From the NCBI RefSeq assembly GCF_001544015.1, contig NZ_AP014924.1, positions 2,108,001 through 2,172,000 of the forward strand: a stretch of 64,000 nt of DNA. The letters are read 5' to 3'. This DNA comes from Limnochorda pilosa (GTDB lineage: Bacteria; Bacillota; Limnochordia; Limnochordales; Limnochordaceae). Each line of letters starts with the position of its first letter. The first letter of the stretch is position 1. The notes under the pieces are model-generated. The model had not been told where the DNA came from. It saw nothing but the letters and a program-made list of their open reading frames with translations, and ran no database searches. The position numbers were made by a program, and so were the translations under genes. Positions 1 through 64,000 of this stretch are shown piece by piece.

Positions 1-827
1 CGGCCGAAGGCTTCCTTGTACGCGTGGATAACGAGAATCTCCGTGGCACGCACCGGACCGCCCCGCGTCAACGTCTGGATGATGTTGAAGGAGTTGAACG
101 TCCAGACGACGGATAGGTTCGTGGCAACCCCCAACACCGGGGTCAAGAGCGGCAGCGTGATGTCCCGGAACCGGCGCCACGACGTGGCTCCGTCGACGGC
201 GACCGCCTCGTACAGTTCCCTAGGAATGGACTGCAGGCCTGCCAGCATCACGATGGCCATGAAGGGTATCCCGAACCACATGTCCACGATCATGGTGGAC
301 AGAAGGGCCGTCGATGGTGAGCCTAGGAAGGAGACGCGTTCATCGACCACCCCGAGCATGAGCAGGAGGTAATTCAGATACCCGTTCTCGCTGTTGTAAA
401 GCCACTTCCACACGATCGCTCCGATGACTTGAGGGGTCGCCCAAGGAATGAGCAGAAGGACCCTGTAGATCCCGTTCCCCCGGAAGGAGCCATTCAGCAA
501 TAGAGCCAGAGCAAGGCCGATCAGCGTCTTCCCGAGCACAGAGCCAACGGTCCACACAACCGTTCGCCCAAGGGTCGCCCAAAACGAGGCGTCCCCCAAC
601 ACCAAACCGTAGTTGCTCAGGCCGACGAAACGACCACCCGCCGCGGGCCGGACAAGCGATTCCTCGAACAGGGAACCCCAAAGGGTTGTCGCCAACGGGT
701 AGATGACGACCGCGAACAGGAAAACCAGAGCCGGAGCGAGGAAGAGGATCAAGGTCCGCTGCTCCGATCCGAGCCGCCAGGGGAACGGGGGAACCCTTAC
801 TTGGTCGACGTTCGCGGAGGACTTCAT
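1..827 (-). CDS. Sugar ABC transporter permease, MalF/UgpA type (3' end cut by window edge)
   Basis: Inner-membrane permease of a family-1 carbohydrate importer; about 275 codons are inside the window and the C-terminus lies beyond base 1. The ATG at 827 follows a GGGAGGTG ribosome site at about 834-842. The translation starts MKSSANVDQVRVPP, has a first membrane segment around residues 22-42, further hydrophobic segments, and the EAA cytoplasmic loop (ELYEAVAVDGATSWRRF followed by ITLPLL), which docks the ATPase in MalF-type permeases. It lies 105 bp downstream of the binding-protein gene on the same strand, with a hairpin between. A partner MalG-type permease is expected further left. The substrate cannot be told from the sequence. 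Confidence 0.93.
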   Translation of the reverse strand, partial: MKSSANVDQVRVPPFPWRLGSEQRTLILFLAPALVFLFAVVIYPLATTLWGSLFEESLVRPAAGGRFVGLSNYGLVLGDASFWATLGRTVVWTVGSVLGKTLIGLALALLLNGSFRGNGIYRVLLLIPWATPQVIGAIVWKWLYNSENGYLNYLLLMLGVVDERVSFLGSPSTALLSTMIVDMWFGIPFMAIVMLAGLQSIPRELYEAVAVDGATSWRRFRDITLPLLTPVLGVATNLSVVWTFNSFNIIQTLTRGGPVRATEILVIHAYKEAFG

Positions 828-897
828 TACGCCACACCTCCCCAGGCAAGCCGTTGCGTCGTGTCATCATGTCGTCTCATCGTCCCGCCGTGCGGTG

Positions 898-924
898 GGG
901 CCGGTGCGACGTACGCACCGGCCC
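898..924 (-). terminator. Intercistronic hairpin after binding-protein gene 1
   Basis: Perfect 11-bp inverted repeat (GGGCCGGTGCG / CGCACCGGCCC) with a 5-nt loop, 9 nt beyond the binding-protein stop and upstream of the permease. On the coding (minus) strand no T-run follows, so it more likely protects the binding-protein mRNA or partly attenuates than fully terminates. On the plus strand a TTTTT run follows the stem. Confidence 0.65.
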
Positions 925-932
925 GCCCTTTT

Positions 933-2198
933 TCAGAGTTCTGCAGGCACCAGATTCTGGCGACGGAGTTCGGTCACTGCGTTCTTCACTGCCTCCTCGG
1001 GTGTTCGCAACCCAAGAAGGACCGACTGGACCATGTCGACGATGACGTCCTGGAACGGCTCCCACAGCGCCGGTTGCGGCTGCGACGATCCGTACTGAGC
1101 CATGTCCACAAACGTCGCGAAGTACGGATTGCCCTTGAACTCAGGGCGTGCCGCCATGTCGGGTCCCTGAGGTACGAGCCCGCCGATCAGGTCGCGCTGC
1201 ACCTGCTCTTCCTCCGTGGTGATGAAGTCGAGGAAGGTCACCGCCGCGTCCAGGTTGTCCGTTCCGGCCCAGATGCCTGTGCTGTCCGAGACCACTTCGG
1301 TGGCCGTTCCCGCGGGGCCGGCTGGAACCTTCGCGGATGCATAAGGGACCTGGTCGTTTTCCGGAGGCAGACCCGTAGCCCTTCCGCCCCACGGCCCACT
1401 GATGAACATCGCGATTCTCCCCGAGCGGAAGAGGTCCGGTAGCTGCTCGCGGTTGTACTCCAGCGGATTCGGCACGACCTTGTGCGTCCTGTAGAGGTCG
1501 ACGTACTCCTTGAGTGCTGCAACCGCTTCGGGGCTGTCGAGGACCACGTTACCCGCCTCGTCAAACACCCTTCCGCCGTAGCTGAAGAGGATGGTAAAGT
1601 ACTGGGACAGGGTGCTGACGTGGTTCGCTCCACCGATCCCGAAGCCATACATACCGGGATGCTCCTTCTGGATCTCTAGAGCGGTCGCGACCAGTTCGTC
1701 CCACGTCTTCGGAGGCGCTCCGACGAGGTCGGTACGGTAGATGAGAGCCTGCGTGCTATATGCCCTGGGTAGGGCGTATAGCTTCCCCTTGTACGTGACG
1801 GTCTTCAGCAGTGCCGGGTAGTAGATCTGCCCCTTCGTCGTCCCGAAATACTCGTCCAACGGGAGCAATGCGCCCATCTCAGCGAATTCCGGGATCCAAC
1901 GCGAGCCCATCTGGATCAGGTCGGGGGCATCGTCGGCCAAGACCATGTTGACGATACGATCATGAGCGAGGTCCCAGGGAACGTCGATCACTTCCACGCG
2001 GATCTCCGGATGAACCTTGCTGAACCGTTCCAACTGCGCCTGCCAGGTCTGCCGTGAGACCGGTTGTTCGCCACCCGGATAGAGCCACGTGATGGTCGTC
2101 TGCGCAGCAGACGCCCCAGGCACCAGCAGGGACACCGCCAGAGCGCCTACGAGGACGATCGCGCCGAGGAAGGTCCATCGACCACTTGGCCGTGCCAT
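933..2198 (-). CDS. Sugar ABC transporter substrate-binding protein (family 1)
   Basis: Extracytoplasmic binding protein of 421 residues that would capture a sugar and deliver it to the permeases encoded just downstream. It has an N-terminal signal sequence (hydrophobic residues about 10-30, ending GASAAQ), then the family-1 pattern ITWLYPGGE, FSKVHPEIRVEVI, and DDAPDLIQMGSRWIPEF. The length is normal for this family. The ATG at 2198 is preceded by GGGGAGGTTGG. It is transcribed in the order ROK regulator, binding protein, permease. No lipobox cysteine is visible, so anchoring would be by an uncleaved or ordinary Sec signal. Substrate unknown. Confidence 0.95.
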   Translation of the reverse strand: MARPSGRWTFLGAIVLVGALAVSLLVPGASAAQTTITWLYPGGEQPVSRQTWQAQLERFSKVHPEIRVEVIDVPWDLAHDRIVNMVLADDAPDLIQMGSRWIPEFAEMGALLPLDEYFGTTKGQIYYPALLKTVTYKGKLYALPRAYSTQALIYRTDLVGAPPKTWDELVATALEIQKEHPGMYGFGIGGANHVSTLSQYFTILFSYGGRVFDEAGNVVLDSPEAVAALKEYVDLYRTHKVVPNPLEYNREQLPDLFRSGRIAMFISGPWGGRATGLPPENDQVPYASAKVPAGPAGTATEVVSDSTGIWAGTDNLDAAVTFLDFITTEEEQVQRDLIGGLVPQGPDMAARPEFKGNPYFATFVDMAQYGSSQPQPALWEPFQDVIVDMVQSVLLGLRTPEEAVKNAVTELRRQNLVPAEL

Positions 2199-2331
2199 TG
2201 TCCAACCTCCCCTTTGATGGATGGTGTGACGTGCACACTTGATCTTGCGGGCATCGTTACAGGTGCGTGCCCATACTCCCCTTCAGCGGTCGCTCCAGCA
2301 TCGAGCCACCCTCGCTGGTTGGCGCGCGCCT

Positions 2332-3570
2332 TCACACATGGCCCAACAGCCTCTGCACTGCAAAGAAGCTCGCTCCGGCCAGTCCCGCGTCCGGTCCAAG
2401 GGCCGCGGGAACGAAGCGGACTTCTTTCTCTCCGGGTTGGAAGACATTGGATCGCACATCGGAAACCAGTTTCTCCATGCCCCATGGGTGGAGGAGTCGC
2501 ATGAGGTGCCCGCCGACCACGACGAGGTCGGGATCGAGCAGCGTGACGAGGTTCGAGACCGCGATCCCAAAGTAGTCCAGCGCGTCTTCGAAGACGCGGC
2601 GGATGTTGGAATCCGAAGTCGCCAAACGCCATAGAGACTCAACCTGCGCCGTCTCGCATGCGGTAGCCGCTGGGCCGGCATCCCGGCCCGCCCTTCGCTG
2701 CTGGAGGACCCCGGCTCGAGACACGATCGCAGCCTCGCTTGAGTAGACCTCAAGGCAGCCACGTTTGCCGCAAGGGCAAGCCAACCCGTGTCGCTCGACG
2801 GTCATGTGCCCCAGTTCGAGCGCGCTTCCCTGGGACCCTTGAAGGGGCTCTCCTTTCTTAATGAGACCTGCCCCGATACCCGCCGGCTCTATGGCCACCA
2901 TGAGCATGTGATCGCGTTGCGATCCGGCTCCATACCGGAACTCGGCCAGTGCGCGAGCGTCCATGTCGTTCATGACCCACACAGGGAGCTGCAGCTCTTG
3001 GCTCAGGGGTTCTGCTATCGGCACATCCCGTAATCGCAGGCCCGCCGAATGGACCAGTGTCCCAGAGTGAACGACACCGCTCACCGATACAGCCGCCCCA
3101 ATGACCGCTCCAGCGCGCCTGGTTCCCCCTCCCACCTGCGAGGTGTGGCCATCAGACCAGTCGTCCACCAGCTGCCTACCCATACGTGCCATGGCGCCCA
3201 CCAGATCACCAGCGTTCAACCGCGAGGATTCCGCGTTGAAGGGGTGGTGGCGGGTTTCCAGCACCTGGCCCGTTGCCGTCAAGAGGCCCACGCGTATGCT
3301 TTGGGGTGCCAACTCGTAGGTGAGCACCGACCAAGCCTCGGACGACAGCTCCAGAACAGCCGCCGGACGGCCGACCCCCTCGGTCCAGGCTCCAGACTCG
3401 CGAAGCAAGCCGTGTTCCATGAGGCGCTGCACCGTTACCGAGATGGTCGCGGACGAGAGGCCGGATCGTCGTGCCAGGGCACTTCGAGTCCAACCATCTT
3501 TGCGGTGCAGCAGGCGAAGGAGCTGAAGTTCGCTACCCTCAAAGCGCCACGGAAATCCAATCTCGGTCAT
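2332..3570 (-). CDS. ROK-family transcriptional regulator (NagC/XylR type)
   Basis: Predicted sugar-responsive repressor, 412 residues from the ATG at 3570, which has AGGAAG 7 nt upstream; in-frame starts up to 3630 (TTG) are possible. An N-terminal winged helix-turn-helix (TRSALARRSGLSSATISVTV) is followed by a ROK sugar-binding domain. The ROK signature is clear: ELGHMTVERHG and the zinc motif CPCGKRGCLE, with an ND pair (VWVMNDMDARAL) at the sugar site. It lies immediately upstream of, and collinear with, the sugar transporter genes, so it probably controls that operon. The ligand is unknown. Confidence 0.93.
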   Translation of the reverse strand: MTEIGFPWRFEGSELQLLRLLHRKDGWTRSALARRSGLSSATISVTVQRLMEHGLLRESGAWTEGVGRPAAVLELSSEAWSVLTYELAPQSIRVGLLTATGQVLETRHHPFNAESSRLNAGDLVGAMARMGRQLVDDWSDGHTSQVGGGTRRAGAVIGAAVSVSGVVHSGTLVHSAGLRLRDVPIAEPLSQELQLPVWVMNDMDARALAEFRYGAGSQRDHMLMVAIEPAGIGAGLIKKGEPLQGSQGSALELGHMTVERHGLACPCGKRGCLEVYSSEAAIVSRAGVLQQRRAGRDAGPAATACETAQVESLWRLATSDSNIRRVFEDALDYFGIAVSNLVTLLDPDLVVVGGHLMRLLHPWGMEKLVSDVRSNVFQPGEKEVRFVPAALGPDAGLAGASFFAVQRLLGHV

Positions 3571-3906
3571 CACGATCTTCCTGCCCCCGTCGTTGGTCGC
3601 CATCTCGCGTTGGAGGAAGAGCATCCGCAACCGTTACTTTGGGCGCCGAATTATCGGCAACCATCAGCCCCTCAGTCCAGGAGCTCACGCACTGCAACCT
3701 TGCCCTGTTTCGGGCGCGCCGGCGGATAGCCGCGCCAGGGTTCCGTGTTACTTCCTTCGTTGCCCGACAAAACTTCCCTCCTCGATCCATCCGATCCTTC
3801 TTTAGTCCGTCTAATCTGAGACTTACGGCCAGACATGTCGCCCGGGCTTACGACAAGCGAAGAGGTCCCTCCGGACCTCACCCTCAGGCAAGTACGGCCG
3901 TCCGCC

Positions 3907-4998
3907 TCAGCGTTCCATCCTTTCATCGTCGAGCCACCGGGCAAAGCGGGCCAGGCCTTCCTCCAGGGAGACCCGCGGCGCGTACCCCAACTCCCGCCGG
4001 GAGCGGGTTAGGTCCGCCCAGGTTCGGCGAACGTCGCCCACCTGCTCGGGCAGCCGCTGCAGGTGGGGCTCGCGCCCCACGGTCCTTGCCAGCAGGTCCA
4101 CCAGCGCGTCGAGACGGACGGGCCGGTCGCTCCCCAGGTTGAAGAGGCGGAAGGGAGCTTCGCCTCCGGGGAAGGCCCGGAAGGCCAGCGCGGCCAGGAT
4201 GCCGTCCACGATGTCGTCCACGTACGTGTAGTCCCGCTCGGAGGAGCCGTCACCAAAGACGGGCAGCGGCTCGCCCCGGCGTAGCAGCCAGGCGAACTTG
4301 TGGATGGCCAAGTCCGGGCGCTGGCGGGGCCCGTAGACCGTGAAGAAGCGGAGCGCCACCACGGGCAGCCCGTAGCAGGCACTGAAGCTCTCGCAGAGCG
4401 CCTCGCCCGCCGCCTTGGTGGCGCCGTAGGGCGAGGCCGGCGCCAGGACGGGATCCTCCTCGGAGAAAGGCACCTTCCGGTTCCCCCCGTAGACCGAGCT
4501 GGACGAGCCGAACGCGAAACGGGAGACGCCGTAGCGGCGAGAGGCCTCGAGGACGTTTACCGTGCCCATCACGTTCACCGCGGCGTAGGTGGCCGGGTCC
4601 TCCACCGAAGGGCGCACACCCGCCCGGGCCGCCAGGTGGACCACCGCCTCGGGCCTGCCTTCGGCGAAGGCCTGCTCCAGCGCCTGCACGTCGCGGATGT
4701 CAGCCTCCACCAGCCGATAACGGGGGTTGACGAGGTGCGGAGCCACATTCAGGCGCTTCACGGCGGGATCGTAGAAGGGATCGAAGCTGTCCACCACCGT
4801 CACCTGCGCCCCCGCGGCCAGCAGGCGGTCCACCAGGTGGCTCCCGATGAAGCCCGCCCCGCCCGTGACCAGGAACCGGGAGTACGGCAGTGGGGCCGCG
4901 GTGGATCCGGAGCGGGCCGGCTCCTCCTGGGGACGATTCCGAGGTCCCGAGAGCGGACTTCCCGGACCGCCCGCAGCCCTCATCGCGTTTTCGCTCAC
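3907..4998 (-). CDS. NAD-dependent nucleotide-sugar epimerase, UDP-glucuronate 4-epimerase-like
   Basis: Extended short-chain dehydrogenase of 363 residues. The Rossmann motif [10 protein letters not shown] is near residue 45 and the catalytic YxxxK is Y191-GAT-K195, with the preceding serine in [10 protein letters not shown]. The stretch [17 protein letters not shown] resembles UDP-glucuronate 4-epimerases more than UDP-glucose epimerases. The GTG start at 4998 overlaps the stop of the UDP-glucose dehydrogenase by 4 nt (GTGA), so translation is coupled, and the dehydrogenase would supply UDP-glucuronate. The pair would make UDP-galacturonate for surface polysaccharide. About 40 N-terminal residues precede the Rossmann fold; an ATG at 4983 would shorten them. 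UDP-glucose 4-epimerase is the alternative. Confidence 0.88.
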
Positions 4999-6353
4999 CG
5001 CCCGATCCCCCAATACCGGAAACCCAGACGGGTGAGCAGATCTCGGTCCAGCACGTTCCGCCCGTCCACCACCACGCGGTCGCGCATCTGCCCGGCCACG
5101 GCCTGCCAGTCCACGTGGAGGAAGGCTTCCCACTCGGTCATGAGCACCACCGCGTCCGCGTCCCGGGCGGCGGTCAGGGGCGAGTCCGCATACTCCACCG
5201 CCAGGTCCGGGTTCTCCCGCCGGGCCCGCTCCATCCCGACGGGATCGTGCACCCGCACCCGGGCACCCAGCTCCACCAGCCGGCGGGCCACGTCCAGCGC
5301 GGGCGCGTCCCGCAGGTCGTCGGTGTTGGGCTTGAAGGTGAGCCCCCAGAGGGCGACGGTGCTCCCCCGCACGACCTTCAAGGCCTGCTGGAGCTTCTCC
5401 ACCACCGCCCGGCGCTGGCGCTCGTTCACCCGCAGGGTGCCGGCCGCCAGGGGCAGCTCGTAGCCGTACTGCTCCCCCAGGGCCAGGAGGGCGTGCACGT
5501 CCTTGCCGAAGCAGGAGCCACCCCAGCCAGCGCCTGCCCCCAGGTAGCGGAGGCCGATGCGCCGGTCCAGCCCCACCGCCCGCATGACCTCGGTGACGTC
5601 GGCCCCCACCCGCTCAGCGATGCCGCCGATCTCGTTGGCGAAGGAGATCTTCATGGCCAGGAAGGCGTTGGCTGCATACTTGCAAAGCTCGGCGCTGGTA
5701 GGCGTGGTGGTGAGGAAGACGGGCAGCGCCTGGCCATCGGGCCGGGGAAGCCCTGTGGGCGGGGTGAAGGTCTGCTCCAGGATCGGCTCGTAAAGGGCCC
5801 GCATGCGGTTGACCGCCCGATCGCTGGCCGCCCCCACCACGATCCGATCCGGGTAGAAGGTGTCGAAGAGGGCCGAACCCTCCCGGAGGAACTCGGGGTT
5901 GGAGGCAACGCTCGGCCTGGCCTCCACCCCCCGCCGCTCCAGGCCGTCCCTTATGATGGACTCGACCCGTCTTGCGGAGCCCACGGGGACCGTCGACTTG
6001 TTGACCACCACCGTGCCGGCGCCGGCAGGAAGGACCTCGGCAATGGCTGCCGCCGCCTCCTCCACGTAGCGCAGGTCCGCGTCGCCGTTCTCCTGGGGCG
6101 GCGTCCCCACACAAATGAGGAGCACGTCGGCCCCGGCGGTCTCGGGGGTGAGCGCCACGTCGAAGTGCATGCTCCGGTACGTCTCACCCAGCAGCTCCGC
6201 CAGCCCGGGCTCGTGGAAGGGCGGGCGGCCGGCGCTGAGGGACCCGACCACCGCAGGGTTCTTGTCGACGCAGGTCACCTCGTGGCCCAGGTAAGCCAGG
6301 GCGACCGCGGTGGTGAGCCCGACGTAGCCGGTGCCGACGACGGTTACTCTCAT
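4995..6353 (-). CDS. UDP-glucose 6-dehydrogenase
   Basis: Oxidises UDP-glucose twice with NAD+ to UDP-glucuronate. The 452-residue product from ATG 6353 has the dinucleotide motif VVGTGYVGL at residues 5-13, [10 protein letters not shown] at about 152-161, and the catalytic cysteine at about residue 281 in [10 protein letters not shown]. The long upstream in-frame extension to about 6494 is Ala/Pro-rich and has no dehydrogenase features, so I start at MRVTVVGTG. It forms a two-gene unit with the downstream epimerase (4-nt overlap). The expected role is cell-surface glycan precursor synthesis. The family assignment is secure; the pathway is inferred from the neighbour. Confidence 0.95.
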
Positions 6354-6554
6354 GAGGGGCGAGGCCTCGCTTTCAGGCAAGGATCCCGCGGAATGGCCCA
6401 CCCGCGTGGGCCCACGGGTTCGTCTCGGGCCGCTGGCCGAGGCGGGCGCCGGCGAGGCGGCACCACGTGACGCCTTTCGCCCTCGAACCACCATTCCCTT
6501 CAGGAGCAGGGTCCCATCCGGTCCGGGTCGGCTGGCTGCAGGAACGTACGTCGG

Positions 6555-7037
6555 CTATGCCCTGGGCCACGCCCCCAGCGCCCGGCGCACCACCACCAGC
6601 TGGCCCAGGTGGTACGCGTTGTGGTCCGCCACGAGAAGTGCTTCCCGGAGCACCGTCTGGCCGTCGCCGTGGGGGATGGGCGCGAACAGGTCCGTGGCGG
6701 GGTCCGAGACCAGGTCCTGGACGGCCTTCAGGTCCTGCCGGAAGGCTTCCACGCTTGCATCCCACGCCCCCCCGCCCGGCGGGGCGTCGCCCTCGGGCCA
6801 GTAGCCTTCGGGCCAGTCGGGGGAGACGTAGGCCGGATCACGGATGAAGTCGAGGATGTCCCGCTGCGCGATCCGTATGTGCTCGAGCAGCCGCCAGGGC
6901 GTGTGCGGAACCCCCTCGGGCCTGCGGCCCCGAAGCTCGGGCGGGAGGTCCGCCACCGCCTCGTCAAAGCTCAGGTGCGCCCCGCCCCCGCGCAAAAGAT
7001 AGAGCACGTGGTCTCGCAGTGCGCCGTCCCTTTCCAT
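6555..7037 (-). CDS. DinB-like metal-binding protein
   Basis: A 160-residue four-helix-bundle protein of the DinB/YfiT superfamily. Possible metal ligands are the histidine in [11 protein letters not shown] and the pair in [11 protein letters not shown] near the C-terminus, in the usual family spacing. The ATG at 7037 follows an AGGAGG site about 7 nt upstream. Family members include thiol-dependent S-transferases and many uncharacterised proteins, so no reaction can be assigned. It is transcribed in the same direction as the HAD phosphatase and dNTPase genes upstream. The 200 bp between this gene and the UDP-glucose dehydrogenase show nothing clear. Confidence 0.85.
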
Positions 7038-7100
7038 ACGCGATCGCCTCCTAGGCTCTCGACCATCGGCCCGTTGACCGGCAGCCGCGAGACCCGCATC

Positions 7101-7784
7101 TCATGCCGCCAGGTGGGCCTGCAGCCAGCGCAGTAGATCCTGCGGCCGCCCGATGCGGAGGTCCGGGACCAGGTCGGGAGGAACGGCCGACGCCCCGTAC
7201 CCGTAGGCGGCCAGGCAGCTCCTTGTGCCGGCCGCTCGGGCCGCCCGAAGATCGCCCTCCGTGTCGCCCACGAAAAGAGCCTGGCCGGGCCGCGCCCCCA
7301 CCCGCTCCAGCGCCCGCAGCAGCAGGTCCGGCGCCGGCTTGGGCTCGAGGCCGTCCTCGAGGCCTTGAACCACGTCCAGGTACCGGCTGAGCCGCAGGTG
7401 ATCCAGGATGTGCTGGGCCATGGGGCTGCGCTTGTTGGTGGCCACACCCACTGCGAGGCCCGGAAGCCGTTCCTTCATCCGGGCCAACTCCGCCAGGAGC
7501 TCCGGCACGCCCTCGAAGGGCGGGCTCATCCGGGGTGCGATCTCCCAGTAGTGGCGGCGGTAGGTCGCGACGAAGCGGGCCAGCTCGTCCGGCGGCAAGG
7601 GGCGGCCCATCCCCTGGAGCATGGCGTCGAAGGCAAGGCCGATCTGGGCGACGATCTCCTCATCGTCGGGCGCGGGCGCAAGCCCCAGCTCCTCGAAAGT
7701 CCTTTGGAACGCCTTGACGATGCCCCCCTGCGAGTCCAGGAGGGTCCCATCCAGGTCGAAGACGACGGCGGAAACGGAATCCAC
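7101..7784 (-). CDS. HAD-superfamily phosphatase (phosphoglycolate phosphatase/PpaX-like)
   Basis: Subfamily IA haloacid-dehalogenase hydrolase of 227 residues. Motif I is FDLDGTLLDS (about residues 9-18), with a helical cap after it. Motif II is VATNKR, the motif III lysine is in EPKPAPDLL, and motif IV is FVGDTEGDLRAA. Relatives hydrolyse 2-phosphoglycolate, pyrophosphate or small sugar phosphates, and the sequence does not separate these. It sits 74 bp downstream of the dNTP triphosphohydrolase gene on the same strand and may be co-transcribed with it. Confidence 0.92.
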   Translation of the reverse strand: MDSVSAVVFDLDGTLLDSQGGIVKAFQRTFEELGLAPAPDDEEIVAQIGLAFDAMLQGMGRPLPPDELARFVATYRRHYWEIAPRMSPPFEGVPELLAELARMKERLPGLAVGVATNKRSPMAQHILDHLRLSRYLDVVQGLEDGLEPKPAPDLLLRALERVGARPGQALFVGDTEGDLRAARAAGTRSCLAAYGYGASAVPPDLVPDLRIGRPQDLLRWLQAHLAA

Positions 7785-7858
7785 ATAACCTCTCCTCTGC
7801 TGGCTTTACGGCTCGTGATCCGTCATCCATCGGGTCGAGCGTCTCACGGAAGGGGCCG

Positions 7859-9106
7859 TCACGTAAGGTGATGCCCCATGGCCCGCTCACGCGGGTCGAA
7901 AAGCTCGGCGTAAAGGTCCAAGGCACCCCGGTCGGTGAGCGAGGCCAGGAAGAAGGCGATCTCCCTGGGGCGATCGGCCTGGGCGGCCCGCTCCCAGCGC
8001 TCGAAGTGAAAGGCCGGCATGATCCTGGCGTTGGCCAGGATCCGCTCGAAGAGCTGGGTGACCAGGAAGCGCTCCTTCTCGTTCTGCCGCACCACCAGCG
8101 GGTGGCTGTAGACGTGGTTGAACAGGAAGCGTACCAGCTCCTGCACCTGACGGCCGGTGGTCTCCGTGAGGGCAACCAGGGGCGCGTCGAGCTCCACCGC
8201 CTCCTCGAAGCTTCCGACACCTGCAGCCCCCGCCCGCCCCGCCGAGGCCGCCGCCGCCTCTCGCAGGACCCGGTCGATGAAGTGCCTCCGGGCCCGGCGT
8301 GCCAGGAGCCGCTCCACCTGGCGAGACGGCCAGCCGCGGGTCAGCTCGTGGGCCTCCACCTCCTGCTCGGCCAGCTCCCAGCAGACGTGCCAGGGCTCGA
8401 GCTGGGGCTCCAGGCGGAGCCTCTCCGGCTCCAGGAGCCCCGCTTCCAGCGCGTCCTGCAGGTCGTGGCCTGCGTAGGCCACCACGTCCGCGAGGTTGAC
8501 CACCTGCGCCTCCAGGGTGGGCTGTGGGTGGGGGTCGAAGCCGGGCACGGGCACGTCGAAGGGCGTCGCGTGCCGGGCCACGCCCTGCCGGGTGGCGAAG
8601 GTCAGGTTGAGGCCGGGGCCGTCGGGGTACATGAGCTCCAGCTCGTCCAGCACCCGCAGCGAGTGCTGGTTGGAATCCCAGCCCCGACCGTCGCCGGTGG
8701 CCCTGAGCGCGGCGTCGAGCGCCTGCTCGCCCGCGTGGCCAAAGGGGGTGTGCCCCACGTCGTGCCCCAGGGCGATCGCCTCCGCCAGCGGCTCCCGCAG
8801 CCCCAGGAGCCGGGCGAGGGTCCGGGCGATCTGGGCCACCTCCAGGGTGTGGGTGAGGCGGGTGCGGTAGAAGTCGCCCTCGTTTATCAGGTAGACCTGG
8901 GTCTTGTGCTGCAGGGCTTGGAAGGCCTGGGCGTGGATGATCCGGTCCCGGTCCCGGTGGTAGGGCTCCCGGGGATCGTCGTCGCTCACAGGGCGGAGCC
9001 GGTCGGTCCAGGGCGGGCCCTCGGGCGCCGCCAGGCGGGCCAGGGCGGCTGGCGAGGTGGATCGGCTCTCCACACGCTCCCCCCCCGTGGATGCACGCTT
9101 TCTCAT
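7859..9106 (-). CDS. Deoxyguanosinetriphosphate triphosphohydrolase-like protein (HD domain)
   Basis: Predicted dNTPase of 415 residues that cleaves deoxynucleoside triphosphates to deoxynucleosides and triphosphate. The HD-domain metal ligands are visible: H86 in RTRLTHTLEVAQ, then H115-D116 in LGHDVGHTPFGHAGE, followed by a second conserved block (GWDSNQHSLRVL) and a later DVVAYAGHDLQDA ligand. Length and motif order match bacterial dGTPases. The start at 9106 is the first in frame; the first 30 residues are poorly conserved, so a later start is possible. Neighbours downstream are a HAD phosphatase and a DinB-like protein. Confidence 0.93.
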   Translation of the reverse strand: MRKRASTGGERVESRSTSPAALARLAAPEGPPWTDRLRPVSDDDPREPYHRDRDRIIHAQAFQALQHKTQVYLINEGDFYRTRLTHTLEVAQIARTLARLLGLREPLAEAIALGHDVGHTPFGHAGEQALDAALRATGDGRGWDSNQHSLRVLDELELMYPDGPGLNLTFATRQGVARHATPFDVPVPGFDPHPQPTLEAQVVNLADVVAYAGHDLQDALEAGLLEPERLRLEPQLEPWHVCWELAEQEVEAHELTRGWPSRQVERLLARRARRHFIDRVLREAAAASAGRAGAAGVGSFEEAVELDAPLVALTETTGRQVQELVRFLFNHVYSHPLVVRQNEKERFLVTQLFERILANARIMPAFHFERWERAAQADRPREIAFFLASLTDRGALDLYAELFDPRERAMGHHLT

Positions 9107-9144
9107 ATACTATACCATCCACTTGGGGCTACCGCATCTTGAGG

Positions 9145-9957
9145 CTACAGCATCAGCCGCCCGCCGTTCACTTCGGTCATCTCGCCCACGATGTGGCTAG
9201 CGGCCGGCATGGCCAGGAAGGCGATGACCGTAGCCACCTCCTCGGGCGTGCCCGGCCGGCCGGGATGCCGGAGGCCAGCGCCCGGAACTGCTCCGGGGTG
9301 GAGTAGCACTGGTGGAAGGGTGTGTCGATGATACCCGGCGCCACGGCGTTTACGGTGACGCCGCCCGCCGCCTCGCGGCGAAGGCCTTGGTCAGCGCGTG
9401 CACCGCCGCCTTGGCCGCCGCGTAGTGGCCGGCGCCGGGGCCGGGGCCGCCGCCCGTGTGCGCGGCAATGGAGCTGATGTTGATGATCCGCCCCACCCCC
9501 GCTCGCGCATGGCCGGCAGGAACGCCCGCGTCAACAGAAAGCGGCTGGTCACGTTCAGGTCGAAAACTTGCCGCCAGAACTCCAGGCTCACCCGGGCGGG
9601 ATCGACCCGCTGCAGCATGCCCCCGGCGTCGTTGACCACGACGTCCATACGCCCCACCCGGCCGACCGCCTCGCGCGCCAGCGACTCGGCCGCTTCCGGT
9701 AAGGTCAGATCCGCCCGCAGCAGGTGGCAGCGCCCTCCCTTGCGCTGTATCGCCCCGGCCAGCGACTCGGCCTCGGCCTGCAAGGCGCTATAGTGAAGAC
9801 CTACCTGCGCCCCCAGCTTCGCGAGTTCGAGGGCCGCCGCCCGCCCGATGCCCGTGCTCGCCCCGGTGACCAGGGCGGTCCGCCTTGGCAGCTCCGCCCT
9901 CAGCGTTGCACACCCGCCGATTCGCCCGCGGCCACCGCCTCCAACTCCTCGGGCCAA
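9145..9957 (-). pseudogene. Short-chain dehydrogenase/reductase, broken by three frameshifts
   Basis: Read on the minus strand from about 9910, the sequence encodes a normal SDR in pieces: ALVTGASTGIGRAAALELAK, then VVNDAGG, then in a second frame RIINISSIAAHTG and the catalytic region GAGHYAAAKAAVHALTKAF, in a third frame VTVNAVAPGIIDTPF, and in a fourth GTPEEVATVIAFLAMP ending NGGRLML at the stop at 9145. The shifts lie in GC-rich runs near 9500, 9375 and 9255. All SDR motifs are present (TGxxxGIG, YxxxK), so decay is recent or the indels are assembly errors. It ends the catabolic operon and overlaps the sugar-kinase stop. The start is uncertain. Confidence 0.85.
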
Positions 9958-10940
9958 ACCGGACAGAAGTCCCCATTGACCGTGTTCTTCAGTGCCATCA
10001 TGGCGCTACCGTATCGGACGGCTTCGCCCAAGGACCTGCCCTGTCGTATCGCCCACAAGAAGCCTGCCGCGTACGCGTCCCCCGCCCCCAAGCGATCGAT
10101 GGTCACCACTCCGCCAGGTTGGTCCCAAAGCGCACGCTCGCCTTCCCGCCAGGCGATCGCCCGCCACTGGATCGGTGCGTCGGCCTCACGACCGGCTCGC
10201 CGTCCCCCACCTATGGGCGTGTGAACCACGCTGACTGCCCGCAGATTGAAGCGTTCACCAAGCCAAGCGGGCAAGTTCTCCGGGGGGATCTCCGGGGCGC
10301 CCAACACCCGCACCGCGTCGGGTACAGAGGTGAAGAGCACCTCCACATGTTCCAAGAGCGGCAGGATCGCCCGCCGTGCCTCGTCCGGAGACCAGAGCTT
10401 CGCCCGATAGTTGACGTCAAAGACCGCGGTCGCTCCGGCCCGGGCGGCCGCCTCGAGACCCGACCGGACCCCGGCCAGTGGCTCGGGCCCCAGCGCGGCG
10501 GTGATGCCCGTGGTCAGGAAAACGCCTCCCGGCTCCAGAAGCCCTTCCCACTGGAAGCGAGACCAGGGATGGCGGCTGAAGCTGGATCCCTCTCGGTCAT
10601 AGGTGACCACCCCAGGTCGGGGCGGCACGCCGGGTTCGTAGTAGTAGACGCCAACCCGACCTGGCGCCGCGAGATCTCCTTCGACCCGCACCCTGTACGC
10701 GTCGAGCATCCGCCGCACTAGAAGACCCAGGGGCGAAGGCGGCAACGCCGTCACGTAGCAGACCGAGTCACCGAGGCTTGCCAGGTCGGCCGCCACGTTC
10801 AGTTCCGCCCCACCGGGGTGGATCCGGAACGACCGAGCTTCCCAGAGGCGGTCTCCCTGCGGGACGGAGTAGCGAAGCATGGGCTCTCCGAAGGTAACAA
10901 CCGCGGGCCCTCGGCCCTCACATTCATTCCGCAAGACCAT
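9900..10940 (-). CDS. PfkB-family sugar kinase, 2-keto-3-deoxygluconate kinase-like
   Basis: Predicted to phosphorylate 2-keto-3-deoxygluconate (or a related keto-sugar acid) to KDPG. The 346-residue product from ATG 10940 (GGAGGG 8 nt upstream) has the N-terminal PfkB glycine motif HPGGAELNVAADLASLG and the C-terminal catalytic signature DRLGAGDAYAAGF. The segment FDVNYRAKLWS is typical of KDG kinases. The KDPG aldolase encoded at 21.7 kb would cleave the product. It lies downstream of the aminotransferase and transporter genes on the same strand. Other PfkB substrates such as 5-dehydro-2-deoxygluconate cannot be excluded. Confidence 0.9.
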   Translation of the reverse strand: MVLRNECEGRGPAVVTFGEPMLRYSVPQGDRLWEARSFRIHPGGAELNVAADLASLGDSVCYVTALPPSPLGLLVRRMLDAYRVRVEGDLAAPGRVGVYYYEPGVPPRPGVVTYDREGSSFSRHPWSRFQWEGLLEPGGVFLTTGITAALGPEPLAGVRSGLEAAARAGATAVFDVNYRAKLWSPDEARRAILPLLEHVEVLFTSVPDAVRVLGAPEIPPENLPAWLGERFNLRAVSVVHTPIGGGRRAGREADAPIQWRAIAWREGERALWDQPGGVVTIDRLGAGDAYAAGFLWAIRQGRSLGEAVRYGSAMMALKNTVNGDFCPVWPEELEAVAAGESAGVQR

Positions 10941-11038
10941 GCTACCGCCCTCCGCTTTCCCTTGGAGACGCACGCGCCGCGAACGCCGCGGCCTGCTGTC
11001 TCAGAATCGGGTGTGCCCGTTATCTCCCCGGCACCGCG

Positions 11039-12199
11039 TCACCGAAGCCGGTCGATCAACCGCACCAGGCCCGCCACACCCTCGGCCACTGTCGATCGGT
11101 CCGTGCAGAACGAAATCCGAATGTGGGACTCCGCCAGCGAGCCGAAGGTATCCCCTGGCGCAACGGCCACTCGCTCCTCCGACAAGAGCTTGAGCGCGAA
11201 CTCCCTTGCTTCCACTCCGCATGCTGAGATGTCCACCAACATATAGAACGCCCCGGCCGGGTGTGTTACCGGGATGGCGGCCTTCTGCAGCTCCGCGACG
11301 ATCAGGTCCCTGTTCGCTTTGTAGTAAGCAACCATCGCGGCGATCGAATCCTGTGGTCCCTCCACCGCGGCTTTCGCCGCCCTCTGGGAAACAGCCGGCG
11401 GGCACGAAACTAAGGTCTCCGATACCTTGGTGAAGAGATCGACCAGTGGCCCGGGCACCACCGAGTAGCCCACCCTCCAGCCTGTCATGCAGTACGTCTT
11501 CGACAGGCTGTTTACCGTGATCAACTGCTCAGGCGGGATTGACGTGTACGCCATGGGGGTGTGGTCGCCGTCATACGTGATGTGATCGTAGACTTCGTCG
11601 CTGACCACGAACAGGTCGTGCCGGCGTGCGAAGGCCGCGAGCTCCTCGAGCTTCTCAGGCCGGAGCGCGGCACCCGTCGGATTCCCTGGAGAATTGATGA
11701 TGATCGCGTCGGTCTCCGGCGTGACCAGCCCCTCTAGCTCGTCGATCTCCGGCTCGTAGCCCTTCTCGACGCGCAGCGGGTAGGGAATCGGCTCGGCTCC
11801 GATGTAGAGTGCCTGCGCGGTGTAGTTGGGCCAGCCCGGATCGGGAATCAGCACGCTGTGCCCCTGCCGGACGATTGCTCCCAGTGCTACGGCGACCCCG
11901 AAGACGCCGCCGACGGTTAGGATGACGTTCTCGGGGCGTACCGTCCACTCGGGATAGGTCGCCTGGCAATAGGCCGCCAGCGCCTCCCGCACATCCCTCA
12001 TCCCGACGTTCGGCGTGTAGCGTGTGTACCCGTCGCGAAGCGCCTTTGCGCCGGCCTCCACGATATGCGGCGCGGTCGGAAAGTGAGGCTGCCCCACCTC
12101 CAAGTGCATAATACCCTCACCTATCCGGTCCGCAGCGTCCATGATGAGGCGAATGCCTGATCTCGGCAACTCTGTCGCCCTTTCGGCATACGAAGCCAT
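11039..12199 (-). CDS. Class I/II PLP-dependent aminotransferase (AspC-like)
   Basis: Fold-type I aminotransferase of 386 residues. The PLP-binding lysine is K234 in NSLSKTYCMTGWRVGY. The substrate and cofactor motifs INSPGNPTGA (about 169-178) and VVSDEVYDHITYDG are intact, and the C-terminal carboxylate-binding arginine is probably in SHIRISFC. The subgroup includes aspartate, aromatic and alanine aminotransferases, so specificity is open. It sits between the two permease genes and the KDG-type kinase in one operon, so it probably removes or adds an amino group in catabolism of the imported compound. The gap to the permease gene is 41 bp. Confidence 0.93.
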   Translation of the reverse strand: MASYAERATELPRSGIRLIMDAADRIGEGIMHLEVGQPHFPTAPHIVEAGAKALRDGYTRYTPNVGMRDVREALAAYCQATYPEWTVRPENVILTVGGVFGVAVALGAIVRQGHSVLIPDPGWPNYTAQALYIGAEPIPYPLRVEKGYEPEIDELEGLVTPETDAIIINSPGNPTGAALRPEKLEELAAFARRHDLFVVSDEVYDHITYDGDHTPMAYTSIPPEQLITVNSLSKTYCMTGWRVGYSVVPGPLVDLFTKVSETLVSCPPAVSQRAAKAAVEGPQDSIAAMVAYYKANRDLIVAELQKAAIPVTHPAGAFYMLVDISACGVEAREFALKLLSEERVAVAPGDTFGSLAESHIRISFCTDRSTVAEGVAGLVRLIDRLR

Positions 12200-12240
12200 C
12201 TTCTGCTACCTCCTCGCTCTGCACACAGACCACAAGCTCC

Positions 12241-13065
12241 CTATTCCTTCAGCGCTCCTTCCACAAGACCCGACACGATGTACCGCTCGAAGATGACGTA
12301 GAAGGCAACCGGAAGCAAGATGAAGATAGAGGTCATAATCATCAGTGAGCGCCACTCGATAAGGAACTGGCCCATGAACGAGGAGAGGCCCACGCTAGCT
12401 ACCCAGTTCTGAGCCGTATTAGTGAAAGTGTAGCCAAAGATGTACTCGTTCCATGCATCAAAGAAGGTCAGGATTGCTACCGTCACCAGGGCAGGACTCG
12501 CGAGCGGCAGCACGATGCGGCGGTAGACCCCCATCCGGGAGCTCCCGTCAATGAGGGCGGCCTCCTCCAGTTCCTTGGGCACTCTCTCGAAGAACCTGAC
12601 CAGGATCCACGTGGAAAGCGGAAGCGTGAGAGCCGTATCCGCGAGGATCAGGACCCCGAGGGTGTTGATCCAGCCAAGGTTGCTGAAGATGCGGAACATA
12701 GGCGTCACCAACAACGCCTGAGACATCATTTGGGTGCTTAGAACAAGGAGCAGTACCAAGTTCTTCCCCTTGAATGGGAGGCGCGCCAGCGCGTAGGCGC
12801 CCAAGCTGGAACAGATCAGATTGACTGCCACGGTGCCGCCGGCGACAAAGAGGGTGTTCCCCATCCATCGCCAGATCAGGGGGTGCTCGAAGACCTTTAC
12901 ATAGGCTTGCAACGAGAAGTCCGTCGGCAAGAACGGGGGCGGGTAAGCCAGAGGGTCTCCCATCGTCGTCCGGATCATCCAGTAGACCGGGAAGACTACC
13001 ACGAGGGCTGCCAGGAGCGAGAGCCCGATCTGAAGCGTTCGCAGGAGGTTCCGGTGCGCAGGCAT
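12241..13065 (-). CDS. Sugar-type ABC transporter permease, MalG type
   Basis: Membrane subunit of 274 residues with six predicted hydrophobic segments; the first covers about residues 12-32 (LSLLAALVVVFPVYWMI). The EAA loop ELEEAALIDGSSRMGVYRR followed by IVLPLASPA marks the ATPase contact. Its ATG at 13065 is 3 bp after the stop of the MalF-type partner, so the two are translationally linked. No ATPase gene is present in the cluster; a shared MsmX-like ATPase elsewhere is likely. Substrate is inferred from neighbouring enzymes (amino-sugar-acid type) and is unproven. Confidence 0.94.
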   Translation of the reverse strand: MPAHRNLLRTLQIGLSLLAALVVVFPVYWMIRTTMGDPLAYPPPFLPTDFSLQAYVKVFEHPLIWRWMGNTLFVAGGTVAVNLICSSLGAYALARLPFKGKNLVLLLVLSTQMMSQALLVTPMFRIFSNLGWINTLGVLILADTALTLPLSTWILVRFFERVPKELEEAALIDGSSRMGVYRRIVLPLASPALVTVAILTFFDAWNEYIFGYTFTNTAQNWVASVGLSSFMGQFLIEWRSLMIMTSIFILLPVAFYVIFERYIVSGLVEGALKE

Positions 13066-13068
13066 CAG

Positions 13069-13980
13069 CTATTCCTCGCTTTTCCGCATGATGAAGAAGT
13101 ACATCCCGGTCAGGACCAGAAGGATCAAGAGAACCACGGAGCCCATGGCATACGCGTAGCTCTTGTTGAGGTAGTCGAACGCGGTACGGTATACCCCGAT
13201 CACCACGGTCTCGGTCGCCCGCCCCGGGCCGCCGCCTGTCATCAGGTACAGAATGGTGAAGCGTTGGAAGGACCAGATCACCGTCAGGAGCACCAGCACG
13301 CTCAGAATGTTCCTGAGCCACGGCAGAGTGATGCTGCTGAACTTGCGCAGCCAGCCAGCCCCATCCATGTCGGCCGCTTCGTACAATTCGGCCGGCACGG
13401 ACCGTAACCCCGCTAAGATGACGAGCGTGTGGAGGGGGAAGAGGCGCCAAACGCTCACCGCGGAGACAGTGTAGAGGGCAAGCGACGGGTTCGTCAGCCA
13501 GCCCATCGGAAAGTCCGCCAGCCCCAGGCTCATAGCCGCGTAGTTAACGATGCCGTACTGGGGATCGAGCATCCATTTCCAGATCAAGGTCGCTGCAACA
13601 TCCGGTACGGCGTACGGCAGGGTTAGCAGGATCGCCATCACCCGGGCGCCGCGCCACTTCACATCGGCAAAGAGCGCCGTGGCAAAGCCTACGGCGAAGA
13701 TTCCCGCACCGTAGATCACAGTGTACCGCACCGTCAAGAGAAGGCTGTGCCAGAACTTACCATCGCCCCACAGGGTCTGGTAGTTCTCCAGGCCGACGAA
13801 AGCTCCTCGATTGTCGAAGAAGCTAAGACGTATGGCCGTGCCAAGTGGATAGACAAACACGAACAAGATGATCCCGACGAGGGGAAAGATCAAGGCGTAC
13901 GGAAACAACTGGCCGCGCCTCTGCACCAACCGCCGCCCGTATGGTTGTACCTCCACCGTCTTCGTAGCCGTTGTGGTCAC
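13069..13980 (-). CDS. Sugar-type ABC transporter permease, MalF type
   Basis: Membrane subunit, 303 residues from GTG 13980, which has GAGGTGG 5-6 nt upstream; GTG 13989 is the alternative but lies too close to that site. Hydrophobic segments begin around residue 30 (YALIFPLVGIILFVFVYPL) and the EAA loop is ELYEAADMDGAGWLRKF with ITLPWLRN. The gene begins about 33 bp after the 3' end of the group II intron, which separates it from its binding-protein gene. The downstream partner permease follows after 3 bp. Confidence 0.94.
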   Translation of the reverse strand: MTTTATKTVEVQPYGRRLVQRRGQLFPYALIFPLVGIILFVFVYPLGTAIRLSFFDNRGAFVGLENYQTLWGDGKFWHSLLLTVRYTVIYGAGIFAVGFATALFADVKWRGARVMAILLTLPYAVPDVAATLIWKWMLDPQYGIVNYAAMSLGLADFPMGWLTNPSLALYTVSAVSVWRLFPLHTLVILAGLRSVPAELYEAADMDGAGWLRKFSSITLPWLRNILSVLVLLTVIWSFQRFTILYLMTGGGPGRATETVVIGVYRTAFDYLNKSYAYAMGSVVLLILLVLTGMYFFIMRKSEE

Positions 13981-14050
13981 GTGTGCCACCTCGGTTTCAG
14001 AGTCTCAGCCCTTATCGGGTAGGAGACGGAGGCTCCCCCGCCGTCCTTCC

Positions 14051-14087
14051 ACACCACCTGGCATGCGGTTCCGTACCACGGCGGTTC
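14051..14087 (-). ncRNA. Group II intron domain V
   Basis: Catalytic hairpin of the intron: GAACCGCCGTGG and AGGTGGTGT pair around an internal stem capped near CGGAACCG. It begins at the stop codon of the reverse-transcriptase gene, as usual in compact IIC introns. An intact domain V suggests the RNA core may still fold even though the protein is damaged. Confidence 0.75.
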
Positions 14088-15168
14088 ACGAAGCGCGCTG
14101 GAATCGCCGCTGTTGATCGAGCAGCGACACGAGACCCCTTTCGTCGAAGCAGGCCTTGCCGAAGGCGTCGCTCATGTGCGACGCCCCGGCGTTCCACCAC
14201 GGGCCGCGCCCGTTGTTGGCGGAGCGCCGTGCACGCTCTTCCGCGAGTCCGCGCTGCATCAGATTCCGTGCCCGGGTTCTCGAACGCTTCCACTGGCGCC
14301 ACAGGAGGCAGCGCAGCTTGCGCCGAATCCACCCGTCCAGCTCCTCGAACGTCCCCTTCACCTCGGCCAGCTGGAAGTAGTTGCTCCAGCCGCGCAGGAT
14401 GGGCGTGAGGGTGTGGATCGTGTGGCGTAGGCTGGGTCCGCGCCCGCTTCGGAAGACCTCGCGCAGCTTCGCCTTGAGTCGCGTCATTGACGCCGCTGCT
14501 ACCCTCAGCCGCGGGGTCTTGTGCCACGTCATCGAGTAGCCCAGGAACTTCCGACGCCACGGACGGTCCACCGCGCTCTTCTCACGGTTGACCCGGAGCT
14601 TCAGCTTCCCCTCCAGGAACCGGGTCAGCGATGCCATCACCCGTTCACCGGCCCGCTGTGACCGCACGTAGACGTTGCAGTCGTCCGCGTACCGGCAGAA
14701 GGCGTCGGCGCTCCGTCCAGGTCGGAAGCCATAGCTGGACTGGGAGAAGTCTGGCTCGAAGATCGGCGACAACACCTGCTGCAGTGCCTGCTGGATGAGA
14801 CGATCCAGCACCGTCGGGATCCCCAGCATGCGGGTTCCCTTTCCTCCGGGCTTCGGAATCTCTACCGTTCGCACCGGGGCCGGCCTGTATGTTCCCTCCA
14901 GCAGTTCCCCTTTGATCTGCGCCCAGCGTTTCCGCAGGTAGGGCAGGAGCTCCTCGACGGTCATCCCGTCCACGCCCGGTGCCCCCTGGTTCGCCTCCAC
15001 CCGCCTCAGGGCTCGGGTCATGTACTCGCGTCCGACCACCGCTTCCACCAACGGCAGTTCTTCCGGGCGGGAGATCTCTCTCGTTGCCGTGGCACTTGGC
15101 GCACCCATCCCGTACCTTCGCGGATTCCGTCCGCTATTCTCCGGGTGGGGATCGGGCATCTCAGCCAT
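14086..15168 (-). CDS. ltrA: Group II intron reverse transcriptase/maturase with internal deletion
   Basis: Intron-encoded protein of 360 residues. The N-terminal part (EANQGAPGVDGMTVEEL, IPKPGGKGTRMLGIPTVLDR) and palm start (SSYGFRPGRSA) are normal, as are the C-terminal maturase domain (LRGWSNYFQLAEVKGTFEEL) and end (RGLVSLLDQQRRF). Between GFRPGRSA and FCRYADD about 80-100 residues are missing in frame. These normally carry the first catalytic aspartate and the PQGG motif; only the YADD pair remains. Polymerase activity is therefore very unlikely; RNA-binding maturase function might survive. No HNH endonuclease domain is present, as is usual for class IIC. Length compares with about 420-460 for intact relatives. 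Confidence 0.92.
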   Translation of the reverse strand: MAEMPDPHPENSGRNPRRYGMGAPSATATREISRPEELPLVEAVVGREYMTRALRRVEANQGAPGVDGMTVEELLPYLRKRWAQIKGELLEGTYRPAPVRTVEIPKPGGKGTRMLGIPTVLDRLIQQALQQVLSPIFEPDFSQSSYGFRPGRSADAFCRYADDCNVYVRSQRAGERVMASLTRFLEGKLKLRVNREKSAVDRPWRRKFLGYSMTWHKTPRLRVAAASMTRLKAKLREVFRSGRGPSLRHTIHTLTPILRGWSNYFQLAEVKGTFEELDGWIRRKLRCLLWRQWKRSRTRARNLMQRGLAEERARRSANNGRGPWWNAGASHMSDAFGKACFDERGLVSLLDQQRRFQRAS

Positions 15169-15611
15169 ACGGGTCTGCGCCTCCTTCGCCAGCGAAACTC
15201 AAGACTCCTGTCCGGCGCTTCGTGTTCGGGCCATCGGTCCGGTCGCGGGACCTACTGTGCCCTCTGCTGACCCCTGCCGACCCATCACGCCGCCCTCTCG
15301 ACGCCGGTAGCAGATGGCAGATCGACAGGTCTCCCCGGGTAATGCGCACTCACCTTCGCACTTATGCCCGCCGCATATGCGTGCACGCTTTCCGCACAGG
15401 TATCGGGCTTTGAAGAGTTGTGCCTTCCCACCCAGCGTGCCCGCCTCGTATGCGATTCCTGTTCGTCGGGCTAGCGCGTTGCCTTCGGCTTCCTTCGGAT
15501 CCCACCTCGCGATGGGCACCCTTGCCGTTCGGCTAACAGTTCCCCCTGTCGGGCCTGTAGGGGACTTGCACCCCCAAGTGAGTGCGCCCTGCCGGGCGCA
15601 CACAGACGAGC

Positions 15612-15643
15612 CTGACCCTGCGCGCGGGGCGCAGGGTCAGGCC
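15612..15643 (-). terminator. Terminator-like hairpin after binding-protein gene 2; intron target
   Basis: A 13-bp stem (CCTGACCCTGCGC / GCGCAGGGTCAGG) with a 5-nt loop follows the binding-protein stop by 9-10 nt. Nine nt further downstream is the group IIC intron 5' end. On the coding strand the exon bases CTCGTCTGT follow the stem. It has the shape of both a rho-independent terminator stem and an mRNA-protecting hairpin. Confidence 0.8.
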
Positions 15644-15651
15644 ACAGACCG

Positions 15652-16887
15652 CTACCGCCCTTTCAACGCCACGAGTGCTTCCTGCAGATCGTTCATGGCC
15701 TCCTCCGCGGTTGCCTGTTCGGTCATGACCTCGGCGATGGCGTCGGCCACCATACGGCGAACCTGGGGAGTCTGCTCCTCGTAGTCCTTGTAGATGCGGA
15801 CTACACCGTACGGCGTCGCCCGTGCGTACGCCTCGAACCAGGGGAGCCTCTCCGCCACCAGATCGAGGGTCCACGCCTCGCCGGTACCCATACCGGAGAG
15901 AAGGGCCCACCGCTCCTGGACCTTTCGAGACATGAGGTACTCGACGAAGCGGGCGGCCGCCTTCTTGTTCTTGGAGTTCGCGTTGATAACGTACCAGTTG
16001 GTCTCATATGGGCTGTCAAGCTTCGGGAAAGGAACGTTGTAGACGTCGATCGCCTTGTACAACTCGGGGTTTTGCGCGCGGACGATCAGCGGCCAATACG
16101 ACCCGTCCAGGACCATCGCAACCAGGCCCTGAGTGAACCAGTCACGCTGGAGCCGGAAGTCCGTGCCTACTGGCGTCCCACCCGAATCGTACAAGCGCTT
16201 CAGGTACTTGACACCCTCGATGAACTCGGGGGAGTTGACGGCAGGGTTCCCGTTCTCATCGATGATCCGACCGCCGAAGCCCTTGATTACGATCATTCCG
16301 CCCTGCATGATGTACGAGGGGTTGGAGAAATCGAACGGGTGTGCGAGTCCCCATTGGTGAGGCGGCTTGGTGAGGGCAACAGCAGCTTCGATGAACTCCT
16401 CGGGAGTTCGCGGGATATCGATACCGGCTTGCTCGAACAGCTTGGTGTTGATAATGAGCCCGCCATACGGGAATCCCTCATAGAGCACCGCATACGTCTT
16501 TCCGTCCGACTGCGCGTAGCTTTGCTGAGGAAGGAAGCTATACCGGGAGAGATCGAGCAACTCGTCCAGCTCCGCGAGATAGCCGGCCTTCATCCACGGC
16601 ACGAGCGTGAACTCCTGAGTGAACAGGACGTCAGGCCCCGCACCCGACGCAAGGACGTTGGTCATACGTTCCGTGTAGACAGAGTACGGTACCTCAATGG
16701 GCTCGATGCGAATGTCGGGGTTGGCAGCCTCGAACTCGGCGATGAAACCGCGGAGCAGATCGCTTCGCCCCGCCTCCAGGAACTGCCAGTTGGCGTATTG
16801 CACGACCGTCTGCGCCATCGAAGTTCCTGCCGCTGCCCCAAGCACAAGCAACGTGGCGAACGTGGCGGCCAGTACATACCGTCTCAT
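15652..16887 (-). CDS. ABC transporter substrate-binding protein (family 1)
   Basis: Secreted binding protein of 411 residues with an N-terminal signal (about residues 5-25, ending GTSMAQ). The family pattern [28 protein letters not shown] and [14 protein letters not shown] is clear. ATG 16887 follows CGGAGGAGGGC. It belongs with the two permeases at 12.2-14.0 kb, now separated by the intron. It is 72 bp downstream of the threonine-synthase-like gene on the same strand and a candidate operator half (AGAAC-TC-ATTTC) lies at about 16903-16916. The ligand is probably the amino-bearing substrate of this cluster (inference). Confidence 0.94.
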
Positions 16888-16959
16888 CCTTTGTGCCCTC
16901 CTCCGAAATGAGTTCTGTTGCTGCCGTTCACGACCAAAGCTGTCGATCGGTTTCCCCCT

Positions 16960-18168
16960 TCACCGTATCGCTTCGAGCCACTCAAGAATCGCCTCACGTC
17001 GGTTGGGTAGAGCCTTAAGGGCTCCATCGGCCCCGAACAACTCGATGGTCTTCATGCCCGTGCCGGTGATCACCGCGATCACCGCGGCAGTCTCCTCCAC
17101 CAAGCCTTGACGCCGAGCTTCCAAGACGCCTGCAACGGACGCGGCTCCGGTGGGCTCTGCAAGGACGCCCTCCAGTTCTGCGAGGCGACGGGTCACCAGC
17201 GTTAGGCTCGAGTCGGTGACCGCCACCGCACTCCCGTCAGACTCCTCCAAGGCTTGCAGAACCAGGTCTCCATCCAGAGGATAGGGCACCCCGATGGTAA
17301 GCGCCACAGTACTAGGGGCGCCCCATACCGAGATGGCGGTCCCATCCCGGAAGGCTGTCACAAGAGGCGCGCAGCCTTCCGCCTGGACGGCGAGCAGCCG
17401 AGGCGCCTTCCGGATCCGTCCTAGATCCATCGCCTCGCGGAATCCCCGCCAGATCCCTGCCAGGAGGCCGCCTCCGCCAACAGGGACGGCCACCCAGTCG
17501 GGAGCCTCGCCGTCCCACGCTGAGACCATCTCCCACGCGATGGTCTTGGCGGCCTCCATCTGGTACGGATTGTGAATGGTCGCCGTCGTGGTGTGATGGT
17601 ACCCGGCCGCCTCGGCGATCTCAGCGGCCCGATCGATGCAGTCGTTTACGGTACCCGAGACCAATGCGACGGACGCGCCGAAAGCCTGCGCCTGCCGGTA
17701 ACGGAACGGAGGCGTCGCGCCGGGCATTAGGAGCACGCACCGCAACCCCGCACGCGCCGAATACGCCGCCGTGGCAGGCCCCGTGTTACCGTCGGACGCC
17801 ACGACGATGCCGGGTGCGTTCAACTCGAGCGCGCGGGTGACTGCCAGGCTCGCCGGCCGGTCCTTGTAAGTACCAGTCGGGTTTCGTGTCTCGTCCTTCA
17901 GGAATAGACGGTCGACTCCCAACCAGCCTGCGAGCTTCGGTGCGGGCAGGAAAGGTGTTCCACCCTCACCGAGGGTCACCGCCCGCTCGGGATGCATGAC
18001 CGGGAGCAACGCTCGGTACTCCCACATACGCCCTCCGTCGGCGGGCACATCGGAAGAAGCCGCAGAGTACTCGAAGCTCAAGCGACCCTCGCACTTTGGG
18101 CACCGATAGAGCGGAGCTTCTGCTCCCCATCGTTCGTTGCAGCGGTAACAAGCGAGTCGAAAGCTCAC
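16960..18168 (-). CDS. Threonine synthase-like PLP enzyme (fold type II)
   Basis: A 402-residue enzyme with an N-terminal zinc ribbon (C7, C10, C23, C26) and a fold-II catalytic core. The PLP lysine is K102 in NPTGTYKDRPASL; the phosphate-binding glycine loop is PVGGGGLLAG. Relatives are threonine synthases, threonine or serine dehydratases and diaminopropionate ammonia-lyases. Placement beside an aminotransferase, a SelA/DgaE-like lyase and RidA favours a beta-elimination/deamination role in catabolism over threonine biosynthesis. GTG 18168 is preceded by GGGGGATCTATC. A 495-bp gene-free region with a perfect inverted repeat lies upstream and may hold its promoter. Confidence 0.9.
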   Translation of the reverse strand: MSFRLACYRCNERWGAEAPLYRCPKCEGRLSFEYSAASSDVPADGGRMWEYRALLPVMHPERAVTLGEGGTPFLPAPKLAGWLGVDRLFLKDETRNPTGTYKDRPASLAVTRALELNAPGIVVASDGNTGPATAAYSARAGLRCVLLMPGATPPFRYRQAQAFGASVALVSGTVNDCIDRAAEIAEAAGYHHTTTATIHNPYQMEAAKTIAWEMVSAWDGEAPDWVAVPVGGGGLLAGIWRGFREAMDLGRIRKAPRLLAVQAEGCAPLVTAFRDGTAISVWGAPSTVALTIGVPYPLDGDLVLQALEESDGSAVAVTDSSLTLVTRRLAELEGVLAEPTGAASVAGVLEARRQGLVEETAAVIAVITGTGMKTIELFGADGALKALPNRREAILEWLEAIR

Positions 18169-18663
18169 GATAGATCCCCCACTCCGACCTAGGGAGGTCC
18201 CTGAACCCCCTAGACAAGGGAGTAACGGCCTGCATCTTCGGCCGAAACCGGAGCGACCCGGTGCGCCTACCGATACTGATGCTCGTCCGCCTACTCCGCT
18301 GGGCCTGCCGATGGATGAACAGCCCGCCTCCTTCTATAGAACTCTGTTCTACATCTCTCAACGGGACCATTCGCTTCCAGCGCCAGCGATTCCTTCCACA
18401 CATTGCGGCCGGCGATGATTCCGCGGATCCCCTCTCATCCTGCTCCCGGTCAAGTTTTCGCGGTTCACGCCAGAGCGTACCCGCCCTTGTCCTGCTGAGC
18501 GGCGCGCTTGTCGTATCGCGGGGTGAGAGCCCGCCCTTCCCCGAGTGCCGTCCCCCAGTCGACTCCGCGCGCTCATTGGTGAGACATTGTTCCATTTCAT
18601 GCCCCAACCCGGCCAGCTTCGATCGATTCAAGATGCTGCGCCGGCTGGGCTCTAGACCTCCGT
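18169..18663. other. Intergenic region with palindromic candidate operator and a repeated 54-bp block
   Basis: No convincing gene. It holds a perfect inverted repeat TAGAACTCTGTTCTA (18337-18351). Overlapping its right half is a block from 18346 to 18399 that starts GTTCTAC and ends ATTCCTTCCAC, like the block at 20393-20446. A faint coding trace on the minus strand (GIIAGRNVWKESLALE) suggests part of this stretch may descend from a lost gene. Confidence 0.6.
18337..18351. promoter_or_regulatory. Candidate operator, perfect inverted repeat
   Basis: TAGAAC and GTTCTA separated by TCT, about 170 bp upstream of the threonine-synthase-like gene. A related sequence TGAAAT-GCT-GTTCTA is at 20384-20398 upstream of ridA, and a weaker one near 16903. 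The IclR regulator encoded at 20.7 kb is the likely binder (inference). Confidence 0.5.
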
Positions 18664-19806
18664 TCAGGAGCGTCTGGCGTCGACAGCCAGGTCGGCCAGA
18701 ATAGCTTTCACCCGGTCGACGATGAGCGACATCTCGCCCTCCTCCAGGGTCATGGGGTTGAGGAACAGTCCGTCCTTCTCATCGATGTGGGCGGCGATAG
18801 TCGGGTCGCCAGCCAGCAGCTTCTCCTGCACCCTCTTGGCCATCTCTGGGCGTCCCATCCAACGTACCAGGGCACGCGGCAGCGGCTGACCTGCTTCATT
18901 GGGATAGGAGCGTTCAACGGTCACGCCCGGTAATGAGGCAAGCCCCCGGCGCGCCAACTCGACCTGCTCCTCACACCACTGCTTTCGCGCGGCGTGGTCC
19001 AGGGAGACGTACCGTTCCACAGCGGAAAGCAGGCCAGCCATCTCCTCCCGCCCGACTTTCAGCATGCGGCCGATGCCGTAAGCCGGAAACGCAACCTCTG
19101 CGAGAAGATCCACGAAACCTTGGCGTCCAACGATGAGCCCGCTCGCCTGTGGTCCTCGCAGGTCCTTGCCGCCACTAAAGATCACCGCGTCGGCTCCCTC
19201 CTCTCGGGTAAACCGCCAGAGGTTCTCCACGGGCGGCAACTGCGCGGCTGCATCGACTAAGAGCGGGACTCCGTATTCGAGCGTAATCCGCCGAACATCC
19301 CGCAGGGGCAGCGCGCCGGGAGCCGTCCATCCCGAAACAGTGTAAAGGACGGCGGTGGTTCGATCGGTGAAGACCGCCCGAAAGTCGCTTTCGGTGACGG
19401 GCTGGATCTCGTTCGGATACCCCACTTCCACCAGGCGGGCGCCCAGCTGCCGGACGGCCCAATCGTAGGGGTTGCGGTGCGACCGGAAGACGACGACCTC
19501 AGCCTCGGCCATCCTGGACGGAGTGAGCTCAGAGGGCCGCAAACCCAGACGTTGCACGGCGGCCGTCGCCGCCGAAAGGTAGAGGCCGGCCGCGCAACCC
19601 GTCACCACGAAGGCCGCCTCGTTGTGTGTCAACTCCGCCAGTCGTTGATGCACACGTCTCTGAAACTCCGGTATCGAAGCGAAAGAGCCAGCGGCGGCGT
19701 TCATCGCCTCCAACACCTCGACCGGCATCCTCGATCCACCCAAGACGGTGTACGTCCCGGCGGCGTTGATCATCGGCCGCAAGCCGAGTTGTGTATAGAG
19801 ATCCAT
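18664..19806 (-). CDS. SelA/DgaE-like PLP-dependent lyase
   Basis: Fold-I PLP enzyme of 380 residues, similar to the SelA-like group that includes D-glucosaminate-6-phosphate ammonia-lyase. ATG 19806 follows GGAGGAAG. The start region MINAAGTYTVLGGSRMP is characteristic. The PLP aspartate is in VPLLVDAAAQLPP and the Schiff-base lysine is K214 in FSGGKDLRGPQASG. The length suits the lyases and is shorter than true selenocysteine synthase (about 460). With KDPG aldolase and a KDG-type kinase in the same cluster, an ammonia-lyase giving a 2-keto-3-deoxy acid is the best guess. Exact substrate unknown. It is followed upstream by ridA at 116 bp. Confidence 0.85.
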   Translation of the reverse strand: MDLYTQLGLRPMINAAGTYTVLGGSRMPVEVLEAMNAAAGSFASIPEFQRRVHQRLAELTHNEAAFVVTGCAAGLYLSAATAAVQRLGLRPSELTPSRMAEAEVVVFRSHRNPYDWAVRQLGARLVEVGYPNEIQPVTESDFRAVFTDRTTAVLYTVSGWTAPGALPLRDVRRITLEYGVPLLVDAAAQLPPVENLWRFTREEGADAVIFSGGKDLRGPQASGLIVGRQGFVDLLAEVAFPAYGIGRMLKVGREEMAGLLSAVERYVSLDHAARKQWCEEQVELARRGLASLPGVTVERSYPNEAGQPLPRALVRWMGRPEMAKRVQEKLLAGDPTIAAHIDEKDGLFLNPMTLEEGEMSLIVDRVKAILADLAVDARRS

Positions 19807-19922
19807 CGAGCTTCCTCCCACTCGTTCCGCCCCGTCCCTCCCCACAGCGCGACCAGTGCCCGCGTGCCGGTCCGCAAGCAACCCCTCACCTGCGACCGGT
19901 TGATCGCCCGTGGTGCCGGACT

Positions 19923-20306
19923 TCACCGCCCGCTCAGGTGCGCGATTACGTCCATCTCCACTAGAATCCCCTGCAACTGGCTCCCCACGGTAGTCCGCGC
20001 CGGTCTCGGTTCGGGGAAGTGCCGCTCATACACCTCGTTGAAACCATCGAAGTAGGATAGATCGGCCAGGTGGCACGTCGCCTTCACAACGTCGGCCATA
20101 CTCGCTCCGGCCGCATCAAGGATCGCTCTGATGTTCTCTAGTACCTGCGCTGTCTGTTCTTGAATCGTGGTTCCGACAACCTGACCCGTTCCCGGATCCA
20201 AGGGCCCCTGCCCTGAGACGTAGATGAAGTCTCCCGTGCGGATTCCCTGCGAGTATGGGCCCTTCGCGGCCGGGGCTCGGTTCGTGCGGACCTGCTCCTT
20301 AGGCAT
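19923..20306 (-). CDS. RidA-family enamine/imine deaminase
   Basis: A 127-residue protein of the YjgF/YER057c/UK114 family. ATG 20306 follows GGGGGAG. Signature elements are GPYSQGIRTGDFIYVSGQ near the start, EQTAQVLENIRAILDAAG, and the end EMDVIAHL; the arginine in RPARTTVG is probably the carboxylate-binding residue. RidA proteins hydrolyse reactive 2-aminoacrylate-type intermediates released by PLP lyases to 2-keto acids and ammonia. Its position directly beside the SelA/DgaE-like lyase fits a clean-up role for that reaction. The gene is first in the minus-strand cluster. Confidence 0.93.
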   Translation of the reverse strand: MPKEQVRTNRAPAAKGPYSQGIRTGDFIYVSGQGPLDPGTGQVVGTTIQEQTAQVLENIRAILDAAGASMADVVKATCHLADLSYFDGFNEVYERHFPEPRPARTTVGSQLQGILVEMDVIAHLSGR

Positions 20307-20657
20307 TCTGCTCCCCCCGGTGACGGTGGCCGGTGATCGACACTCGTTGCCTACCGCCGCTACCGATCTGCTCCCGTCGTCAATGAAATGCTGTTCTACC
20401 AATGCTCGACCTACATGTTCGCTCCTCAAGCGCCAATTCCTTCCACGTGCCGAGCGTCGCCAAGACAATCCTTGCACCCTTGATGTCCTCGTTCGCAGCA
20501 CGAAACCTGCTCGCGGCCAGCCTATCTTCAGAAGGTATTGGAGCGGTCGAACCCGAATACGTGACACGCGGTTCCACTTCTCACGGTCTTGGGCACTGCG
20601 TTAGGGTCATTCCCGGTGAGCGAGCCGGACCCTTCGGCAGGTTCGACTGGAGGTGTC
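20307..20657. promoter_or_regulatory. Divergent promoter region between ridA and the IclR gene
   Basis: No gene seen in 350 bp. It contains the operator-like TGAAATGCTGTTCTA at 20384-20398 and the 54-bp block 20393-20446 (GTTCTAC ... ATTCCTTCCAC) shared with 18346-18399. Its position between divergent genes suggests control of both by the IclR protein. Confidence 0.45.
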
Positions 20658-21527
20658 GTGAAGGTCATGGCTTCGTCCCGAGCGTTGCCAAAACCGCTCA
20701 AGCCATTGGATCACCCGCCCGTTCCCCGGGTTGGTGCCGTACGGAACGCTATCCGGATCCTCTTCTCGGTGGGGTTGAGCGGTGCGCGCGGAATCACCCT
20801 GAGCGAACTGGCACGCGCCGTACAGCTTCCAAAGAGCACCGTCCTCCGCATCACCATGACGCTGGTCGACGACGGTCTGGTGCAGCGTGAGGAGCCCACC
20901 GGCCTCTTCCGGCTCGGTATCCGCACCTTCGAGCTGGGGAGTCTTGTGCTCAGCGTCCTGGAAATCCCGCGGCAGGCACGACCTTACCTAGAAAAACTCG
21001 CGGAGCAGACGCGGGAGACGGTCCATCTCTGCGTCTTGGACGATGGCGAGGTCGTCTACGTGGACAAGATCGAGAGCCCCCAGACCGTGCGGCTCTACTC
21101 CCGCATCGGTCGCCGGGCGCCTGCCCACTGCACCGGGGTGGGCAAGGTGCTCCTGGCTCACCTTCCGGGCGACGAGCGGCTCCACCTGGTCGAGCGACAC
21201 CCTCTGGATGGGTACACCCCCAACACCATCACCGACTTCCTGGCGCTCGAAAAGGAACTGGAGGAGATCCGGAAGACGGGTATCGCCTTCGACCAGGAGG
21301 AGCACGAGGAGGGGATTCGTTGCGTGGCCGCCCCCATCTTCGACTACACGGGCGAGGCGCGGGCAGCTGTGAGCGTCACGGTCCCCACCTTTCGGACCAC
21401 GCCCGACCGGATGAAAGAGCTGGCTGAACTCGTACGCCAGACCACCGAGGTCATCTCCGAGGCCATGGGATACGGGGCTCATAGGAACATCCGGGGCTCC
21501 TTCGGAGGTGGGGTCGTTCGAGGGTGA
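20658..21527 (+). CDS. IclR-family transcriptional regulator
   Basis: A 289-residue regulator. The GTG at 20658 is preceded by GGAGG; an ATG at 20667 or upstream starts are alternatives. The winged HTH is ITLSELARAVQLPKSTVLRI (about residues 47-66 of the product), followed by the effector domain with LCVLDDGEVVYVDKIES, GRRAPAHCTGVGKVLLAHL and EEGIRCVAAPIFD, all typical of IclR/KdgR proteins. It is divergent from the ridA cluster and directly upstream of KDPG aldolase. By analogy with KdgR it may respond to a 2-keto-3-deoxy sugar acid (inference). Confidence 0.94.
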   Translation: MKVMASSRALPKPLKPLDHPPVPRVGAVRNAIRILFSVGLSGARGITLSELARAVQLPKSTVLRITMTLVDDGLVQREEPTGLFRLGIRTFELGSLVLSVLEIPRQARPYLEKLAEQTRETVHLCVLDDGEVVYVDKIESPQTVRLYSRIGRRAPAHCTGVGKVLLAHLPGDERLHLVERHPLDGYTPNTITDFLALEKELEEIRKTGIAFDQEEHEEGIRCVAAPIFDYTGEARAAVSVTVPTFRTTPDRMKELAELVRQTTEVISEAMGYGAHRNIRGSFGGGVVRG

Positions 21528-21656
21528 ACGCCGGAAACCCCTGGGGCCGGTACGTGGGCTTGGGGCTTGGGCACATCCAGAGGGCAGCACGGGACCCCTG
21601 CTTCGCGGTATTGCGTTGGACGGGTCGATCTCGTCTGGATTACGGGAGGCGATCGC

Positions 21657-22319
21657 ATGGTACGGGCAGAGCAGGTGCAGCGCCTAGTCGAGGCGGGGGT
21701 CATCCCCATCGTCCGCGTCGGGTCGGAGGAGACGGCGCTGCGGGTGAGCGAGGCGCTCCTCGCAGGCGGCGTCCGTACCGTGGAGGTGACCTTCACGGTA
21801 CCGGGGGCTTCCCGGGTGATCGCCGCGCTCCGGGAGCGCTACCCCGAGCTCCTGGTAGGGGCGGGAACCGTGCTGGATGCCGCCTCGGCCCGGGAGGCGG
21901 TGGCGGCCGGTGCCCACTACCTCCTCAGCGTAGGGCTGGTACGTGAGGTGGTGGAGACAGCTCACCGCTATGGGCTTCCGGCCATCCCCGGCGTCCTCAC
22001 CCCCACCGAGGCCCTTCGGGGCCTGGAGCTGGGTGCCGACGTGCTGAAGCTCTTCCCCGCTTCCCTGGTGGGTCCCAGCTACCTGAAGGCCCTGACAGCC
22101 CCCCTGCCCCAGGCCTCCTGGTGCCCCACGGGCGGCGTGGACCTGGAGAACCTGGCCGAGTGGGCGCGAGCCGGAGCCGACCTGGTGGGAGTCGGCGGGC
22201 CGCTGCTGCAGGACGTGGCGCAGACCGGCGACTTCCAGGCGCTCACCGCCAGAGCCCATCGCTTCGTGTCCGGTTGGAACGAGGCCGTAGCGGCCACCAG
22301 GGAAGGGGCTTCCCGGTAA
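21657..22319 (+). CDS. eda: 2-dehydro-3-deoxy-phosphogluconate (KDPG) aldolase
   Basis: Class I aldolase of 220 residues that splits KDPG to pyruvate and glyceraldehyde-3-phosphate. ATG 21657 follows GGGAGGCG. It contains VEAGVIPIVRV, the catalytic glutamate in VEVTFTVPGA, LLVGAGTVLD, and the Schiff-base lysine in LGADVLKLFPASLVGPSYLK, then WCPTGGVDLENL. All are standard for KDPG/KHG aldolases. It is 129 bp downstream of the IclR gene on the same strand and would take the product of the KDG-type kinase at 9.9 kb or of a DgaE-type lyase at 18.7 kb. Confidence 0.94.
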   Translation: MVRAEQVQRLVEAGVIPIVRVGSEETALRVSEALLAGGVRTVEVTFTVPGASRVIAALRERYPELLVGAGTVLDAASAREAVAAGAHYLLSVGLVREVVETAHRYGLPAIPGVLTPTEALRGLELGADVLKLFPASLVGPSYLKALTAPLPQASWCPTGGVDLENLAEWARAGADLVGVGGPLLQDVAQTGDFQALTARAHRFVSGWNEAVAATREGASR

Positions 22320-22356
22320 CCGCTTCCCAGGTGCGCCCTGGGTCCAACCGCCGGTG

Positions 22357-22389
22357 GGACCCGCAGGCGGGGCGACCGCTTGCGGGTCC
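22357..22389 (+). terminator. Hairpin after KDPG aldolase gene
   Basis: GGACCCGCA pairs with TGCGGGTCC around a GC-rich 15-nt loop, about 38 nt past the stop. No strong U-run follows, so it may be a weak terminator or an mRNA 3' end. Confidence 0.5.
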
Positions 22390-22458
22390 TGTCAACTGGA
22401 ACCCACCCCATCCGTGCCTTCCTGGGATCCAATTGACATGCGGCAGATCCTCCTGATC

Positions 22459-22490
22459 GAACTGCGTTCACTAGTATCGAACGCAGGTTC
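22459..22490 (+). promoter_or_regulatory. Inverted repeat upstream of small peptide gene
   Basis: GAACTGCGTTC and GAACGCAGGTTC are near-perfect complements separated by 9 nt, ending about 28 nt before the peptide start. A TTGACA lies at 22433-22438, but a good -10 at normal spacing is lacking. It could be an operator or a leader hairpin. Confidence 0.45.
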
Positions 22491-22518
22491 AGTCGTAATA
22501 AGGAAGGAGGTGCCCTCG

Positions 22519-22659
22519 ATGCGGCGTTCGTTCAGCCGTGCCCTTCGGATTGGCGTTCTGGTCCTCGCATCCGTGCTGCTGCTCTCGATCGCCACGGTCT
22601 CCGCCGAAAAGGCTGAGCCCTGCCCGCCCGTGCCGTCGCCCACCGCACAGGTCAAGTAG
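22519..22659 (+). CDS. Small secreted peptide (46 residues)
   Basis: Unrecognised. ATG 22519 follows a strong GGAAGGAGGTG site 6 nt upstream. The product has a basic start (MRRSFSRALR), a hydrophobic core (IGVLVLASVLLLSIA), a likely signal-peptidase site after TVSA, and a short mature tail of about 17 residues rich in proline with one cysteine (EKAEPCPPVPSPTAQVK). An inverted repeat lies upstream and a rho-type hairpin 13 nt downstream, so it looks like a complete single-gene unit. The form resembles pre-pro signalling peptides of Firmicutes, but there is no evidence for that role. It could also be a secreted or lipid-anchored remnant. Confidence 0.7.
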   Translation: MRRSFSRALRIGVLVLASVLLLSIATVSAEKAEPCPPVPSPTAQVK

Positions 22660-22671
22660 TGCGCGCCGACA

Positions 22672-22704
22672 CCTGCCGGGAGTCCCGACCCGGCAGGGTT
22701 CTTG
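22672..22704 (+). terminator. Rho-independent terminator of small peptide gene
   Basis: Perfect 9-bp stem CCTGCCGGG / CCCGGCAGG with an 8-nt loop, followed by GTTCTTG. It starts 13 nt after the peptide stop. Confidence 0.7.
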
Positions 22705-22841
22705 CTCCCGTACCGTCCGGTCGCGCGGTCGCGGGCGTCGCAAGACGTTCAAGGAACCTGAGCCCGGCGGGCCTGGCGGCCACCGTTCGTCCGCCGCTTT
22801 CTGAGTCGTGGCTGTTCCTTGAGTTGGGTTCCTCGGTTGGG

Positions 22842-22870
22842 TTGCACCCGGCCGCGCGCCGTGGTACAAT
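22842..22870 (+). promoter_or_regulatory. Sigma-A-type promoter for rsgA
   Basis: TTGCAC (-35, 22842-22847), exactly 17 nt, then TACAAT (-10, 22865-22870): the best match to the vegetative consensus I see in the window. Transcription would start near 22877, giving a leader of about 235 nt before rsgA. Confidence 0.75.
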
Positions 22871-22920
22871 GCCCCCGGTTCGTTTTCTGGTACGACCTTC
22901 CAGAGAAGGGAGTGAGGTTG

Positions 22921-23056
22921 ATGGCCGCAGATGCCCTTGGGGCTTTCTTTGCCGCGCGCACGGGTCCGCTTCCACCCTCACTCCCACGCGAGGCGCCACG
23001 CCTGCGCTGATCGCTCCTGCGGTCGGCCGGCCCCGCGTCTGTGCAGGAGCCCTGGG
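22921..23056 (+). promoter_or_regulatory. Structured rsgA leader with a short upstream ORF
   Basis: A 29-codon ORF (22921-23010, MAADALGAFFAARTGPLPPS...) begins after GGGAGTGAGGTTG. Just past it, GCTCCTGC (23013-23020) pairs with GCAGGAGC (23043-23050), and directly adjacent CCCTGGG (23050-23056) pairs with CCCAGGG (23067-23073). The two hairpins share base 23050, so they touch and could compete. No known riboswitch class is recognised. Confidence 0.4.
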
Positions 23057-23114
23057 TGGATGACGGCCCAGGGTTTCGTCGTTCTCGGAGCACAGATGCG
23101 AGGAGGGTTTGGCG

Positions 23115-24218
23115 TTGAGTCTTTTCGACCTACGGATCCTCGGCTGGGGACCCATGCACGACCCGCCGTTCGAGACGTATCGGAGCGGTGGGTGCGAACC
23201 TGCCCGGGTCGCCGGGCACAGCCACGACGTCTACACGGTCCTGACGGCGGCCGGTTCTCGCCTGGCCCGGGTGTCGGGGCGATACCGCCACCAGGCTGCC
23301 ACCCGCGCCGAATACCCCGTGGTGGGAGACTGGGTCGCCCTGCGCGGGCCCGCCACCAGCGGAGAGGGCGTGATCGAAGGACTCCTTCCCCGCCGCAGCG
23401 CCATCTCCCGCAAGGCCGCGGCGCCCAACGGGAAGGTCGAGGAGCAGGTGCTGGCGGCCAACGTCGACACCGTCTTCCTGGTGAGCTCCCTCAACCGGGA
23501 GTTCAACCCGCGACGCATCGAGCGGTACCTGATCACCGCCTGGGAGAGCGGCGCCGATCCCGTCGTCGTGTTGAACAAGGCAGACCTCTGCGCGGATCCG
23601 GACGCACACCAGGACCTCCTGGGACCCGTTGCGGCGGGCGTGCCCGTCTTTCTCACCAGCGCCGCCACGGGCCGGGGGCTGGAGGCGCTCGCCCCATACC
23701 TGGGCGCGGGCCGAACCGTGGCCTTTCTCGGTTCCTCGGGGGTGGGCAAGTCGAGCCTGATCAACCGCCTAGCGGGCCGCGAGCTCCAGGCCACGGGAGC
23801 CATTCGCGACGACGACGACCGCGGGCGGCACACCACCACCCGGAGCGATCTGATCCTCCTGCCCGGCGGTGCCCTCCTGGTGGACACCCCCGGCCTGCGG
23901 GAATTGGCGCCGTGGTCCTCGGAAGAAGGGCTCGACCAGACCTTCGCGGACATCGCTGAGCTCGCCCGGGGCTGCCGCTTCAGCGACTGCCGGCACGAGG
24001 GCGAGCCGGAGTGCTCCGTCCAGACGGCACTGGACGAGGGTCGCCTCTCCCCCGAGCGTCTCGCCGCGTACCGCAAGCTCCGGCGGGAGCAGGCCTTCTT
24101 GCGCCGGAAGCAGGACCAGCGTGAGCGGCTCGAACGGCAGCGCTGGGGTAAGCAGCTCGCCAAGGCCACGCGGCAGCGGGAGCGGTCGGGGATGGCCAGA
24201 CCGAAGACGAAAGGGTGA
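23115..24218 (+). CDS. rsgA: Ribosome small-subunit biogenesis GTPase RsgA
   Basis: Circularly permuted GTPase of 367 residues that helps mature the 30S subunit. The TTG at 23115 is chosen because AGGAGGG ends 7 nt upstream; the TTG at 23109 is too close. An N-terminal OB fold (DWVALRG) is followed by G4 NKAD (about 154-157), the SAATG element G5, then the P-loop GSSGVGKSSL (about 206-215), G2 HTTT and G3 DTPG, the permuted order typical of the family. The C-terminal zinc finger is CRFSDCRHEGEPEC. A strong promoter and structured leader precede it. The basic C-terminal tail is longer than usual. Confidence 0.96.
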   Translation: MSLFDLRILGWGPMHDPPFETYRSGGCEPARVAGHSHDVYTVLTAAGSRLARVSGRYRHQAATRAEYPVVGDWVALRGPATSGEGVIEGLLPRRSAISRKAAAPNGKVEEQVLAANVDTVFLVSSLNREFNPRRIERYLITAWESGADPVVVLNKADLCADPDAHQDLLGPVAAGVPVFLTSAATGRGLEALAPYLGAGRTVAFLGSSGVGKSSLINRLAGRELQATGAIRDDDDRGRHTTTRSDLILLPGGALLVDTPGLRELAPWSSEEGLDQTFADIAELARGCRFSDCRHEGEPECSVQTALDEGRLSPERLAAYRKLRREQAFLRRKQDQRERLERQRWGKQLAKATRQRERSGMARPKTKG

Positions 24219-24260
24219 GCCCGAGCCATCCGTAGCGACGGCCAGAGGGCGGCGATGTCC

Positions 24261-24291
24261 TGAGGCGGGCCCATTCCCGCGGCCCGCCTCA
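24261..24291. terminator. Hairpin between convergent rsgA and aldo/keto reductase genes
   Basis: TGAGGCGGGCC and GGCCCGCCTCA form an 11-bp perfect stem with a 9-nt loop midway between the two convergent stops. No U-run follows in either direction, so it may act as a bidirectional 3'-end structure. Confidence 0.55.
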
Positions 24292-24329
24292 CCCGGATCG
24301 CCGCCGGAGGCCCCAGGTCGTGCGGTCGC

Positions 24330-25328
24330 TCACCGATCCGCCTGCCCCGTGGACCCGGCGTAGACCTCCTCGATCTTCCGGACTTCCTCGGCGCTCAGGG
24401 GGTGTCCCAGCACCTCGACCAGGGGCCCGAGCTGCTCCGCACGGGAGGCGCCGATGATGGCCGAGGTGACCACGGGTTTGGCGAGGACCCAACCCAGAGC
24501 AAGCTGGGCCAGGCTCCTCCCAGATGCCTCTGCGACGGGCTTCAAGGCCTCCACCACCCGGAGGCTTTCCCGGGTGAGCAACCGGTGGAGGCGCTCCTCC
24601 CCGGCCGCGGCGCGGGTAGCCGCCGGATACCGGCCCTCCAGGATCTCGGGCCCGTACTTGCCCGTGAGCAGGCCCCGGGCCAGCGGGCTGTACACCGTCA
24701 CGCCCAGGCCTTCACTCTCGCAGAAGGGCAGGAGCTCGCTCTCGGCAGCCCGGCGCAGGATGCTGAGCTCGGGCTGCACGGAGACGAAGGGTTCGAGCCC
24801 CAGGCGCTCGCTCAGGCCCAGGGCCTTGCAGAGCTGCCAGGCAGCCAGGTTGGAGGCGCCGACGTAGCGGACCTTTCCCGCACGCACCAGGTCGTTGAGG
24901 GTGAGGAGGGTCTCCTCGATGGGCGTCTCCGCATCCCAGCGGTGGATGATGTAGAGGTCCACGTACTCCGTCTGGAGGCGTCGCAGGCTCGCCTCCGCGG
25001 CCTGGAGGACGTGCTTCCGGGAGAGCCCGCCCTCGTTGGGGCCTGGCCCCGTAGGAAAGTAGACCTTGGTGGCCAAGACCACGTCGTCCCGCCGGCCCTT
25101 CAGCAGCCGGCCCAGGATCGTCTCGGCCTCGCCGATCTGGCTGAAGTCCCCCGTGTCCTGGCCCCGGCCGTAGAAGTCCGCGGTGTCGATGAACGTGATG
25201 CCTGCGTCCAGGGCCGTGTCCAGCACCCGGCGCGCCTCCTCCTCGCCGATCCATCGGCCGAAGGACATGGTCCCCAGGCAGAGGCGAGAGACCTTGAGGC
25301 CCGAACGGCCCAGGTTGCGGTACTCCAC
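24330..25328 (-). CDS. Aldo/keto reductase
   Basis: NADPH-dependent TIM-barrel oxidoreductase of 332 residues. GTG 25328 follows AAGGAGGT. The start MEYRNLGRSGLKVSRLCLGT is typical of the AKR/Kv-beta/GSP69-like group. The catalytic tetrad is visible: the aspartate and tyrosine in FIDTADFYGRG, the lysine in LATKVYF, and the histidine in LYIIHRWD. The cofactor end is TSAIIGASRAEQL. Physiological substrate is unknown. It lies at the edge of the decayed 25.3-27.7 kb block and is itself intact. Confidence 0.94.
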   Translation of the reverse strand: MEYRNLGRSGLKVSRLCLGTMSFGRWIGEEEARRVLDTALDAGITFIDTADFYGRGQDTGDFSQIGEAETILGRLLKGRRDDVVLATKVYFPTGPGPNEGGLSRKHVLQAAEASLRRLQTEYVDLYIIHRWDAETPIEETLLTLNDLVRAGKVRYVGASNLAAWQLCKALGLSERLGLEPFVSVQPELSILRRAAESELLPFCESEGLGVTVYSPLARGLLTGKYGPEILEGRYPAATRAAAGEERLHRLLTRESLRVVEALKPVAEASGRSLAQLALGWVLAKPVVTSAIIGASRAEQLGPLVEVLGHPLSAEEVRKIEEVYAGSTGQADR

Positions 25329-25347
25329 GAGGATACCTCCTTGTTGA

Positions 25348-26120
25348 TCAGCGGGTACAGCGGTCACCTTCGACGTACGTGCCGGTGACGTCGCACCACG
25401 CGAGGTCTAGCCGCAGGTTCAGGAGGTCCCGGAGGCGCCCGAACGATGTGGTTCTGCAGCGGCTCCTTCTTCGCCTTCGCCAGGTGCCATCCCAAAGGCC
25501 TCCCCGCGTCAAGAGTTGCTCTGCCAACTCCACCCTGTCCACGGCGAGAAGTTTCACGTCGCCCAACAGGTAACGCAACAGATCGAATGCATGCACAGCC
25601 ACATCCGTCAGGAACTCCTCGTCAGCGGTGTACTCACCCACCGTACGCCGCCCTTGCAGCCCAATGGTACCCCGGCTGCGAGCGATCTGCCGCACTCGCC
25701 GGTAGGCGGGTGCAAGCCGCTTCATAAACCCCACCCGCGCCGACAGACCTGATGATTCTGCTCTGGCCGCCAGATCCCCTACCTCCGCCGATCTCGTGCC
25801 CGCCGGGTTCTCCGCGAAGAGCGGCACGCCCAGCAGCACCAGCGCGCTCAGGATCCGAAGCCTAACCGCAGGGTGTGTGGCGATCAGGGTGGCACGGGCA
25901 TCGGGGTGCACTACGATCCCCGCAATCGACTCCACCGGCCGCGCTCCCGTTCGCTCTGTCGTCGCCCCCAGACGCTCGGCCACCGGCACGACAACCGCGG
26001 TGTGGCGAGCGCCAAGGAGCTGAGGGACCGGCAACAGCGCCCGCCCTACCCCATCCATGTGCTGGACGGCCTTCCGCGCGTAGCGGTAGTCGCACTCAGG
26101 TTGACATCGATCGCCTCTAC
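25348..26120 (-). pseudogene. Gfo/Idh/MocA-type oxidoreductase remnant
   Basis: The centre reads like this family: GIVVHPDARATLIATHP, a changed EKP motif (LFAENPAGTRSAEVG), VGFMKRLAPAYRRVRQIA and LTDVAVHAFDLLRYLLGDV. The N-terminal Rossmann glycine motif is not recognisable, and the C-terminal substrate domain is missing: the frame ends at 25348 in Arg-rich sequence. The 236-residue open frame is much shorter than the usual 330-380. It follows the PIG-L remnant on the same strand. Both look like parts of a decaying amino-sugar or glycosylation gene set. Confidence 0.65.
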
Positions 26121-26824
26121 CCGGATCAGGTCGACAGGTCCCTCTCGGGCAACTCCGGGTTGATGCGGAGTTCCAGACCAGAATGTCCAGGGCGCCGCCT
26201 TCTCCGGCAGCCTGGCGTACATTTGCGAGACGGCCTCCTGGTCGCGCATGGAGACGCGGACGGTGGATGTGCGGTGCTGGAGCAGCGCCTGCCGCGCCGT
26301 GGGGTACCAGGCGCTGACGTTGACGTAGAGTTCTGGCTGAAACTGGGTTGTTGTGAACGTCTCCATATAAAGAACTTGCGGAGGGTATCCCAGGGGATCG
26401 GGGCTATCCTCTGTCAACCCCGTCTGGAAGGTGGCGATCTGGCTCGCCTGCTCCAACCACCCGGTCACCGCCACGTGAAACGTATGGCGGTCTGCCGGGT
26501 CAGGCGTCAGAACCACATCAGGACGGATCTCCCTGAGCAGCCGGACCAGGCTGCGCAGCATCAGGCCGACGAGGGAGAGCAGCCCCCTCCAGCCAGTGGA
26601 GCATCGCCCCAAGCAGTTCCGCCGAGGCCCGCGCCTCCACCTGCCTGATCGACGCTGTCTCGGAGAGGGTCGGAGCATCCTCAAGCTCGCCTGTCGGCAC
26701 AAAGCACGCGATATGGGCCTCCATGTCCAGTTCACGCAGCCCTGCCAGCAGACCGCCGCTGCCGTATTCGGCGTCATCGGGATGCGGGGAAAGCACAATG
26801 CGGGGAAAGCACAAGCCATCGCAT
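26121..26824 (-). pseudogene. PIG-L/LmbE-type N-deacetylase, frameshifted
   Basis: The intended start is probably ATG 26824, two nt after the glycosyltransferase stop: MRWLVLSPHPDDAEYGSGG, with the zinc motif HPDDAE. A perfect 15-bp direct repeat (26782-26796 and 26798-26812, period 16) sits in this start region and throws the frame. Re-initiation at TTG 26814 would restore it. A second shift near 26560-26595 separates the N-terminal half from the C-terminal half (IRPDVVLTPDPADRHTFHVA, TTTQFQPELYVNVSAW). Family members remove acetyl groups from N-acetylglucosaminyl compounds. The gene looks recently inactivated, or one of the indels is an assembly error. Confidence 0.8.
26782..26812. repeat. 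16-bp tandem duplication in the deacetylase start
   Basis: Two copies of ATGCGGGGAAAGCAC separated by one A (plus strand). Removing one 16-bp unit restores an open frame from ATG 26824 into the HPDDAE motif, so the duplication is the probable inactivating event. Confidence 0.85.
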
Positions 26825-26826
26825 GG

Positions 26827-27666
26827 TCATCGTCCCCGAGCCACCCGCAGGTAGACGTCAACCGTCGCCTTGAGAACCCGCTCCCAGCTGTAGAGGGAGC
26901 GCGCCTCGGTGCGCCCCTCTGCCGCTAACCGGCTTGCCTTCTCCTGATCGGTGAGCGCCTCCGTCAGGGTGCCGGCCAGAGCTTCGGGGTTGCCCGCGGG
27001 CACGCGCCATCCGGTTTCTGAGGGCCTCACCAATGGGCCCAGGCCTCCCACATCGCTGACGACTACGGGAGCCCCAGCGGCCATCGCCTCAATCGCCACT
27101 CGTCCGAAGGCCTCCATGTGGCCCGGCACCACCGTCACGCTGCTGGTCTGGTACAGCCTGACGAGGTCGCGCCCGCCGACAAAGCCGAGGAAAGCGACAT
27201 GCCGCCGAAGATCAAGCTCGTCCACCTGCCTGAAGAGCTTCTCGACGTAGGCGTCTTCACCAGTGCCCGCCACGAGGAGCCGCACGGGCGTGCCGGCATC
27301 ACGCATAAGGGCGACCGCTGCGAAGAGGGTATCCAGGCCCTTCTCCGGGGAGAGCCGACCCACGAAGAGGACCGTCTGCCGGTCATGTGGCTGCCAGTCC
27401 CCAGCATACTCCTCCAGGTGAACGGCCTTGGGGATGACGGTCATCTTCTCGGCGTCAGTACCGAGCCGTAGGCACATCTGTCCTATGTAGTCGCTGACCG
27501 GAATGATCGCTGCCGACTCCCGGATCAGCCAGGACTCAAGGTTCTCAAAATACCGCCGTTCATCCTCCTGCTGGTATTCGGTGGGCGTCGAATAAATGTT
27601 GTGAACGTGGAAGATCACCGGGATACCGGTGGCCGCCCGGAGCTGGCAGTCGAGCTTCAGCCTCAC
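26827..27666 (-). CDS. GT4 glycosyltransferase, N-terminally truncated
   Basis: A 279-residue open frame covering the linker and C-terminal domain of a GT-B glycosyltransferase: IIPVSDYIGQM, KMTVIPKAVHLEEYAG, QTVLFVGRLSPEKGLDTLF, and the donor-binding EAFGRVAIEAMAAGAPVV with VPAGNPEALA. About 100 N-terminal residues of the acceptor domain are absent; an in-frame stop lies just upstream of the GTG at 27666, and no other frame upstream restores them. It is probably non-functional or the 5' part was lost when the divergent peptide-transporter operon arrived. The next gene downstream is a PIG-L remnant, as in mycothiol/bacillithiol-like or GPI-like pairs. Confidence 0.8.
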   Translation of the reverse strand: MRLKLDCQLRAATGIPVIFHVHNIYSTPTEYQQEDERRYFENLESWLIRESAAIIPVSDYIGQMCLRLGTDAEKMTVIPKAVHLEEYAGDWQPHDRQTVLFVGRLSPEKGLDTLFAAVALMRDAGTPVRLLVAGTGEDAYVEKLFRQVDELDLRRHVAFLGFVGGRDLVRLYQTSSVTVVPGHMEAFGRVAIEAMAAGAPVVVSDVGGLGPLVRPSETGWRVPAGNPEALAGTLTEALTDQEKASRLAAEGRTEARSLYSWERVLKATVDVYLRVARGR

Positions 27667-27928
27667 TCGCCGTCAGCAGGCAGGGTTTCGGCACCCGCGC
27701 GGCGCCTATCCTCCCCTTCCCAGGGCCTCTCAAGATGCCCAAGGCCTGGAGGGTTCGTCCCACTCCCGTAGAACGAGAACGGTAACGCAAGCACGCCGGG
27801 CGCTGCGGGTTTCGCCCCCGGCAGGGCTGGTCCTGACGATCCGGTGGGATGGCTCGGCCTCGTGCGCCTGCCCGGGGATCGCCCTCACTGCCCCGCCCCG
27901 CCCGGCCATCGATGAGGGAGGGTTCCCC
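27667..27928. other. Gene-free stretch between divergent genes
   Basis: About 260 bp between the truncated glycosyltransferase and the peptide-binding-protein gene. I see no trace of the missing glycosyltransferase domain. It presumably contains the promoter of the peptide transporter, but no convincing -35/-10 pair was found. Confidence 0.4.
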
Positions 27929-29608
27929 GTGGTGGCACGTCCCGTTGACCGCTCGCCCATGTCGGGCCCAGAAATCACGCACTCCAGGACTCGACGTTCC
28001 ACGGCCCGTCGCGTGCTCTTTCTCGCCGTCTGGATGGCCGCACTCGGCCTCCTGGCCTTCTCTTTGGCCGGCCCACCGGCCCTGAGCCGGGTCGAGGCCG
28101 CCACGGCCTTCCGCTACCCGATCGCCACCGATCCCGAGCACCTGGATCCCTTCCGCTCCACCACCGTGGCCACCCGGACGATCCTGATCAACGTCTACGA
28201 GGGCCTCACCACCTTCGACCCGCTGACGGGAGGCATCAAGCCCGAGCTGGCCGAGAGCTGGGACATCTCGCCCGACGGGCTCACCTACACCTTCCACCTG
28301 CGGAAGGGCGTGCAGTTCCAGCAGGTTCCCGGCGTGACCTACGAAGACCCCAACGTCACCGCCGAGGACTGGATCTGGTCCTTCAAGATGTTCCTGAGCG
28401 GCGACACCTCGGTGTCCGAGCATCCCGAGTACCTGGAGGCCGTGAAGGGCGCCAAAGCCTTCACCGAGGGTGAGGCCGGCGACGTGGAAGGCCTCCGTGC
28501 CCTGGACGACCACACCCTCCAGATCACCCTGGAGGCGCCGAACCACCGGTTCCTCTTCGACTTGGTGAACGCGTACGTGGTTCCCCGGGAGGCCTACGAG
28601 CAGCTTGGCTCCCGCTTCTCCAGCACCCCTGTGGGCACGGGCCCCTTCCTCTTCCGGGAGTGGCGCCGCGACGACCACATCACCCTGGTGAAGAATCCGA
28701 ACTACTGGGAGTCCGGCCTGCCCAAGCTCGACACCCTCACCTATGTCAACGTGCCCGATGCCAACACCCAGCTCTTCCAGTACCGCCAGGACGAGCTCGA
28801 CGTGCTGCTGGATCTCCCCACAGGCCAGGTGGCCGCCCTCCGCAGCGAGTTTCCGGACCAGTATCACGAGATCCCGGGCCTCAACGTGCGCTACATGGGT
28901 TTCAAGTGGACGACCGGGCCCTTCAAGGACAATCGGGCCCTGCGGCTCGCCTTCAACTACGCCATCGACAAGGATACCCTCTGGAACGTGCTGATGGAGG
29001 GCGCCCGCTTCCCCGCCACCCAGGGCGTGCTACCGCCGGCCATGCCCGCGGCCGACGTGGACGGCTACCCCTACGACCCCGAGAAGGCCAAGGAACTCCT
29101 GGCCGAGGCCGGATATCCCGGTGGCAAGGGCCTGCCGCCCATCACCTACTACTACTTCGCCTCGTCGGCCAGCGAGCCGTACCACGCCGCCATCCAGAGC
29201 ATGCTGGCCAAGGTGGGCATCCCGATCGAGCTCCGCTCCGAGGATAACACCACCTACTGGAGCCATATCGGGGAGGACGACGTCCACCTCTTCCTGAGCG
29301 GCTGGAGCGCCGACTTCCCAGACCCCAGCGAGGTGTTCAACTTCCTCTTCTACAAGGGGCGGGACGACACCAAGTATGACAACCCCGAGGTCGACGCGAT
29401 GATCGACCAGGCCACGGCCATGACCGATGACCAGGCCCGGAACGCCCTCTACCAGAAGATCCACGAGCAGATCATGGAGGACGTGCCCTGGGTGCCGCTG
29501 GCCTACAGCAAGGTGATGCTACTGGTGAAGCCCTACGTGAAGGACTTCCACCTGTCGGCCGCCGGGGCGTACCGGGTGCCGATGAAGTACGTCTCGATCG
29601 AGCGGTGA
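27929..29608 (+). CDS. Peptide-type ABC transporter substrate-binding protein (family 5)
   Basis: Extracytoplasmic oligopeptide/dipeptide/nickel-type binding protein of 559 residues. GTG 27929 follows GGGAGGG by 6 nt; ATG 27959 is an alternative. A signal sequence (ARRVLFLAVWMAALGLLAFSL) is followed by DPEHLDPFRSTTVATRTI, the family-5 signature region GGIKPELAESWDISPDGLTYTFHLRKGVQF, and FNYAIDKDTLWNVLMEG. Length is normal. It precedes two permease genes; no DppD/DppF ATPases are encoded in the window. Ligand class (peptide, nickel, opine, oligosaccharide) cannot be decided. Confidence 0.95.
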   Translation: MVARPVDRSPMSGPEITHSRTRRSTARRVLFLAVWMAALGLLAFSLAGPPALSRVEAATAFRYPIATDPEHLDPFRSTTVATRTILINVYEGLTTFDPLTGGIKPELAESWDISPDGLTYTFHLRKGVQFQQVPGVTYEDPNVTAEDWIWSFKMFLSGDTSVSEHPEYLEAVKGAKAFTEGEAGDVEGLRALDDHTLQITLEAPNHRFLFDLVNAYVVPREAYEQLGSRFSSTPVGTGPFLFREWRRDDHITLVKNPNYWESGLPKLDTLTYVNVPDANTQLFQYRQDELDVLLDLPTGQVAALRSEFPDQYHEIPGLNVRYMGFKWTTGPFKDNRALRLAFNYAIDKDTLWNVLMEGARFPATQGVLPPAMPAADVDGYPYDPEKAKELLAEAGYPGGKGLPPITYYYFASSASEPYHAAIQSMLAKVGIPIELRSEDNTTYWSHIGEDDVHLFLSGWSADFPDPSEVFNFLFYKGRDDTKYDNPEVDAMIDQATAMTDDQARNALYQKIHEQIMEDVPWVPLAYSKVMLLVKPYVKDFHLSAAGAYRVPMKYVSIER

Positions 29609-29617
29609 GTCTCCGGC

Positions 29618-29651
29618 CCGGGGGCCTGCGGCAGACGCTGCAGGTCCCCGG
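29618..29651 (+). terminator. Intercistronic hairpin after peptide-binding-protein gene
   Basis: CCGGGGGCCTGC and GCAGGTCCCCGG form a 12-bp stem (one G-U pair) with a 10-nt loop, starting 10 nt after the stop. It separates the binding-protein message from the permease message. Confidence 0.6.
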
Positions 29652-29729
29652 CCCGCCGTCGCGTGCTCGCTTTCGAGGACGCCTGCCCGAGAGGGCAAGC
29701 ACGAACACGCCAGAGGAAGGGTGCCGCCC

Positions 29730-30674
29730 GTGACCCGCTACGTCCTGCGCCGGCTGCTCCTGGCGATTCCCACGCTCTGGGGCGTCTTCACCATCATCTT
29801 CGTCCTCTCGTACCTCATGCCCGGGGACCCCGTGCGGGCCGTGCTGGGCGAGAGCTACCGCCGGGCCGACCCCGCCACCATCCAGCGGGTACGGGACCGC
29901 CTGGGGCTCGACGATCCCTGGTACGTCCAGTACGGGCGCTTCCTGGGGCGGGTCGCCCAGGGGGACCTGGGCACCTCCTACGTGCTGGACCAGCCGGTGC
30001 GGGACGTGGTGGGCTACCGCTTCCCCCGCACCGTGCAGCTCATGGCCGGGGGGATGCTGGCTGCCCTCCTCATCGGCATCCCCGCCGGGATCCTGGCCGC
30101 CGAGCGCCAGTACACCTGGGTCGATCACACCCTCATGTTCCTGGCCCTGGTGGGGGTCGCCATGCCCGTCTTCTGGCAGGGCATCCTGGCCAAGATGTTC
30201 CTCACCCAGGACAAGTACGGCATCGCCCTCTTCCCCGTGGCGGGCTACGGGGGCGGCGAGTTCATCTATATGGTGCTGCCCTCGCTGGTGCTGGGCACGC
30301 ACCTCTCGGCGACCATCGCGCGCATCACCCGCTCTTCCATGCTGGACGTGAAGCCCCAGCAGTACATGGTCACGGCCGCGGCCAAGGGGCTCAGCCGCTG
30401 GCGGCTGGTGATGCGCCACCAGCTCAAGAACGCCCTGGTGCCGGTGGTCACCGTGATCGGGCTCGACGTGGGGTACCTGATGGGCGGCTCGGTGGTCACC
30501 GAGACCGTCTTCAACTGGCCGGGCCTGGGCCGGGCGGTGGTAACGGCCATCATGCGCCGCGATACGCCGGTGATCCTGGGGACCCTGGTCTTCGGCGCGT
30601 TCATCTTCGTCACGGTGAACCTGGTGATCGACCTCACGTACGCGTTCCTCAACCCGAGGATCCGGTACGAGTAG
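29730..30674 (+). CDS. Peptide-type ABC transporter permease, DppB type
   Basis: Membrane protein of 314 residues. GTG 29730 is 9 nt after AGGAAGG; GTG 29721 is too close. The N-terminus RYVLRRLLLAIPTLWGVFTI is the usual first membrane helix, followed by the DppB landmarks FVLSYLMPGDPVRA, GDLGTSYVLDQPV and, near the end, TETVFNWPGLGRAVVTAI. The EAA region is YMVTAAAKGLSRWRLVMRH. It pairs with the DppC-type permease downstream. Confidence 0.95.
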   Translation: MTRYVLRRLLLAIPTLWGVFTIIFVLSYLMPGDPVRAVLGESYRRADPATIQRVRDRLGLDDPWYVQYGRFLGRVAQGDLGTSYVLDQPVRDVVGYRFPRTVQLMAGGMLAALLIGIPAGILAAERQYTWVDHTLMFLALVGVAMPVFWQGILAKMFLTQDKYGIALFPVAGYGGGEFIYMVLPSLVLGTHLSATIARITRSSMLDVKPQQYMVTAAAKGLSRWRLVMRHQLKNALVPVVTVIGLDVGYLMGGSVVTETVFNWPGLGRAVVTAIMRRDTPVILGTLVFGAFIFVTVNLVIDLTYAFLNPRIRYE

Positions 30675-30715
30675 GCCAAGGCCCGGGAAGGAGCCAGGGA
30701 GCCACCCGGCGCGGC

Positions 30716-30747
30716 GTGGGCGGATGGCGGTGTGGGCGGATGGCGGT
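30716..30747 (+). repeat. 16-bp tandem duplication between permease genes
   Basis: Two perfect adjacent copies of GTGGGCGGATGGCGGT lie between the two peptide-permease genes. The period equals that of the duplication at 26782-26812, although the sequences differ. It has no effect on either coding frame. Confidence 0.9.
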
Positions 30748-30807
30748 AGGGAGCGGCCACGGGCGTGGCAGCAAAGACGGTTTGGCGGAACGGGGGCCTG
30801 GCGACCG

Positions 30808-31713
30808 GTGAGCGAGGTTCTGGCAGAACGGGTACAGACGCAGGTTTCCGAGGGCGAGACGGTCTCCAACGCCCGGCGGTTCTGGCGGACCTTCCGCCGC
30901 CACCGGCTTGGCATGGTGGGACTCGGCATCGTTGGCGCGCTGGTGATCGTCGCCTTTGCCGCGCCCTACCTTGCCCCCCACGACCCGCTGGCGCAGAACA
31001 TCCTGGGGGCCCGCCTCCACCCGCCCTCCGCCGCCTACCCGCTGGGGACCGACGAGTTGGGCCGCGACCTCCTCAGCCGCCTCATCTACGGGGCGCGCAT
31101 CTCGCTCCGCATCGGCATCGTGGCCGAGGGCGTGGCGCTCCTCATCGGCTCGCTGGTGGGCGCCCTGGCGGGCTACCTGGGCGGCCGCTTCGACGACCTG
31201 CTCATGCGGGTCACCGAGATCTTCATGGCCATCCCATCGCTCCTCTTCCTCATCGCCGTAGTAGCCATCCTGGAGCCCACGGTCACCACCATCGCGCTGG
31301 CCCTGGGCTCCATCGGCTGGCCCAGCGAGGCCCGCATCATGCGAAGCCAGGTGCTGGCCCTGAAGAACCTGGAGTACGTCACCGCCGCCCACGCCATCGG
31401 CGTACCCGGCTACAAGGTCCTGCTGCGCCACATCATCCCCAACGCCCTCAGCCCCATGATCGTCGTGGGCACCCTGGGCACCGCAGGAGCCATCCTGAGC
31501 GAGGCCACGCTGAGCTTCCTGGGGCTCGGCATCCAGCAGCCCATCCCCAGCTGGGGCACCATGGTGAACACGGGCCAGAGCTACATCTTCAACGCCTGGT
31601 GGTACGCGATCTTCCCCGGCCTGGCCATCATGGTCACCGTGCTCGGCTTCAACTTCGTGGGCGACGCCCTTCGCGACGCCCTGGACCCGAACCGGGTGAC
31701 GCAGGGGAAGTGA
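30808..31713 (+). CDS. Peptide-type ABC transporter permease, DppC type
   Basis: Membrane protein of 301 residues from GTG 30808; further starts lie upstream and the exact one is uncertain because the ribosome site is weak. It has the DppC pattern RRFWRTFRRHRLGMVGLGIV, YPLGTDELGRDLLSRLIYGAR, MAIPSLLFLIAV and, near the end, SEATLSFLGLGIQQPIPSWG. The EAA loop is YVTAAHAIGVPGYKVLLRHIIP. It completes the membrane part of the transporter; ATPase subunits must be encoded elsewhere. Confidence 0.94.
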   Translation: MSEVLAERVQTQVSEGETVSNARRFWRTFRRHRLGMVGLGIVGALVIVAFAAPYLAPHDPLAQNILGARLHPPSAAYPLGTDELGRDLLSRLIYGARISLRIGIVAEGVALLIGSLVGALAGYLGGRFDDLLMRVTEIFMAIPSLLFLIAVVAILEPTVTTIALALGSIGWPSEARIMRSQVLALKNLEYVTAAHAIGVPGYKVLLRHIIPNALSPMIVVGTLGTAGAILSEATLSFLGLGIQQPIPSWGTMVNTGQSYIFNAWWYAIFPGLAIMVTVLGFNFVGDALRDALDPNRVTQGK

Positions 31714-31799
31714 TACCGCACAGGCGGCCCCCGCCGGGCGACAGGCTCGGAGGTCCTCCCCAGCCAGCAACCCCATCTGTCACGTTTCGTCTTCGCATG

Positions 31800-31814
31800 G
31801 TGGCATTATGCCAC
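31800..31814. promoter_or_regulatory. Perfect palindrome, candidate operator or 3'-end element
   Basis: GTGGCATTATGCCAC is a perfect 7-bp inverted repeat around one T, lying in the 190-bp gap between the convergent DppC and DinB-like genes. The sequence sits in otherwise unremarkable, slightly AT-richer DNA. Position between convergent genes argues against a classical operator. Confidence 0.35.
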
Positions 31815-31906
31815 TATCGCGCGCTGAATCATGACAGAGCTTGCGCCGTTCAACCTGGCGACCTCGCTCAGGACTGCCGGGCCCTTTCTGCCTGAATGGG
31901 GCACGC

Positions 31907-32659
31907 TCAGCCCCTGCCTTCTACCACCCGCGCGACGCTCCGGGTGTGCTCCCGCTCGTGCTCGATGGCACGGCGCAACGCCTTGCGGACCGTCCAACGT
32001 TCGGTGGTAATCTCGCAGAACCAGCTCGGCGTCACGACTCGCCCCAAACGCTCCAGCGGCAGCCAGCGGAAGAACGCCTCGAAACCCTGACGCACCAGCA
32101 CCAGACGCGCCACCGGATCCTCGGTGGCGTCCATGCGCCGGTCCAGGTCCTCCAGCTCGGGCGGCAGGCCCCGCTCCGACGGATCGTCGATCACCCGCGT
32201 GATGTACCAGAGCTCGGCTCCAGCCACGTGCTTCAGGATCTGCCCGATGGGGCGGCTCCGCTCGTCGCGGCGCCACTCCATCGCCCCGGCCGGCAGGCCC
32301 CGCACCAGGGCCAGCAGTTCCTCCCTTGCACTCCGGGCGATGGCCAGGTACCGCTCGATCTCGCCAGGCTCCGGCGGCACCAGGTCCGGGCCATAGAAGC
32401 CCACGTCGTCGCCGGACTCGAAGTCTCCCTCCAGCAGTTGCTCCTCCATAATCTGCCACTGGAGGCCGGCTGGGTCCGGGGTCGGATGCGACCAGTGTCC
32501 GTGCGACCCGAGCCACGCCAGGTGGGCCGCGACGGCCTCACCGAGCCCTGCGTCCAGAGCCGGCCGGCTCTCGAACCGGATGCCCAACCCCGGCGGCTCC
32601 AGCAGGTGCGCCATCACCCGCGAGGAGCGGCGGCTGGTATCAAGGTAGACCTGGAACAC
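31907..32659 (-). CDS. DinB-like family protein
   Basis: A 250-residue protein whose second half resembles DinB-superfamily four-helix bundles: PIGQILKHVAGAELWYITRVI and the C-terminal helix ALRRAIEHEREHTRSVARV, with histidines placed as possible metal ligands. GTG 32659 follows AGGAGG by 8 nt. The N-terminal hundred residues (FQVYLDTSRRSSRVMAHLLE) are not recognised and may be a separate small domain. It is divergent from the SorC regulator with a 139-bp gap. No function can be assigned. Confidence 0.8.
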   Translation of the reverse strand: MFQVYLDTSRRSSRVMAHLLEPPGLGIRFESRPALDAGLGEAVAAHLAWLGSHGHWSHPTPDPAGLQWQIMEEQLLEGDFESGDDVGFYGPDLVPPEPGEIERYLAIARSAREELLALVRGLPAGAMEWRRDERSRPIGQILKHVAGAELWYITRVIDDPSERGLPPELEDLDRRMDATEDPVARLVLVRQGFEAFFRWLPLERLGRVVTPSWFCEITTERWTVRKALRRAIEHEREHTRSVARVVEGRG

Positions 32660-32798
32660 CGGTGCCACCTCCTGACGACATTCCTTCGACGCGCGTGGAC
32701 CGTTACCTCGGCGAGCCAGTCGCCTCCCGCGCAGCTTGTTCCGTGTGGCGTCCTTGACCCGACCGCCGTGCCGGCGCGACCCGCGTTCCTTTGAACCG

Positions 32799-33794
32799 AT
32801 GCTCTTTCCGACCGCGTTCCAGAAGGGCATGCACATATGTTCCTGCCATGGGTTGACGCAGCTGGAGATCGCTCGACGGCTGGGTGTCTCCCGCCCGACC
32901 ATCTCACGCCTGCTTCAAAGGGCCCGGGACATCGGCCTGGTCCGTATCACTATCTCGCAAGGCGTGGAGAACGTCACGGACCTCTCGAACATGCTCTGCC
33001 GCTTCTTTGACCTGAAGGAGGCGGTGGTCGTCCCGGCCGCCGCCACCATCCCGGACACACTCCGCCAGACCGTGGGGCACTCTGCGGCCTCCTACGTCCA
33101 GAACCTGTTGCGGCCCGGCGTCACTCTGGCCATCTCCTGGGGCATCACCCTCTACGAGACCGTCAAGGCCATGCGGCCGGAGCACGTGCCCGGAATGAAC
33201 GTGGTCCAGCTCGTGGGCGGGCTTGGCTCCACATCACCCGTGCTCCAGTCCTTCGACCTCGCCCGACGGGTCGCGGAGCTGCACGACGCCGAGTGCCACC
33301 CTCTCCACGCCCCTACCCGCGAGGCGCTGATGCGGGACATCAGCGTGCGGCGCAGCCTGGAGATGGCCCGTACGGCACAGGTAGCCCTGGTTGGGCTGGA
33401 CGCGCTCTGGCGGCACACCTCTCTGGTACGCGTCGACGGGCTGGGGGACCGTGAGCAACGCCTCCTCACCGAGGCCGGCGCAGCAGGCGAGTGCTGCTTT
33501 CATTTCTACACGATCGACGGCATCGAATGCGATACGGTGCTGAGCCAGCAGGTGATGAGCCTGAGCTTGGCGGAGCTTCGGGCACTCCCGCTGGTGGTGG
33601 GGGTTGCATCCGATCTGGACACCGTGGAGGCCATTCTGGGCGGCCTGCGTACTGGCGTGCTCGACGTCCTCATCGTCGACCAAGTTGCGGCCGAACGGAT
33701 CATCACCGAGGAAGAGGATCGACGCTCCCGCCTCGGCAAGGCAGATGGAGCCTCAAAGGCCTCGACGACCGCCGATGGGAGCACCGGGGCATGA
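32799..33794 (+). CDS. SorC/DeoR-type sugar-binding transcriptional regulator
   Basis: Predicted regulator of about 331 residues from ATG 32799; the start is uncertain (ATG 32829 and upstream TTG possible). The HTH GLTQLEIARRLGVSRPTISRLLQRA is intact, followed by the SorC sugar-phosphate-binding domain (AAATIPDTLRQTVGHSAASYV, LAISWGITLYETVKAM, NVVQLVGGLGS). The usual N-terminal LLYYxEGLTQ helix is degenerate (MHICSCHGLTQ). Its stop overlaps the start of a permease remnant by 4 nt (ATGA), so it once led an alpha-glucoside transport operon that is now collapsed. The regulator itself is open throughout. Confidence 0.85.
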   Translation: MLFPTAFQKGMHICSCHGLTQLEIARRLGVSRPTISRLLQRARDIGLVRITISQGVENVTDLSNMLCRFFDLKEAVVVPAAATIPDTLRQTVGHSAASYVQNLLRPGVTLAISWGITLYETVKAMRPEHVPGMNVVQLVGGLGSTSPVLQSFDLARRVAELHDAECHPLHAPTREALMRDISVRRSLEMARTAQVALVGLDALWRHTSLVRVDGLGDREQRLLTEAGAAGECCFHFYTIDGIECDTVLSQQVMSLSLAELRALPLVVGVASDLDTVEAILGGLRTGVLDVLIVDQVAAERIITEEEDRRSRLGKADGASKASTTADGSTGA

Positions 33795-33962
33795 ACCGCA
33801 GGCGATCCGACCTCTCCCTGGTCCTTCTCTTCCTGCTCCCCAGCTTCGCAGGCTTCCTGGTCTTCAACGGGCTGCCCCTCGTCGGCTCCCTGGCGCTGAG
33901 CCTGACCGAGTGGAACGTCCTGAGCCCACCCCGTTTCGTAGGGGCCGCCAATTACCTGCGTC
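33791..33962 (+). pseudogene. MalF-type permease remnant (N-terminus only)
   Basis: ATG 33791 overlaps the SorC stop. The 57 codons encode a normal permease start: MNRRRSDLSLVLLFLLPSFA, FNGLPLVGSLALSLTEWNVL and PPRFVGAANYLR. The reading then runs directly into the C-terminus of a binding protein in another frame. About 230 permease residues and most of the binding protein are deleted. Confidence 0.85.
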
Positions 33963-33965
33963 AAG

Positions 33966-34226
33966 ACCCGAATCGCCTCCGATTGGGAGCTGCCGGTGGT
34001 CCAGGACCGCGAGCTGCTCGCGCCGTACCTGCAGCAGGCTCCTCCGACCAACCGCGACGCGGTCTTCCAGGCGCTCGAGGACGTGGTGGTACCTCCGGTG
34101 ATCGCGCGCTTCAACGAGCTTACAGACCGGATCAACGCCCAGCTAGAGCTGGCGGTTGCCGGACGGTTGACCCCTCGACAGGCGCTCAGCGCCGCCCAGG
34201 CTGCCGCGAGGGACCCGATCGACTGA
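33966..34226 (+). pseudogene. Family-1 sugar-binding protein remnant (C-terminus only)
   Basis: The last 86 codons of a binding protein: SDWELPVVQDRELLAPYLQQ, PPTNRDAVFQALEDVVVPP, and the family end INAQLELAVAGRLTPRQALS. It joins directly to the permease N-terminal remnant, showing a deletion across both genes. Confidence 0.8.
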
Positions 34227-34271
34227 AGCAGGCGCGCCCGCCGGAGAACGTCGCGGCGGCGCGCCTCCACT

Positions 34272-34302
34272 CCGGCGGGACACCCCCAGGGTGCCCCGCC
34301 GG
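34272..34302 (+). terminator. Hairpin after the decayed binding-protein gene
   Basis: CCGGCGGGACACCC pairs with GGGTGCCCCGCCGG (14 positions, one A-C mismatch, 3-nt loop), 45 nt past the remnant stop and before the GH31 remnant. Same arrangement as the hairpins after the intact binding-protein genes. Confidence 0.65.
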
Positions 34303-34340
34303 GCTCCACCATCCTTCCCACGGAACGAGGTCATGGACCG

Positions 34341-34729
34341 ATGCTCACGTCGATCTCAGAGATCGTGCACCAGCCGGCCGGGTTGGACGTCCCCTTTCTT
34401 CACACATCCTGCGAGCGTTCGCCGCGCGACCCGCTCCCGGGAGAACGGGCAGGCCATTCCTCCTCGCCCTGGCCTACGCGCATCCCGATGAGGTAGACCC
34501 GGCGAGCCCCGGTGGCCTGGGCTACTACTTCGGGAGGGACATCGTCGTCCACCCCGTCACCGAACCCGACCAGGCTGAGTGGCCCATCTGGCTTCCCCCG
34601 GGAGACTGGGTGGATGTATGGGAGCCCAGCCAGACCTTGCCGGGTGGGTCCCACGTGGTCGACGTCCGCTCCATCACGGTCCCCGCCTTCGTCCGAGTCC
34701 AGGCGGCGAAGAAAAGACTGGGGATGTGA
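34341..34729 (+). pseudogene. Glycoside hydrolase family 31 (alpha-glucosidase) remnant, middle deleted
   Basis: ATG 34341 starts an N-terminal GH31-like piece (EIVHQPAGLDVPFLHTSCER followed by SPRDPLPGE) of about 36 codons. Near 34447 the sequence jumps, in another frame, to the GH31 C-terminus: RPFLLALAYAHPDEVD, GLGYYFGRDIVVHPVTEP, WPIWLPPGDWVDVW, ending at 34729. Some 600 residues including the catalytic aspartates are gone. It follows the SorC regulator, permease and binding-protein pieces and indicates a lost alpha-glucoside utilisation operon. Confidence 0.8.
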
Positions 34730-34846
34730 GGTCCGCGCCCAGGAACATATCCCTTGCCCGGGGAACACAGGCTTGGCATGTGAGACCCCTTCGGGCGGTC
34801 ACCACCCCGGGGGAGTCGCCATGAAGGCATCCAGGAGGGATGGCCC

Positions 34847-35236
34847 GTGAAGTGGCTCGATCTGGACAACGCGGTGCTGGTTAGTCTGAACCAGGTAACC
34901 TCCATCGAGGTGCGCCCCTCTGCGGAGGACGAGGACGAGGGCGAGCTTCTCATCGCCCTGAACGAGATGGCCAGCGGCATCGACTTGGCCATTGCACGCT
35001 TCCCGTCCTTCGAGGCCGCGCAAGCCGAGTTCGCCGGCATCAAGGATTGGCTCGCCGCCGAGGACGTGCTGCACACGGTCTCCGCGCCGTCGTGGGTGAT
35101 GCGGTCCGTCCACGAGCACGACGACGACTTTGACGACTACGATGACGAGGACGACGAAGACGACTATGATGACGACGATGAGGACGATGAGTTCGACGAA
35201 GACGACCTCGATGACGAGGATGAAGACAAGGACTGA
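34847..35236 (+). CDS. Hypothetical protein with poly-Asp/Glu tail
   Basis: Unrecognised protein of 129 residues. GTG 34847 follows CCAGGAGGG. Residues 1-85 look folded (LDLDNAVLVSLNQVTSIEVR, FPSFEAAQAEFAGIKDWLAA). From about residue 90 to the end almost every residue is Asp or Glu, with a few Tyr and Phe (DDDFDDYDDEDDEDD...). Such tails occur in histone-like chaperones, DNA mimics and some ribosomal or chaperone factors, but no family is assigned. The last 73 bp overlap the 3' end of an antisense HAD gene, whose C-terminus becomes poly-Ser. Coding is supported by the ribosome site and the ordered N-terminal half. Confidence 0.75.
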   Translation: MKWLDLDNAVLVSLNQVTSIEVRPSAEDEDEGELLIALNEMASGIDLAIARFPSFEAAQAEFAGIKDWLAAEDVLHTVSAPSWVMRSVHEHDDDFDDYDDEDDEDDYDDDDEDDEFDEDDLDDEDEDKD

Positions 35237-35946
35237 GGCCGCCGCCTCGCCAGCTCCCACAGCGCCCGAGGCGTCCGGCCTCGCAGCGACGACAGCCTGG
35301 GAACCTCGGCCGGGAAGACCTCGCCAGCCGTGAGCGGGTTCGGGACGACCACGCAGCGCAACCCGGCAGCCAGAGCGGCCCGCGCCCCGTTGGGTGAGTC
35401 CTCCACCGCCAGGGCCTCCGAGGCCTCCACGCCCAGCCGGCCCAGGGCCAGCAGGTAGAGGTCCGGCGCCGGCTTCACCCGGGCCACGTCGTCCGCGGTG
35501 GCCAGCACGTCGATGGCCGCGGTCAGGCCCGCCTGCTCCAGAAACCGTTCCACCCACGGGCGGCCCGAGCTCGAGGCGACCGCCAGGCCGAGCCCTTCCC
35601 GGCGCGCGGCCTCCACCAGCGCGACCACCCCGTCCCGTGGGCGCAACCTGGCCAGGTGAGCCGCGGCGGCCTGCTCCACCTCCGCCTCCAGGGCCCGCCG
35701 GTCCAGCCGATGCCCCACAAGCCCTTCCAGGTACGCGTAAGGGTCAAAGGCGTCCGGCGACGTGCCCACGCAGCGCATCCACTCCTCCAGGGGCAGCACG
35801 GCCCCCCTTCGGCCGTAGACCTCTTCCCAGGCGTCGTACAGCGCCGACTCCGTGTCGATGATGGTCCCGTCCAGGTCCAGCACCAGGGCGCGCAGATGAT
35901 CCGACCTCCGCTTCCATTGCTTGGGCGCATGCGTTGGGTGACGCAC
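35164..35946 (-). CDS. HAD-superfamily phosphatase (beta-phosphoglucomutase-like) with poly-Ser tail
   Basis: Subfamily IA HAD hydrolase of 260 residues: motif I LVLDLDGTIIDTESALYDAW, motif II VASSSGR, motif III lysine in RVKPAPDLYLLAL, motif IV VEDSPNGARAALAAG. The HAD fold ends near ARRRP; the following 22 residues are Ser with a few Arg and Asn because they are the antisense of the neighbouring poly-Asp/Glu codons. GTG 35946 is the chosen start but has no strong ribosome site. Substrate unknown; close relatives act on sugar phosphates. Confidence 0.9.
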   Translation of the reverse strand: MRHPTHAPKQWKRRSDHLRALVLDLDGTIIDTESALYDAWEEVYGRRGAVLPLEEWMRCVGTSPDAFDPYAYLEGLVGHRLDRRALEAEVEQAAAAHLARLRPRDGVVALVEAARREGLGLAVASSSGRPWVERFLEQAGLTAAIDVLATADDVARVKPAPDLYLLALGRLGVEASEALAVEDSPNGARAALAAGLRCVVVPNPLTAGEVFPAEVPRLSSLRGRTPRALWELARRRPQSLSSSSSSRSSSSNSSSSSSSS

Positions 35947-36059
35947 GCGTTGGTCCCACCGTGCCGTCCTGGCTCATCGGCGCCGCGGTGCGGTGGGTCC
36001 TTGCTCCCCTTTCAAAGGGTGACGGCGCGATCCCTGCTCCCCCTTGCACTCGCCTCCAC

Positions 36060-36668
36060 TCAGCCGCCGGTTCCCACGTGGCGCCGGAGTTCCTCCGAGG
36101 CTTCGACCTCCCCCGTACGGACCGCCATCATCGCCCGGCGGGTCGGGTTGGTGTAATAGGTCAACCGGACCAGCAGGCCGAAGGAGTCGTTGATCTCCAT
36201 TGCGCTGATCACGAAGCCCGCCTTTAGCTTGGCGATGAGTACAGGCGTGTTGGTGGCGTGGTGGTAGCTCACGATCTCCTGGAACCCCAGCCCCTTCAGG
36301 TGGGGGAGCAGCGAGTGCAGCAGCGCGGTGTAGATGCCCTTGCGGCGGTGCTCGGGGAAGAGGCCCGTGTTGATCATCACGTAACGTACGGCGCTCTCTT
36401 GCACGCCGAAGTACCAGCCGGCGATCTCGTCTCCGTGCTTGAAGAGGAGTTGGTGGCGGATGCGCCACGGCACGGCCAACCGTCCTTCGAGGTCCTCCAG
36501 CCGGCGCCGCTCGTCGTCCGTCAGGACTCTCCGCCACTCGAAAGCGGTTCGCTCGTCGAAGACCCGCCGGCGGAGCTGCCGGAAGATCTCATGGAAACCT
36601 TCGCCTTCTACCGCCTCCACCGTGTACCCCGGCGGCAGACCTTCCACGACCAGCCCGTCGTCGGGCAT
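36060..36668 (-). CDS. GNAT-family N-acetyltransferase
   Basis: A 202-residue acetyltransferase from ATG 36668, with AGGAGGCG 9 nt upstream. The acetyl-CoA binding motif is in INTGLFPEHRRKGIYTALLH (R/QxxGxG/A-like), followed by a beta-strand FQEIVSYHHATNTPVLIAKL and a typical GNAT end. The N-terminal half (VFDERTAFEWRRVLTDDE) is not specific. Acceptor substrate is unknown. It stands alone between the HAD gene and a decayed DppB fragment. Confidence 0.85.
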   Translation of the reverse strand: MPDDGLVVEGLPPGYTVEAVEGEGFHEIFRQLRRRVFDERTAFEWRRVLTDDERRRLEDLEGRLAVPWRIRHQLLFKHGDEIAGWYFGVQESAVRYVMINTGLFPEHRRKGIYTALLHSLLPHLKGLGFQEIVSYHHATNTPVLIAKLKAGFVISAMEINDSFGLLVRLTYYTNPTRRAMMAVRTGEVEASEELRRHVGTGG

Positions 36669-36782
36669 GACCCATCGCCTCCTCGCGCGCCTGAGTTCGG
36701 GTCGGCTGGTTACCACCCGGGCACCGTTCTTAGGGCACGTTCGCTCCCCAGCCGTAGCGTCCTGCCGCGCGAGGCCTGCTCC

Positions 36783-37111
36783 GGGGAGACCTGGGTGTCT
36801 CCCTGCGCACCCGCAGACCCGTAGCCGCAGACCTGGCCCAATACCTCCCCGCCACGGTGGAGCTGGCCCTGACCGCCATGCTCGTGGCCGTGGCCGCGGG
36901 TCTGGCTCTGGGCACTGCGAGCCCTCTGAGGCGGAACGCGCCCGTGGATCCCGTGGTCCGCCTCGTCTCGGTGGGCGGCGCCTCGGTACCGGTCTTCTGG
37001 CTTGGCCTCGTCCTCCTGGCCTTCTCTTACTACCGTCTGGGGTGGGCCTCAGGCCCAGGCCAGCTGGATCCCTGGCCCCTTCCTCCACGACCCGAGCCAG
37101 GAGATCATTAC
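36783..37111 (+). pseudogene. DppB-type peptide permease fragment
   Basis: An internal piece of a DppB-like permease without start or stop of its own: GDLGVSLRTRRPVAADLAQY, LPATVELALTAMLVAVAAGL, RLVSVGGASVPVFWLGLVLL and AFSYYRLGW, then disordered reading. Both ends of the gene are lost, and no binding-protein or DppC piece is visible beside it. Confidence 0.75.
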
Positions 37112-37128
37112 CGGCGAGGGGGGCGCGC

Positions 37129-37488
37129 TCAGCTCGGGTTCTTGGCGACGCCTTCGAGCACGTACTGGCCCCGTGGGCTCCAGATTTCCAGCCGCCCGTC
37201 CTCCAGGATGTAGGTGTCGTCGGCGGTCAGGGGGATCTCAAGGGCACGCCCAGGAAGTGAGGACAATTCGGCGCCCGGCTCGGGCTCCACGGTCCCCGCC
37301 CCGTGGAGTTGGAGCACGTGGCGGCCCACGTAGTCATCGATACTCCGTTCGTTCTCCTGGTAGCCCACGTCTTCCAGGTCGATCTCGACCCGGTCCCAGT
37401 TGTCCTGCTCTCGCTTGGCCACCCGCACGGTCCGGCCCCGCCAGCCCTTCAGGACCCGGTCCAGCTCCTCGATGGAGAGCTGCCGCAT
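37129..37488 (-). CDS. Hypothetical protein
   Basis: Unrecognised, 119 residues from ATG 37488 (GGGGTGG upstream; ATG 37533 also in frame). The sequence is ordered, soluble and mixed in charge: QLSIEELDRVLKGWRGRTVR, NWDRVEIDLEDVGYQENERS, ending with a strand-rich part (TYILEDGRLEIWSPRGQYVL). It lies 108 bp downstream of the DUF4185 gene on the same strand and may be the last gene of the D-arabinan-type operon, or independent. Confidence 0.65.
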   Translation of the reverse strand: MRQLSIEELDRVLKGWRGRTVRVAKREQDNWDRVEIDLEDVGYQENERSIDDYVGRHVLQLHGAGTVEPEPGAELSSLPGRALEIPLTADDTYILEDGRLEIWSPRGQYVLEGVAKNPS

Positions 37489-37596
37489 CGGAACCACCCC
37501 CACCACAGGGTGGCCGGAACGGCGCAGCTTCATGACCCGCGTCCAGCGCCGGTGTTCCCGGTCCGCGGGAAGGGGAGCCCTGGCAGAGCTCGCCGG

Positions 37597-38709
37597 TCAC
37601 TCGTCGGTTGGACCGCCTCCTGTCTCCAACTCGGCCCGCATGACATAGACGTTGTACGGTCCGAACTGCGACATCAGGAAGTAGATCACCCGGCCGTCGT
37701 CTTCCACCCACGAAGGGGTCATGAACCCGCCGTAGAGGGACGGATACTTCGCGGCCTCGGATAGCGTATGGGGCCTGCTCCACGGCCCCCACGGCCGGGG
37801 AGCGGAGCGAAGCTCCATGTTGTGCGAGCGTTCGTTGAGGTACGTGTAGATCCAGCGGTCGAGGTACGGGTTCCAAAGGAGCGAACCCTCCCCCGCCGGG
37901 GCGGGGATCACCTCCACGGCCTCGGCGGGATCTCGGGACCATTGAGGCTGCCCGTCCGCGCCGGGGCCGCTGTAGTACTGATAGGCCCCGCGATCCAGGA
38001 TCTCCTCGGGCCTTACCCTCGCCGCCTTCACTCCTCCGAACCTTCCGGCAGGCGTCGCCAGGAGCCATAGATACCCCTCGGCGTTCCCGCGCCCGCGCTG
38101 CTGAGAGACGGCCAGCATGATGAACCCGCTCTCTTCTGGCCAGATCGGTGGGTCCACCACATGCCACGCCTCGCCCCGGTCGTCCGAGTACGCCCACGTG
38201 GCGTAATTCGCGTCCCACCGGCCGGGCGGCCCCCAGCGGCGCACCGACATGAACGCCATGTACAGGCGCCCGTCCACGGACGTGAGAGCCGTGGGGATCT
38301 TGGTTACCTCACCGCCAGCGTCGTTGCTCTCCTTGAGACCTGGAACGATTTCCCTGGCACGGCCGAGCTCGTCCGTGATCCAGCCGTCCAGGGTGATCCC
38401 GTCGGAAGGCTCCACGTCCGTCGTGCGCGCGAGCACGTTCGAGCGCCAGTTGGTCTTTCCGTATCCGAAGGTATCGCCGAAGGCGATGTAGATCGTACCA
38501 TCGACTTCAGCCAAGACCCCCAGATCGGTCCCGATCACGTCCACGCCCTCGGTGCGGTTGACCGAGCTCGAGCCTGTCAGCGGGGCGACTTGGGTGGTCC
38601 TGATTCCGACGATGGGATCGATCGGCTCGTCCGCTGCTCCCGCCCCCAAGGTGCCCCCGCACCACACGGTGGCGGCGAGGATCCACCACCCGACCCGTCC
38701 ACGCTGCAT
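37597..38709 (-). CDS. Secreted DUF4185 protein, GH183 endo-D-arabinanase-like
   Basis: Exported protein of 370 residues: signal sequence at 8-25 (WWILAATVWCGGTLGAGA), then a beta-propeller-like DUF4185 domain. Family features are GVDVIGTDLGVLAEVDGTIY, IAFGDTFGYGKTNWRSNVLA, AYSDDRGEAWHVV, WNPYLDRWIYTYLNERSHN and PSWVEDDGRVIYFLMSQFGP. DUF4185 members have been shown to be endo-acting D-arabinanases (family GH183), so a substrate such as actinobacterial arabinogalactan or lipoarabinomannan D-arabinan is plausible. It is the last catalytic gene of the operon with a sugar importer, a GH172-like enzyme and an arabinose/fucose isomerase. Activity is inferred from family and context; the catalytic aspartates were not verified. 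Confidence 0.82.
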   Translation of the reverse strand: MQRGRVGWWILAATVWCGGTLGAGAADEPIDPIVGIRTTQVAPLTGSSSVNRTEGVDVIGTDLGVLAEVDGTIYIAFGDTFGYGKTNWRSNVLARTTDVEPSDGITLDGWITDELGRAREIVPGLKESNDAGGEVTKIPTALTSVDGRLYMAFMSVRRWGPPGRWDANYATWAYSDDRGEAWHVVDPPIWPEESGFIMLAVSQQRGRGNAEGYLWLLATPAGRFGGVKAARVRPEEILDRGAYQYYSGPGADGQPQWSRDPAEAVEVIPAPAGEGSLLWNPYLDRWIYTYLNERSHNMELRSAPRPWGPWSRPHTLSEAAKYPSLYGGFMTPSWVEDDGRVIYFLMSQFGPYNVYVMRAELETGGGPTDE

Positions 38710-38746
38710 GACACGGCCTCCTCTCCCTTGTTTCCGTCCCAGGTCC

Positions 38747-39610
38747 TCATCCCTTGATCCCGGACATGGTGATGCTCGCCATCAACTGGCGCTGCAGGAG
38801 GAGGAAGACGACCAGGTTGGGCAGGACCGCGATGGTGTTCGCCGCCATCAGGTAACCCCAGGGGTTCTGGTACTGCCCTGAGAACCCGGCGATCCCGACC
38901 TGGACCGTCTTCATCTCCGTCGCGTTGGTGACCAGGAGCGGCCACAGGAAGCTGTTCCAGTTGGCAACGAAGAAGAAGACCGCGAGGGCCGCCATGATCG
39001 GCTTCGAGAGCGGGAGCACGATACGGAAGAAGATCCCCGCCTTGCTGCAACCGTCGATGGTGGCGGCCTCTTCGAGTTCGTGGGGGATCCCCAGGTAGAA
39101 CTGGTGCAACAGGAAGATCCCGAACGCGTTGGGGATCGCCGGAATGATGAGGGCCCAGTAGGTGTCAAGCCAGCCGAAGGCCCGTACCTCGATGTAGAGC
39201 GGGATCATGATGACCCAGAAGGGCACCATCAGGGTGCCGATGATCAACCCGAACAGCACCCTGCGCCCTCGGTAGCGGAGCCGGGCCAGCGAGTAGGCCG
39301 CCATGGAGTGGGTCAGGAGCGCAACGAGGGTGACCGTGATCGACACGAAACCTGAGTTGAACATCCACCGCGCGAAGGGCACCTGCTGGAAGACGTCGAC
39401 GAAGTGGTTCCAGTTCCACCTGCTTGGGATCCATACCGGGGGCACCGCGAAGATCTCGGACGGCCCTTTGAGCGCGCTGACGATCATCCAGTACAGCGGC
39501 AGGATGAACACCGCGGCCAGGAGCGAGAGGAGGAGGTGCCGCCACGTCTGGGCCCTGCGCCGAGCCGAACCGAACGGCTGGAGCAGCCCCGTCACCCGAG
39601 GTGACCTCAT
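38747..39610 (-). CDS. Sugar ABC transporter permease, MalG type
   Basis: Membrane protein of 287 residues with the first hydrophobic segment at about 24-45 (LLLSLLAAVFILPLYWMIVS) and the EAA loop ELEEAATIDGCSKAGIFFR followed by IVLPLSKP. Its ATG at 39610 overlaps the stop of the MalF-type partner by 4 nt (ATGA). Followed after 37 bp by the DUF4185 gene. Likely imports (oligo)saccharides released by the GH183/GH172-like enzymes; no ATPase is encoded in the operon. Confidence 0.94.
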   Translation of the reverse strand: MRSPRVTGLLQPFGSARRRAQTWRHLLLSLLAAVFILPLYWMIVSALKGPSEIFAVPPVWIPSRWNWNHFVDVFQQVPFARWMFNSGFVSITVTLVALLTHSMAAYSLARLRYRGRRVLFGLIIGTLMVPFWVIMIPLYIEVRAFGWLDTYWALIIPAIPNAFGIFLLHQFYLGIPHELEEAATIDGCSKAGIFFRIVLPLSKPIMAALAVFFFVANWNSFLWPLLVTNATEMKTVQVGIAGFSGQYQNPWGYLMAANTIAVLPNLVVFLLLQRQLMASITMSGIKG

Positions 39611-40479
39611 GCCACGCGGCCCCCTTTCAGCAAGCGGAAGAGTACGACCGACAACGCGACCTGAATGGCAAAGATCACCACGGTGATGGCCGAGGCATAG
39701 CCGAACTGGTAGTATCGAAACGCACTCTGGAAGGCGTAGAAGACCGTGGTGGTCGTGGCATAGAACGGACCCCCGCCCGTCAAGACGTATATCTGGTCGA
39801 AGACCTGGAAGCCTTGCAAGATGCTCATGACGAGCACGAAGAAGCTGGTGGGCTTCAGCAGCGGCAGCGTGACGTGCCAGAACTGCTGGAGCTTCGTGGC
39901 TCCATCCACCATCGCAGCGTGATAGTACTGCTCGGGGATGTCGTTCAGCCCCGCGATCAGGATGACCATGAAATAGCCCGCGGAAAGATAAAAGGAGAGC
40001 GACAGGACCACGCCCAGCGCCTGGGACATGGATCCAAGGAACGGCTGGCCGGGAAACCCCAACGTCTTGATGAGCCCGTTGATCAACCCGTTCGGCTGGA
40101 ACATGAACTTCCAGACGAAACCGACCACCACCAGCGAGATGGAGGCCGGCGCGAAGAAGACGGCCCGGTAGAAGCCGATCCCGCGTCCCTGATGCTGCAC
40201 CAGTAAGGCCAGCGCCATGGCGAGAACGAAGTTGCCGCCCACGAAGACGGCCACGTACCGGAACGTGATCCCAAGGGAGCGCAGGAAGATCGGGTCCTCG
40301 AACATGGTCTTGTAGTTGCTTAGGCCGACGAACGTCATGGGGCCCAGCCCGGACCAGTCGAACAGACTCAGGATGAGGCCCAGCACGGCGGGGGCGATGA
40401 CGAAGACCACCAGGCCCAGCAAGTCCGGCAAGACAAAGAGATAGCCTGTCGCGCGATCCGCCCACGTCCGGAACCGCAT
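39607..40479 (-). CDS. Sugar ABC transporter permease, MalF type
   Basis: Membrane protein of 290 residues from ATG 40479, with GGAGGTG 9 nt upstream; an in-frame ATG at 40551 is possible but lacks a good site and would overlap the intercistronic hairpin. Hydrophobic segments start at about residue 13 (YLFVLPDLLGLVVFVIAPAV). The EAA loop is QYYHAAMVDGATKLQQFWH with VTLPLLKP. Coupled to the MalG-type partner by a 4-nt overlap. Confidence 0.93.
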   Translation of the reverse strand: MRFRTWADRATGYLFVLPDLLGLVVFVIAPAVLGLILSLFDWSGLGPMTFVGLSNYKTMFEDPIFLRSLGITFRYVAVFVGGNFVLAMALALLVQHQGRGIGFYRAVFFAPASISLVVVGFVWKFMFQPNGLINGLIKTLGFPGQPFLGSMSQALGVVLSLSFYLSAGYFMVILIAGLNDIPEQYYHAAMVDGATKLQQFWHVTLPLLKPTSFFVLVMSILQGFQVFDQIYVLTGGGPFYATTTTVFYAFQSAFRYYQFGYASAITVVIFAIQVALSVVLFRLLKGGRVA

Positions 40480-40517
40480 TGGCGCGTTCACCTCCACTGA
40501 GCGCCCTGGGGATGGAA

Positions 40518-40557
40518 GGGGCGATGACAGCGTTTCCTGGGCAACTGCCATCGCCCC
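40518..40557 (-). terminator. Intercistronic hairpin after binding-protein gene 3
   Basis: GGGGCGATG and CATCGCCCC form a perfect 9-bp outer stem around a 22-nt apical region, 11 nt past the binding-protein stop and before the permease start. It matches the placement of the hairpins after the other binding-protein genes. Confidence 0.6.
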
Positions 40558-40567
40558 CGACCGAACG

Positions 40568-41821
40568 CTACCGAGCGCCCGTGTAGGTCCTCAGGAAGCG
40601 GTTGATCTGCGCTTCAGCGGTCTTGGCTGCCATCTCAGCGGGGACTCCACCGAACATCGTCCCCTGGAGCGCGTCGAGCAGGGCCCTTTGGACCTCCGGC
40701 GGGAACCGGGGTTCCGGGCGGGCCGCAGGCAGGATCTCCTCCGTGAAGACCTTCATCGGGCCCGAGTGGAAGTACTCCCGGTTCGCGTCCAGGATACTCT
40801 GCAGCGTGGGGAACTTGGAGTTCTTCTGGATGGTCCAGACCACGGGGAAGTCGGACTCGTAGAAGAGCCACCGGGTGAACTCCGCCGCGCCCTCAACGTC
40901 CTTCGACTTGGCGTTGATCACCTGCATCCAGCCGCCCGTCACGCTGACGCTCTCGCCTCCGCGCTCCTTGGGTGGCACAGGGAAGACGCCGTAGTTGAAG
41001 TCCGGATATTGCTCCTTGAGGATCTTCACAGCCCACATGCCGGTGACTTGCATGGCGCCGAATCCGCTGCCCAGCATGGTGACATCGTTGGCAGCGGCCG
41101 GCTGGCTCTTGGGGGAAACCCCGTGGACGTTCACCAGGTCGGACCAGAACTGCAGGGCGGCGACAGACTCGGGCGATGCGATCCGCGCTTGGGTCCACCC
41201 CTCGTCCATCACGTCGCCGCCAGCGGACCAGAGGAAGGGATAGAAGGTGAAGAGCTGGTAGAAGTCCGCGGCAGGCTCGATGACCAGTCCGAAGCGCTCC
41301 GGTGTGGTCAAGGCCTGGGCGACTCTCACGAGCTCGTCCCAGGACTGGGGGACCGCCAGACCCTTCTCTTCAAAGAGGTCCTTATCGTAGAAGACGGCAA
41401 GCGGCTCCAGCTCTACCGGCACGCCATAGATGCGCCCGTTGACCGTCGCCTTGTCGCGAGCAACCGGAACCAGGTCTTCCACCTGAGACGCGGTCAGGTA
41501 CGTGTCCATGGGCTCCAGGATCCCGTTGCTCACATAGCGGAGGAAGTCGCCGGGGCTGACCCAGAAAACATCGGGCCCCTGCCCCGACGCAAAGGCAGCC
41601 GTGAGGCGGGTGGTGGTGTACTCTGCCCATGGGATGCTCACGAATTCGACTTTGGGCGAGTGCGCTGCGTTCCACTGGTCGACGTACTCCTGTATGGTGG
41701 GATCGCCGTAGGTGTCTGCGAACTTCCAGAAGGTGATCGGTTCCGCGGCGAAGGCCGGCGCCGCGAGAGTTGCTGCCAGGGTCAACGCCAGCACCCATGC
41801 GACCAGACAGGCTCGCCTCAT
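40568..41821 (-). CDS. Sugar ABC transporter substrate-binding protein (family 1)
   Basis: Exported binding protein of 417 residues; signal sequence MRRACLVAWVLALTLAATLA ending near AFAAE. Family-1 features: ITFWKFADTYGDPTIQEYVD, ASGQGPDVFWVSPGDFLRYV, and the late SBP motif WMQVINAKSKDVEGAAEFTR. ATG 41821 follows GGGGAGGTC. It sits between the GH172-like gene and the two permeases. The natural ligand is predicted to be a D-arabino-oligosaccharide or D-arabinose-containing sugar (inference from neighbours). Confidence 0.94.
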   Translation of the reverse strand: MRRACLVAWVLALTLAATLAAPAFAAEPITFWKFADTYGDPTIQEYVDQWNAAHSPKVEFVSIPWAEYTTTRLTAAFASGQGPDVFWVSPGDFLRYVSNGILEPMDTYLTASQVEDLVPVARDKATVNGRIYGVPVELEPLAVFYDKDLFEEKGLAVPQSWDELVRVAQALTTPERFGLVIEPAADFYQLFTFYPFLWSAGGDVMDEGWTQARIASPESVAALQFWSDLVNVHGVSPKSQPAAANDVTMLGSGFGAMQVTGMWAVKILKEQYPDFNYGVFPVPPKERGGESVSVTGGWMQVINAKSKDVEGAAEFTRWLFYESDFPVVWTIQKNSKFPTLQSILDANREYFHSGPMKVFTEEILPAARPEPRFPPEVQRALLDALQGTMFGGVPAEMAAKTAEAQINRFLRTYTGAR

Positions 41822-41922
41822 CGTACGTATGACCTCCCCTTCGAGCTTTGTGATCCTTCACTTCCGTAACATGCTGTCTTACGCCAGCCCAGGCCCCTCT
41901 ACATCACCCCTTTCGGCGCCGG

Positions 41923-43014
41923 TCACAGAGACTCCGGGAAGTCAACCAGGGAAATGCTTTCCAGCGGTAGGCGATCCGCCACCGGCGGCAGCGGCAGAAA
42001 CGCGAGGTGCGGCTCGGTCTGGTACCAGTAGGCCGTGCTCGAGTAGTCGTCGCTCCGGTGGTTGGCGTGACCGTGCTCGATGGTGACTCGGATCGACTCG
42101 TTGAAGGTGATGGGGTCGACGATGTGATACCGGTACAGGGTGACCTTTCCACTCCAGTTGGGACCCCCGCCCAGGAGGATGCCGTAGTAGAGGGTCTGGA
42201 CCTCCTGCTGGGGGCACCAGGCGGTGCAGAAGTAGTCCTCGGTCCCGGTACCGTGCAGCGACGGCGGCCAGGGCTCTCCGTCGACGAAGATCATGTCGTC
42301 GCCTTCGCCGTACCAGTTCCACTCGCGGGTGAAGCGCAGGTTGTGGATGTTGAGGTTGCACCCCACGTAGTGGCCCCGCCCCCGAGCCTCAAGCAGCGTG
42401 TAGTTGCCCTCGCCCGTGGTGTTTTTGCCGCCGAAGCAGTAGAAGGCGTTGTCCACCGTTCGATCGTCGATCCCCTGGGTCAGCTCTCGCCGCCACATGG
42501 CGTGAAAGCGGAGCTCGTCGGCAGGAAGGGCGTCGTACGCTTCGTAGTCGATGTAGTAGTAGAACTTGACGTCCTGGCTGCTCTCGTTGTGCACGTGAAG
42601 CCGCGCGCCATCGGCAAAGGGCATCGGGAAGAAGCAGTTCATGGCCGCGCCGTTCTCGGGCCCCATGCTCAGGGCCGCGGAGGCGTAGTTCCGCGTCAGC
42701 CCGTGTCCCATGCCGAAGAAGTCGCCGTAGGGAGCCTCGACGCTGGGATGCTCCTCCCTGTCCCAGTAGAAGCGAAGCACCAGCCGGCGCGGAAGATAGG
42801 CTTCCGCGACGCCCGACTCGGGTGCGGTCGTCATCCAGATGTGGGTGATGCACCCGGCGCCCTCGATGGTAGCGATCTCAGCCTGCTCCCCCGCCCGGAT
42901 GGTCAGCCAGTCCCGGTTGCCACCCGTTCGATCGAAACTGGAGACGCGTCGCCGCCTACCGTGGCGCATGACCGACAACTCACGCAACGAAGAACCGATC
43001 CTCGGCACCGTCAT
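41923..43014 (-). CDS. DUF2961 protein, GH172-like glycoside hydrolase
   Basis: Cytoplasmic protein of 363 residues without a signal sequence. ATG 43014 follows GGGGGAG by 8 nt. The DUF2961 (GH172) core is clear: AGCITHIWMTT, LRFYWDREEHPSVEAPYGDF, FGMGHGLTRNYAS, NWYGEGDDMIFVDGEPWPPS, LHGTGTEDYFCTAWCP. The glutamates in EAPYGDFFG and GTGTEDYF are the likely catalytic ones by family analogy. Known GH172 enzymes act on alpha-D-arabinofuranosides or alpha-D-fructofuranosides. With a GH183-like protein and a D-arabinose-type isomerase in the operon, exo-D-arabinofuranosidase activity on imported fragments is the best guess. Confidence 0.88.
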   Translation of the reverse strand: MTVPRIGSSLRELSVMRHGRRRRVSSFDRTGGNRDWLTIRAGEQAEIATIEGAGCITHIWMTTAPESGVAEAYLPRRLVLRFYWDREEHPSVEAPYGDFFGMGHGLTRNYASAALSMGPENGAAMNCFFPMPFADGARLHVHNESSQDVKFYYYIDYEAYDALPADELRFHAMWRRELTQGIDDRTVDNAFYCFGGKNTTGEGNYTLLEARGRGHYVGCNLNIHNLRFTREWNWYGEGDDMIFVDGEPWPPSLHGTGTEDYFCTAWCPQQEVQTLYYGILLGGGPNWSGKVTLYRYHIVDPITFNESIRVTIEHGHANHRSDDYSSTAYWYQTEPHLAFLPLPPVADRLPLESISLVDFPESL

Positions 43015-43057
43015 GGTGGCTGCTCCCCCTCACTCGTCACTCTTGTGCCCTGCCTCC

Positions 43058-44485
43058 CTAGGCGACGACCACGGGCTCGATCCCCAGGTGCCAGCAGAAG
43101 GTGAGGAGCTCGGGCACCCAATCTCCATACACCCCGTGGATATGGTTGGCCGGGAAGCTTTGCAGGAACGTGTCGGCGCTGCACGCGAGCCGTACGAACG
43201 CGTGGGGCCAGTTGTCCTGCACCTGCGTGATGAGCCGGGCCTCCACGTCCGGATCCAGCCGCACGAACTCCCCTCGAACGACGTGCATCCGGTACTGGCG
43301 TCGCTCGCGGGTTAGCCGGGCCAGGGTCACGGGTCCGGGCTGCGCCACATGGAAGACCGAGGCGCCGCCGGCCGGGAAGAAGAAGTCCTGGGGCTTCAGC
43401 TCCACGTTCCGCAGGTTCGTCTCAGGGTCGAGGCTCCGGCCGGCGAAGTAGGTCGCGTGGGCGCCGGAGTTCACCAGGTCGAAGAGGCCGTGCTCCTTGA
43501 AGTAGTGGCGGACATCCGCGAAGAGGACCGGCGACCCCGTTGCGTGCTTGAAGACTTCCATCGTAAGCGCGGCGTCCATGTCCGCCTCCGTTGCACAGAC
43601 GATGGGGTCATGGGGACCGTCCCAGTCGTACGGGTCATTGAGGAACGCCTCTGCCACATCCATGGTGACGAAGTGCTCGGTGAGCTCCGGCTGGCTCTTG
43701 ATGCCCACGAAGTGAAAGCTCTTCTCGGCGATGATCTCCCGTAGGACGTCGTAGCTCGCGATCTGGAGGCGCAGCTTCTCGGGAGTGAGCTGCTGGCCAT
43801 CGTAGTGGACTTGCTTCACGTGGCCCTCCAGCCACCGTTGTGCCCTCTCGACCCTGGCGTTACCCGCAAGCTCTGTTGCCCTGCGAACGATCTCCCACTG
43901 ATCGACGTGTTCCACGTCGATCCCGAACTGCTCCGCCCAGAGGTCCGTCGGCGCCACGGCCGTGTTGATGCCGATGGCACGGCCGCCGAAGAGCCCGTAC
44001 GTCTCGCCGCGCAACGAGGCGACCGCATGGGCTCCCCGCACGAAGCTCAACACCTGCTGGAACACCGGCGCCTCCTCGATCTCGCCGAAGACGCGCCGGT
44101 AGCGGACGCCCATCTGATCCAGGGCTCCGGCGGCGGCCAGGACCGCGACCATACCGGGCTTCGCCGGGTTGACCTGCCCGAAGAGCAGGTAGGGCCCTGG
44201 TGCAAAGCGGGACGCCACCACCGAGAACTGCGGGAAGGCCCAGACCGCGTAGTTGAAGATGGTCGCTTCCACCCCTGCGACCTGCAGCTTGCGGGCCTCG
44301 GCCACGGCCGTCTCATTGGACCAGACGAGCTCCCCCGTTACCACATCGACGCCCGCCTCGACGAGCTTCCGGCGGAGCCTCTCCTCGTAGGCCTTGTTCT
44401 CCTGGATCTGCGGCTCGTGCGCGTAGGCACGGCCGTCAGAGAACGTCAAGATACCGACCTTCGGCCTGCGTGCCACAACAACCAC
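43058..44485 (-). CDS. L-fucose/D-arabinose isomerase-family protein
   Basis: A 475-residue sugar isomerase of the short L-fucose-isomerase-like group. Metal ligands expected in the family are visible: E300 (VCATEADMDAALTM), D324 (VLFADVRHYF) and a histidine near 448 (SFPANHIHGVYGDWVPELL). Related enzymes interconvert L-fucose/L-fuculose and D-arabinose/D-ribulose, because the two aldoses share configuration at C2-C4. It is the first gene of the operon, divergent from LacI and an FGGY kinase. No fuculose-phosphate aldolase is present, which favours D-arabinose. GTG 44485 is the chosen start; GTG 44476 is nearly as good. Confidence 0.87.
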   Translation of the reverse strand: MVVVARRPKVGILTFSDGRAYAHEPQIQENKAYEERLRRKLVEAGVDVVTGELVWSNETAVAEARKLQVAGVEATIFNYAVWAFPQFSVVASRFAPGPYLLFGQVNPAKPGMVAVLAAAGALDQMGVRYRRVFGEIEEAPVFQQVLSFVRGAHAVASLRGETYGLFGGRAIGINTAVAPTDLWAEQFGIDVEHVDQWEIVRRATELAGNARVERAQRWLEGHVKQVHYDGQQLTPEKLRLQIASYDVLREIIAEKSFHFVGIKSQPELTEHFVTMDVAEAFLNDPYDWDGPHDPIVCATEADMDAALTMEVFKHATGSPVLFADVRHYFKEHGLFDLVNSGAHATYFAGRSLDPETNLRNVELKPQDFFFPAGGASVFHVAQPGPVTLARLTRERRQYRMHVVRGEFVRLDPDVEARLITQVQDNWPHAFVRLACSADTFLQSFPANHIHGVYGDWVPELLTFCWHLGIEPVVVA

Positions 44486-44597
44486 ATCCCTTCTCGTCGC
44501 ATGGCCATGGTGTCGAGATCAACGCGTGCTGTACACGACCCGCCCCGGGACCCGCTCGTCCGGTTGTTGGCTTGTGCTAGGCTGCGTGGTGCTCATC

Positions 44598-44611
44598 TGG
44601 CATCGTTGCCA
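44598..44611. promoter_or_regulatory. LacI-type operator 1
   Basis: TGGCATCGTTGCCA, an almost perfect palindrome with the central CG expected for LacI-family sites, 113 bp upstream of the isomerase start. It overlaps a TTATAT (-10-like on the minus strand), so bound repressor could block the isomerase operon. Confidence 0.65.
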
Positions 44612-44806
44612 TATAACAGTTTTCGCCCACCGCCGAGGAACTCCTTCTCCCCTTCCCTCACTTCTTCACCACGACCTGAGCCCCACGCCGTGGTCGTGCG
44701 ATGAAACCCTTCGCGCAGCAAGTTTCCGCGATTCCAGCAAGCGCCGTCCTGTCGTTCCTCGTCCCCTGTGGGGCTGCAGGGAATCGCACGGCTGCTGGCG
44801 AATACG

Positions 44807-44820
44807 TGGCAACGCTATCA
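44807..44820. promoter_or_regulatory. LacI-type operator 2
   Basis: TGGCAACGCTATCA; its reverse complement TGATAGCGTTGCCA matches operator 1 at 11 of 14 positions, including CGTTGCCA. It lies 86 bp before the LacI-gene start and could provide autoregulation. Confidence 0.55.
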
Positions 44821-44905
44821 TGTCGAGCCCGCTTAGGGCTTCGTGCTCAGACCCCGGGGGCAGGCGCCGACCAGGCGGCTCCACCACCTGGCAGGAGGAA
44901 GGATC

Positions 44906-45964
44906 TTGGCCACCATCAAGGACGTGGCACGCGCGGCGGGCGTCTCACCTTCGACGGTGTCACGCGTCGTCCGCAACAGCGGATACGTGTCCGAGGAGGC
45001 CCGGGCGGCGGTCCTCGCCGCGGTCGAGCGACTGGATTACCACCCCAACGCCGTCGCCCGCAGCATGACCCAACAGCGAACGCACACGATCGGCGTCGTC
45101 ATCTCAGACATCGCCAACCCCTTCTTCCCTTCCGTGGTCAGGGGTATGGACGACGTCGCCCAGAGCAACGGCTACAAGCTGATCGTCTGTAACAGCGACG
45201 AGGACCCGGCCAAGGAACGGGATTTCGTCCGGGTGTTGCTCAGCCGGCAGGTGGACGGCCTCATCGTCGCCAGCACGGGCGGGGCCCTCCACGAGCTGGC
45301 CGCGGCCATGAACGACGGCGTGCCGGTCGTGCTCCTGGACCGCTTCCTGCGCCTTCCTGGCGCCGACGCGGTAGGCATCGACAACATCGACGCCGCCCAC
45401 CGGGCGGTGCGCCACCTGCTGGAGCTCGGCCACCGGCGGATCGGCATCATCTTGGGCCCGAACCACGTCCAGACCTCCAAGGCCCGGCTCGCCGGCTACC
45501 TGAAGGCCCTGCGGGCGTATGGTGTCCCGCCGGATCCGGCGCTCCAGCGCACAGGCGACTTCAAGGAGGCCGGCGGTTACAACCACACTCAGGCCCTTCT
45601 CGCCCTCGAACCCAGGCCCACCGCCCTTTTCACCACCAACAACCTCACGACCACCGGAGCCCTCATGGCGCTGCGCGAAGCCGGGGTCACCATCCCCGAT
45701 CAGATGGCCATCGTGGGCTTCGACGACATGCCCTGGGCCCGCATCGTCCGCCCTGCTCTGACGGTGGTGGAGCAGCCGACCTACCTGTTGGGCACCACGG
45801 CCGCCCAGCTGCTCTTCGCCCGGCTCAACGGCCGGGAGACGTCGCCGGTGGGGCGGATCGTGCAGCTGGAGGCGAACCTCGTGGTGCGCGAATCGTGTGG
45901 GGCGCGCCAGCACCGGTCGATCGACCAACAGGGTCACGCGTCCTCGGCGGCGCGTGCTCGATAA
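44906..45964 (+). CDS. LacI-family transcriptional regulator
   Basis: A 352-residue repressor. TTG 44906 follows AGGAGGAAGG, giving the canonical LacI start MATIKDVARAAGVSPSTVSR; the HTH is directly followed by YHPNAVARSMTQQRTHTIGV, the hinge. The periplasmic-binding-like domain includes VVISDIANPFFPSVVRGMDD, VDGLIVAST, and the late MAIVGFDDMPWARIVRPALT. It is divergent from the isomerase operon and 13 bp upstream of the FGGY kinase, with two operator-like palindromes in the 420-bp gap. The inducer is probably a pentose or pentulose of the pathway (inference). Confidence 0.95.
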   Translation: MATIKDVARAAGVSPSTVSRVVRNSGYVSEEARAAVLAAVERLDYHPNAVARSMTQQRTHTIGVVISDIANPFFPSVVRGMDDVAQSNGYKLIVCNSDEDPAKERDFVRVLLSRQVDGLIVASTGGALHELAAAMNDGVPVVLLDRFLRLPGADAVGIDNIDAAHRAVRHLLELGHRRIGIILGPNHVQTSKARLAGYLKALRAYGVPPDPALQRTGDFKEAGGYNHTQALLALEPRPTALFTTNNLTTTGALMALREAGVTIPDQMAIVGFDDMPWARIVRPALTVVEQPTYLLGTTAAQLLFARLNGRETSPVGRIVQLEANLVVRESCGARQHRSIDQQGHASSAARAR

Positions 45965-45977
45965 GGAGGCCTAACCC

Positions 45978-47504
45978 ATGGAGCACCTCATCGGTCTCGA
46001 CATCGGAACCCAGGGGACCAAGGCGGTGGTGGTCCGACGCGACGGCCGTGTGCTCGGCTCGAGCTACGTAGGCTACGACGTGGATCAGCCCCGGCCCCTC
46101 TGGGCCGAGCAGTGGCCCGACGTCTGGCTCGACGCCTCCTACCAAGCGATCCGCGACGTGCTGGACCGTTCGGGCGCGGCGCCGTCGGAGGTGGCTGGCC
46201 TCGCGATCAGCAGCCTCTACGGCGGCTCGGGGATTCCCGTGGATCGGGACCTCCAGCCCCTGGCCCCCTGCCTCATCTGGATGGACCGGCGCGCTTCGGC
46301 GGAGGTGCGCTGGGTGCAGGAGCACGTGGACCTGGAACGCCTCTACCGGATCACCAGCAACACGGTGGACTCTTACTACGGTTTCACAAAGATCCTGTGG
46401 ATCAAGAACAACCTGCCCGACGTCTGGGAGAAGACCCACCTCTTCCTGCCGCCCAACGCGTACGTGATTCACCGGCTCACGGGGGAGGTGGCCATCGACC
46501 ACACCTCCGCCGGCAACCTGGGCGGCCTCTACGACGTTCACCGGCGGGCCTGGAGCGAGGAGATGGCCGAGGCGTTGGGGATCCCCCTGGGGCTGATGCC
46601 GCAGCGGATCGTGGCCTCGCAGGACGTCGTCGGACGGGTCACCGCTGAGGCGGCGCGCGCCACAGGGCTTACGGAGGGCACCCCGGTGGTGGCCGGCGGC
46701 GTCGACGCCCCCGTGGCGACCCTCAGCGCCGGCGCCTTCCGTGAAGGCCACCACGTGGCCATGGTGGGCACCTCCATGTGCTGGGGCTTCATCACCGACC
46801 GGACCAACCTCACGCCCGCCCTGGTGAGCTACCCGCACGTCGTGGATCCCATGCACACCCTCTACACCTTCGGTGGCGCGGCGACGGCCGGCGCCGTGGT
46901 CCGGTGGTTCCGGGACGTCCTGGGCCGGCCCGAGAAGGAGGCCGCCGAGCGCCTGGGGGTGGACGCCTACTCCCTGCTCGAGCTTGAGTCCATGCAGGTC
47001 CCGGCGGGCTCGGACGGTCTCCTGGTCCTCCCGTACTTCATGGGCGAGCGCTCGCCCATCTGGGACGGAAACGCCCGGGGTACCGTTCTGGGGCTGAGCC
47101 TCTACCACTCCAAGGCCCACCTCTACAAGGCGTTCATGGAGGGTGTGGCCTTCGCCTTGCGCCACAACATGGAGAGTGCTCCAGGGGTGGACCTCGACCG
47201 CGAGATGATCCTGGTGGGCGGGGCGGCCAAGTCCATGGTCTGGCCCCAGATCTTCGCCGACGTCACCGGCTTCCCGGTGCGTACCGTGGAGCAGGACGTG
47301 GAGGCGCCGCTGGGCGACGCCCTGCTGGCGGGCCTGGGAACCGGCGTGGTCGACCACCCCGAGGCCTTGCTGGGCTGGCTCACCTACCGGGAACCCGTGC
47401 GGCCCCGGGAAGAGCTGAAGCCGCTCTACGACCACCTCTTCGAGGAGTACAAGGCGCTCTATACCAGCCTCAAGGGCAACATGGCGCGGCTCTACGGGGC
47501 GTGA
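45978..47504 (+). CDS. FGGY-family pentulose kinase
   Basis: Carbohydrate kinase of 508 residues. ATG 45978 follows AAGGAGG. The N-terminal phosphate loop is IGLDIGTQGTKAVVV (about 5-19); the catalytic aspartate region is GGVDAPVATLSAGAF; the C-terminal FGGY signature region includes YKAFMEGVAFALRHN and ILVGGAAKSMVWPQIFADVT. Overall it is closest to xylulokinase-like members. In the context of a D-arabinose/L-fucose isomerase, a D-ribulokinase giving D-ribulose 5-phosphate is the logical role. It is co-transcribed with LacI. Confidence 0.92.
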   Translation: MEHLIGLDIGTQGTKAVVVRRDGRVLGSSYVGYDVDQPRPLWAEQWPDVWLDASYQAIRDVLDRSGAAPSEVAGLAISSLYGGSGIPVDRDLQPLAPCLIWMDRRASAEVRWVQEHVDLERLYRITSNTVDSYYGFTKILWIKNNLPDVWEKTHLFLPPNAYVIHRLTGEVAIDHTSAGNLGGLYDVHRRAWSEEMAEALGIPLGLMPQRIVASQDVVGRVTAEAARATGLTEGTPVVAGGVDAPVATLSAGAFREGHHVAMVGTSMCWGFITDRTNLTPALVSYPHVVDPMHTLYTFGGAATAGAVVRWFRDVLGRPEKEAAERLGVDAYSLLELESMQVPAGSDGLLVLPYFMGERSPIWDGNARGTVLGLSLYHSKAHLYKAFMEGVAFALRHNMESAPGVDLDREMILVGGAAKSMVWPQIFADVTGFPVRTVEQDVEAPLGDALLAGLGTGVVDHPEALLGWLTYREPVRPREELKPLYDHLFEEYKALYTSLKGNMARLYGA

Positions 47505-47643
47505 TCGAAGGAGTCCCGCGCCCTCTGGAGGAATCTTCAACCAGGCGGCTGTCTCGCCGCCCACACCGGCGCGCTGGGGGCACGGTCGGGACAGGCAACG
47601 GAAGCGTGCCCTCTTTCGCGCGCCTCCGGAGGGGGCATCTCAG

Positions 47644-49686
47644 GTGGAGTTGCGCTGGCGGAGACGCCTGGCGGGGGTTCTCGTTGCGCTCGCGCTGCTG
47701 GTCTCCTTCTCCTCGGTCGCCGGAGCGTCGGAGCTGGTCCTCATGGCCACCACGGACATCCACGCCAACATTTACCCCTGGGACTACTACGGGAACCGGC
47801 CGGACGAAAGCGTGGGGTTGGCCAAGATCTACACCCTGGTGAAACAGATCCGGGCGGAACACCCGAACACACTCCTGGTCGACGACGGCGACCTCATCCA
47901 GGGCTCGCCCCTGGCCTCGTACCTGGTGAACGTAAAGCCGCCGGACCTGGGCGAGGTTCACCCGATCATCGACGTGCTGAACCGCATGGGCTTCGACGCG
48001 GCAGCCATCGGAAACCACGAGTTCAACTTCGGCCTGCCCTACGCCGAGAACGTCTTTGCCGGCGCCGCCTTCCCCATCCTTTCGGCCAACGTCTATGAGC
48101 CGGGAACCCGAGAGCCCCACTTCACCCCCTACGTGATCCTGGAGCGGAGCCTGGATGGCAAGCCCATCAAGATCGGGCTGATCGGTTTCACCCCGCCCCA
48201 GATCATGGTGTGGGACCGGGGCAACCTGACCGGCAAGGTGGAGGCCGGCAGCATCGTGGACGCCGCCCGCCGGTTCGTTCCCGACATGAAGGCGCAGGGT
48301 GCCGACCTGATCGTCGCCCTGGCCCACACGGGGGCCTATCCGGGCGCCTCCACCGCTCCGGGCGCGCTCGCCGAGAACGCCGCCTTCGCCCTGGCCCAGA
48401 CCGTTCCCGGCATCGACGTGATCGTGGTGGGCCACTCCCACCAGGAGATCCCTGGAAAGGGCTTACCCGACCATCCCGACGGCCAGGTAAACGGCGTCCA
48501 GCTCGTTCAGCCCAGCTTCTGGGGGAAGGCCCTGGGCGTGGTGACCCTGGATCTCGAGGCGGGCTCAGACGGGTGGCGGGTGACGGCCAAGAAGGCGGAA
48601 CTGCTGCCCGTCAAAGAGGTCCAGCCGGCGCCGGAGGTCGTCGCGTGGGCCCGCCCCGTCCACGAGGCCACCGTGGCCTACGTCACCAGCCCCATCGGTG
48701 AAACGCTGGTGCCCATCAGCAGCCGGGCCAGCCAGCTTACCGACACTGCCGTGATCCAGCTCATCAACGACGTCCAGCGGCAGTACGTGCAAGAGCACCT
48801 GAAGGGCACAGAGTACGAGCGCCTGCCCGTGCTCTCGGCCGCCGCGCCCTTCAAGAGCGGGTACGGCGGTGAGACCGACTTCACCGACATCCCGTCTGGC
48901 GGAGTCACCATCGGCGACGTGGCCTCCATGTACATCTACGACAACACCCTCAAGGCCATCAAGGTCACCGGGGCGGATCTGAAAGCGTGGCTTGAGCACG
49001 CGTCCAGGAAGTTCAACCAGATCTCCCCGGGCCATGGCGATCAGCCGCTCTTCACAAGCTGGCCGGGCTACAACTTCGACCAGATCGATGGCATCGGGTA
49101 TCGCATCGACGCGACCCAGCCCGAGGGCCAGCGGATCGTGGACCTCACCTTCCAGGGCCGGCCCGTCGCGCCGGACCAGGCCTTCGTCCTGGCCACCAAC
49201 AACTACCGGGCCGACGGCGGCGGTGGCTTCCCCGCCACGGGCGAGAAGGCTCAGGTGGTCTTCGACCCCCAGATCGCCAGCCGTCAGCTCATCGTGGAGG
49301 CCATCTCCAGGGCGGGTACCATCAACCCCACCCCGGACCACAACTGGTCCCTGGTGCCCAACTACCTGGACCATCCCCAGGCTGCCTACGTCTACCCGCT
49401 GGTGGATCGCGGCATCTACGTGGGGGACCTGCAGGGACGCCTCGCCCTGGACGCGCCGCTCACCCGCGGGGTCTGGGCGGGCATGGTGAAGCGGGGGCTG
49501 GGCCTTGACCTCGCTGTGGACCAGCCCGGCGCCCCCGTGACGGCCGCGGACGCCGCCCGCGATCTCGGAGGTTACGTGGGCGACGAGCTCCTGGCCGGTG
49601 ACGCCGATCAGACCCTCACCCAGGCCGACGCCGCCCAGCTCCTGGCCGGCATTCTGGCCGCCCAGTCGGTGCTGGTGGGCCGCTGA
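47644..49686 (+). CDS. Secreted 5'-nucleotidase / 2',3'-cyclic-nucleotide phosphodiesterase
   Basis: Exported phosphoesterase of 680 residues, cutting phosphate from extracellular nucleotides. The signal is at about 8-28 (LAGVLVALALLVSFSSVAGA). Metallophosphoesterase motifs: ATTDIHANI, DDGDLIQGSPL, GNHEFNFG, GHSHQE. The C-terminal nucleotidase domain holds PFKSGYGG, IYDNTLKAIKVTGADLKAWL and ATNNYRADGGGGFP. The last 110 residues (VYPLVDRGIYVGDLQGRLAL and two later repeats) resemble a degenerate S-layer-homology-like region that might tether it to the wall. GTG 47644 is the likely start. It lies 139 bp downstream of the FGGY kinase and may be unrelated to sugar use. Confidence 0.92.
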   Translation: MELRWRRRLAGVLVALALLVSFSSVAGASELVLMATTDIHANIYPWDYYGNRPDESVGLAKIYTLVKQIRAEHPNTLLVDDGDLIQGSPLASYLVNVKPPDLGEVHPIIDVLNRMGFDAAAIGNHEFNFGLPYAENVFAGAAFPILSANVYEPGTREPHFTPYVILERSLDGKPIKIGLIGFTPPQIMVWDRGNLTGKVEAGSIVDAARRFVPDMKAQGADLIVALAHTGAYPGASTAPGALAENAAFALAQTVPGIDVIVVGHSHQEIPGKGLPDHPDGQVNGVQLVQPSFWGKALGVVTLDLEAGSDGWRVTAKKAELLPVKEVQPAPEVVAWARPVHEATVAYVTSPIGETLVPISSRASQLTDTAVIQLINDVQRQYVQEHLKGTEYERLPVLSAAAPFKSGYGGETDFTDIPSGGVTIGDVASMYIYDNTLKAIKVTGADLKAWLEHASRKFNQISPGHGDQPLFTSWPGYNFDQIDGIGYRIDATQPEGQRIVDLTFQGRPVAPDQAFVLATNNYRADGGGGFPATGEKAQVVFDPQIASRQLIVEAISRAGTINPTPDHNWSLVPNYLDHPQAAYVYPLVDRGIYVGDLQGRLALDAPLTRGVWAGMVKRGLGLDLAVDQPGAPVTAADAARDLGGYVGDELLAGDADQTLTQADAAQLLAGILAAQSVLVGR

Positions 49687-49758
49687 GTCGCTGGCCCCGA
49701 GGCGCCCGGGGATGGGGTCGTCCCATACCCGGGCATGAGGGGTCGTTCCGCACCCCGA

Positions 49759-49788
49759 GGAGCCGGCTGCAAGAGAGCCGGCTCCTTT
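49759..49788 (+). terminator. Rho-independent terminator
   Basis: GGAGCCGGCT and AGCCGGCTCC (perfect 10-bp stem, 7-nt loop) followed by TTTCC, 73 nt past the nucleotidase stop. Confidence 0.7.
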
Positions 49789-49804
49789 CCGTTGGGCCCG
49801 GGCT

Positions 49805-49930
49805 GCGCCCGCTCCTCACCCCCCAACTGGCCGGGGCCTACGCGGTGAAGACCCCCAAGACGCTCACCCGCGACCTGAACGCCCTGGTTCGGGCGGGCCT
49901 TCTTCTCCGGGCGGTTCCCATCGCCGCCTG
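49805..49930 (+). pseudogene. Helix-turn-helix protein remnant
   Basis: A stop-free stretch reads LTPQLAGAYAVKTPKTLTRD then LNALVRAGLL, the form of a winged-helix domain at the end of a Fic-type or replication-type regulator, without start or remaining domains. The rest of the 348-bp gap between the nucleotidase and the HAD gene, apart from the terminator, shows nothing else. Confidence 0.35.
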
Positions 49931-50034
49931 CATGTGCTATCCTGCCAGAAGGCGGACACCGGAGGTCGCCTGCGGAAGGCCCGGGACCGCCTCGGGCAGG
50001 CTCCGACCCGCACCGGAAAGAAGCAGCGGCCCCG

Positions 50035-50733
50035 ATGCCCACATCTCCCTCGGAGGCGATGGTCTTGCCAGCGGCAATCTTCGACATGGACGGCGTCCTC
50101 ATCATCAGCAACCCCGCCCACCTGCAGGCGTGGAAGGAGTACGGCGGGCGGCATGGCCTCGAGATCTCCGACGAGATGTACTACCGTGCGTTTTCCGGCC
50201 GGCGGAACGACGAGGGGCTGGAGGAACTCTTCCCTGGCCGATTCACCCGCGAAGAGCGGCTGCAGCTCTCCGAGGCGAAGGAAGCCTACTACCGGGAGCA
50301 CTTCGCCCCCAAGCTTCAGCCCGTGCCGGGGGTGGTGGAGCTGGTCCGGGCCCTGGCGGACCGGCGCGTGCCCCTGGCCCTGGCCACTTCGGGACCGCGG
50401 GAGAACGCGGAACTGATCCTCCGGCAGCTGGGTCTCCGGGACCTCTTCGGGGTGCTGGTGGCCGGCTTCGACGTACCGGCGGCCAAGCCGGATCCCGCCA
50501 TCTTCTTGGAGGCAGCCCGGCAGCTCGGCACCCCGCCTGCGGAGTGCGTCGTCTTCGAGGACAGCCCGGCGGGCGTGGAGGCGGCCTCCCGCGCCGGCGC
50601 GCGCTGCGTGGCCGTGACCACCAGCGACCGGGCCGAGACCCTCCGCGACCGGGGCGCCCACCTGGTCGTGGACGACTTCACCCACCTGGACGTCGACGGG
50701 TTGCTGGGATCCAATGGAGTCCTGCCTCGCTGA
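50035..50733 (+). CDS. HAD-superfamily phosphatase/phosphoglucomutase-like
   Basis: Subfamily IA HAD protein of 232 residues: motif I AAIFDMDGVLIISNPAHLQA, cap domain, motif II LATSGPR, motif III lysine in AAKPDPAIFLEAA, motif IV VFEDSPAGVEAASRAG. The usual DTxPLH after motif I is ISNPAH here; the cap-domain histidine is kept. Candidates are beta-phosphoglucomutase or a sugar-phosphate phosphatase. ATG 50035 is chosen; an ATG at 50059 has GGAGGCG directly before it. Convergent with the YhaN-like gene, 23 bp apart. Confidence 0.92.
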   Translation: MPTSPSEAMVLPAAIFDMDGVLIISNPAHLQAWKEYGGRHGLEISDEMYYRAFSGRRNDEGLEELFPGRFTREERLQLSEAKEAYYREHFAPKLQPVPGVVELVRALADRRVPLALATSGPRENAELILRQLGLRDLFGVLVAGFDVPAAKPDPAIFLEAARQLGTPPAECVVFEDSPAGVEAASRAGARCVAVTTSDRAETLRDRGAHLVVDDFTHLDVDGLLGSNGVLPR

Positions 50734-50756
50734 GCAGCGTGGATGAAGGCCGGGGC

Positions 50757-53700
50757 CTACCTTCCCGGCACCGCGGACCGGGCACCCGTTCCCGTCCGGA
50801 TCAGCCGCTCCACGTGCTCCTGGGTCAGGAGACCTTGCCGGAGCTCACCCGCCACCGCCCCGAGCACCCGAGCGCGGACCTCCTCGGGCGCGAGCGGCTC
50901 CAGATCGTCCAGGTACCCCTGCTGCTCCAGGTGTTCGCGCAACTGATCGATGCTGCTCTGGCGAAACCGGGGGAGGGCACCCCGCTCCAGGGATTCCACG
51001 AGGAGGCGTGCATCGCCGCCATACTGCCGGGCCAACTCGGCCACGCGCGGCAGGAAGGTTCGGCTCACGGCCCCTGAGGCCGCCAGGGCGCCGGCATCCA
51101 CCGGCCGGCCGCGTCCGATCCGCCACGCCTGCAGGGTCGCCTCCAGCGCCCGGGCGGCGGCGAACGCCTGCCTGTAGATCCGGAGACCGTCCTCGCCCAG
51201 AAGGGCCTCGCTTCCCGGCTCCCCCAGGGTGTGCAGCGGGCCCCAGCGCTCGAGACCGTGGCGCAGCACACGGTAGAGGTCGCCGGCGGCGTCCAAGAGG
51301 TGCCACAGGTGGACGTGGCCCAGGTCGCTGGCGTAGGGGTCGATGCCGGGCACCTGCAGGAGCCGCCCGTACTCGGCGTAGGATCGGTCGCCGGGGGCAG
51401 GCACGGGGCGCGCCTCCAGGGCAGGTTCTTCAGGCAGGGGCCATCGCGTCGCCTCCTGCCCCCGGCGGAGGGCCGCCAGGTCCAGGAAGGCATGGGGTAC
51501 GTCGCTCCCCCGGAGGACCGACCGCCACTTGGCCACCTCGTCCATCTGCGCGGTGAAGTAGACGATCTGCCGTCCCTCGCAGGCCAGGGCCACCACTGCG
51601 TCCATCACCGCCCGGGCGCGTTCGTCGTCGCTGTTGGCCAGCACCTCGTCGAAGACCAGCGGCAGCCGCACGCCGTGCTCCTGGGTCTCCACGAAGGCCA
51701 CCCGCACCGCCAGCAGGAGCTGTACCCGGGTGCCGCTGGAGAGCTCTTCCAGCGAGCGGCCCTCGCCTGTCTCGCTTTCCACCGCCCGGAAGGCGGGACC
51801 CTCGCCGTCCTGCAGCTCCAGCCGGTACCTCCCGGCCGTGATCCGAGCGAAGACGTCCCGTGCCCTGTGGAACACCTGGGGACGCTCGCTGTCGCGGCTC
51901 AATTCCTGAACCGCGCTCGCCAGCACCCGCCCCAGCGCCATCCGAGCCTCCTGGCGGAAGAGCGCCCGCACCTGATCCCGCGCCTCCTCGTACCGGGCCA
52001 GGGCCTCCTCCAGGGCGTGCTGCTTCTTCGCCTGCTCCACCAGCGCCTCGATGCTGTGGATCTCCTTCGTGGCCTCTTCCAGGTGCTCCGCCGCGGCCGC
52101 GACCTCTTGCCGTGCCTGCTTCAGCTCTTCCCTGGGGCGGCCGGCCCACGGGACGATGCTCTCGCCGCTTCCCGGTTCGAGCTCCTGCACCCGGCGCCGG
52201 GCAAAGTCCCAGTCGCTCTGGAGACTCCGGTACTCCTCCAGCCGCTCGACCCACCGCCGTATCTGAGCCTCGTCGCCGAGATCGGCCGCATTCAACCCGA
52301 GCCTGGCAAAGACGGCTGCCCGCTCCTCCGCCACCCTCTGCGCCTGGTTCTTGGCCTGCTCCAGCTTCTCCTGAGCCTGGTCCGCGGCGTGCCGGGCGGC
52401 CTCCCATGCCTCCCGCCGCCGCCCCAGATCGTCGAGGGCAGCCACCGCGGCCTCCACCCCCCGGGGCTCTGCGTACCCGAAGGGCCGGAGGGCGGCGCCG
52501 AGAGCCGTCAAAAGGCGCTCTCTCTCCCGGCGCGACGCCTCGAGCGCCGCCTCGGCCTCCCGCACCTTCCGCTCCGCGGTTTGCCAGGAGCCGATGCGCT
52601 CCACCAGCCAGACCCATTCGTCGAAACCGGCTCCGGGCGGCAGCCCCACCCGGGCCGCCAGGCTCGCCCGCTCCGTGTCGAGCTCGGCCTGGCGGGCACC
52701 GAGGGTCGCCAGCTTCTGCAGCACCTCGGAACGCCGCGTCTTCCGATCCCTCGCCGCCTCGGCCTCGACCGCCTCCCGCTGGAGCACCTCCAGGCGGGCG
52801 GTCACGCCCTCCTCGCTCCAGACCTGGGGGCCCGCCAGATCGAGCCTTTCGAACTCCTGCCGGTGCAGGCTCCGCAGGTCCGGCGCCCGGCGCAGGAGCA
52901 GGGCGAGGAGGCCCCATCCCGTAGCCAGCCCCAGGAGCAGAGCGAGCAGCGCTGCAACCGGCGGCCCCCCCACCGCCACGAACCCGCCCGCCCCGACCAG
53001 GAGGGCGACGGCTACGGAGGTCATGGCCGTCCGGCGCATGCGCGACACCGTCCCGGGATCCGGCCCCCGCAGCCACCCCGAGAGGGAACGCATCCCCTGC
53101 CACAGCCGGTCCGGGTCCGGCGGTTCGGTTTCGTCGCCCAGCCGGCCGAGCTCCTCCTCCACCGAGGCACGCTCGCCCCAGAGCTTCGCCTCGGTCCGAG
53201 CATGCTTGCCCAGCTCCTGCAGGCCAGGGAGTGCCAGGGTCGCGAGGCGGTTCCGTACGACGGCGCCGCCCAGGCTTCGCTCCTCGGCCGCGAGGACCGC
53301 CTTGGCCTCGGCCTGGCGCCGCTCGGCGTCCCGGCAGGTCCGGTCCAGCTCCCGCAGCCTGTCGAGGGTCTCCCGGAAGGCGCTCAGCTGCTCGTACCGG
53401 AGGCCGTCGCCTGGGAGGTTCGCCCCGGACAGCCGCAGGCGGGCTTCCTCCAGGCTCGCTTCCGCCTGCCGCCGGGCCTGTTCCGCTGCTTCCGCCTGCT
53501 CCCGGAGACGATCCAGACGCTCCTTCTCGTCGCCCACCAGGCGACCCATCCACTCGGGGAAGGCTTTCATCTGACCCGTGAGCGCCGCCTTGGCATCCCG
53601 GGCGTCGGCCAGCTCGAGGGCACGATCCAGCGCCTGCGCCCCGCCCACGGCTGCAGCCGCCTTCTCCTGCTCGCTCCGGAGCCGGGCCAGCATCAGCTCC

Positions 53701-54242
53701 TGCGCCCGCAGGTCCTCCTGCACGCGCCGGGCTTCATCCACTTGCTTCCGGGCGCTGCGGAGCGCGTCCCCCACCGCCTGCCGGCCCGAGACCCTGCCGT
53801 TGAACCCCAGGCGGGCTGCGGCGGCGGCCACGTCGTAGCCGCCGGCGGACTCGCGGGCGATCTGCTCCGCGAAGCTCCTGTCGTCGGCTTGAAGGAGCTC
53901 GGTCAGAGAAAGGCGGTACCGGTCCCGGGCGATGCCCGGCGGGAAAGCCGGCGGCTCCGCGGGCAGACCGTCCCGCTGGCAGGCGCGACGGGTCGTGTCC
54001 AGATCTACCGTCCAGCGGGCGCCGTCGAGGAGGTAGCGCCCGAAGAGCGAGGCCTCTGGCTGGACGGCATCGTCCGGCCAGAGGATCGACTCGATGGCGC
54101 GGGCGGTGGTGGTCTTCCCCGCGCCGTTGGGCCCGTAGACGACGTTGACACCCGGCGAGAGCCCGTCGACGGTGAAGCCGGCGCGCCGGAAGCCCGGGGT
54201 GCGGCGGACCTCGATCCGTTCCAGCGCCAGGTGCCCGCTCAC
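50757..54242 (-). CDS. YhaN-like SMC/Rad50-type ATPase
   Basis: AAA-type ATPase of 1161 residues, partner of the YhaO-like nuclease; such pairs act in DNA end processing. GTG 54242 overlaps the nuclease stop by 4 nt. Walker A GPNGAGKT is at 37-44. Long coiled coils (about 160-390 and 480-760, very rich in Glu, Arg, Ala) flank two hydrophobic segments at about 406-450 (AMTSVAVALLVGAGGFVAVG, LLALLLGLATGWGLLALLL), which suggest membrane anchoring as in YhaN proteins. The signature LEELSSGTRVQLLLAVRV (about 831-848) and Walker B LPLVFDEVLANSDDE (about 860-874) follow. A further 280-residue helical C-terminal domain is larger than I expect for the family. Confidence 0.9.
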   Translation of the reverse strand: MSGHLALERIEVRRTPGFRRAGFTVDGLSPGVNVVYGPNGAGKTTTARAIESILWPDDAVQPEASLFGRYLLDGARWTVDLDTTRRACQRDGLPAEPPAFPPGIARDRYRLSLTELLQADDRSFAEQIARESAGGYDVAAAAARLGFNGRVSGRQAVGDALRSARKQVDEARRVQEDLRAQELMLARLRSEQEKAAAAVGGAQALDRALELADARDAKAALTGQMKAFPEWMGRLVGDEKERLDRLREQAEAAEQARRQAEASLEEARLRLSGANLPGDGLRYEQLSAFRETLDRLRELDRTCRDAERRQAEAKAVLAAEERSLGGAVVRNRLATLALPGLQELGKHARTEAKLWGERASVEEELGRLGDETEPPDPDRLWQGMRSLSGWLRGPDPGTVSRMRRTAMTSVAVALLVGAGGFVAVGGPPVAALLALLLGLATGWGLLALLLRRAPDLRSLHRQEFERLDLAGPQVWSEEGVTARLEVLQREAVEAEAARDRKTRRSEVLQKLATLGARQAELDTERASLAARVGLPPGAGFDEWVWLVERIGSWQTAERKVREAEAALEASRRERERLLTALGAALRPFGYAEPRGVEAAVAALDDLGRRREAWEAARHAADQAQEKLEQAKNQAQRVAEERAAVFARLGLNAADLGDEAQIRRWVERLEEYRSLQSDWDFARRRVQELEPGSGESIVPWAGRPREELKQARQEVAAAAEHLEEATKEIHSIEALVEQAKKQHALEEALARYEEARDQVRALFRQEARMALGRVLASAVQELSRDSERPQVFHRARDVFARITAGRYRLELQDGEGPAFRAVESETGEGRSLEELSSGTRVQLLLAVRVAFVETQEHGVRLPLVFDEVLANSDDERARAVMDAVVALACEGRQIVYFTAQMDEVAKWRSVLRGSDVPHAFLDLAALRRGQEATRWPLPEEPALEARPVPAPGDRSYAEYGRLLQVPGIDPYASDLGHVHLWHLLDAAGDLYRVLRHGLERWGPLHTLGEPGSEALLGEDGLRIYRQAFAAARALEATLQAWRIGRGRPVDAGALAASGAVSRTFLPRVAELARQYGGDARLLVESLERGALPRFRQSSIDQLREHLEQQGYLDDLEPLAPEEVRARVLGAVAGELRQGLLTQEHVERLIRTGTGARSAVPGR

Positions 54243-55543
54243 GGTGCCGCGCCATCCGCCTTCTGGGCCAAGAGCTCGTCCAGCAGCAGGAGGCCCTGGC
54301 GTTCGATCTCCCCCGCCAGATCCTGGTCGGACGCGGCGAGGTCCGCCAGCAGCTCGTCCCGAGGGATCTCGCGGTAGGGCAGCCGGCTCGCGAGGGTCTC
54401 GAGCTCCTGCCGGGCCCGGTCCAGCACCTGCCGCACCGGATCCGCTCCCGGGGAGCGCAGGCCCCGGAGGAGCCCCGCGAGCGAGGCCGGCGGGCCCGAG
54501 GCCCCGGACAGTTGAGCCAGGTCCCACATGGGGCGCGTCTCCACGCGCACCTCGTCCAGGGTGGCGGTCGCCGAACCGTGGGGAACCGCCAGGTCCTCCA
54601 TGGCCGCACGCAGGTGCTCTTCGAGCCGGCGGTGGGCCGGGGTGCGGCCCGTCAGCCGCACCCGGCAGACCAGGTGCCGCAGGGCCCCACCCGTCTCGGG
54701 CGCCACCTGGCCGAGGCGGAAGCGAAGGGCCTCGGCCAGGCGGCGGTCCACCTCGTCCTCGCCTCGAGCCCCCGCCACGTCGACCTCGAGGACCTCGTAG
54801 CGCACCCGGGAGAGGGGCACCTGCCGGGCCGCCACCCGTCCCCCGGAGGTCACCTCGAGCAGCCAGGGGCCGTGCGGGCCGGGCTCCTTGGGGCTCAACG
54901 CCAGGGGTGAGCCCGGGTAGAGGATGCCCGCCTTCCCCGGCTCTCCGTGGAGCGCCGGCGCGTGGACGTGGCCCAGCATCCAGAAGGAGGCCGGCAGCCG
55001 CCGCAAGTCCGCAGCCTCCACCGGGGCGTAGGGGCTTCCGGGTTGATCCAGGTCCCCGTGCAGGACCCCGAGGAGCACGCCGTCCCCGGGAGACGGGAGG
55101 TCGTAGGCGGCCAGGGGATCGCGGGGGTACCGCTCCGAGGGGAAGGACCAGCCGTCCAGGTGAACGACCTGGTCACCGGCAGCCAGGGTGAGCCGCTCCC
55201 AGCGCTCCTCCCTCCCCAGCAGTCGGAACCGGTCCGGCTTGAAGCTCTCGGCCAGCCTGGGGAGCACGTCGAAGTCGTGGTTGCCGGCCACGGCCACCAC
55301 CGGGACGCCCTGCGCCGCCAGCGCGCCGATGCCCTGCTCCAGCGGCCCGAAGGCTTCGAAGTAGCGGTTGTCCCGATCGACCACGTCCCCGGTGAGGACC
55401 ACCAGGTCCACCCGGCGCTCGATGGCCAGCCCAACCACGTCCCACCACGCCTGGGCCGCGGAGAGGTCGCCCGGGTTCGCCCTCGCGGGAACCCGCGTCG
55501 CCCGGCGTCCGATGTGGATGTCCCCCGTGCAGAGGATTCTCAT
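54239..55543 (-). CDS. YhaO/SbcD-like DNA exonuclease
   Basis: Calcineurin-type metallophosphoesterase of 434 residues: motif I CTGDIHIGR, motif II LTGDVVDRDNRYFEAFG, motif III AVAGNHDFDVLPRL, motif IV LLGVLHGDLDQ, motif V LGHVHAPALHG, all the metal ligands of Mre11/SbcD. The C-terminal 200 residues are a capping/partner-binding region. ATG 55543 is preceded by GAGGGAGCC. Coupled to the ATPase gene by a 4-nt overlap, so a stable nuclease-ATPase complex is likely. The role in recombination or repair is from family knowledge. Confidence 0.92.
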   Translation of the reverse strand: MRILCTGDIHIGRRATRVPARANPGDLSAAQAWWDVVGLAIERRVDLVVLTGDVVDRDNRYFEAFGPLEQGIGALAAQGVPVVAVAGNHDFDVLPRLAESFKPDRFRLLGREERWERLTLAAGDQVVHLDGWSFPSERYPRDPLAAYDLPSPGDGVLLGVLHGDLDQPGSPYAPVEAADLRRLPASFWMLGHVHAPALHGEPGKAGILYPGSPLALSPKEPGPHGPWLLEVTSGGRVAARQVPLSRVRYEVLEVDVAGARGEDEVDRRLAEALRFRLGQVAPETGGALRHLVCRVRLTGRTPAHRRLEEHLRAAMEDLAVPHGSATATLDEVRVETRPMWDLAQLSGASGPPASLAGLLRGLRSPGADPVRQVLDRARQELETLASRLPYREIPRDELLADLAASDQDLAGEIERQGLLLLDELLAQKADGAAP

Positions 55544-56001
55544 GAACCGGCTCCCTCACGGCTGCACCGCTGGCCATCCTGGCGCAGCGACCGCGCCCGC
55601 AGAGCGGCGGAAGCGGCCAAGGTCAACGGTCCATCCCTTCGTGGGCGCGGGCCTGAGGTCCTTCCATCCGGGTGGACAGGCGGCCGCTCGCAGGATCCTC
55701 GAGAGGATGGCGCCATCTCTCGGCAGCTCTGGCAGGACCGCAGAACACCGGGGCATTTTCCTCAGCCTGGGCTACCGGCTGTGACGTCGCTGTCTGCCCA
55801 CGTTCCGGGTTCTGTTCATCGTCCCCCGCGGCTTCCCCCTGGCTGGAACCGCTCAACACCCCTGCCTCCCTTGCCGACAGTAGCGGTAGCAGTGATACAG
55901 TGGTCGTGCAAGATTCCGAGCGCGTGCCGTGTCGCACCGCGCCGGCGGTTCGGCGTGTCTGGGCGATGGGCACAAGGTTCGGTGTCGAGGGGGAACCCGG
56001 A
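55544..56001. other. Intergenic region between divergent yhaO-like and wzz-like genes
   Basis: No gene seen in 458 bp. A possible plus-strand promoter is TTGCCG (55871-55876), 17 nt, GATACA (55894-55899), about 100 bp before the Wzz-like start. The rest shows no repeats or structures I could support. Confidence 0.45.
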
Positions 56002-56832
56002 ATGGCGCAAGAGGCGCCTCTACCCACGTCTTACGACGACGAGATCGACCTGCGGGCCCTGGTGGAGGTCCTTCTGCGGCGAAGGTCCCTCATCCTCGGC
56101 CTGGTGGCGGTGGCCGTAGCAACGGCCGCCGCGCTGAGCTACTTCGTGCTGCCCCCGGTCTACGAGTCGGAGGTACGCCTCTTCCTACCCCGCATCGACG
56201 AGGACCTGAGCATGACCCCCGAGCAGTACGCTCGCTTCGCCGTGAGCGAGCCGGTGCTCGAACCCGTGCGGACCTCGCTGGCCCCCAACGTGCCCATCCA
56301 GGCCTTCGCTAAGCGGTTCTCCGTGAAACTGGACGGAGGCGCCACCGTTCTCGAGGTGAGGGCGTCCGCCCCTACGGCGGAAGAGAGCCGCCGGTTGACC
56401 GCCCGTTGGCTCGACGCGTTCACCGCCGGCGTCCGGGAGCGCGTGGAACGCCGGCTGAACCAGGCCCTCGCCGAAGCCGAGGCGAACGTGGCGTCCATGC
56501 GAGCCGGCCTGGAAGCCGTGGGGGATGCGCTAGCCCTCGAGACCGGCCAGCGCGACCTGGCCCTGGAGATCGCCTCAGCGGCGGCCTACGGCCAGGAGTA
56601 CGGCACCGCGCTGCGGGAGCGCGGCCGGCTGCTGGAGATCCAGGCGAACCTGCCCTCGCGCCTGCGCCCCGAGATGCTCCTCTCCCCCGCGCTGCCCACT
56701 GCACCGTCGTCGCCTCGCAAGCTCCTGAACCTGACGGTGGCGGCGGTGCTGGCGGGAATGATCGGCGTCTTCCTGGCCTTCGGCATCGAGTGGTGGAAGG
56801 GATCTGCCCCTGGCCCCAGCCCTACGCAGTGA
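56002..56832 (+). CDS. Wzz/chain-length-determinant-like membrane protein
   Basis: Inner-membrane protein of 276 residues that would control polysaccharide chain length or export. ATG 56002 follows GAGGGGG. The N-terminal region DDEIDLRALVEVLLRRRSLI leads into a first membrane helix (LGLVAVAVATAAALSYFVLP, about 36-55); a second one is near the C-terminus (LLNLTVAAVLAGMIGVFLAF). The loop between is coiled-coil and begins VYESEVRLFLP, as in Wzz/BY-kinase modulators. The usual proline-rich motif before the second helix is present (PALPTAPSSPRK). The last 11 bp overlap the convergent glycosyltransferase gene. Confidence 0.88.
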   Translation: MAQEAPLPTSYDDEIDLRALVEVLLRRRSLILGLVAVAVATAAALSYFVLPPVYESEVRLFLPRIDEDLSMTPEQYARFAVSEPVLEPVRTSLAPNVPIQAFAKRFSVKLDGGATVLEVRASAPTAEESRRLTARWLDAFTAGVRERVERRLNQALAEAEANVASMRAGLEAVGDALALETGQRDLALEIASAAAYGQEYGTALRERGRLLEIQANLPSRLRPEMLLSPALPTAPSSPRKLLNLTVAAVLAGMIGVFLAFGIEWWKGSAPGPSPTQ

Positions 56833-58066
56833 GCACTTGGCCGCGCAGGAGCCTGTCCACCACCCGTCGGGCAATGGCCTCGCTCGCTCCCGGCGGGCCC
56901 ATGCGCTGCCGCCCGGCCGCCGCCATCCGGCGGTAGCGGGCCGGGTCCTGCAGGATCGCGAGGGCTTCCTCGGCCAGGGCGGCCGGGCTCGCTTCGGTCA
57001 CGGCCAGGGCTTCTCCCAGCAGCCGTTGCTGCGCAGCCAGGAAGGAGCGTGTCACCTGGGTGCCTGGGCTCGGGCAGGAGACCACCGGCCTGCCGAGCCC
57101 CACCGCCTGCTCGACCGCCGTGCCCGCCTGACCGATGGCCAGCGTGGCCAGGTGGATCAGCTCCGCGAAGGCACCCACGAAGAGGGAAAGCTCCAGACCC
57201 TCGGGCCCTTGCAGCACGACCCCAGGCGCCGCCAGGTGACCCGCTTCCCGCACCCGCCAACCCACCCGAGCCAGCGCCGGGCGCAGGCCTTCCACCGGTT
57301 GCCATGGAGCCCACGCCACCGCCCCCCGGACGCGCCCGCCTGTCCGGTGGTACAGGAGGCGCAGGGCCTCCAGCTGGTCCGGCAGGTTGCGGACGGCATC
57401 CTGGCGGCTTCCCGGTAACAGCACGATCAGGGGCATCTGCCCGTCCAAGGACTCGGCACCCAGGGCTGCCTGCATCCGGCCGAGCAGGGTCCGGTCCGGC
57501 GCCAGGTCGTCCATCATGGGGTTTCCCACGTACTCGCTGGCGATCCCCGCCAGGCGGAGGAGGTTCCGCGTCTCGGGGTCCCGCACGAAGGCCTGAACGT
57601 CCCCACGGCGCAGAGGGCGCCACCAGCCGGGATGCACCGGATACCCGCTCGGGCCGGCACTGTGCACCGAGTAGGCGATGGCCGCCCAGCTCATGGGCTT
57701 CTTGAGGATGAAGCGGTTGAGGTAGACGCTGAAGAGGTCGCCCACGCCGAGGACGGCGTCCCACTCGTCCCGGTGACGGCGGAGGTAGGCCATCTGGCGA
57801 AGGAGGAGGCGGGGCCACCCGGCCCGCAGGTCCATCAGCGTGTTCTTCAAGCTCAAGTAGGCGAAGCCGCCACTGGGAAGTTCGCCCTGCACGCCCACCA
57901 CGTGGATGCCCGCCCGCCGGTAGGCGTCGCCCGCGCCGATGGTGGGAAACGCCACGATGCGGAGCCGCTCGCCGGCACGGGTCCCGATGCGCTGCGCGAG
58001 ACGCCGGCCCACTACGTCCTCCCCGTGGCCGTTGCTCAGAATCAGGAGGGTTTTCGTCGGTTTCAC
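56822..58066 (-). CDS. LpxB-related glycosyltransferase (lipid-A-disaccharide-synthase-like)
   Basis: GT-B glycosyltransferase of about 414 residues from GTG 58066; GTG 58099 would add 11. The start KTLLILSNGHGEDVVGRRLA is the UDP-sugar-binding loop of the LpxB-related group found also in cyanobacteria. Later features: LGVGDLFSVYLNRFIL, YVGNPMMDD, IVLLPGSRQDAVRNLPDQLE, and the C-terminal donor site IGQAGTAVEQAVGLGRPVV. It is not LpxB itself (no other lipid-A genes are seen), so the product may be another glycolipid or polysaccharide. It is convergent with the Wzz-like gene, with an 11-bp overlap. Confidence 0.82.
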   Translation of the reverse strand: MKPTKTLLILSNGHGEDVVGRRLAQRIGTRAGERLRIVAFPTIGAGDAYRRAGIHVVGVQGELPSGGFAYLSLKNTLMDLRAGWPRLLLRQMAYLRRHRDEWDAVLGVGDLFSVYLNRFILKKPMSWAAIAYSVHSAGPSGYPVHPGWWRPLRRGDVQAFVRDPETRNLLRLAGIASEYVGNPMMDDLAPDRTLLGRMQAALGAESLDGQMPLIVLLPGSRQDAVRNLPDQLEALRLLYHRTGGRVRGAVAWAPWQPVEGLRPALARVGWRVREAGHLAAPGVVLQGPEGLELSLFVGAFAELIHLATLAIGQAGTAVEQAVGLGRPVVSCPSPGTQVTRSFLAAQQRLLGEALAVTEASPAALAEEALAILQDPARYRRMAAAGRQRMGPPGASEAIARRVVDRLLRGQVLTA

Positions 58067-58264
58067 GCCCAGACTGCCCCCGTCGGCCCGCGCGTTCACG
58101 CGTTCAGGCCCGGTCTCAGGCTCGATCCGCCCCGTACCTCCATTCGGCTCGCGGCACGGTCATCCTTTAGACGGGAGGTTCTTCACCCCCCGAGGCCGAA
58201 CGGTGGCTTCGGTGCCGCGCTGTGCCGTGTCCAGGCCCGTCGAAAAGCGAGGCGGTTCGTGTCC

Positions 58265-58520
58265 ATGATCCTCGTCGTCGGCCCCAACCTGTCGGTCGAC
58301 CGGACCCTCGACGTTCCGGGCTTCCAAACCGGGCGGATCTTCCGGAGTGGCCGCCCTGGGGCACGGCCTGCACCAGGGGTTACCGCTCCCGGAGCTGCTT
58401 GCCTCGGCGGTGGCCGCCGGAACCAGCGACGTGACCACCTTTGGTGGCGGCGTGGTGACGCCGGACGGGGTGAGCGAGGTGCGGGCCCGGGTGACCGTGC
58501 GGCTGTGGCAGCGCGGCTGA
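58265..58520 (+). pseudogene. PfkB-family kinase remnant, middle deleted
   Basis: ATG 58265 starts a normal 1-phosphofructokinase/tagatose-kinase-like N-terminus (MILVVGPNLSVDRTLDVPGF, QTGRIFRSG). Near 58345 it jumps by frame to the C-terminal end of such a kinase: AALGHGLHQGLPLPELLASA, VAAGTSDVTTFGGGVV, VTVRLWQRG and stop. About 220 residues including the GAGD catalytic motif are missing. Confidence 0.75.
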
Positions 58521-58776
58521 GCCCTGACTTCCGATCGCGCCGGCGCCTTCAGCTTCCCCAGCTGTGCGTGTCTTTCCGGCCGCTGCGCTGTCCGCTTCCT
58601 GCTGGTAGTACCCCAAGGCTCTGCCGCCTGCCATAGCCATCGGTCGGCCTCTCGCCAGTCGATGCCATCCGTTCCAGACGTTTTCTCGCGCCTGCTCCGT
58701 GGGAGGTGATCTCCCCCGGCCCCGAAGGGAGAGACTCACTCCTGGCACCACGAGACCACCAGGAGGAGTGAAGCAG

Positions 58777-58962
58777 ATGGCGCACGTGACGGCGATCGAG
58801 CTCCAATCGCTCCGGCATCTTCTGGGTGAGGAAACGCTCGGAATGGCCAAGCTTGGAACCTACGCCCAGAACTGCCAGGATCCCCAGCTCAAGTCCCAGT
58901 TCCAGAAGCTGCTGAACGAATGCCAGCAGGAGGGCCAGAAGCTCCTGCAGATCCTGGGCTAG
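58777..58962 (+). CDS. Small spore-coat-like protein
   Basis: A 61-residue helical protein (AIELQSLRHLLGEETLGMAK, CQDPQLKSQFQKLLNECQQE) that resembles the short partners encoded next to CotF-type coat proteins. ATG 58777 follows AGGAGGAGTG. It is 69 bp upstream of the CotF-like gene on the same strand. Expected to be made late in sporulation in the mother cell; no sporulation-sigma promoter was identified in the 256 bp before it. Confidence 0.78.
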   Translation: MAHVTAIELQSLRHLLGEETLGMAKLGTYAQNCQDPQLKSQFQKLLNECQQEGQKLLQILG

Positions 58963-59031
58963 ACCGGGGCCGCACCCCAACGGTCGGAGAGCTCCGTGCG
59001 AGGAGTTACAGACGAGGAGGGCACAGAAGAG

Positions 59032-59313
59032 ATGTTGCAGGACAAAGAGATGGCCGCCGACATCCAGGACATGCTGAAGCACCAGACGGTCGCCTTCACG
59101 CGGGCGGCCATCGAATCCTCGGACCCGAACATCCGCCAGGCGTTCGTTCAGATGCGATCCGCCAAGGAGCGGGCCCACTGGGAGATGTACCAGCTCAACG
59201 AGCAGAAGGGCTGGTACCTGCCCGCCGGCCCCGCGGACCACGCCGAGGTGAACCGGGTGAAGGGCTTCTTCCAGAGCGCCCTCGACCAGACGGCCCAGCC
59301 GGCTCTACGGTAA
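59032..59313 (+). CDS. CotF-family spore coat protein
   Basis: A 93-residue coat-F-domain protein: DKEMAADIQDMLKHQTVAFT, RAAIESSDPNIRQAFVQMRS, HWEMYQLNEQKGWYLPAG. The GWYxPA ending is typical of the family. ATG 59032 is preceded by AGGAGGGCAC and AGAAGAG; GTG 58996 is an alternative. Together with its small neighbour it shows that the organism forms, or descends from formers of, endospores. Confidence 0.88.
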   Translation: MLQDKEMAADIQDMLKHQTVAFTRAAIESSDPNIRQAFVQMRSAKERAHWEMYQLNEQKGWYLPAGPADHAEVNRVKGFFQSALDQTAQPALR

Positions 59314-59320
59314 CCCTGCG

Positions 59321-59347
59321 GGCCCGGGCGCGCTCCGCGCCCGGGCC
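59321..59347 (+). terminator. Hairpin after coat-protein genes
   Basis: Perfect 12-bp stem GGCCCGGGCGCG / CGCGCCCGGGCC with a 3-nt loop, 8 nt past the CotF stop. No U-run follows, but the stem is the strongest in this part of the window. Confidence 0.6.
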
Positions 59348-59463
59348 TCGCGCCTGGTGAAGAAGGGCCTTCTCATCCGCCGAGCCCGAGGTGAGTACGC
59401 CACCTACCACCCGCTCTTCACCGAGTTCCTTCGCAAAGAGACGCGCCGAAGCTCGAATCCGTC
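59340..59463 (+). pseudogene. AAA ATPase C-terminal (winged-helix) remnant
   Basis: A stop-free stretch reads ASRLVKKGLLIRRARGEYAT then YHPLFTEFLRKE, like the C-terminal winged helix of archaeal-type AAA ATPases. No Walker motifs or start codon are nearby. It directly abuts the hairpin after the coat genes. Confidence 0.45.
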
Positions 59464-59481
59464 TCCAGGAAGGCGCCCCAC

Positions 59482-60399
59482 CTATCGCGCGGTCTGCGTC
59501 CTCGCCCAGCCTGAACGACGCCTCAGAGCAACGATGGCCAATGAGATCACCGTGGCGGCGTATGGGATCATCAGCACCAACTGAGTGGGTACTCCAAGAC
59601 CCTGGAGACGGATGGCCAGCGCTTCAGCGAACCCGAAGACCAGTGAAGCCAGAAGGATCCCCACCGGCGTCGAGCGCCCGAAGAGGATGGCTGCCAGGGC
59701 GATGAACCCCCGGCCCGCCGTCATGTTCTGGCTGAACATGCCCAGCGAGCTCAGGGAGAGCCATGCCCCCGCGATGCCTGAGAAGAGGCCGCTCATCAAG
59801 ATACCAGCCAGCTGGTAGAAGCGAGGGTTCACGCCCGCGGCCTCAGCAGCAGGTGTATACTCCCCTACCGATCGCAGACGGAGGCCGAAACGGGTGCGGT
59901 AGAGGAGCCCGTGAACGAGCGGAACCGAGAGGAAAGCCAGGTAGAAGACCGCGTTGTTGCCCTCCAGCATCCTCCCCACCAGGGGGAACCGCTCCACACC
60001 GGGCAGGTGGACCTGCGGGAGCAAGGCGATGCGCCCCGATTGGAAGAGCCCGCGCACATCGAAGAGCGCCTGGAGCAGGACCACCGTAAGCCCACCCATC
60101 AGAAGATTGAGTGCGATGCCCGCCATGATCGGATCCGCTCTCAGCTCCATGGTGAACACGGCGAAGAGGAGACCCACCAGCAACCCCGCCAGTAACCCGC
60201 CGACCAGACCGAAGAAGGGCGACCCGGTCCAGAAGTCCATCGCGACCGCCGCGAAAGCCCCCATGAGCATCATGGCTTCGAGGGCCACGTTGAAGATGTT
60301 CACTCGGTCCGTGAAGAGGCCACCCTGCGCAGCGAGCAGCACAGGGACGGCCAGGCGCAACCCCGCCGCCAGGAATGAGGCGTCAAGCACCTCCCACAT
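59482..60399 (-). CDS. Nucleoside/simple-sugar ABC permease (BPD_transp_2)
   Basis: Membrane protein of 305 residues, mostly hydrophobic, with the branched-chain/ribose-type permease pattern: QGGLFTDRVNIFNVALEAMM, LNLLMGGLTVVLLQALFDV, and the conserved GVNPRFYQLAGILMSGLFSG followed by TAGRGFIALAAILFGR. This is the NupQ/YufQ-like subunit of BMP-type nucleoside importers. ATG 60399 lies 17 nt inside the upstream permease gene, so translation is coupled. Confidence 0.9.
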   Translation of the reverse strand: MWEVLDASFLAAGLRLAVPVLLAAQGGLFTDRVNIFNVALEAMMLMGAFAAVAMDFWTGSPFFGLVGGLLAGLLVGLLFAVFTMELRADPIMAGIALNLLMGGLTVVLLQALFDVRGLFQSGRIALLPQVHLPGVERFPLVGRMLEGNNAVFYLAFLSVPLVHGLLYRTRFGLRLRSVGEYTPAAEAAGVNPRFYQLAGILMSGLFSGIAGAWLSLSSLGMFSQNMTAGRGFIALAAILFGRSTPVGILLASLVFGFAEALAIRLQGLGVPTQLVLMIPYAATVISLAIVALRRRSGWARTQTAR

Positions 60400-61519
60400 G
60401 CCGGTCGCCCCCTCTCCTGAATCGGCGCACCAGGTCGATCAGCGCCCGCGAGCTGACGAAGAGCAGGATGACAGCCTGGAGCACGATGGCTACGTTGCGG
60501 TCCACGTCCGTGAGGCGCTCCACCGCGAAGAAGCCATTCTTCAGCACGGCCAAGAAAAGGCCTGCCGCAATCATCCCCAGGGGGTCCGTCCGGCCGAGCA
60601 GGGCGACGAGGATACCGTCGAATCCCAGGCCGGTCGAGAAGCGTGAAACGAACCTTCGGTTGGTCCCCAGCACCTCCAGCCCTCCGGCCAACCCAGCGAT
60701 CGCCCCGCTCAGCAGGAAGACGGCCAGCGCGACCCGCCGCACCCGAACGCCAGCGTACTCGGCGAACGGTTCGCTGGCACCGACGGCCTCCACTTCATAT
60801 CCCCAGACGGTCCGCCGGAGGACCGCGAACACGAGTACAGCCACCAGGACGGAGCCGACGATGCCCCAACTCAATGGGTACCTGGGCACCACCCGAGCTA
60901 TGGCCGCCGTCTCCGCAATCCGCGGCGTGGCGATCTCCACCGCGGTCGTGGCTCCTCCGGAAAAGTAGGTCGCCAGGACCAAGAACTCGGTCAGGAGCAC
61001 CCCCATGTAGTTGAACATGAGGGTGGTGACGATCTCGTTCACCCGCAGGTACACTCGAAGCAGGGCCGGGACAAGCGCGAAGGCGGCGCCACCCAGCAGC
61101 GAGGCCAGGAGCGCCAGCGGCACGTGCACCGAAGCGGGTGCCGAGACGTGAACACCCACCAGCGCCGCACAGAACGCGCCGGCGTAGATCTGCCCCTCGC
61201 CACCCATGTTGAGGAGGCCGGCCCTGTACGCCACGGATACGGCCAGCCCCGAGAGGATCAGCGGCGTGGCCCAGCGGAGGGTGGTGAGCAGGTTGCCTGT
61301 GGTGCCGAAGGCCCCCCACCAGAGGTAGCTCAGAACCTCCCGGGCGTCCCCTCCGAGCCCTTCGACCAAGGACCCGCCCAGAAGGAGGGCCGCAAGAACA
61401 GGGATGGCCAGCCCCAGGATCTCGACGCCCACGCCGCGCCATCTGTCCCGGGCGAGCACGCGCGAAGTCTCGCCCGCCGGTCGCGCCGGAGCTGAAGACG
61501 ACGACGAGAACCCGCTCAC
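60383..61519 (-). CDS. Nucleoside/simple-sugar ABC permease (BPD_transp_2)
   Basis: Membrane protein of 378 residues from GTG 61519, which overlaps the ATPase stop by 4 nt. Pattern typical of NupP/YufP: LAVSVAYRAGLLNMGGEGQI, VNEIVTTLMFNYMGVLLTEF, ASEPFAEYAGVRVRRVALAV, and GLGFDGILVALLGRTDPLGM. It pairs with the smaller downstream permease. Confidence 0.9.
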   Translation of the reverse strand: MSGFSSSSSAPARPAGETSRVLARDRWRGVGVEILGLAIPVLAALLLGGSLVEGLGGDAREVLSYLWWGAFGTTGNLLTTLRWATPLILSGLAVSVAYRAGLLNMGGEGQIYAGAFCAALVGVHVSAPASVHVPLALLASLLGGAAFALVPALLRVYLRVNEIVTTLMFNYMGVLLTEFLVLATYFSGGATTAVEIATPRIAETAAIARVVPRYPLSWGIVGSVLVAVLVFAVLRRTVWGYEVEAVGASEPFAEYAGVRVRRVALAVFLLSGAIAGLAGGLEVLGTNRRFVSRFSTGLGFDGILVALLGRTDPLGMIAAGLFLAVLKNGFFAVERLTDVDRNVAIVLQAVILLFVSSRALIDLVRRFRRGGDRHVGGA

Positions 61520-63117
61520 TCGTGACCACCCCCGGCCATGAGCAACCCGATCTCCTCCTCCGACGTCTCCTCCGGGCGTCTCTCCCCCACGAGCCGCCCT
61601 TCGAAGAGCACCAGCACCCGGTGGCTCAGGGCAAGGACTTCGCCGAGGTCCTGCGAGACCAGGAGGACGCCGCATCCTCCTGCCGCCGTTTCCAGCAAGA
61701 TCCGACGAATGAACTCCACAGCACCGATGTCGACACCCTGGGTAGGATCCTCCGCCAGCAGCACTCGCGGGCGCGTGGCGATCTCACGACCCACGACCAG
61801 CTTCTGAAGGTTCCCGCCCGACAGGGTCTGCACCGGAGCATCGGCTCCCGGCGCCCGGACCTGATACGCGTCCATCAGGTCCTCGGCCAGGGTGCGCGCC
61901 CGTCGCATCCTGAGCCAACCCGCACGTTGAAGGTGCTTCGTGCGATACTGGCATGCCATGGCGTTCCGCAGCACGCTGAGGGCGGGGGCGGCGCCCCTTC
62001 CCCTCCGGTCCTGGGGAATGTAGGCCAGCCCCTTCTGCCTGCGCTCACGCACTCCGAGGCGGGTCAGATCCACCCCGTCCAGCACCACCTGGCCCTGCGC
62101 GATGGGACGCAGGCCCGCCACCGCCTCCACGAGTTCCTGCTGCCCGTTGCGGGCGACCGCGGCGACACCCACGATCTCACCAGGCCTGATCGAGAGGCTC
62201 AGCGGTCCCACCTGCCCGCCCTTTCCCCGACCGGGCACGATGAGATCCGCGACCTCCAACCCCGCAGCCGCGCCTCCTGGTCTGGGCCCGGCGGCGCCTT
62301 CGTCTGTGTCTTCCTCCCGCCGCGCGTCCGTAGCATCCGGCCGAGGCCCCGCGCTCCGCCTCGGTAGGTGAATCTCCCTCCCCACCATGAGGCGGGCCAG
62401 CTCCCGCTCGGACGTCTCCGCCGCCCGCACGGTACCGGTCACCCGGCCGTCTCGGAGGACGGTGATCGTGCCTGCCAGATCCAACACCTCGCGCAGCTTG
62501 TGGGAGATCAGGATCACCGTGCGACCCTGCCGGACCATGCGCCGGATCGCCGTGAAGAGTGCCGCCGTCTCCTGTGGCGTCAGCACCGACGTCGGTTCGT
62601 CGAAGATCATCACGCGCGCCTCGCGCAGGAGGCACTTGAGCACCTCAACCTGCTGCTGCATCGCCACCGGGAGGGAGCCGACGGCGGACCGCAGGTCCAC
62701 ACCGAAGGCGAGCTCTTCCGCGTGGCGCGTGATCCGCTCGCGGGCCTCCCGCCGCCTGAGCCACCCTGCGACGCCGACGTCTTCGTTACCCAGGAGGAGG
62801 TTGTCCAGCACCGAGAGCGACGGTACCAACATGAAGTGCTGGTGAACCATTCCGATGCCTGCCTGGGCGGCCTCTGCGGCCGAACGGAACCGGCGGCGCT
62901 TCCCGAAGATGTGGATCTCGCCCGCATCGGGCTGGAGGATGCCCGCCAGGATGTGCATGAGCGTCGACTTACCGGCGCCGTTCTCGCCTACCAGGGCGTG
63001 AATCTCTCCCTGATTGGCGCTGAAGTCCACCCGATCGTTGGCCAGCACGCTGGGGAAACGCTTGACAATACCCTGCATCGCTACGGCGGGCACGTCACCC
63101 GGAGGCCACTCGGGCAT
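61516..63117 (-). CDS. Double ABC ATPase of a nucleoside/simple-sugar importer
   Basis: Fused double ATPase of 533 residues. Domain 1: Walker A VGENGAGKST (about 44-53), signature SLPVAMQQQVEVLKC (degenerate as usual), Walker B ARVMIFDEPTSVLT. Domain 2: degenerate Walker A AAVARNGQQELVEAV, signature LSGGNLQKLVVGREIA, Walker B RVLLAEDPTQGVDIG. An Arg/Asp/Glu-rich linker (RPDATDARREEDTDEG) joins them. ATG 63117 is 2 nt past the kinase stop. Organisation (kinase, ATPase, two permeases) matches NupO/YufO-type purine-nucleoside importers; the BMP-type binding protein is not in the window. Confidence 0.95.
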   Translation of the reverse strand: MPEWPPGDVPAVAMQGIVKRFPSVLANDRVDFSANQGEIHALVGENGAGKSTLMHILAGILQPDAGEIHIFGKRRRFRSAAEAAQAGIGMVHQHFMLVPSLSVLDNLLLGNEDVGVAGWLRRREARERITRHAEELAFGVDLRSAVGSLPVAMQQQVEVLKCLLREARVMIFDEPTSVLTPQETAALFTAIRRMVRQGRTVILISHKLREVLDLAGTITVLRDGRVTGTVRAAETSERELARLMVGREIHLPRRSAGPRPDATDARREEDTDEGAAGPRPGGAAAGLEVADLIVPGRGKGGQVGPLSLSIRPGEIVGVAAVARNGQQELVEAVAGLRPIAQGQVVLDGVDLTRLGVRERRQKGLAYIPQDRRGRGAAPALSVLRNAMACQYRTKHLQRAGWLRMRRARTLAEDLMDAYQVRAPGADAPVQTLSGGNLQKLVVGREIATRPRVLLAEDPTQGVDIGAVEFIRRILLETAAGGCGVLLVSQDLGEVLALSHRVLVLFEGRLVGERRPEETSEEEIGLLMAGGGHE

Positions 63118-63119
63118 CC

Positions 63120-64000
63120 TCACATCCCCCGTTCCGCCAACATCGCGTCGACCGCGCTCCGCCGGGGGAGCGACCTCCACGCGCCCTTCCCCGCTACCGT
63201 CAGGCTGGCCGTCGCCGAGGCAAAGCGGGCCGCGTCCCGCCGCCCCCTACCTTCCAGGAAGGCAGCGATCCACGCTGCATCGAAGCTGTCGCCTGCACCG
63301 CTGGTGTCGCAGACGTTCGTCGGAAAGGCCGGCTGGCTGAACACCTCGCCACCTGCGAAAACCATGCATCCCTCCACCCCGAGCTTCACCGTCCAGCAGG
63401 CCACCAGCGGGTAAGCACCGGCCAAGCGTTCGATCACAGCCTCCACGGGAGGCCGCCCCGAGCCTCCGGGCGGCATTCCCGAGATCCAGAAGACCTCTCG
63501 CTCGTTCAGGAGCACCTCATCGCTCACGGCCAGGAGGGCAGCCATCCTGGCGGCCTGGTCCGGTGGCAGGGCATTCCCGGGAATCCGCACGTTGGGGTCC
63601 ATGAAGACGCGGCAACCGCTGCTGCGCGCTATCTCAGCCGCTCGCAGTCCGGCCGCGGTCAAGGCGTCGGCAAAGGCTAGCACCCCGTCGAGGAAGAGGG
63701 CCCGAGCTCCGGCCAGCAGCGCCGGCTCCATATCCGCTTCCGCGAGCTGCCCGTCGGCCGATCCCTGTCGGAAGGAGAAGCTCCTCATCTCTCCCCGCCC
63801 GTTCCCATCGTACAGAACCAAGACCACCGCCGTCGGCGAGCCGGAAACGACGAAACCTTCCGGAAGGGTCACACTCTCCTCGCGAAGGGCGCTTGCCAGC
63901 AGGTCACCCAACGGGTCCGCGCCGATCTTGCCCAGGAGGATGGACGGGTGACCCAGGCGTGCAGCGCCGGTCGCCACGTTGATCGCAGGCCCGCCCGGCG
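63120..64000 (-). CDS. PfkB-family kinase, ribokinase/nucleoside-kinase-like (5' end cut by window edge)
   Basis: At least 293 codons; the N-terminus lies beyond base 64000, where the conserved glycine motif GGPAINVATGAARLG begins. Later features: VFMDPNVRIPGNALPPDQ and the catalytic signature DTSGAGDSFDAAWIAAFLEG. The gene ends 2 nt before the ABC ATPase start, so it is in the same operon and probably phosphorylates the imported nucleoside or its sugar (inference). Length and motifs fit ribokinase-type PfkB proteins. Confidence 0.92.
   Translation of the reverse strand, partial: PGGPAINVATGAARLGHPSILLGKIGADPLGDLLASALREESVTLPEGFVVSGSPTAVVLVLYDGNGRGEMRSFSFRQGSADGQLAEADMEPALLAGARALFLDGVLAFADALTAAGLRAAEIARSSGCRVFMDPNVRIPGNALPPDQAARMAALLAVSDEVLLNEREVFWISGMPPGGSGRPPVEAVIERLAGAYPLVACWTVKLGVEGCMVFAGGEVFSQPAFPTNVCDTSGAGDSFDAAWIAAFLEGRGRRDAARFASATASLTVAGKGAWRSLPRRSAVDAMLAERGM

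Follow-up and report, generated by a model that had tools for sequence, protein, structure and literature searches.

A probable LacI-controlled D-arabinan utilisation locus in Limnochorda pilosa

In a 64-kb stretch of Limnochorda pilosa DNA (the window), a single divergent unit of eight intact genes spans 37.6–47.5 kb. On the minus strand, in order of transcription, lie genes for an isomerase, a GH172 protein, a sugar-binding protein, two permeases and a GH183 protein, separated by gaps of 17–102 bp; the plus strand carries a LacI-family regulator followed, 14 bp on, by a kinase. Every gene that a preliminary description had placed at 37597–47504 is present there and intact. The regulator (44906..45964, plus strand) has the LacI domain attributed to it (PF00356, 8.2e-21) along with Peripla_BP_3 (5e-38), and its inferred TTG start, within a frame open from 44843, is preceded by a ribosome-binding-like stretch, aggagga. 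Scans for promoters and terminators returned nothing above chance. The sequence TGGCANCGNTNNCA, against an expectation of 0.18 occurrences for the window, was observed at just two sites, both in the intergenic region between the divergent units. The candidate LacI-type operators, which the regulator may use, are TGGCATCGTTGCCA (44598..44611), 113 bp upstream of where the isomerase gene starts, and TGGCAACGCTATCA (44807..44820), 86 bp upstream of the start inferred for LacI.

The last gene of the minus-strand series (37597..38709) encodes a CBM-less protein of 370 aa whose N-terminus, judged by eye, is signal-like (MQRGRVGWWILAATVWCGGTLGAGA-ADE). A DUF4185 domain covers its full length (Pfam; 6.8e-87, 292 bits versus a cut-off of 39.5), confirming its proposed GH183 identity at the profile level, and it matches PDB entries 8hhv/8ic1 at 2e-55. 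Identity to the crystallised endo-D-arabinanase EndoMA1 is 42%, and all eight published active-site residues of that enzyme are kept (D62, D79, W159, P162, R223, E274, L325 and Y326); the two catalytic aspartates, D62 and D79, and the third essential residue, E274, align with EndoMA1 D33, D51 and E243. Structure prediction with comparison of catalytic acids, suggested earlier as a check, agrees: the model (pLDDT 74) is a beta-propeller like EndoMA1 (TM 0.76 to 8ic1), and Foldseek ranks EndoMA1 first (8e-30) and M. tuberculosis AraH2 next. Active site and fold match together point to a secreted endo-alpha-D-arabinanase, the single GH183 copy found in the genome by family search.

The second hydrolase gene (41923..43014, minus strand; 363 aa) likewise belongs to the family proposed for it, with a DUF2961 match of 6.6e-83 (Pfam; 278 bits versus 27), a conserved catalytic pair, E237 and E259, and, by eye, no signal sequence; it too is the genome's only member of its family. 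Its best PDB matches are 4kq7 (1.5e-87) and 8ah3 (1.3e-84), with the Bifidobacterium dentium fructofuranosidase aFFase1 third (9.7e-80). The presence of aFFase1 in this family, together with the ABC transporter genes that also adjoin it (PMC8605356), raises the alternative that the locus handles alpha-D-fructofuranosides of the difructose dianhydride type, its GH172 doing the work of aFFase1 beside an ABC importer. However, whereas Gly299 of aFFase1 admits fructose and Asn253 of ExoMA1 blocks it (PMC10509167), the window protein has Cys267 at this position, as do 8ah3 and 4kq7, and in the related 4kq7 this cysteine apparently clashes with fructose (PMC8605356). The D-arabinofuranosidase DgGH172c likewise combines both catalytic glutamates with the cysteine. 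In the GH172 tree the window protein lies outside the aFFase1 branch, closer to 8ah3, and a supported clade joins it with GH172s from isomerase- or GH183-bearing loci. An aldose isomerase, moreover, would be needless for fructose, and GH183 is a D-arabinanase family whose active site is here complete. We consider a fructofuranoside locus very improbable and reject it on Cys267; the glutamate pair and the non-glycine Cys267 instead predict a cytoplasmic exo-alpha-D-arabinofuranosidase.

Between the hydrolase genes lie those of an ABC sugar importer, for which the expected two permeases and binding protein are borne out by two BPD_transp_1 matches and one to SBP_bac_1 (Pfam). Permease 2 (38747..39580, minus strand; PF00528, 8.8e-17) is UgpE/MalG-like, scoring 150 bits against the UgpE model, under its cut-off; permease 1 (39607..40551, minus strand; PF00528, 7.9e-12) is UgpA/MalF-like; and the binding protein (40568..41821, minus strand), with a signal-like N-terminus, matches SBP_bac_1 at 2.8e-40 and SBP_bac_8 at 3e-31. 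No ATPase gene lies inside the unit; the genome's sole gene encoding a MalK-type OB domain (UgpC/MsmX-like) is about 0.9 Mb away.

The first minus-strand gene (43058..44485; 475 aa) was previously described as an L-fucose/D-arabinose isomerase homologue. Its three fucose-isomerase domains (Pfam) and conserved catalytic residues (E300, D324 and H448) uphold the family relationship, but scores far under the FucI equivalog cut-offs (NCBIfam; 108 versus 775 and 93 versus 850 bits) mark it as a short FucI relative, not FucI. Similarly, the kinase (45978..47504, plus strand; 508 aa) has the FGGY_N (3.9e-59) and FGGY_C (2.2e-33) domains of the proposed pentulose kinase, but the model it fits best is XylB, with a score under the cut-off (306 versus 380 bits), and it misses the ribulokinase and pentulose kinase cut-offs (PRK04123, 174/428 bits; TIGR01315, 109/409 bits), which in our reading lowers its name, not its role. 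Relatives of the isomerase adjoin ribose-type ABC, TRAP, GH2 or class II aldolase genes, so the family is not uniform. Given an isomerase that is not FucI, from a family found in other sugar contexts too, and a XylB-like kinase, we infer the step to D-ribulose 5-phosphate, with the two enzymes predicted to be a D-arabinose isomerase and a D-ribulokinase.

FucI-type enzymes accept both L-fucose and D-arabinose, and two relatives of the window isomerase (in L030 and L041) lie near class II aldolases, so the locus might serve L-fucose or free D-arabinose, its hydrolases being incidental. Against this, the kinase is far from L-fuculokinase (150 versus 471 bits), no aldolase is linked, and the window GH183 and GH172 are the genome's sole copies; an L-fucose locus was rejected on the kinase and the missing linked aldolase. 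The absence of a fuculose-phosphate aldolase claimed in the preliminary description holds for the locus only: elsewhere in the genome lies an unlinked class II aldolase (G000:1577759) that scores nearest to the ribulose-1-phosphate aldolase (203/300 bits) and L-fuculose-phosphate aldolase (192/264 bits) models. This gene lends some substance to a second alternative, in which the same hydrolases and importer would supply D-ribulose for phosphorylation at C1, after which a class II aldolase from outside the locus would split the product to give DHAP and glycolaldehyde, as happens with the fucose enzymes of E. coli K-12; the XylB-like kinase and the aldolase-free locus make that route improbable. 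An L-arabinose locus was also rejected, because a separate set at 2.24 Mb includes another short isomerase and an L-ribulose-5-phosphate 4-epimerase that scores above its cut-off.

Comparable neighbourhoods in other genomes support a D-arabinan-type sugar. Of 398 Bacillota genomes, 3 encode GH183, and in two of these GH172 shares its cluster. One Bacillota cluster (G302) repeats the window's GH183 (50% identity), GH172 (64%), LacI regulator (42%), binding protein (44%), permease 1 (43%) and permease 2 (55%); the closest isomerase in that genome (42%) is encoded some 22 kb off, next to a DhaK gene and ribose-type ABC genes, and conservation thus does not extend to the catabolic half. Speluncibacter (L085), an actinomycete of the mycobacterial order, combines GH183 with GH172 (58%), an isomerase of the same family (50%) and a XylB-like kinase (36%); its divergent GH183-like protein (L085:15400-17223), folded alone, gave a pLDDT of 33. 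Because the hydrolases turn up again alongside this importer and regulator in the former, and alongside this isomerase family in the latter, service to L-fucose or free D-arabinose is highly unlikely. A third Bacillota genome (G389) joins a GH172 of the same clade to LacI, a canonical FucI (1062 bits) and a ribulokinase above cut-off (710 bits), which argues further against C1 phosphorylation; no aldolase was seen on the 11-kb contig carrying it. Chance grouping was rejected, as these families come together again in genomes that are not related.

We conclude that this is very probably a LacI-controlled locus for utilisation of D-arabinan (alpha-D-arabinofuranan), the polymer of mirror-image arabinose in mycobacterial cell walls. 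Secreted GH183 would cut the polymer extracellularly; the binding protein and two permeases, powered by a shared UgpC/MsmX-type ATPase encoded elsewhere, would import oligosaccharides; cytoplasmic GH172 would free D-arabinose from non-reducing ends; and the isomerase and kinase would convert it through D-ribulose to D-ribulose 5-phosphate for the pentose phosphate pathway. Active-site residues, comparison of structures, the tree of GH172 proteins and neighbourhoods conserved across unrelated genomes lend good support to this route, which the preliminary description had proposed. With no PF04685 match anywhere in the 3.8-Mb genome, and hence no GH116, the exo-beta-D-arabinofuranosidase that serves as an accessory enzyme for beta-capped ends, either the beta-linked ends are probably left undigested or the target polymer has none.

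Ethambutol blocks mycobacterial D-arabinan synthesis, and the identification of enzymes able to cut the polymer is recent; a free-living firmicute locus with a single small CBM-less GH183 would provide a simple set of enzymes with which to trim mycobacterial glycans. The locus further suggests that, outside animal hosts, D-arabinofuranose glycans do serve as a carbon source, and the recurring GH172–isomerase pair gives a testable naming rule for a widely spread family of short FucI-like isomerases. More tentatively, and with some doubt on our part, a transferable module made up of GH172, an isomerase of the FucI family and an FGGY kinase, to which some hosts add GH183, might recur in Bacillota, Rubrobacteraceae, Thermotogota, Chloroflexota and others and feed partly on D-arabinofuranose glycans from non-mycobacteria, in which case D-arabinan scavenging would not be confined to actinobacteria and gut Bacteroidota.

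An ABC-based Gram-positive version of such a system, at first thought undescribed, was in fact reported by Shimokawa et al. 2023 for Microbacterium arabinogalactanolyticum and called typical for Gram-positive bacteria (PMC10509167). That locus has a secreted GH183, an ABC importer with an SBP_bac_8-type binding protein, a signal-less GH172, and a putative isomerase and kinase leading toward D-ribulose 5-phosphate, a set present in full in the window (signals judged by eye). It differs in having four DUF4185 genes rather than one CBM-less GH183 and a GH172 on the ExoMA1 side of the tree rather than the 4kq7/8ah3 side, whereas the window locus has a Bacillota host, no GH116, and LacI and kinase genes divergent from the rest. 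The window GH172 is related to 8ah3 (DG02479) of Dysgonomonas gadei PUL42, a Bacteroidota PUL that encodes several GH172s plus a putative GH116 and for which an ABC importer of the window kind is not described (PMC10115798). The B. dentium aFFase1 locus shares a cytoplasmic GH172 next to an ABC importer, but its enzyme is a fructofuranosidase with Gly299, and neither GH183 nor an aldose isomerase is described there (PMC8605356). The layout is thus known, from actinobacteria; what is new is a genome without GH116, a lone CBM-less GH183 and the phylum itself, Bacillota (Limnochordales).

The region between 37.6 and 47.5 kb holds eight genes, all intact, in two divergent transcription units, and a domain search recovered every family named for it in the preliminary description, whose reading of the locus as one for D-arabinan use proves right in outline. 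The genome is a single contig of 3,817,036 bases (the window being positions 2,108,001-2,172,000), and family searches across its whole length find one GH183 and one GH172 gene, both in the window. Its order is Limnochordales: in a comparison genome of the same order (G264), both the isomerase and the GH172 match the named Limnochordales isolate Bu89 exactly.

Among solved structures, a search of PDB chains places closest to the GH183 product (37597-38709) EndoMA1, an endo-alpha-D-arabinanase with eight described active-site residues (PMC10509167). Alignment reveals all eight to be identical: the nucleophile D33, the acid/base D51, E243, and five residues in contact with substrate, W138, P141, R198, L292 and Y293 (EndoMA1 numbering). 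An AlphaFold model (pLDDT 74) ranks two EndoMA1 entries first, followed by AraH2, an endo-D-arabinofuranase of M. tuberculosis, so that catalytic acids and predicted fold both uphold the proposed family. The window protein begins with a signal-like stretch and stops after the catalytic domain, and is thus without the putative CBM that EndoMA1 has at its C-terminus. Among 72 further genomes of the class we found no other full-length GH183 match and, in two of them, one weaker match above the cut-off; horizontal acquisition seems likely.

More distant matches occur elsewhere. A protein family lacking a Pfam hit and bearing a Tat-like N-terminus, found within two isomerase loci (L085:15400-17223 and L067:11143-12096), shares 25% identity with the window GH183 (E 1e-13) and is possibly a divergent GH183-like group. 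On a plasmid of the marine alphaproteobacterium Tateyamaria omphalii (NZ_CP019313.1; locus L140, 676-10017), a DUF4185 gene at 36% identity adjoins DprE1-like (417 bits of 500; PDB DprE1 at 4e-77), DprE2-like, UbiA/phosphoribosyltransferase-like and GtrA genes, followed by sulfotransferase genes; the DprE1-like to GtrA genes apparently serve synthesis of a D-arabinofuranose donor, and the plasmid may direct production of a D-Araf surface glycan.

The GH172 product (41923-43014) has no signal sequence, and both catalytic glutamates are conserved, as its proposed assignment predicts. Its closest solved chains are 4kq7 (BACUNI_00161) and 8ah3; the latter, labelled DG02479, we read as DgGH172c (HMPREF9455_02479), which acts on pNP-alpha-D-Araf (PMC10115798). 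PMC10509167 traces the choice between Araf and Fruf to a single residue, which is Gly299 in aFFase1, a fructofuranosidase, and Asn253 in ExoMA1, an arabinofuranosidase. That position is Cys in the window protein, 8ah3, 4kq7 and every other member of the window's clade, and the Cys of 4kq7 appears to clash with fructose (PMC8605356). The clade, of eight rows in the GH172 tree (support 95/92), includes members from four loci (L043, L051, L085 and L092) that carry the isomerase or GH183.

The isomerase retains E300, D324 and H448, matching the catalytic Glu, Asp and His of FucI, yet is ~115 residues shorter than FucI and falls far under the FucI equivalog cut-offs. A scan returned homologues at 47-74% identity in 80 loci across many phyla. 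Discounting the window, 16 of 88 isomerases in the tree (a few from one genome or identical copies) share their locus with a GH172 gene, against just 25 of 398 Bacillota genomes with any GH172, an indication of co-occurrence rather than a formal test, as the two samples differ in make-up. Further relatives adjoin ribose-type ABC or TRAP transporters, DHDPS-type aldolases, GH2 enzymes or, in L030 and L041, class II aldolases, so family membership alone does not settle which sugar is used. Family models make the kinase XylB-like and place it far from L-fuculokinase; in L085 and L051, too, the kinase next to the isomerase is XylB-like.

In two Thermotogota loci, L030 and L045, short-isomerase relatives accompany RbsABC-type transport, transaldolase-like and PfkB-like genes, L030 adding a class II aldolase and a rhamnulokinase-like gene (names other than the aldolase read by eye); these contexts suggest a different sugar for that branch.

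Four comparison genomes show these families regrouped independently. In one from Bacillota (G302), a GH183-GH172-LacI-SBP-permease-permease cluster shows 42-64% identity, and the nearest isomerase (42%), together with ribose-type ABC genes and one for DhaK, lies ~22 kb off. Speluncibacter (L085) combines GH183, isomerase, kinase, GH172 and the second, divergent GH183-like gene, and Rubrobacteraceae (L051) has SBP, permeases and GH172 at 39-61%, the isomerase and the kinase lying 5 kb further. A second Bacillota genome, G389, pairs GH172 (60%) and LacI with canonical FucI (1062 bits) and ribulokinase (710 bits), and no aldolase was found across 11 kb; here another isomerase and another kinase have been recruited to the same GH172 clade, and for that reason its gene content lends strong support to a route through D-ribulose 5-phosphate.

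The transcription unit contains no ATPase gene. A single gene in the genome has a MalK-type OB domain (UgpC model, 491 versus 432 bits), and this lone ATPase would energise several importers, in the manner of Bacillus MsmX. The 420-bp divergent region contains two candidate LacI-type sites, TGGCATCGTTGCCA and TGGCAACGCTATCA, so placed that each unit has one upstream of it; under a pattern picked after the sites were seen they give three strand-counted matches, against 0.18 expected in the whole window, a number reached in 0 of 100 shuffles. The looser general pattern TGNNANCGNTNNCA has four matches against 0.58 expected in the window, all at 41.0-44.9 kb.

Elsewhere in the window, at least two more clusters (3-3630 and 11039-13989) have ABC sugar binding-protein or permease homologues, and an open frame at 33491-34729, joining a truncated ABC-permease-like start to a GH31 C-terminal domain (2e-8), looks like a decayed remnant of another sugar-uptake locus. 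A HAD-family phosphatase frame (35164-35946, minus strand) finishes with a long run of serines; this run is antisense to the Asp/Glu-rich terminus of the opposite-strand frame 34847-35236.

The preliminary description held an ABC-based Gram-positive version to be undescribed, a claim that gives way to Microbacterium, where the same architecture is reported: proposed ABC import, intracellular GH172, and putative isomerase and kinase, with similar clusters in other actinobacteria and D. gadei (PMC10509167). A full-text literature search returned no description of such a locus in Bacillota, a weak absence in that subscription journals and preprints lay outside its scope. The window locus differs from that of Microbacterium in its Bacillota host, its one GH183, a GH172 of the 4kq7/8ah3 side and the lack of GH116, absent from the entire genome, so that beta-D-Araf caps should block full digestion. 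The locus is known in kind and solid in its evidence, and its phylum is new.
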